DNA of 18,200 nt from Candidatus Woesearchaeota archaeon (GTDB lineage Archaea > Nanobdellota > Nanobdellia > Woesearchaeales > GW2011-AR4), in contig DUHN01000023.1 of NCBI GenBank assembly GCA_013330825.1, positions 1-18,200 of the forward strand, read 5' to 3'. Numbering within the stretch: the stretch's first letter is position 1; the number at the start of each line of letters is the position of its first letter. Both the position numbers and the translations under genes were made by a program. The notes beneath the pieces were generated by a model that ran no database searches, was not told the DNA's origin, and saw only the letters and a program-made list of their open reading frames with translations. This document shows positions 1 through 18,200 of this stretch, piece after piece.

Positions 1-78
1 GTGCAACTCTCCCCGGAGGCTTTTGAGAGGGAAAAATACCTGTGCCGGGAAGAAAGGGGGATAAGGAGGAAAATATCC

Positions 79-543
79 ATGGCAGACATCGGAAAAGCGT
101 ACAAGGAGCTGGCAAAGAGGTACCGGCTTCCGGACTACTCGAAAATAAACAATGAGTTCGAGCTCTGCTTCATCGAGAAGGAGGAGTTCCTGCTGCGCCA
201 GATCATCCGCATCATGATAGAGAGGAGCGAGTTCTTCACCACGCTCATCGATTCCGTGCTCCATCCTGACGGGAGCCAGATCGCGCCGCTGCACGAGTGC
301 CGCCTGTTCGGCGAGAAGGAGAAAGAGGAATTGTATGACCTCTACAAGGCGCTGATGAAGCACCACCGCGCCGCTCTGGTCGTGAATGTGGCGCGCGGGG
401 AGAAGGAGGAAGCGGGGTTCATCACTGATTTTTTCAGGGAATGGGAGCTCCTCAGGCCCAGGATAGCCTCGATGGCGAAGAAGATCCAGCAGTCGTGGGA
501 GAATGACACCACCATCAAGGAAGTCCTGGAGTATTTCGGATGA
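79..543 (+). CDS. Conserved-looking hypothetical protein upstream of adenylate kinase
   Basis: A 154-residue soluble, charged, mostly helical protein that I do not recognise. No signal peptide, membrane segment or cysteine motif is visible. The ATG at 79 is chosen because a strong Shine-Dalgarno (AAGGAGG, 63-69) lies 9 nt upstream. The frame is also open back to a GTG at position 1, so a longer protein reaching the window edge cannot be excluded. A different frame has a TAA at 62-64, which would fit an upstream gene ending inside the Shine-Dalgarno. The stop overlaps the adk start (ATGA, 540-543), so the two genes are probably co-transcribed and translationally coupled. Function unknown; the pairing with adk gives no specific clue. 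Confidence 0.75.
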   Translation: MADIGKAYKELAKRYRLPDYSKINNEFELCFIEKEEFLLRQIIRIMIERSEFFTTLIDSVLHPDGSQIAPLHECRLFGEKEKEELYDLYKALMKHHRAALVVNVARGEKEEAGFITDFFREWELLRPRIASMAKKIQQSWENDTTIKEVLEYFG

Positions 544-1160
544 ACATAGTCATGTTCGGCCCACCCGGGGCGGGAAAGGGAAGCGTGTCCGCGTTCCTGG
601 TCGGGGAGTTCTCCTACCCCCACATCGCCGCGGGGGACATCATCCGCGAGGAGGCCAGGAAGCCGCAGAACAAGGTCAGGGCATACATGGAGAAAGGGGA
701 GCTCGTCCCGGATACCGTCATCATGCAGCTCGTCGGGAGCCGCCTCAGGCAGCCGGACTGCAGGGAAGGGTTCATCCTCGACGGCTTCCCCAGGACGATC
801 GTGCAGGCGGAGTTCCTCGAAAGGCAGCGCATCCCCGTCGACATCGTCATCAACCTCGAGGTGGACGAGGATGCCATCGTCGACCGCCTGAGCGGCAGGC
901 GCATGGACCCCAAGACAGGGCAGATTTACAATCTCAATACCATGGAGCTGCCGGAAGGCGTTGACCGGGAGAAGCTGGTGCAGCGGCCGGATGACAAGCC
1001 GGAAGTCATCCGCAAGCGCATCGAGGTGTACAAGAAGCAGACGTCGCCGGTCATCGAGTATTACCGCGAGCGCAACGTCCTGCTCAACATCGACGGCAAC
1101 CCGGAGCTAGGGCAGGTCGTCGGGAGCGTCCGGGAAGCCCTCCAGAAGGTAAGAGAGTAG
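540..1160 (+). CDS. adk: Adenylate kinase
   Basis: Transfers phosphate between ATP and AMP (ATP + AMP = 2 ADP) in the cytosol. The 206-residue protein has the P-loop GPPGAGKGS at residues 7-15, the AMP-domain segment with GDIIREE, the motif DGFPRT, and a long LID that begins at GRRMDPKTG and ends at QRPDDKPEVIRKR. This is the bacterial/eukaryotic-type long-LID fold, not the short trimeric archaeal AdkA. The LID has no cysteines, so it does not bind structural zinc. Length is normal for the family. The start overlaps the preceding stop by 4 nt. The 3' end runs 54 bp into the convergent truD gene on the other strand. Confidence 0.96.
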   Translation: MNIVMFGPPGAGKGSVSAFLVGEFSYPHIAAGDIIREEARKPQNKVRAYMEKGELVPDTVIMQLVGSRLRQPDCREGFILDGFPRTIVQAEFLERQRIPVDIVINLEVDEDAIVDRLSGRRMDPKTGQIYNLNTMELPEGVDREKLVQRPDDKPEVIRKRIEVYKKQTSPVIEYYRERNVLLNIDGNPELGQVVGSVREALQKVRE

Positions 1161-2150
1161 CACCGTCGCATAGCACGATTTCTTCAGGGTGAATTCGACC
1201 GTCGCTTTCTCCCTGCCGGCGAAGCATTCGTCCTCCCCGATGCCGGTAATGCGGAAATCAGGCGCGGTGAAGAATGCCGCCCGCATCCCCCCTTCGGAGC
1301 TGAGCTCCGGCATCTGCCGGTTGATGAAATCCCGCGGCGAGACTCCCTCCTGCTGGAGCAGTTCATTCGCCGCTTCTTGCGTGTGGCTTTCCAATTCCCC
1401 GATTTCTGTGCCGAATCCGATGATGGGCAACAAGGGAATCGTTGGGAGAAGGGGGGCTGGGTTCTGTGCGAGCAGATGATGGAGGAGAGTGTTGAAGAGG
1501 GACGACTGGTAGGCATGGACGTACATCCTGAGCGTCGAGGCCGGCAGCAAGCGTAATGCGCTGATGGTGTTGTTGGGGTTTTCCTTCAGACTCATCCCGG
1601 CGCGGGAGGAGTGCTCATTGTCGTGCTGCAGGACAAGCCCGATCGCGTTCCTGAAATCCTTCGTCACCAGCGCCTTCCCGATGAGATGGTTGGCCGAGCT
1701 GAAGCGCTGCGGCCCGAAGTAATTGGGGATATGCGATGGCGTTTTTTTGTTTTCTTTCTCAAATTTCTTAATCCGTTCAATGCCTGCGCCATCAATGTTC
1801 CTGATGGTGATGGTGAAGCTGTTGCCCTCCAGGTCTCCGAGGGCGATCTTCCTGAGAGAGAATCCCTTGAACGTCAGGGAGATGTCCGCCAGAGAGAGGT
1901 CCTGCAGCGAAGGGCTGCCCCTGAACACCGAGATGTATTGGGCCGTCACCGCTTTCCGGTCCTTGTTGCCCGCGAAGCCGAAATCCTTCAGCGGCTTCCT
2001 CGCCTCCTCTGCTATCCTTTTGAGCGCGTCCTGGGTCGTGTAGTTGCGCTTCCTCATCTCGAAGACGGCATACTCTCCTGTGTCAGAGAGCCCGCCAAGG
2101 GGAATCTCCCTAACCGCAAAGTCCTCCGGAAAGTGCTTGAGGGCATGCAT
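1107..2150 (-). CDS. truD: tRNA pseudouridine synthase D (TruD family)
   Basis: Isomerises a uridine in tRNA to pseudouridine (U13 in characterised TruD enzymes). The 347-residue protein has the family signature GNKDRKAVTAQ at residues 61-71, with catalytic Asp64, and the second conserved block PNYFGPQRF at 142-150. The N-terminal FPEDFAVREIP is also typical. An AATTAAAA TATA-like box centred near 2177 lies 26 nt upstream of the ATG, supporting this start and a leaderless transcript. It is convergent with adk and the 3' ends overlap by 54 bp. Length is close to the bacterial enzyme and somewhat short for archaeal members. Confidence 0.93.
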   Translation of the reverse strand: MHALKHFPEDFAVREIPLGGLSDTGEYAVFEMRKRNYTTQDALKRIAEEARKPLKDFGFAGNKDRKAVTAQYISVFRGSPSLQDLSLADISLTFKGFSLRKIALGDLEGNSFTITIRNIDGAGIERIKKFEKENKKTPSHIPNYFGPQRFSSANHLIGKALVTKDFRNAIGLVLQHDNEHSSRAGMSLKENPNNTISALRLLPASTLRMYVHAYQSSLFNTLLHHLLAQNPAPLLPTIPLLPIIGFGTEIGELESHTQEAANELLQQEGVSPRDFINRQMPELSSEGGMRAAFFTAPDFRITGIGEDECFAGREKATVEFTLKKSCYATVLLSYLLEGFPDAPDDLP

Positions 2151-2171
2151 AGGATGGGGGATGGGGGAAGG

Positions 2172-2180
2172 GAATTAAAA
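2172..2180 (-). promoter_or_regulatory. TATA-like box of truD
   Basis: On the minus strand this reads TTTTAATTC, centred about 26 nt upstream of the truD ATG at 2150, the normal spacing for an archaeal leaderless promoter. Read on the plus strand, the same AATTAAAAGG could start a transcript near 2203, just before the structured element at 2216-2419. Confidence 0.55.
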
Positions 2181-2215
2181 GGTATGGGGGCAAGAAAGTT
2201 TCCATGATGATCTCC

Positions 2216-2419
2216 GGCTCTGTCCCGAAAGTGGTTACGGGCATCGGGTCGAGCCTTTGCCATTGCGGGAACAAGGGTGTTGTTGGGGGACCCGCCCCTG
2301 CTCGGAGGCGCACCTCCGGCATCCACTGCGTGGACTACGGGGAAACAGCCCCTTCCATGCAAGAAGCGGAAGGCGAGAAGCCCGTAACCCGAGCCGAAGG
2401 CGAGATTCGGGACAGAGCC
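2216..2419 (+). ncRNA. Candidate structured non-coding RNA, family not recognised
   Basis: No convincing protein lies here, but the DNA folds extensively. Helix P1 pairs 2216-2229 with 2406-2419 (14 bp, no mismatch). Helix P2 pairs 2233-2242 with 2380-2389 (10 bp, no mismatch). Inside, 2249-2255 (TCGAGCC) faces 2372-2378 (GGCGAGA) with a tandem G-A mismatch. Local hairpins follow: 2265-2274 with 2280-2284 and 2291-2295; 2304-2308 with 2313-2317; 2322-2326 with 2330-2334; 2339-2342 with 2349-2352. The plus strand is preferred because the tandem mismatch is G-A on that strand but C-U on the other, and a TATA-like box at 2173-2182 would start a transcript near 2203. I see no SRP RNA helix-8 motif and no RNase P conserved blocks. 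A multicopy inverted-repeat element is the main alternative. Confidence 0.5.
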
Positions 2420-2434
2420 ATGATTTCCATAATG

Positions 2435-2443
2435 TTTAAATAA
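2435..2443 (+). promoter_or_regulatory. TATA box of the TM2 protein gene
   Basis: TTTAAATAA centred at 2439, 26 nt before the ATG at 2465. This supports a leaderless transcript and decides the start over the in-frame TTG at 2444. It also marks off the structured element ending at 2419 as lying outside the TM2 mRNA. Confidence 0.65.
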
Positions 2444-2464
2444 TTGAAAGGGGGAAAGGGGCAA

Positions 2465-2725
2465 ATGGCGCCGAAAAAACCAGGAGCGGGCACGTCGAAA
2501 GGCCCGGAGAAGCGGAAGTTCATCATCGCGCTGCTCCTCTCCATTTTCGTGGGGGCATTCGGGGTCGACCGGTTCTACATGGGGCTCATCGGGACGGGCA
2601 TCCTGAAGCTCATCACGCTGGGCGGCTGCGGCGTCTGGTGGCTGATTGACCTCATCCTCATCGCGACCAACCAGCTCCGTGACGCGGATGGCAACTATCT
2701 CGAGAAGGATACGGTCACTGTGTAG
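2465..2725 (+). CDS. TM2-domain membrane protein
   Basis: An 86-residue protein with a short basic N-terminal tail (about 20 residues rich in Lys, Gly and Pro), then the TM2 domain. The first hydrophobic helix (IALLLSIFVGAFG) runs into the conserved loop VDRFYMG, followed by a second helix (GCGVWWLIDLILIAT). The GxxGxDRFYxG-type turn and the WWLIDL block are diagnostic of TM2. The family's function is poorly defined; it sits in the cell membrane. The ATG at 2465 is fixed by a TATA box 26 nt upstream. The next membrane gene overlaps or abuts its 3' end, suggesting co-transcription. Confidence 0.88.
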   Translation: MAPKKPGAGTSKGPEKRKFIIALLLSIFVGAFGVDRFYMGLIGTGILKLITLGGCGVWWLIDLILIATNQLRDADGNYLEKDTVTV

Positions 2726-3035
2726 GGGATTCGTCCTCCTTATCGGCCTCTCCACGCCGGCAAGCAGGATCATCGTCTTCCTTTCCGGCATTCTGCTGCT
2801 GGCAGTCCTCCCCACTGCGCAGCTCCCCCTGCTCCCCATCCGTTCCCTTTATGCGATGGCGGGCTTCTATCCGTATTCCACCGGCATGACGCGCGCGCTC
2901 TCGAGCCTTCTTCACGGCCAGTTCGGCGCGGCGTGGGACTTCAATCCGCTGGTGTACCTGCTCGCGGTTGTCGTGGCAGTGATTCTCGTTAAGGATGTCT
3001 GCACGGTCTATAGGAAAAGGGAATTCTCCTTCTGA
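2688..3035 (+). CDS. DUF2752-like small membrane protein without the usual cysteines
   Basis: About 115 residues with three hydrophobic segments. Its central block, YPYSTGMTRALSSLLHG followed by QFGAAWDFNPL, matches DUF2752, whose usual form is CPGCGxTRA...LLHGxxxxAxxxNP. Here both cysteines are replaced (Tyr and Ser), while the TRA, LLHG and FNPL parts remain. The start is uncertain: ATG 2688 is used, but an ATG at 2646 and non-ATG codons nearer the TM2 stop (2725) are possible, and residues before about 2727 have no clear family match. The frame overlaps the TM2 gene. TM2 and DUF2752 both occur as small membrane proteins of unknown role; a joint function here is inference. Confidence 0.72.
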   Translation: MATISRRIRSLCRGFVLLIGLSTPASRIIVFLSGILLLAVLPTAQLPLLPIRSLYAMAGFYPYSTGMTRALSSLLHGQFGAAWDFNPLVYLLAVVVAVILVKDVCTVYRKREFSF

Positions 3036-3081
3036 GGATACCCAACTATTGCGTGTCATATACAAAACCTTAAAAATAAGC

Positions 3082-3089
3082 GTTTAAAG
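3082..3089 (+). promoter_or_regulatory. TATA box of the DUF47/PiT operon
   Basis: GTTTAAAG centred near 3086, about 27 nt before the ATG at 3113, consistent with a leaderless mRNA. A second AT-rich box, TTAAAAATAAG (3070-3080), lies just upstream and could give a start near 3101. A GGTGGT sequence (3101-3106) would then serve as a weak ribosome site. Confidence 0.5.
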
Positions 3090-3112
3090 AGAGGTGCAGG
3101 GGTGGTATCACT

Positions 3113-3751
3113 ATGGGATTCATGGAATGGGTGTTGCCGAAGGAAAACCAGTTCTTTGAGATGCTGAGCGCGCAATCGGAGAATTGCCTCCAGGCAGCGA
3201 GGGAGCTGGACGGTTTTGTCAGGGAGTACTCTTCCGCGACGGCAGCCAAGCGCGAGACAAGCGTCAGGAGCATCAGCGCCAGGGAGAACAAGGGAGATGA
3301 TATCACCCATGCGATCATCGAGAAGCTGAATTCCTCCTTCATCACCCCCATCGACAAGGAGGACCTCTACCAGATGGCCTGCCTCCTCGATGACATCATC
3401 GACATCATCAATGCCGCGGCCGTCCACATGGTGCTGTTCAATGTGAAGAAGACGGACAAGTGCATGGTTGCCCTGTCAGGCGTCATCGTGCAGATTGTGG
3501 GCGAAGTCGATATCTGCGTCACCGGCCTGAGGAACCTGAGGAACATGAAGACCCAGCACATCCGCATCCACAGCCTCGAGAACAAGGGGGATGACATCTA
3601 CCACGAGGGCCTTGCAGCCCTGTTCAGGAAGTCAAGGGATCCCATTGACATCATGAAGCGGCGGGAGATCTACGGGCTTCTGGAGAGCGTCATCGACAAG
3701 TGCGAGAGTGTCGAGAATGTCATGGAGAACATCTTGGTGAAGCATGCCTGA
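3113..3751 (+). CDS. DUF47 (PhoU-like) protein, putative PiT accessory regulator
   Basis: A 212-residue all-helical protein of the DUF47 family, related to PhoU. The two internal repeats typical of the fold show the ENKGDDITHAI and ENKGDDIYHEG motifs, whose acidic residues bind metal in PhoU-like proteins. TPIDKEDLYQMACLLDDIID in the first half and DPIDIMKRREIYGLLESVID in the second are the matching conserved blocks. DUF47 genes are commonly found directly before pit phosphate-transporter genes, and here it overlaps the PiT start by 8 nt. The likely role is control of phosphate uptake through the neighbouring permease. The promoter box at 3082 fits this ATG. Confidence 0.92.
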   Translation: MGFMEWVLPKENQFFEMLSAQSENCLQAARELDGFVREYSSATAAKRETSVRSISARENKGDDITHAIIEKLNSSFITPIDKEDLYQMACLLDDIIDIINAAAVHMVLFNVKKTDKCMVALSGVIVQIVGEVDICVTGLRNLRNMKTQHIRIHSLENKGDDIYHEGLAALFRKSRDPIDIMKRREIYGLLESVIDKCESVENVMENILVKHA

Positions 3752-4736
3752 TCTTGCGTTCGTCCTCGTCGTCATTTTCGTCGCCCTGGTCTTCGACTTC
3801 ATCAACGGGTTCCATGATTCGGCCAATTCCATCGCGACCATCGTGGCGACGGGCGTCCTGAAGCCGCGGAACGCCGTGCTTCTCGCCGCCTTCTGGAATT
3901 TCGCCGGGGCGTTCATCTTCAGCGTCGCCGTGGCTACGACCATCGGGAAGAATGTCATCGATCCTTCCTCGGTCACCATCTCCATCATCCTGGCCGCGCT
4001 TCTCGGGGCCATCATGTGGAACCTCATCACCTGGTACTTCGGCATCCCGTCCTCGAGCAGCCACGCCCTCATCGGCGGCCTCATCGGGGCGGGCATGGCG
4101 GGCGCGGGCATCGGCGCGGTCCATTTCAGCGGCCTTAAGACCATCTTAGTCTTCATCGTGGTGGCGCCCGTGCTCGGATTCATCGGGGCGCTGCTCCTCA
4201 CCATCATCATGATGTGGACTCTCAGGAGGGTGTCCCCTGCCAGGATGGACTGGTCGTTCAAGAAGCTCCAGCTCGTCTCATCGAGCGCCTACAGCCTGAG
4301 CCACGGCACCAACGACGCGCAGAAGACCATGGGAGTCATCACCCTGGTGCTCCTCACGTCCGGGATGATTTCCGAGTTCCACGTCCCCGTCTGGGTGATT
4401 CTCTCAAGCTACACGGCCATAGCCCTGGGCACGTTCTTCGGCGGCTGGCGCATCGTGAGGACCATGGGGCTACGCATCACCAAGCTGCGGCCATTCCACG
4501 GCTGCATGGCGGAGACCGCCGGCAGCGCCGTCCTTCTCAGCACGGCCCATTTCGGCATCCCTGTCTCGACGACGCATGTCATCTCCGGCTCGATCATGGG
4601 CGTGGGGACGGTCAGGAGGTCCTCCGGCGTGAGATGGCAGATCGCGAGAAAGATCGTCGTGGCATGGCTTCTGACCATCCCCGTTTCAGCGCTTGCGGGG
4701 GCGCTGGCGTATGCGGGGCTGTCCCTGGTCGTATGA
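3744..4736 (+). CDS. pit: PiT-family inorganic phosphate transporter
   Basis: A 330-residue polytopic membrane protein with the duplicated PiT signatures: GFHDSANSIAT at residues 22-32 and SLSHGTNDAQ at 184-193, plus SSSHALIGG and PVSTTHVISG before the last helices. About ten hydrophobic segments are visible. It imports phosphate (usually as a metal-phosphate or cation-coupled substrate) across the cytoplasmic membrane. Sulfate-transporting relatives exist, but pairing with a DUF47 gene favours phosphate. It starts 8 nt inside the DUF47 gene (coupled translation). Its stop lies only 2 nt from the stop of the convergent polX gene. Confidence 0.94.
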   Translation: MPDLAFVLVVIFVALVFDFINGFHDSANSIATIVATGVLKPRNAVLLAAFWNFAGAFIFSVAVATTIGKNVIDPSSVTISIILAALLGAIMWNLITWYFGIPSSSSHALIGGLIGAGMAGAGIGAVHFSGLKTILVFIVVAPVLGFIGALLLTIIMMWTLRRVSPARMDWSFKKLQLVSSSAYSLSHGTNDAQKTMGVITLVLLTSGMISEFHVPVWVILSSYTAIALGTFFGGWRIVRTMGLRITKLRPFHGCMAETAGSAVLLSTAHFGIPVSTTHVISGSIMGVGTVRRSSGVRWQIARKIVVAWLLTIPVSALAGALAYAGLSLVV

Positions 4737-4738
4737 AA

Positions 4739-6463
4739 TCATTTCAACTGCGCCAGCATCCCCTTCACCGGAAGCGCGTTGATGACGTCTTTTTTCTCCG
4801 CCCATCCCCTGCGCGCGGTGAACACGCCCAGCCGGATGCTCTTCAGCGACTCGGCGGTGTGGGCATCCGTCCCGATGGACAGCTTCACGCCCCTTTGCAC
4901 GGCAGCGCGGACATGGGAGGCGTCGAGGTCAAGGCGCTCGGGAGAGGCATTGATCTCCAGCACAGTGCCGGTTGATTTCGCCGTGTCCAGCAGCGCGTCA
5001 AAATCAGTGTCATAGGCAGGCCGCTGGTTGATCAGCCTTCCGGTGGGGTGGGCGATGATGTCCACGTGCTCGTTCTCCATGGCTTTCGTTATCCTCTTCG
5101 TCATCTCTTCTTTGGGATTTTTGAATCCCGAGTGGATCGATCCCAGCACGATGTCCATCTGCTTGAGGATGCGGTTGGGGACGTCTATCGTGCCGTCCTT
5201 GGTGATGTTAGCCTCCATCCCTTTGAGAACAGTAATGCCGCGTATGTTGTTGTTCGCTTTCTCGATGTCTTTGAGGTAGTCCTTGGTTTGTGCGCCTTTT
5301 AATGCATTGGCTATGGGAAGGTTGCCCCCATGGTCGGTGATGCAGATGTACTCATGCCCCATCTCTTGGGCCGCGCGCGCCATCTCCCCGATGGTGTTCG
5401 AGCCGTCGCTCCACGTGCTGTGCATCTGCAGGTCTCCCCTGACGTCCCTCTCCATGATGAGGCGGGGAAGCTTGTGCTGCCTGGCTGCCTCGATCTCCCC
5501 TTCGTTCTCCCGCAGCTCAGGCTCGATGTATGGGAGCCCCAGGGATTCGTAAAGGTCCTGTTCCGTTTTCCCGGCAATCAGGGCATTCGTCCTGTTGCTG
5601 AACAGGCCGTACTCGCTGAGCTTGCACCCTTTGGAAATCGCAGCCTTCCTCAGCTCGATGTTGTGCTGCTTGCTGCCGGTGAAGTAGATCAGGGCCGCGC
5701 CATAGCTTTTCTCGTCGATGACGCGCATGTCCACCTGGATGCCTTCCTTCAGCCGGACGGAGCTTTTGGTGTCCCCTTTCGCGAGCACCTGCTCCACCAG
5801 GGGCAGGGAGGCGAATGCGCCGATGGCCGCCGCCGGGTTTTTCGATGCAACAAGGAGGTCTATGTCCCCTATGGTGTCTTTCCTCCTGCGCAAAGAGCCG
5901 GCGATGTCGATCCGTTTCACGTCCTTGAGCGGCCTTAGCCGGGCAACGATCTCTTCCGCATGGGGCAGGGCAAATCCGAGGGGGATCCTGGTCGCGCTCT
6001 TGGAGAAGGCGAGGCTTTTGAGGATGTTCTCCTCCGCTTTCGCCCCCAAACCGGGGAGGTTCCTGATGTTTCCTGCGCGCGCGGCTTTTTCGAGGGAGGG
6101 GACATCCCTGATCTTCAGCGCCCGGTACAGCTTCTTCAGCGTCTTCGGCCCGAGGCCGGGTATCTTGCCCAGGTTCTCCATGTCAATGGGGACTTCTTTC
6201 TTCAGTTTCTCGTAATACGCAAGCCTGCCCTTTTCCAGGAATTCGCTTATTTTCTCCGCGAGCGCCTCGCCGATGCCCGGCAGCTCCTCCAGCCTGCCTT
6301 CTTTCCATACCTTCCCGATGTCCTCCGAGAGGTTCTCGATGACCAGCGCGGCCTTCTCATACGCGCGTATCTTGAAGGAGTTTTCCTCCTGTATTTCCAG
6401 CAGCTCGGCGATGTTCCTCAATAGTTCCGCGACTTCAAGGTTTTTCATGGGGCAAGTAGTCAT
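4739..6463 (-). CDS. polX: DNA polymerase/3'-5' exonuclease PolX
   Basis: A family X DNA polymerase of 574 residues, usual for bacterial/archaeal PolX, likely acting in gap-filling base-excision repair. Domain order: helix-hairpin-helix DNA-binding segments (residues 1-150, with LPGIGEALAEKI, IPGLGPKTLKKL and LPGLGAKAEENI); a polymerase-beta nucleotidyltransferase core with GSLRRRKDTIGDID ending at Asp202 and the third metal ligand in QVDMRV; and a C-terminal PHP phosphoesterase domain from about 340 (DLQMHSTWSDG, ITDHGGN, IGTDAH). Gln in place of the first PHP His is seen in other PolX proteins too. The ATG at 6463 has GAAGG just upstream; an internal ATG at 6448 also fits the family. It overlaps the upstream Nudix gene by 29 bp. 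Confidence 0.94.
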   Translation of the reverse strand: MTTCPMKNLEVAELLRNIAELLEIQEENSFKIRAYEKAALVIENLSEDIGKVWKEGRLEELPGIGEALAEKISEFLEKGRLAYYEKLKKEVPIDMENLGKIPGLGPKTLKKLYRALKIRDVPSLEKAARAGNIRNLPGLGAKAEENILKSLAFSKSATRIPLGFALPHAEEIVARLRPLKDVKRIDIAGSLRRRKDTIGDIDLLVASKNPAAAIGAFASLPLVEQVLAKGDTKSSVRLKEGIQVDMRVIDEKSYGAALIYFTGSKQHNIELRKAAISKGCKLSEYGLFSNRTNALIAGKTEQDLYESLGLPYIEPELRENEGEIEAARQHKLPRLIMERDVRGDLQMHSTWSDGSNTIGEMARAAQEMGHEYICITDHGGNLPIANALKGAQTKDYLKDIEKANNNIRGITVLKGMEANITKDGTIDVPNRILKQMDIVLGSIHSGFKNPKEEMTKRITKAMENEHVDIIAHPTGRLINQRPAYDTDFDALLDTAKSTGTVLEINASPERLDLDASHVRAAVQRGVKLSIGTDAHTAESLKSIRLGVFTARRGWAEKKDVINALPVKGMLAQLK

Positions 6464-6854
6464 GCGCCTTCTTCAGCAATTCCTTCGCATTCCTGAACGT
6501 CAGCCTTTCCGATGCCTTGTCATACGGCAGCCACTCGAAGCCGGTGTGCTCTGAGGACAATGCCACCTCCCTCCCTCGAGTCTCCATCAGGAAGAACACG
6601 ACCTCCTTGGACATGGTCTTGCCGTCCCTCTTGTAGAAATAATGCATCGTTTCCCGGAAACCGCGCACCATGGCCGCTTCGGTTATCCCTGTCTCCTCCG
6701 CAAGCTCCCGGCGCGCGGTCTGCTCTTCCGTCTCCCCCTGTTCCACGTGGCCCTTGGGAAAATCCCAGTGCCCGGCCCCGTAATGGAGCAGGAGATAGTT
6801 CATTTCCGGAAAGCGGCCGAACACCACGGCTCCGCAGGACTTTTCCCTGGGCAT
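6435..6854 (-). CDS. Nudix hydrolase, Ap4A-hydrolase-like
   Basis: A 139-residue single-domain Nudix protein. The full Nudix box GX5EX7REUXEEXGU is present at residues 35-57 (GHVEQGE...ARRELAEETGI). The N-terminal EKSCGAVVF and the FPKGHVEQGE context resemble asymmetric diadenosine tetraphosphate hydrolases, so the likely reaction is hydrolysis of a nucleoside diphosphate-linked metabolite; the substrate is inferred. ATG 6854 is chosen over ATG 6863 because the TATA-like box at 6874-6885 is centred 26 nt upstream of it. The gene overlaps polX downstream, so the two form an operon linking nucleotide clean-up with DNA repair. Confidence 0.92.
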   Translation of the reverse strand: MPREKSCGAVVFGRFPEMNYLLLHYGAGHWDFPKGHVEQGETEEQTARRELAEETGITEAAMVRGFRETMHYFYKRDGKTMSKEVVFFLMETRGREVALSSEHTGFEWLPYDKASERLTFRNAKELLKKAHDYLPHEKP

Positions 6855-6873
6855 GGAAGACATAAAAACGATG

Positions 6874-6885
6874 AAATTTAAAAAT
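6874..6885 (-). promoter_or_regulatory. TATA box of the Nudix-polX operon
   Basis: Minus strand ATTTTTAAATTT, centred near 6880, 26 nt from ATG 6854. The spacing indicates a leaderless mRNA and favours the second methionine of the open frame. Confidence 0.55.
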
Positions 6886-6986
6886 GCCGCGTTTCTGGGA
6901 GAAAAGTGACGGGGAAGATATAAAAAACGTACAAAGGCACCATAATTATGAAATTTATATAAAATATATAGTAAAAAATAGAAAAG

Positions 6987-6997
6987 TTTATAAATAA
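6987..6997 (+). promoter_or_regulatory. Strong TATA box upstream of the TFE gene
   Basis: TTTATAAATAA centred at 6992 in an AT-rich stretch (about 6930-7000). Expected transcription start is about 7016-7018, coinciding with the first base of the hairpin at 7016. A second box, TTTATATAAAATATATA (6954-6970), lies upstream. Confidence 0.65.
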
Positions 6998-7015
6998 GTG
7001 ACGCGCTAGAAATGT

Positions 7016-7119
7016 GCAGGTACGGATTAGTATCTATTCTGATATTACTACCGCAGCCTGCAAAGAGGTGGCCGCTAGGGATAGCGGACTTTGGGGGTGT
7101 ACCGTCGAAGGAAAATTTT
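7016..7119 (+). ncRNA. Candidate small structured RNA or structured 5' leader of tfe
   Basis: The first hairpin closes with 7016-7020 (GCAGG) against 7057-7061 (CCTGC) and continues through CGG/CCG to a 7-bp helix (TAGTATC with GATATTA, one G-U) around a TATTCT loop. The second has a perfect 6-bp stem, 7072-7077 with 7082-7087, closed by a GGGA (GNRA-type) tetraloop, inside an AAAG/CTTT outer pairing (7062-7065 with 7089-7092). A T-run at 7116-7119 could end a short transcript. The TATA box at 6987 would start it exactly at the first hairpin. It is not a tRNA (no T-loop). It may be an independent RNA or a long regulatory leader of tfe; the sequence does not decide. Confidence 0.4.
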
Positions 7120-7145
7120 GAGAGAGGTATCCCGCTCTATCGCAC

Positions 7146-7667
7146 ATGGCAACGCAAAAACTGACACAGCAGCTCGTGAATGACATCGTATCGGAAGCCG
7201 TCGGCGAAGATAGCTTGGCGATCATCGAGTTTCTCAAGGACAAGAAGAACATCTCCGATTTCAAGATCGCGGAGAAGGTCGACCTCGACATCCATGAGGT
7301 GAGGAACATCCTCTACAGGCTCTACAACCAGAACCTCGTCACCTATTACCGCAAGAAGGACAGGCAGAAGGGATGGTACATCTCCTACTGGACCTTCAAC
7401 AAGAAGCGCGTCAAGGACCTCATGTCCAACCTCAAGAGGCAGAAGCTGGAGAAGTTCCAGAGCCGCCTCAGGCAGGAGGAGGACAACCAGGGGAATTTCT
7501 ACATCTGCCCGAACGCCTGCATCCGCGTGGGCTTCGAGCGCGCGACCGATCTCGAGTATAGGTGCCCGGAATGCGCCTCCCTCCTGAACCACCAGGACAA
7601 TGCCAAGACCATCGAGTTCCTCAAGACCAAGATCAGGGAGATGTCCACGAACGGCATCAGGGCGTAG
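7146..7667 (+). CDS. tfe: Transcription factor E alpha (TFIIE alpha homologue)
   Basis: A general transcription factor that assists open-complex formation by archaeal RNA polymerase with TBP and TFB. The 173-residue length is normal. An N-terminal extended winged helix spans about residues 10-90 (ISDFKIAEKVDLDIHEVRNILYRLY), followed by a basic helical linker (residues 86-110, KKRVKDLMSNLKRQKLEKF) and a C-terminal zinc ribbon with Cys121, Cys125, Cys140 and Cys143. The only strong upstream promoter would give a leader of about 130 nt, unlike the leaderless genes around it. An AAAATTTT at 7112-7119, about 30 nt before the ATG, might be a weak private promoter. Confidence 0.95.
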   Translation: MATQKLTQQLVNDIVSEAVGEDSLAIIEFLKDKKNISDFKIAEKVDLDIHEVRNILYRLYNQNLVTYYRKKDRQKGWYISYWTFNKKRVKDLMSNLKRQKLEKFQSRLRQEEDNQGNFYICPNACIRVGFERATDLEYRCPECASLLNHQDNAKTIEFLKTKIREMSTNGIRA

Positions 7668-7670
7668 AGT

Positions 7671-7684
7671 TCTTAAATAAATAT
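7671..7684 (+). promoter_or_regulatory. TATA box of the nucleotidyltransferase gene
   Basis: TCTTAAATAAATAT immediately after the tfe stop. The expected start near 7705 leaves a leader of about 17 nt containing GAGGG (7710-7714) as a possible ribosome-binding site for ATG 7722. Confidence 0.5.
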
Positions 7685-7721
7685 CCGTTCCCTCTCAATA
7701 ATCAAAGACGAGGGCAGCGGA

Positions 7722-8471
7722 ATGGCAAACGACACATTGGCCATCATCATGGCCGCAGGGTACGGGAGGAGAATGGGGACCATTGACGTTCCCAAGGTGA
7801 TGCTTCCCAACAGGGAAGGCAGGCCATTTATCGCTGATGCGCTGACGTTCCTGCGTTACGACAAGGGGATTGACTTTGCCGTGCTGAGCAGGCGAGAGCC
7901 ATCCTTCGGGCCGTTGCACGACTATCTGGGCAGTCATCCGCAAAGGGAAGGGTTTTCTGTTGTGTATCAGGAAAGAAAGCCGGAAGGTCTTCACGTGCTG
8001 GCTCTCATGAACGAGTATGCCCGGAGAGGTACATTTTATGGTCATGCAAGCCGATACCTGAATGTCATTGCGCTGCCGGGAGACCACAAGCTGACCGCAG
8101 ACCAGTTGAATCTTGATGACTTGGCGGCAGCCCATAAAATCAACAATTCGGGCCTCACCATGGTGTTTTCAAGAGGATGGAACAGCCCAAAAGCGCATAA
8201 GGACCATCTTGATCTGGACAAGAAAGGCCGGATCAGGCGATATTGGAGGGAATCGCGCGATGCAAAAGAGCCAAAAATCGGCGAGAAGGTCACTGGCACC
8301 GGGGTCTGGATGCTGAGCACACAGCTGGTTGGAAGCAGGAAAAAGGCAGCGATATCTGCCCTGGGGTTTTGGGGGGTGCCCTTCCTCTCAGGATACAGCA
8401 ATGCCTTCCCCTATTTCATCGAGCCGGGCTGGGATGGCGTGCGGGACACGCCGGACACGATAGGGAAATAA
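7722..8471 (+). CDS. Sugar-phosphate nucleotidyltransferase-like protein
   Basis: A 249-residue GT-A-fold NTP transferase. The N-terminal nucleotide-binding loop is IIMAAGYGRRMG...VPKVMLP (residues 8-29; Gly13, Arg16 and Lys25 of the G-x-G-x-R-x-G...PK signature). VIALPGDHK around residue 121 supplies the metal-binding Asp. Members activate sugar phosphates with NTP to give NDP-sugars; the sugar and base cannot be read from the sequence. It has its own promoter and no sugar-pathway neighbours, and is less GC-rich by eye than tfe, so independent acquisition is possible. Confidence 0.75.
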   Translation: MANDTLAIIMAAGYGRRMGTIDVPKVMLPNREGRPFIADALTFLRYDKGIDFAVLSRREPSFGPLHDYLGSHPQREGFSVVYQERKPEGLHVLALMNEYARRGTFYGHASRYLNVIALPGDHKLTADQLNLDDLAAAHKINNSGLTMVFSRGWNSPKAHKDHLDLDKKGRIRRYWRESRDAKEPKIGEKVTGTGVWMLSTQLVGSRKKAAISALGFWGVPFLSGYSNAFPYFIEPGWDGVRDTPDTIGK

Positions 8472-8520
8472 AATCGCCTTTCGTCATCCCAAAAAAATCA
8501 AGAAAAATAAAATAAGAAGT

Positions 8521-8679
8521 TCAGCGCCTCTTCTTCGCCCGTTCCGCCTTGGAGCCGCGCTTGATGTCCTGGCCGTGCGCGCGCTTGTAGGTCTGGATGT
8601 CCTTGAATCTGCCCTTGCTGTCCCTGACGGCATAGAGCTTCTTTCCTCTCGAAGACCTGTGTGTCGTTCGTCTTGCCAT
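8521..8679 (-). CDS. Small basic protein of unknown function
   Basis: A 52-residue, very Lys/Arg-rich protein (MARRTTHRSSRGKKLYAVRD, then a block containing GRFKDIQTYKRAHGQDIKR and a KAERAKKRR tail). I do not recognise a named family; the central YAVRDSKGRFKDIQTY pattern looks conserved rather than random. A role in nucleic-acid binding is only a guess from charge. ATG 8679 is chosen over in-frame ATGs at 8712 and 8703 because GGGGTGA lies directly upstream as a Shine-Dalgarno and the extra residues look like leader. It converges with the nucleotidyltransferase gene. Confidence 0.65.
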   Translation of the reverse strand: MARRTTHRSSRGKKLYAVRDSKGRFKDIQTYKRAHGQDIKRGSKAERAKKRR

Positions 8680-8737
8680 GTAGTCACCCCACGTTTTGTG
8701 CATTAGATGCAACTATTTCCTTTTAGGGCTATCCTTG

Positions 8738-8747
8738 CTTTTAAATG
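8738..8747 (-). promoter_or_regulatory. TATA-like box of the small basic protein gene
   Basis: Minus strand CATTTAAAAG, predicting a start near 8717 and a leader of about 38 nt before ATG 8679. This is one of the few genes here with a leader plus Shine-Dalgarno. Confidence 0.4.
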
Positions 8748-8811
8748 TTTTGGAAAATTTTTATGTTTTGGCTGGACGGTGCGGGACAGGCGAATGATAT
8801 CCCGTGCAGTG

Positions 8812-9801
8812 TCATCCCTTCCGTATCTTCGCGACGAAGAATCCCTCGGTGTCGTTGTCCTGCGGCCAGATGCGGAGGCATTTTTTCACGTCGGCGGCAT
8901 AGCGAGTCCCGTCAAATTCCTCGACGGGAAGGCTTCTCTTCAACGGCAGGTCAATGTCCTCAAGGCGGGCATTGCCGTGATGTTGGAGCAAATGGCCGAT
9001 AACACCTTCGTCCTCCTCCGGCTCGAGCGAGCAGGTGGAATACACCATCGTTCCGCCCGGTTTCAGCGCCTCGAACGCGGCCCCGATCAGCTGCTTCTGC
9101 GTCCTCGCGAGGCGCGTGATCATGCCGGGGTTCCACATGATGAGCGTCTTGAGGCTCTTCCGGATGGTGCCGGTGCCCGAGCAGGGGGCGTCGACGAGGA
9201 TCCTGTCGAATTGCTGCCCTGCGCGCTTGAATTGCTGGCCGTACATCCTGGTGATGATGGCGTTCGAGACGCCGCACCGCTGCAGGTTGATGCCCAGCGG
9301 CTTCATGCGGTCGGCGGTGTAGTCGTTCGCGATGAGCACCCCCTCGTTCCTCATGTACTGCGCGATCTGCGTCGTCTTGCTGCCCGGCGCCGCGGCCATG
9401 TCCAGCACAAGCCCGCCGGGCTGCGGATCCAGCACGACAGGCGGGATCATGGACGCCGCCTCCTGGGTGTAGAAATAGCCGAGCGCGTGCTCCGGCAGGT
9501 TGCCGATGTCCCTCCGCGCCCCCTCTATCCAGAACCCTTCCCTGCACCACGGCACCGGAGTCAATGCCCAGTTCTTCTCTAATCTTTTTTTGAGCTCATC
9601 TACCGATAGTTTCAGGGTATTGGCCCGTATCGACCTCCTCAAGAAGGACAGCGAGCACGCCTTGAATGCGGAGAAATCCGTCAATGAAGAGTACCGCTCG
9701 ACGAACTTGGGCTTGAACTCCACGCCCTGCGCCCAGGGTATTTTCTCGTAAGGGATGTCCTCATCGCTTATGCCTTCTTCCGCTTCCATCCCCTTGTTCA
9801 T
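8812..9801 (-). CDS. NOL1/NOP2/Sun-family RNA (cytosine-5) methyltransferase
   Basis: A 329-residue SAM-dependent m5C RNA methyltransferase. The SAM-binding motif DMAAAPGSKT is at residues 134-143. Motif IV is DAPCSGTG (204-211, Cys207, needed for product release in the family) and motif VI STCSLEPEEDE carries the catalytic Cys257. The N-terminal part (SFLRRSIRANTLKLS, WCREGFWIEG) is the usual RNA-binding extension. The target is probably tRNA, as for archaeal Trm4-type proteins, but rRNA is possible. The ATG overlaps the elp3 stop as ATGA; the longer open frame reaching 10083 is only antisense or out-of-frame elp3 sequence. It is co-transcribed with elp3, another tRNA modifier. Confidence 0.92.
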   Translation of the reverse strand: MNKGMEAEEGISDEDIPYEKIPWAQGVEFKPKFVERYSSLTDFSAFKACSLSFLRRSIRANTLKLSVDELKKRLEKNWALTPVPWCREGFWIEGARRDIGNLPEHALGYFYTQEAASMIPPVVLDPQPGGLVLDMAAAPGSKTTQIAQYMRNEGVLIANDYTADRMKPLGINLQRCGVSNAIITRMYGQQFKRAGQQFDRILVDAPCSGTGTIRKSLKTLIMWNPGMITRLARTQKQLIGAAFEALKPGGTMVYSTCSLEPEEDEGVIGHLLQHHGNARLEDIDLPLKRSLPVEEFDGTRYAADVKKCLRIWPQDNDTEGFFVAKIRKG

Positions 9802-11756
9802 AGCTGCTTCACCATGTACGGCCCTTCCCTCCGATAGCCGATTTTCCGGTAATACTCCCTCACCCCGACGCCGGAGATCACCACGAGCCTGTCCTTGCCG
9901 TGCCATGCGCATATCTCCTCTGCCCTTGCGAGCAGCATCCTGCCGATGCCCTTGTGCTGGATGCCCCCTTCCTCGCGCCCGCCGACGGGCACGGCCCTGC
10001 CGAAGACGTGGAGCTCGCGCAGGAGTGCGGACGCCGGCGTTATCTCCTCCCTGAGGGATCGGGAAGGGAAGCGCAGCCTGCAATAGCCTAACAGGATGTC
10101 CGATTCCTTGTCTTCATAGGCAATAAAAAATTCCTTTCCTCCTGACGCTCCATACTCCGTTATGGAGATGGCAGGATTCACCGGTTCGTGATGCCCTTGT
10201 TTCTGATGGCCGGGCTCCCGGCAGCGGATGCACCTGCAGGTGATGCCCTGCTTCTTCAGCTCCGCGTCGATGTACTGCCGGAGGTTGGTCTTATCCACCC
10301 CTCCCCCGGTCATGAACGTGGGGATGTCGCGCTGCACGCGCATGATCCTGCAGTACTCCGGCACGAACTGCTTGAACCACGCGATCCGCTCCGCGGCTTC
10401 TCCGGTGGTGAGGGGGACGAATGCCCCGCTCTTGAAATCTTGATGGAGTCTCGTCCCCTCCATTACCATGCACGGGTATATCTTGAGCATGTCCGGGCGG
10501 TAGTCTTCATTTTCAAAGATGGCTTTGAGCATGGCCCTGTCCATCTCTTCCGTCGTGTGGGGAAGGCCGGGCATGATGTGCGCGTTGATCTTGAACCCCA
10601 GGTCCTTCAGTATGCGGATGGAGTCGATGTTGTCCTGCACCGTGTTCCCGCGATGCGTCTTCTCGAGGACCTCGTCATAGATGGTCTGGATGCCCAGCTC
10701 CACCCGTGTGCAGCCGAGGCGGAGCATCCCGTTGCCCTGCGCCAGCCTGCCGTAGTCGCTCTTGGTCTCTATGGTCAGTCCGACGCACCTGATCTTCGCC
10801 GTCTCGTTTTCCTCCTGCACCGCTTCGAGGGTGACGGCCGCGCTGCCCGGGGCATGCGCCTTGGCGATGGCTTTTCTCATCGCCCTGACGTTCGCGTCTT
10901 GGGAGCTGTCAATCGCTGCTGCCGGCGCTCCATTGGCGGCGTGGCCATTGCGTGGTTGCTCGTTGCTTTGGCTACGGTTATCATCCTCATTGCCCGAAAA
11001 GCCGTTGAGAAGGCCGGGGGTGAAGAGCGTCGCGATGGCGGCGTCATGGGCATCCTTGTCCCTCAAATCCCGGTTCTTGAGGAGCAGGCATTTCTTGTGG
11101 ACGCGCGCGGTCCGCTCTTCCGTGTCTTCCTGCAGCGGCAGCTCGAAAAAAGAGGAGAAGCGGCCGATGTCCAGCTCCCCTGCAGGGTAAAACACCCTTG
11201 AGAAGTCATTCATCGCCTTGAAGACGTATGTGACGAAGTATTCTTGGTAGCTCTTCGGGAAGAAGCAGAACGTCCCTCCCTGGAGGATGATCTCCGCCTT
11301 CTCGGGGGAGTGGTTCATGGCCAGGTAATGCTCCAGCCTGTTGAAGACGCCGATGTAGGGGTCGTAATGGTTCCTGGCCGATCTCCTGGTGGAGGGCTCT
11401 GCCCCGGTGTAGCTCTGCGGCACGTCCCCCCACGGGCTTCCAGGGCCGCCGGGGCAGTAGGTGCACGGCCCGACGTTCTTCATGGTGTGCGGGCACGGGT
11501 AGGGGTCGGTCATCAGCGCGATCGGGGAGACCCCTGAAATCGTGCGCATGGGCTTCATGACCAGAAGGTGGCGGAACTCTTTCTTCTCCTCCGGGGTGGC
11601 GCACACGATCAGGTCGGCATTGTTCGGGATGCCATGCACAGAGGGATGCCTATTCAGCACCTTCATCTTGATCCTGTTCAGGTCGCCAAGTGTTTTGGCA
11701 TTCTCCTGCCTGGCCTCGGCGATGATCTCCCTGCACACCTGCTGGAATGCCGGCAT
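9798..11756 (-). CDS. elp3: Elp3: tRNA uridine-34 modification radical SAM/GNAT enzyme
   Basis: A 652-residue two-domain enzyme that makes the carboxymethyl group at the C5 position of wobble uridine from acetyl-CoA via a radical SAM mechanism. The Fe-S cluster cysteines are Cys88, Cys98 and Cys101 (CPHTMKNVGPCTYCPGG). Conserved blocks ILQGGTFCFFP, RCVGLTIETKSDYGRL, ELGIQTIYDEVL and HIMPGLPHTT follow. The C-terminal GNAT acetyltransferase domain has QHKGIGRMLLARAEE. It is about 110 residues longer than typical archaeal Elp3, largely because of a hydrophilic insertion at about residues 224-309. ATG 11756 is chosen over 11825 because a TTTTAAA box lies 27 nt upstream and the family-like sequence begins there. 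Confidence 0.93.
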   Translation of the reverse strand: MPAFQQVCREIIAEARQENAKTLGDLNRIKMKVLNRHPSVHGIPNNADLIVCATPEEKKEFRHLLVMKPMRTISGVSPIALMTDPYPCPHTMKNVGPCTYCPGGPGSPWGDVPQSYTGAEPSTRRSARNHYDPYIGVFNRLEHYLAMNHSPEKAEIILQGGTFCFFPKSYQEYFVTYVFKAMNDFSRVFYPAGELDIGRFSSFFELPLQEDTEERTARVHKKCLLLKNRDLRDKDAHDAAIATLFTPGLLNGFSGNEDDNRSQSNEQPRNGHAANGAPAAAIDSSQDANVRAMRKAIAKAHAPGSAAVTLEAVQEENETAKIRCVGLTIETKSDYGRLAQGNGMLRLGCTRVELGIQTIYDEVLEKTHRGNTVQDNIDSIRILKDLGFKINAHIMPGLPHTTEEMDRAMLKAIFENEDYRPDMLKIYPCMVMEGTRLHQDFKSGAFVPLTTGEAAERIAWFKQFVPEYCRIMRVQRDIPTFMTGGGVDKTNLRQYIDAELKKQGITCRCIRCREPGHQKQGHHEPVNPAISITEYGASGGKEFFIAYEDKESDILLGYCRLRFPSRSLREEITPASALLRELHVFGRAVPVGGREEGGIQHKGIGRMLLARAEEICAWHGKDRLVVISGVGVREYYRKIGYRREGPYMVKQL

Positions 11757-11779
11757 GGCCGGAAGAAGGCACGGTACTG

Positions 11780-11787
11780 TTTTAAAG
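11780..11787 (-). promoter_or_regulatory. TATA box of the elp3 operon
   Basis: Minus strand CTTTAAAA, centred near 11783, 27 nt before ATG 11756; implies leaderless elp3 mRNA. It lies just downstream of the hairpin that follows the upstream operon. Confidence 0.55.
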
Positions 11788-11806
11788 GTTGTTGTGGGGG
11801 TTGGGT

Positions 11807-11831
11807 GTTTGTTTAACTGCGTCAAACAAAC
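11807..11831 (-). terminator. Hairpin after the exchanger gene
   Basis: An 11-bp stem (GTTTGTTTGAC against GTTAAACAAAC, loop GCA) starting 3 nt after the exchanger stop. In the minus-strand RNA every position pairs, one as G-U; on the plus strand that pair is an A-C mismatch, so the structure belongs to the minus transcript. There is no T-tract after it, so it may be a 3'-end stabiliser or processing point rather than a strict terminator. Confidence 0.45.
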
Positions 11832-11834
11832 CCC

Positions 11835-12788
11835 TCACGCCGTCCCCTTCACGTAGAACTCCACCATGAGGAAGAACGAGTAGAGCATGATGAGCGCGAG
11901 GCCTTCCTGCCAGTTGAGCTTGTTGCCGGACTTGACGAACGTGAGGAAGATGAAGCCCACGAGCAGCATGAAAATCCATGCCGTCAGGTAGAGGAACAGT
12001 GCCTCCTGGATGGGGTGGATCAGCGCGACGATGCCGAGGACGAGGGAAGAGTTCACCACGACGCTTCCGACGGAATCGCCGAGGGCCATCTCCGGGTGGC
12101 CCTGCCGCACAGAGCGGATGTTGAAGGACAGCTCCGGAAGCGAGGTGCCGAGGCCGAGGAGGACAACCCCCACGAGGATGAGCGGGAGGTTCAGCCCCAG
12201 CGCCAAAGACGACGCGTGCTTCACCACGAAATACGCGCTGCCGAGGACGAGCGCAAGGCACGCGATGAACAGGAAGACGGCAGAGACGATTTCCATTCTC
12301 CCGACGGTTTCCTCGACTCTCTTGTGGAGGGTGCGCTGCTGCCGGACGAGATTGTACATGTACACGATGAAGACCCCTATGAGGATCAGCCCGTCAATGC
12401 GCGAAAGCTCCCCGCCAAGGGCCATGAGCACAAGCGGCAGTGCGGCGATGGCGAACATGTAGTAGACGTCGTCCTGCGCTGCCCTGGTGCTGATGCGGAT
12501 GCCGCGCGCAAGGAGCACGGGGATGCCGATCACGGTCGTCAGGTCGGCGATGTTCGACCCGATGAGGTTGCCGAGGGACAGTTGGGGGTTGCCTGCCATG
12601 GCAGACGTGATGCCGATGAACAGCTCCGGGATGGAGGTCGAGAGCCCGATGATGATGAACGAGATGACGAACTCGCTCATGCGGAGGTAGGCGGCGATGC
12701 GCGCGAGGTATTTCACCATGAACGAGGCGGAGACGACAAGCATGACGAGGGAGGCGAAGAAGAAGGCGATGTCGACAAGCAGCGTCAT
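11835..12788 (-). CDS. Na+/Ca2+-exchanger-family (CaCA) membrane protein
   Basis: A 317-residue cation antiporter with about ten membrane helices and the two inverted alpha-repeats of the CaCA superfamily. The first holds STSIPELFIG and GNLIGSNIAD (residues 50-82), the second GTSLPELSFN and GDSVGSVVVN (214-246). The paired Glu residues (Glu55 and its partner in PELSF) are the expected ion ligands. Likely reaction: Ca2+ extrusion driven by Na+ or H+ entry. ATG 12788 overlaps the ATPase stop as ATGA, so the longer frame up to 13178 is antisense or out-of-frame ATPase sequence. Co-transcription with a Ca2+-type P-ATPase makes a shared cation-export role likely. Confidence 0.9.
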   Translation of the reverse strand: MTLLVDIAFFFASLVMLVVSASFMVKYLARIAAYLRMSEFVISFIIIGLSTSIPELFIGITSAMAGNPQLSLGNLIGSNIADLTTVIGIPVLLARGIRISTRAAQDDVYYMFAIAALPLVLMALGGELSRIDGLILIGVFIVYMYNLVRQQRTLHKRVEETVGRMEIVSAVFLFIACLALVLGSAYFVVKHASSLALGLNLPLILVGVVLLGLGTSLPELSFNIRSVRQGHPEMALGDSVGSVVVNSSLVLGIVALIHPIQEALFLYLTAWIFMLLVGFIFLTFVKSGNKLNWQEGLALIMLYSFFLMVEFYVKGTA

Positions 12789-15424
12789 GCGCCCGCCCTC
12801 CGCCGCTCGATGAGCTTGCCTGCCTCGATGGCGATGCCCCCTACGCTCGAGAGCAGTGCGAGGGCCGCGAACTCCATGACGCCCAATGGCGCAATGTCGA
12901 GGAAGGAGCCGAAGGGAGGGATGAAGACGAACGCCGCGATTGTGATGAACGAGCCGATGACCGCCAAGGTGAGGAAGCCGTTCCTGAAGATGCCCACTTT
13001 CCACAGCGGATAGATGGTGGACCTGCAGGTGAACGCCCGGTACAGTTCGGAGAGGGAGATGAGCACGAATGTCGCGGTCTGCGCCTTGAGGATGCTCCCG
13101 TCGGCGAAATAGAAGTAGGAGAAGACGGACAGTGCGGAAACCGTGAGGATGAGGGGATAGAGGATGAGGAACATCCACATTCCCTCATAGATGGGCTCGC
13201 TCCTGTGCCGGGGCTTCCTGTCCATGGCATGCGGCTCGAACGGGTCCACGCTCAGGGCGAGCGCGGGCAGCCCGTCCGTGATGAGGTTGATGAGGAGTAT
13301 CTGCGTCGCGGTCAGGGGCAGCGGCAGCCCCAGGAGGATGCCGAAGAAGATGACGAGCACCTCCCCGATGTTGCAGGAGACCAGGTAGCTGAAATATTTC
13401 CGGATGTTGCCGTACGTGCCCCTCCCCTCCTCGACGGCGTTGACGATGGACGCGAAGTTGTCGTCCGTCAGCACGATGGAGGCCGCTTCCTTGGAGACGT
13501 CCGTGCCGGTGATGCCCATCGCCACCCCGATGTCCGCCTTCTTGAGCGCGGGGGCGTCATTGGCTCCGTCGCCGGTCATCGCGACCACGTGGCCGCGCTT
13601 TTTGAGGGCGTCCACGATCTTCAGCTTGTGCTCGGGGTTGACGCGCGCGAAGATGCCGATGTCTTCCACGACGTCCTCGAGGCGCTCCGCCCTGTCCAGC
13701 TCCGCGCCGGTCATGGATGTGCCGGCGATTCCTATGTCCCTCGCGACGGCCTTTGCCGTCATCTCCTGGTCGCCGGTGATCATCACCACCTTGATGCCCG
13801 CCTTGGCGCATTTGGCGACGGCGACGCGCGCCTCGTCCCGCGGCGGGTCGATCATGCCCTGCATGCCGACAAAGACAAGCTTCTGCTCTATCCTGTCCGG
13901 GGGCGTGTTCCTCATCACGACCCGGTACGCGAAGCCCAGCACCCGCAGCGCGTCGTCCGCCAGCGCATGGTTCGCGCGCAGGATGGCCTGCCGGTCTTCA
14001 TCCTCCATCTTCCTGACGTCGCCGTTGTCCAGGATGGAGGAGCAGAGCCCGAGGACGATCTCCGGGGCCCCCTTGACGAAGGCGAGCGTCTCCCCGTGCC
14101 GGTCATGGAGCGTGGTCATGAGCTTGCGCTCTGAGGTGAATTCTATCTCGTCCACGCGCGGCAGGCGGGCATTGATGCCCTTCAGGGAGAATCCCGCCTT
14201 GGCCGCAGCCACGAGAAGCGCTCCCTCGGTCGGGTCCCCCGCGATGCCGTTGCCGTTCATCTCGGCGTCGTTGTTCACCGCGCCGATGGTGAGGAGCATC
14301 TCGATGTCTTGGAGGGGGACCGGCCTGCCCCTGAAGAGGAATTGCCCGCGGGGAGAGTAGCCGGAACCCGTGACATCCATGGTTTTTTCGTTGGCGTAGA
14401 TTTTCCTGACCGTCATCTCGTTCCTGGTGAGCGTGCCGGTCTTGTCCGTGCAGATGACAGTGGTGGAGCCGAGCGTCTCCACGGAAGGGAGGTGCCTGAC
14501 CAGGGCATTCCTCTTGAGCATGCGCTGCGTGCCCAGGGCAAGGGAGATGGTGACGACCGCAGGAAGCCCTTCGGGAATCGCGGCGACCGCGAGGGAGACC
14601 GAGGCGATGAGCATCTCGAGGAAGGGGGCTTGGTGCATGATCATGCCGACGGAGAAGACGATGAGGGTGATGGCGATGACCGCTCCCCCCATCCACCTGC
14701 CGAGCTGGTCCATCTTGAGCTGGAGGGGCGTGGGCTCCGGCTTCGTCTGCTGGAGCAGGGCCGCGATCTTCCCTATCTCCGTCTGCATTCCCGTCGCGAA
14801 AACGACCGCCGTCCCTTTCCCGCTCGCCACGGCAGTGCCGGAATAGGCGCAGCAGGAGCGCTCGGCGAGGGGTGCGTCCCCGGCCACGGGCCGCATGGCC
14901 TTGGACACGGCCTGGGATTCGCCGGTGAGGGCTGCCTCCTGGACGCGCAGGTTCGCGACGGTGATGAGGCGGGCGTCCGCGGGGACCTTGTCCCCTGGCT
15001 CGATGAGGATGATGTCCCCCGGAACCAGCTCCTTCGCGTCTATCCTCATGCGCTGCCCGTCGCGGATGGCCGTGGCATGGGGCGGGGACATCCTCTTCAG
15101 CGCCTCAATGGCGCGCTCTGCCTTGTATTCCTGGATGAAGCCGAGGACGCCGATGAGGACGAGAATGACCCCGATGACGACGGCATCGATGTATTCCCTC
15201 AGGAATGCAGAAATGAGGGTGGCGGCAATGAGTATCCATATCACGATGCTGTTGAACTGCTTGAGGAAGAGCGCGAGAGGGGAGACTGCTTCCGCTTCCT
15301 TGATTTCATTTGGCCCGTACCGGGAAAGGCGCAGCTCCGCGTCGCCGGAAGAGAGGCCTTTCGCCGTGCCGCCGAGCGCAGCCAGGGTGTCATCGGCGGT
15401 CCGCGCATGGAAAGAAGCAGCCAT
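12785..15424 (-). CDS. P-type cation-transporting ATPase, P2A Ca2+-type
   Basis: An 879-residue ion pump. The N-terminal cation-ATPase domain is followed by TGES at residues 167-170 (actuator), PEGLP at 284-288 in M4 (Ca2+-type site), the phosphorylation motif DKTGTLT with Asp327, and the hinge [17 protein letters not shown]6 carries [16 protein letters not shown], and a C-terminal cation-ATPase helical bundle follows. The M4 PEGLP and M6 N..D residues match Ca2+ (SERCA/PMR1-like) rather than heavy-metal or K+ pumps, though Mn2+ or Na+ relatives exist. No N-terminal metal-binding domain. It starts 2 nt after the four-cysteine protein stop and overlaps the exchanger gene: one operon. Confidence 0.94.
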
Positions 15425-15426
15425 CG

Positions 15427-15780
15427 CTATTCGTTGTCCCGTATCTCCTGCTCCGGGATGCCGCCCTTCTGCTCGGGCCTCTTCGGGGCCTTGAGGCGCT
15501 TGAGGTGGTCGATGAAGTACTGCAGGCAGTCCAGGCCGCAGAAGCTCGCCTTCTTCTTGAAGTCATCCGGGCCGAAGACAATCGTGTAGTTGCTCGTGCT
15601 GTAGAACCTCAGCTCGGAGAGGCAGACCGCGCAGGTCTTGTCGAACTCGCGCATTTTCTTCTTTATTTTTTCCTCCACCGATCTCTTGGTGGCGAGTCCC
15701 TGTTGGTCAAGGTCCTTCTTCAGGCCCTGCAGCTCCTCGTAGCTCAGCGCATCCAGCAGATGCTCAAAATGCATGCCCAT
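15427..15780 (-). CDS. Putative four-cysteine zinc-binding protein
   Basis: A 117-residue protein I do not recognise by name. The N-terminal helical part is SAP-like in pattern (LLDALSYEELQGLKKDLDQQ). Four cysteines follow: Cys50 and Cys53 (CAVC), Cys81 and Cys85 (CGLDC), spaced as in a treble-clef or MYM/TRASH-like zinc site, with YTIVFGPDDFKKKASFCGLDC between the pairs. The C-terminus is charged and disordered-looking. ATG 15780 follows a clear GGAGGGAG Shine-Dalgarno; the frame is open further upstream inside the AbrB-like gene, which it overlaps by 17 bp. Located between an AbrB-like gene and a cation ATPase, a metal-sensing or regulatory role is possible but unproven. Confidence 0.75.
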   Translation of the reverse strand: MGMHFEHLLDALSYEELQGLKKDLDQQGLATKRSVEEKIKKKMREFDKTCAVCLSELRFYSTSNYTIVFGPDDFKKKASFCGLDCLQYFIDHLKRLKAPKRPEQKGGIPEQEIRDNE

Positions 15781-15949
15781 GCTCTCCCTCCTGCTCCTCG
15801 AACTTGATGAACCATTTGTTGTTCTGCTCATCGTATGAGAATATGACGTGGTACTTCTTCTTCTCGTCCAGCGCGAAGAGCAGCGGCCGCGGGACAGTGG
15901 TCTCCCAGCTTGACCCCCTCTTGTAGAGTTTGCGCTTGAAGGATACCAT
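15764..15949 (-). CDS. AbrB/MazE-like small protein, putative regulator
   Basis: A 61-residue protein. Residues 4-25 (FKRKLYKRGSSWETTVPRPL) resemble the swapped-hairpin AbrB/SpoVT half-site, in which a basic strand pair is followed by a T-[IV]-P turn and a hydrophobic helix (LLFALD). The second half (KKYHVIFSYDEQNNKWFIKFEE) forms two predicted strands. AbrB-like folds bind DNA as dimers, so it may regulate its own operon; this is inferred from pattern, not certain. It is the first gene of the four-gene operon with the zinc protein, ATPase and exchanger. The promoter lies in the AT-rich gap directly upstream. Confidence 0.68.
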   Translation of the reverse strand: MVSFKRKLYKRGSSWETTVPRPLLFALDEKKKYHVIFSYDEQNNKWFIKFEEQEGEHGHAF

Positions 15950-16124
15950 GTGGGTGAAGGGTTTGATAAATTTACTTATTTTAAGCTATATTTTTATCCT
16001 TATTTAAGTTTATCGGTTTTTTGTGGGGTGTTTTTGTTCATGGATTATTTTATACTTATTTTTAATAATATTTTATAGCTTATTTAAATATTCTTTTATT
16101 TACTTATAATTTATTAAAGAAAAA
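15950..16124. other. AT-rich intergenic region with an inverted repeat
   Basis: 175 bp without a gene, dominated by A/T runs and several TTTAAA/TTATTTAA boxes. A 9-bp inverted repeat (TAAGCTATA at 15982-15990, TATAGCTTA at 16074-16082) brackets the centre. The T-rich stretch on the minus strand just after the stop at 16125 (16112-16124, reading TTTTTCTTTAATA) probably ends the upstream minus-strand gene. The other end holds the AbrB operon promoter. Confidence 0.5.
15977..15986 (-). promoter_or_regulatory. Probable promoter of the AbrB-ATPase-exchanger operon
   Basis: Minus strand CTTAAAATAA, about 32 nt before ATG 15949, would give a leader of about 5 nt. An alternative box TAAATTTAT sits at 15966-15974. 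Both are in the AT-rich gap 15950-16124. Confidence 0.4.
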
Positions 16125-16580
16125 TTATGAAGAAACAAGAAGGAAATCTACCAGGGTCCTTTTTTCATCCCTATTGATGAGCCTCCCTGCATCCCCATGA
16201 AGGAGGCCGACATAGGAAAGGGTGGACCTCATCCCAGTGTTGACATCTCCCAATGCAGCCAGTGCCTTGCCAAGGTTATCTTTGATAAGAGGATAGTCTC
16301 CACTATTGAATTTCATCCCAAACGCATGGGTCGGGCCAAATTTTTCTTCGAGCGGGGTGGGAGAGCTGTAGTTCGTAAAATCTCCAAAATGCGCCCAATA
16401 GTCTGGCGAGACGAAACAAGAAAATCCTCTTGCCATGTGGGGGAAAATTTCTCTTCGAAATCGTTGGATGGCGGGCAAAGCCAATCCTTCGGGCATTGGT
16501 GGCTCCAAAACTCCAGAAGGCTCAAGAGTGCGATAAAGCGCAGGATTTTTCATTTCAAATAAAATACGCAGATCCCCCAT
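16125..16580 (-). CDS. Hypothetical protein divergent from dtdA
   Basis: A 151-residue protein that I do not recognise. It begins MGDLRILFEMKNPALYRTLE and contains FPHMARGFSCFVSPDYWAHF, EEKFGPTHAFGMKFNSGDYP and a C-terminal EKRTLVDFLLVSS. It looks soluble, with no cysteine cluster, signal peptide or membrane helix. The start at 16580 is supported by a TATA element centred about 26 nt upstream; the same open frame runs much further back to 17432, but there it is antisense to dtdA and is not counted. Codon usage looks less GC-biased than the neighbouring operons. It may share a faint pattern with the hypothetical protein at 17631-18197. Confidence 0.68.
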   Translation of the reverse strand: MGDLRILFEMKNPALYRTLEPSGVLEPPMPEGLALPAIQRFRREIFPHMARGFSCFVSPDYWAHFGDFTNYSSPTPLEEKFGPTHAFGMKFNSGDYPLIKDNLGKALAALGDVNTGMRSTLSYVGLLHGDAGRLINRDEKRTLVDFLLVSS

Positions 16581-16600
16581 GCCACTGGGAGAAAAGGATA

Positions 16601-16614
16601 GTTTAAAATAATTT
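16601..16614. promoter_or_regulatory. Shared bidirectional TATA element
   Basis: GTTTAAAATAATTT lies in the 51-bp gap between two divergent ATGs (16580 minus, 16632 plus). The midpoint of the gap is 16606, so the element is about 26 nt from each start codon. Both genes could be leaderless from a single nearly symmetric TBP site. Confidence 0.6.
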
Positions 16615-16631
16615 CCGCTAAAATCGCCTTT

Positions 16632-17609
16632 ATGCGCTTCGCCCTCATCGCCTCGCGGCAGGACCCGGCAGGCATGGCTATCCATCAGGGGTTGCTGCGG
16701 GCGTTCCCCTTTGTCTCGACAGACAGCGTGTTCCAGGGGAGCCCTGTCTGCAGGTATGAAGGCGGCGGCATTGCCGTCTCCCTCTATCTGCTCCAGGACC
16801 CATTGACCGAATCGGACAATCTTGAGCGATCCATAGAAGCGGATGCGTTCGTCTTCCTCTCCAAGCACCGTTCCGCCGCGAACACCCGGTCCTTCGCCGT
16901 GCATTCCATCGGCAACTGGGCGGAGGAGAAGGGAGGCGGCAAGGCGGGGATGCTGTGCCCGGCCACGGCGCTGCTCCAGCACGCCATCTTCCTGCAGCTC
17001 CTCCAAAGGCAAAGGGAAGGCTATGAGGTCACGATGGAGGCCACGCACCACGGCCCGTATATGGAGAAGCCGTCCGTCTTCGTGGAGGTGGGCAGCACGG
17101 AAGAGGAATGGGGGGATGCGGGGAATGGCAGGGTCATTGCAGAGTCGGTGATGGGAGGCATTGATGGGTATGTTCACCATACTGGCGCCAATGAAAAAAG
17201 GCCGATGGGAAAAGGTTCCAATGAAAAAGATCCAATGCTCGATGGCAATGCCAAAAACCCAGCGAAAAGCGATGATGACAATAATGGGAGGGGAGGGCGC
17301 GGGGAAAACGGCGGTGGGCGAAAGGAGGCTCCGAAAGTGGCCATCGGCATCGGCGGGCCGCACTACTGCAACAACTTCAACAAGGTGGCTCAGCGCAGGA
17401 ACATCGCCTTCTCCCACATCTGCCCGAAGCACAGGCTCAAAAATTTGAATGAGGAATTATTGAGGCAGGCTATTGAAAAAACTCAGGAGAAGATACATAT
17501 GATAGTTCTCGATTGGAAAGGATTGGGAAAGGAGAAGCAGAGGATTGTAGAACTGGTGAAGGGTTTTGATATTTTTATTAAAAGGGCGGATCAATTGCTC
17601 AAGGAATAG
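16632..17609 (+). CDS. dtdA: D-aminoacyl-tRNA deacylase, archaeal DtdA type
   Basis: Hydrolyses D-amino acids wrongly attached to tRNA (chirality proofreading) in the cytosol; this is the archaeal/plant DTD2 family, unrelated to bacterial Dtd. The 325-residue protein begins MRFALIASRQDPAG. It has the conserved EATHHGP block at residues 136-142 and IGIGGPHYC ending at 246, whose His residues are the metal and active-site candidates. A low-complexity, highly charged insertion occupies about residues 187-232 and includes the decapeptide pattern NEKxPMxxGx twice in tandem, explaining a length above the usual 270-280. ATG 16632 sits 26 nt after the shared TATA element. The gene converges with the hypothetical gene at 17631. 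Confidence 0.93.
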   Translation: MRFALIASRQDPAGMAIHQGLLRAFPFVSTDSVFQGSPVCRYEGGGIAVSLYLLQDPLTESDNLERSIEADAFVFLSKHRSAANTRSFAVHSIGNWAEEKGGGKAGMLCPATALLQHAIFLQLLQRQREGYEVTMEATHHGPYMEKPSVFVEVGSTEEEWGDAGNGRVIAESVMGGIDGYVHHTGANEKRPMGKGSNEKDPMLDGNAKNPAKSDDDNNGRGGRGENGGGRKEAPKVAIGIGGPHYCNNFNKVAQRRNIAFSHICPKHRLKNLNEELLRQAIEKTQEKIHMIVLDWKGLGKEKQRIVELVKGFDIFIKRADQLLKE

Positions 17610-17630
17610 CAAAAACTTTCCTTAAGAATA

Positions 17631-18197
17631 TTAGATTCGCCAAGACCCCCTGATTTTATTTTGAGTTTCAGCAGGCAAGAACCCTAAAGTGTTGGTTAGT
17701 TGGTAAGGAACATTTCCCCAAGAGTCGAGATAATCAATAAGTTTTGAGAGTGTTGGATATTTTTGGCTGTCCTTCACAACTGTTATGCCGTCAGGAGTCA
17801 AAAGCGCATAGGGCCCAAATTCATTTTGAATGTTCCATTTTGCCGCATCAAAGACTATGGAGGTTTTGTTGCCCGTATAGGTTTCTCTGCCCTCGTGCCA
17901 GTTTCCATCCTCTCCAATAAACATCGGAATATCTGTTCTTATGCGGCTTTCACCAGCCGGGCATACTTGGGCTCTAAGCATCGCTTTTTCATAAAAAAAG
18001 ACTACCCTGCCGATGTCAAGCCCAGAAGCCTCCAGATTCCATACATTCTCTTTTTCCCTGCCCAAAAATAAGGTGCCGGTGTTGGGATCCGTATAGCCGT
18101 CTTTTAACAGATGGGCTCCAAGAAGGGACGCGAGTGATGGACTTGAAGCTGCAAGCTTTATTCTCACGGCTGAAGGGGCCCCTAAAATTTCCCCCAT
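17631..18197 (-). CDS. Hypothetical protein at window edge, possibly 5'-truncated
   Basis: A 188-residue frame (start ATG at 18197, three bases from the window end, so the true N-terminus may lie outside). I do not recognise it. It appears soluble with mixed strand/helix sequence: SAVRIKLAASSPSLASLLGA near the start, DPNTGTLFLGREKENVWNLE, then VVFFYEKAMLRAQVCPAGES, and EFGPYALLTPDGITVVKD near the end. One cysteine, no membrane segment. It is less GC-rich than most of the window. It converges with dtdA, with 21 bp between stops. The frame is long and evenly composed, with no better frame on the other strand, which supports real coding. Confidence 0.68.
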   Translation of the reverse strand: MGEILGAPSAVRIKLAASSPSLASLLGAHLLKDGYTDPNTGTLFLGREKENVWNLEASGLDIGRVVFFYEKAMLRAQVCPAGESRIRTDIPMFIGEDGNWHEGRETYTGNKTSIVFDAAKWNIQNEFGPYALLTPDGITVVKDSQKYPTLSKLIDYLDSWGNVPYQLTNTLGFLPAETQNKIRGSWRI

Positions 18198-18200
18198 GCC

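Follow-up and report, generated by a model that had tools for sequence, protein, structure and literature searches.

The eukaryotic Ty and Tf elements insert at a constant distance ahead of promoters, Ty3 targeting TFIIIB and Tf1 inserting at Pol II promoters, and short, palindromic, dispersed intergenic MITEs that fold well are represented in bacteria by ERIC, Correia, and NEMIS; among ISs, IS903 carries a terminal inverted repeat (TIR) of the type GGCTTTGTTG... and makes a 9-bp duplication. The closest published behavior found to that described here is that of the bacterial TnGBS, ISLre2, and ISKra4 elements, for which insertion is reported at sigma-A promoters, 15–17 bp upstream of the −35 box (PMC3942029). 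The same paper mentions that the AT-rich target of the archaeal ISH6 (p-MULT 2) might favor promoter or intergenic regions (PMC3942029). Among the titles and beginnings of abstracts searched, most subscription papers lying outside that scope, no report was found of TATA-directed insertion by an archaeal or IS5-family element.

The element analyzed here lies in a window of 18,200 nt, that is, the whole stretch of DNA studied (contig DUHN01000023.1, positions 1–18,200, forward strand; assembly GCA_013330825.1, Candidatus Woesearchaeota archaeon). Its insertion distance is strikingly similar to that of TnGBS, ISLre2, and ISKra4, a TATA-like hexamer starting here 14–18 nt from the element edge, and promoters can be found on either side of the element here, as for the ISs with almost perfect inverted repeats in PMC3942029. 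Both the promoter type and the transposase family differ, with sigma-A promoters and a Mutator-like (p-MULT) DDE transposase there, in contrast to archaeal BRE/TATA promoters and an IS5-family DDE_Tnp_1 transposase here, and structured MITEs, present here, are not mentioned in the available part of that source. ISH6 is likewise an archaeal IS with an AT-rich target possibly favoring promoters, but its AT motif AANATNTT is itself duplicated (PMC3942029), whereas the 9-bp duplication of the present element does not include the TATA box.

Structure of the Element and Its Genomic Context

The genome assembly harboring the window (G000) comprises 1.16 Mb in 83 contigs, with the window on contig C33, and the bin is 87% complete. 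The features discussed below are as follows.

1107–2150, minus strand: truD (tRNA pseudouridine synthase D), the left neighbor (Pfam TruD, 236.3 bits)
2173–2180, minus strand: probable truD TATA box TTTTAATT, read leftwards, 30 nt ahead of the truD ATG
2207–2215, no strand: left target-site duplication ATGATCTCC, 8/9 identical to the right copy
2216–2419, plus strand: whole MITE, 204 bp, from dispersed matches and mapped ends
2216–2229, plus strand: left TIR, equal to the 5′ strand of helix P1, GGCTCTGTCCCGAA, 14 bp, exact
2233–2242, plus strand: 5′ strand of helix P2, GGTTACGGGC, pairing 10/10
2286–2343, plus strand: conserved core (model R1) with two hairpins and a possible closing CCCC/GGGG helix, from a 23-copy alignment
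2303–2318, plus strand: core hairpin 1, CGGAGG-CGCA-CCTCCG, one pair changed on both sides (AU/GC)
2322–2334, plus strand: core hairpin 2, TCCAC-TGC-GTGGA, one pair changed on both sides (UA/CG)
2380–2389, plus strand: 3′ strand of helix P2, GCCCGTAACC, pairing 10/10 with 2233–2242
2390–2404, plus strand: small 3′ hairpin CGAGCC-GAA-GGCGAG between P2 and P1, with a G.A opposition (by eye, unscored)
2406–2419, plus strand: right TIR, equal to the 3′ strand of helix P1, pairing exactly with 2216–2229
2420–2428, no strand: right target-site duplication ATGATTTCC, matched to the left copy with one mismatch over 9 bp
2429–2434, plus strand: 6-nt spacer ATAATG at the BRE position of the TM2 promoter (from the sequence)
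2435–2442, plus strand: TM2 TATA box TTTAAATA, 15 nt from the element edge (from the sequence)
2465–2725, plus strand: TM2-domain gene, its ATG 30 nt past the TATA start, a leaderless spacing (Pfam TM2, 69.9 bits)

An earlier sequence-only reading had described P1 (14 bp) and P2 (10 bp) as helices without mismatches, and both are found as such, at 2216–2229/2406–2419 and 2233–2242/2380–2389, respectively. The segment 2203–2420 folds at −107.6 kcal/mol, whereas shuffled sequences average −84.5 (sd 4.7; z = −4.9) and none of 200 was as good. No hallmark of SRP RNA, RNase P RNA, or 5S rRNA had been recognized in the earlier reading, and in the Rfam search no family reached the gathering score within the window; for seven loci with related elements, two matches at E ≤ 1 were obtained, both below the gathering score. 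In the small 3′ hairpin (window 2390–2404 and many copies), G.A/A.G oppositions (CGAG..GCGAG) and GAA or GNRA-like loops are seen by eye, with flanking pairs that vary, a form presumably akin to the stable GNA/GNRA hairpins.

The same reading had attributed a plus-strand box at 2173–2182 to the element as the promoter of a stand-alone ncRNA. This box fits the leftward promoter of truD: on the minus strand, TTTTAATT begins at 2180 and the truD ATG is at 2150, a 30-nt spacing identical to that of TM2 (TATA 2435, ATG 2465), and the assignment rests on this spacing, the commonest distance from TATA to start codon at the target promoters being 30–31 nt. A stand-alone ncRNA gene is thus unsupported. 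A scan of genome contigs confirmed no truD orthologs. Further along the window (3113–4736), a PhoU_div (DUF47) gene is followed by a PHO4 phosphate transporter gene, likely in an operon.

Dispersed Copies and Target-Site Duplications

In its own genome, the element gave at least 34 matches at E ≤ 0.001 (40 of 58 candidates scored), which sets aside the view of a single-copy structure; two of them are near full length (C39:1716–1917 and C50:27990–28189). The core is present at least partly in 27 of the 34 matches and, once aligned, about 58 bases (window 2286–2343) are common, the arms being different. The 23 distinct cores, obtained after leaving out three of the 27 hits (partial or with N) and one duplicate, share a mean column identity of 91%, and the core is retained in own-genome copies with different ends. 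At up to two mismatches, the 14-base TIR occurs at 36 places in the own genome vs 11 for the reversed control, and exact GGCTCTGTCCNRAA at 20 vs 0. This exact sequence is present in 7 of the 36 family genomes (20 in the own genome, 17 in G008, 14 in G009, 4 in G007, 3 in G011, and 1 each in G024 and G026), all 36 giving 0 matches to its reversed control. The hits in G007, G008, G009, and G011 bound elements, those in G024 and G026, one each, being unpaired and probably due to chance. Within this Woesearchaeota family, relatives of the element occur in four other genera. These elements resemble ERIC, Correia, and NEMIS in being short, palindromic, dispersed, intergenic, and well folding, and differ from them in a conserved core common to copies with different TIRs and in a fixed promoter spacing.

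The core model R1, searched over 287 genomes of the order with at most 19 candidates scored per listed genome, gave at least the matches found in four of them (the own genome, G008 with two, G004, and G046). Of the two in G008, one (L088) corresponds to a complete element flanked by a perfect duplication; the match in G004 lies inside a 173-aa ORF, and both the G004 and the G046 matches are treated as unproven. The exact core pattern was found in one stretch of genome contigs and in none of the viral contigs, own-genome records possibly having been left out of this search. The two-hairpin module of the core is also seen without the rest of the element (L071:1485–1530, L085:1501–1546, L086:1501–1538, L113, and L147), just upstream of an 88-aa ORF in G011, inside the 173-aa ORF in G004, and, by eye, within other MITEs; either a separate, smaller repeat or a chance occurrence may account for it. 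Longer MITE variants (L136, L137, L138, L139, and L145 in G008, and L147, with an N run, in G007), measure 220–629 bp when the two ends are visible and have additional hairpins in the region between the arms, which looks as though short palindromic repeats gathered there.

At the 19 sites with both GGCTCTGTCC ends, the flanking 9-mers are identical at 9/9 positions in 12 (own C39, C50:27990, and C76; G008 L114, L121, L127, L136, and L088; G009 L115 and L129; G011 L109 and L113), at 8/9 in three (the window, own C70, and G007 L116), at 7/9 in one (L138), and at only 3–4/9 in the other three (L051, L108, and L137). Own-genome MITEs with other ends also show duplications, of 8/9 in C13, C57, and C9:3100 and of 6/9 in C9:17427 and C50:48131, and for the remaining own core copies, which are probably old, truncated, or incorrectly bounded, the end-mapping script gave no clear duplication. 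The window element therefore has the attributes of a MITE, that is, TIRs, a target-site duplication, dispersed copies, and a length (204 bp) too short for a transposase. A mobile inverted-repeat element, to be recognized by dispersed copies with target-site duplications, had been the alternative offered in the sequence-only reading, and since many such copies are found, this option is the right one.

A Fixed Distance Between the Element and the TATA Box

Outside GGCTCTGTCC ends, matched with up to one mismatch, 71 distinct flanks were collected; four loci were dropped by eye as chance, none with a TATA (L064, L069, L105, and L107), and the rest form 48 sites, of which 19 have two ends and 29 have one. 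The start of a TATA-like hexamer falls 14–18 nt from the element edge at 31 of the 48 (chance about 2), or 31/52 if the four loci are kept, at 17 of the 19 two-ended sites, and at all seven autonomous copies whose ends were placed by a TATA-blind script. In control 5-nt windows starting at 22–45, the means were 1.5 (48 sites), 1.2 (two-ended sites), and 0.4 (IS copies), and in shuffled flanks 2.0, 1.2, and 1.1, respectively, with 0 of 2000 shuffles reaching the observed number in any set. The count of 31/48 was reached with eight hexamers, the initial list of six having given 30/48 (TTTAAT was then taken out and TATTTA, TTATAA, and TTAAAA included), so hexamers were added after the first count, and the pattern was first noticed in the same flanks that were later counted. 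The IS set, obtained by scanning 33 loci (30 distinct places) for TIR pairs with duplications of at least 8/9, the TATA box being ignored, is more independent than the MITE flanks, although one of its members, L171, had been seen earlier with its TATA; the seven copies that gave ends (L171, L194, L195, L205, L206, L207, and L209) come from six genera in six families. Among the 17 sites without a listed hexamer at 14–18 nt, three (L033, L037, and L051) have TATA-like variants by eye, two (L019 and L111) have a hexamer nearer the edge, and the other 12 are unconvincing.

From the element outwards, the layout consists of the 9-bp duplication, a 6-nt BRE-like spacer, the TATA box, and often a start codon about 30 nt further on, and the consensus of 39 TATA-side flanks reads nine duplicated bases, R-N-A-A-(A/C)-C, and TTTWWAAA. 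In this outward direction, an ORF of at least 70 aa starts 23–81 nt beyond the nominal TATA position at 32 of 38 sites, and at 26–34 nt at 19 of 38, compared with control flanks of two-ended elements without a TATA, of which 8/21 run into such an ORF and 3/21 have a start at 26–34 nt. The outward ORF starts indicate that the AACC-like bases occupy the BRE position and that the promoter points away from the element; the opposite arrangement, a TATA box pointing into the element, was rejected on the positions of the start codons. Oriented by its core, the element has the TATA box on its left in own C39 and C50:27990 and on its right in the window, L109, and L113.

Autonomous Relatives Carrying an IS5-Family Transposase

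Related autonomous elements encode a DDE transposase of the IS5 family (NCBIfam NF033579), and some of them share inverted repeats with these MITEs. The NCBIfam scan covered two transposases, from G025 and G020: the former matches NF033579 at 150.5 bits, above the cut-off of 140, and the latter (L157) has it as best match at 135.7 bits, below the cut-off; both match DDE_Tnp_1 / IS5 models, which places them outside the Mutator-like group. The NF033579 elements, taken here to be of the IS903 type, resemble IS903 in transposase family, in TIRs mostly beginning with GGC, and in the 9-bp duplication, and depart from it in the fixed TATA-proximal target and in possessing several TIRs, some of them common to IS and MITE variants. 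In G032, L171 is a complete 890-bp IS flanked by a perfect 9-bp duplication, and the first 15 bases of its TIR, GGCTCAGTAGAAAGT, are identical to those of the own-genome MITEs C13 and C57; the ends of ISs and MITEs thus show partial joint variation, and for some MITE types autonomous relatives with matching ends exist.

For the GGCTCTGTCC type, contig ends in G009 show GGCTCTGTCCCAAATC and, behind it, an ORF start resembling those of the IS ORFs. Ten contig ends there run into one of two sequences behind the GGCTCTGTCC end, four of them into the ORF start MKKEIKLVNKVKRLLRRL (translated by eye, one being cut one base short) and six into what is read as the opposite end. An ORF start of this kind belongs to DDE_Tnp_1 proteins with open frames of 282–295 aa in G020, G022, G023, and G025. 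This ORF start was used as the search query after the PF01609 places had given no partner: PF01609 has a match in 19 of the 36 family genomes and, among the 20 places fetched of 37 listed, the GGCTCTGTCC end at up to one mismatch was absent, except for one unrelated GGCTCTCTCC.

Partners with the same ends were found solely in relatives, and in the assembly of the own genome neither PF01609 nor a tblastn search with a transposase of this kind gave a match. The own-genome transposase may be unassembled, since the bin is incomplete and three of its contigs (C12, C27, and C33) stop 7–9 bases inside the GGCTCTGTCCCGAA TIR end. On C33 itself, beyond the window (G000:C33:28769–28789), the contig breaks off shortly within a further GGCTCTGTCCCGAA end (AGTCTGA...), which probably belongs to the autonomous IS that is missing. 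An IS1595-type partner was rejected, PF12762 being absent from the own genome. Apart from these counts, IS copies with the TIR GGCGTTGTTGAAAATC (L155 in G025 and L167 in G023) show apparent 11–12 bp duplications beside TATA-like sequences, so that the lineage may not have a uniform duplication length. IS5-like elements that are more distant (L174 in G008, L176 in G013, and L182 in G032) and have other ends, TGCTTGTTTGC.., TGCTCGATTGC.., and GCTTTGCCG.., show 8–10 bp duplications, also near TATA-like sequences and likewise uncounted.

Covariation and Alternative Explanations

P1 coincides with the TIR and P2 does not, and the sequence of P2 varies among copies (GGTTACGGGC, GGTTACTGGC, GGTTGCCATC, GGGCAGCATC, GGTTAGCAGC, and others). 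At least 9 of its 10 pairs are formed in 29 of 33 elements, compared with 316 of 1056 cross-element combinations, in which many elements share one P2 type, and with 9.5% when the 3′ parts are shuffled. An alignment of 11 sequences from five genomes, whose G007 and G009 rows have P2 misaligned by MAFFT, contains 15 cells changed on both sides vs 4.1 in shuffles (0/500 as high), although its two-sided pairs (5) were reached by 16/500 shuffles and its further pair types (10) by 59/500. In the core, the covariation score (0.082) and the paired share (96.8%) exceed all 500 shuffles, whereas the 2 of 18 pairs changed on both sides are matched by 217/500 shuffles and the further pair types by 439/500; the closing CCCC/GGGG helix is 92.4% paired, with no two-sided change. 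Related rows can exceed shuffles without structure. The check for compensatory changes proposed in the sequence-only reading is therefore positive for P2 and mixed for the core. Because P2 covaries between copies, the folded single strand may also matter, and the element, although mobile, may also be conserved as a foldable strand.

The P2 data are compatible with selection on the folded strand and equally with correction of palindromes by template switching, and the covarying P2 most likely either belongs to a strand that has to fold or is a trace of palindrome repair. If the element were a functional structured RNA, a riboregulator or trans-acting sRNA that had become mobile secondarily and was transcribed from neighboring promoters, its fold would be under selection, as the pairing of P2 within rather than across elements (29/33 vs 316/1056), the 15 two-sided cells, the two core statistics above all shuffles, and the persistence of the core between differing ends would suggest. 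It is nevertheless unlikely, given that neither the window nor the seven related loci have an Rfam match at threshold, that no promoter of its own is seen, that the two-sided pairs and further pair types were attained by shuffles in the core (217/500 and 439/500) as well as in the 11-sequence alignment (16/500 and 59/500), and that the orientation relative to the TATA box is not fixed among copies. Replication can also switch templates between the arms of a long palindrome (quasipalindrome correction), so that compensatory changes need no selection, and near-perfect pairing would then be a mutational by-product of one arm being copied onto the other. This reading is less likely than not, though far from remote: the element is a long palindrome in which several different TIR and P2 sequences are each almost perfectly paired, but the G.A oppositions of the small 3′ hairpin are left uncorrected in many copies (by eye, unscored), and the loop bases of core hairpin 2 are conserved.

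Two further explanations concern the position of the element rather than its fold. The TATA spacing might reflect survival, with insertions landing anywhere and those sparing promoters and genes remaining; such a process predicts a broad pattern, and is highly improbable in view of the peak observed, with 7 of the 48 sites at 10–14 nt, 30 at 15–19, and 1 at 20–24. A role as transcription terminator or insulator, retained because it benefits the host, would agree with the location between the divergent truD and TM2 promoters, yet copies lie in many different flanks, and a TM2 homolog is present in 8 of 39 genomes (own included), with one same-family relative, G002, in which the 90 nt upstream of TM2 hold no such element; this function is accordingly very hard to credit.

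Proposed Mechanism and Implications

The segment 2216–2419 is thus very probably a MITE of a Woesearchaeota IS5-family lineage, moved in trans and seated precisely upstream of BRE/TATA. The RNA-like element is, as a MITE, ordinary in kind; what is surprising, and open to testing, is its fixed seat beside BRE/TATA, which the autonomous relatives with placed ends have in common with it. A DDE transposase acting in trans, presumably of the NF033579-type lineage in the case of the window copy, would bind the two inverted ends and join the element to a 9-bp staggered target, which would be picked with near base-pair precision, its 9 bp lying 6 bp outside the TATA box. For a leaderless gene the target would be placed at −45 to −37 of the start codon, immediately upstream of BRE, as the duplication is for TM2, and the promoter would point away from the inserted element. 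The target would be selected through the promoter sequence itself or through TBP/TFB sitting on it, and insertion without damage to host genes may be the benefit of the TATA-proximal seat.

In a more specific version, which is rather doubtful, the transposase would dock on TBP–TFB at TATA/BRE and insert at the upstream edge of the complex; such docking, if true, would be the archaeal counterpart of the targeting by Ty3 and Tf1. Since many of the TATA boxes are nearly symmetric (TTTAAA), TBP binding in reverse orientation would start transcription about 8–10 nt inside the element, a reading suggested by PMC6640164, which reports that near-symmetric TATA boxes of Pyrococcus furiosus drive transcription in both directions. 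The fixed spacing could in this way also make the insertions sources of a structured RNA of about 200 nt, which would explain the covarying inner fold.

If this targeting holds, some of the intergenic structured RNAs predicted in these genomes would, as a caution, be promoter-seated MITEs. The TATA-proximal seat apparently lets the element jump without breaking genes, and an IS family that tags BRE/TATA would mark promoters in uncultivated DPANN archaea and would make it simple to test whether TBP/TFB can guide a DDE transposase.
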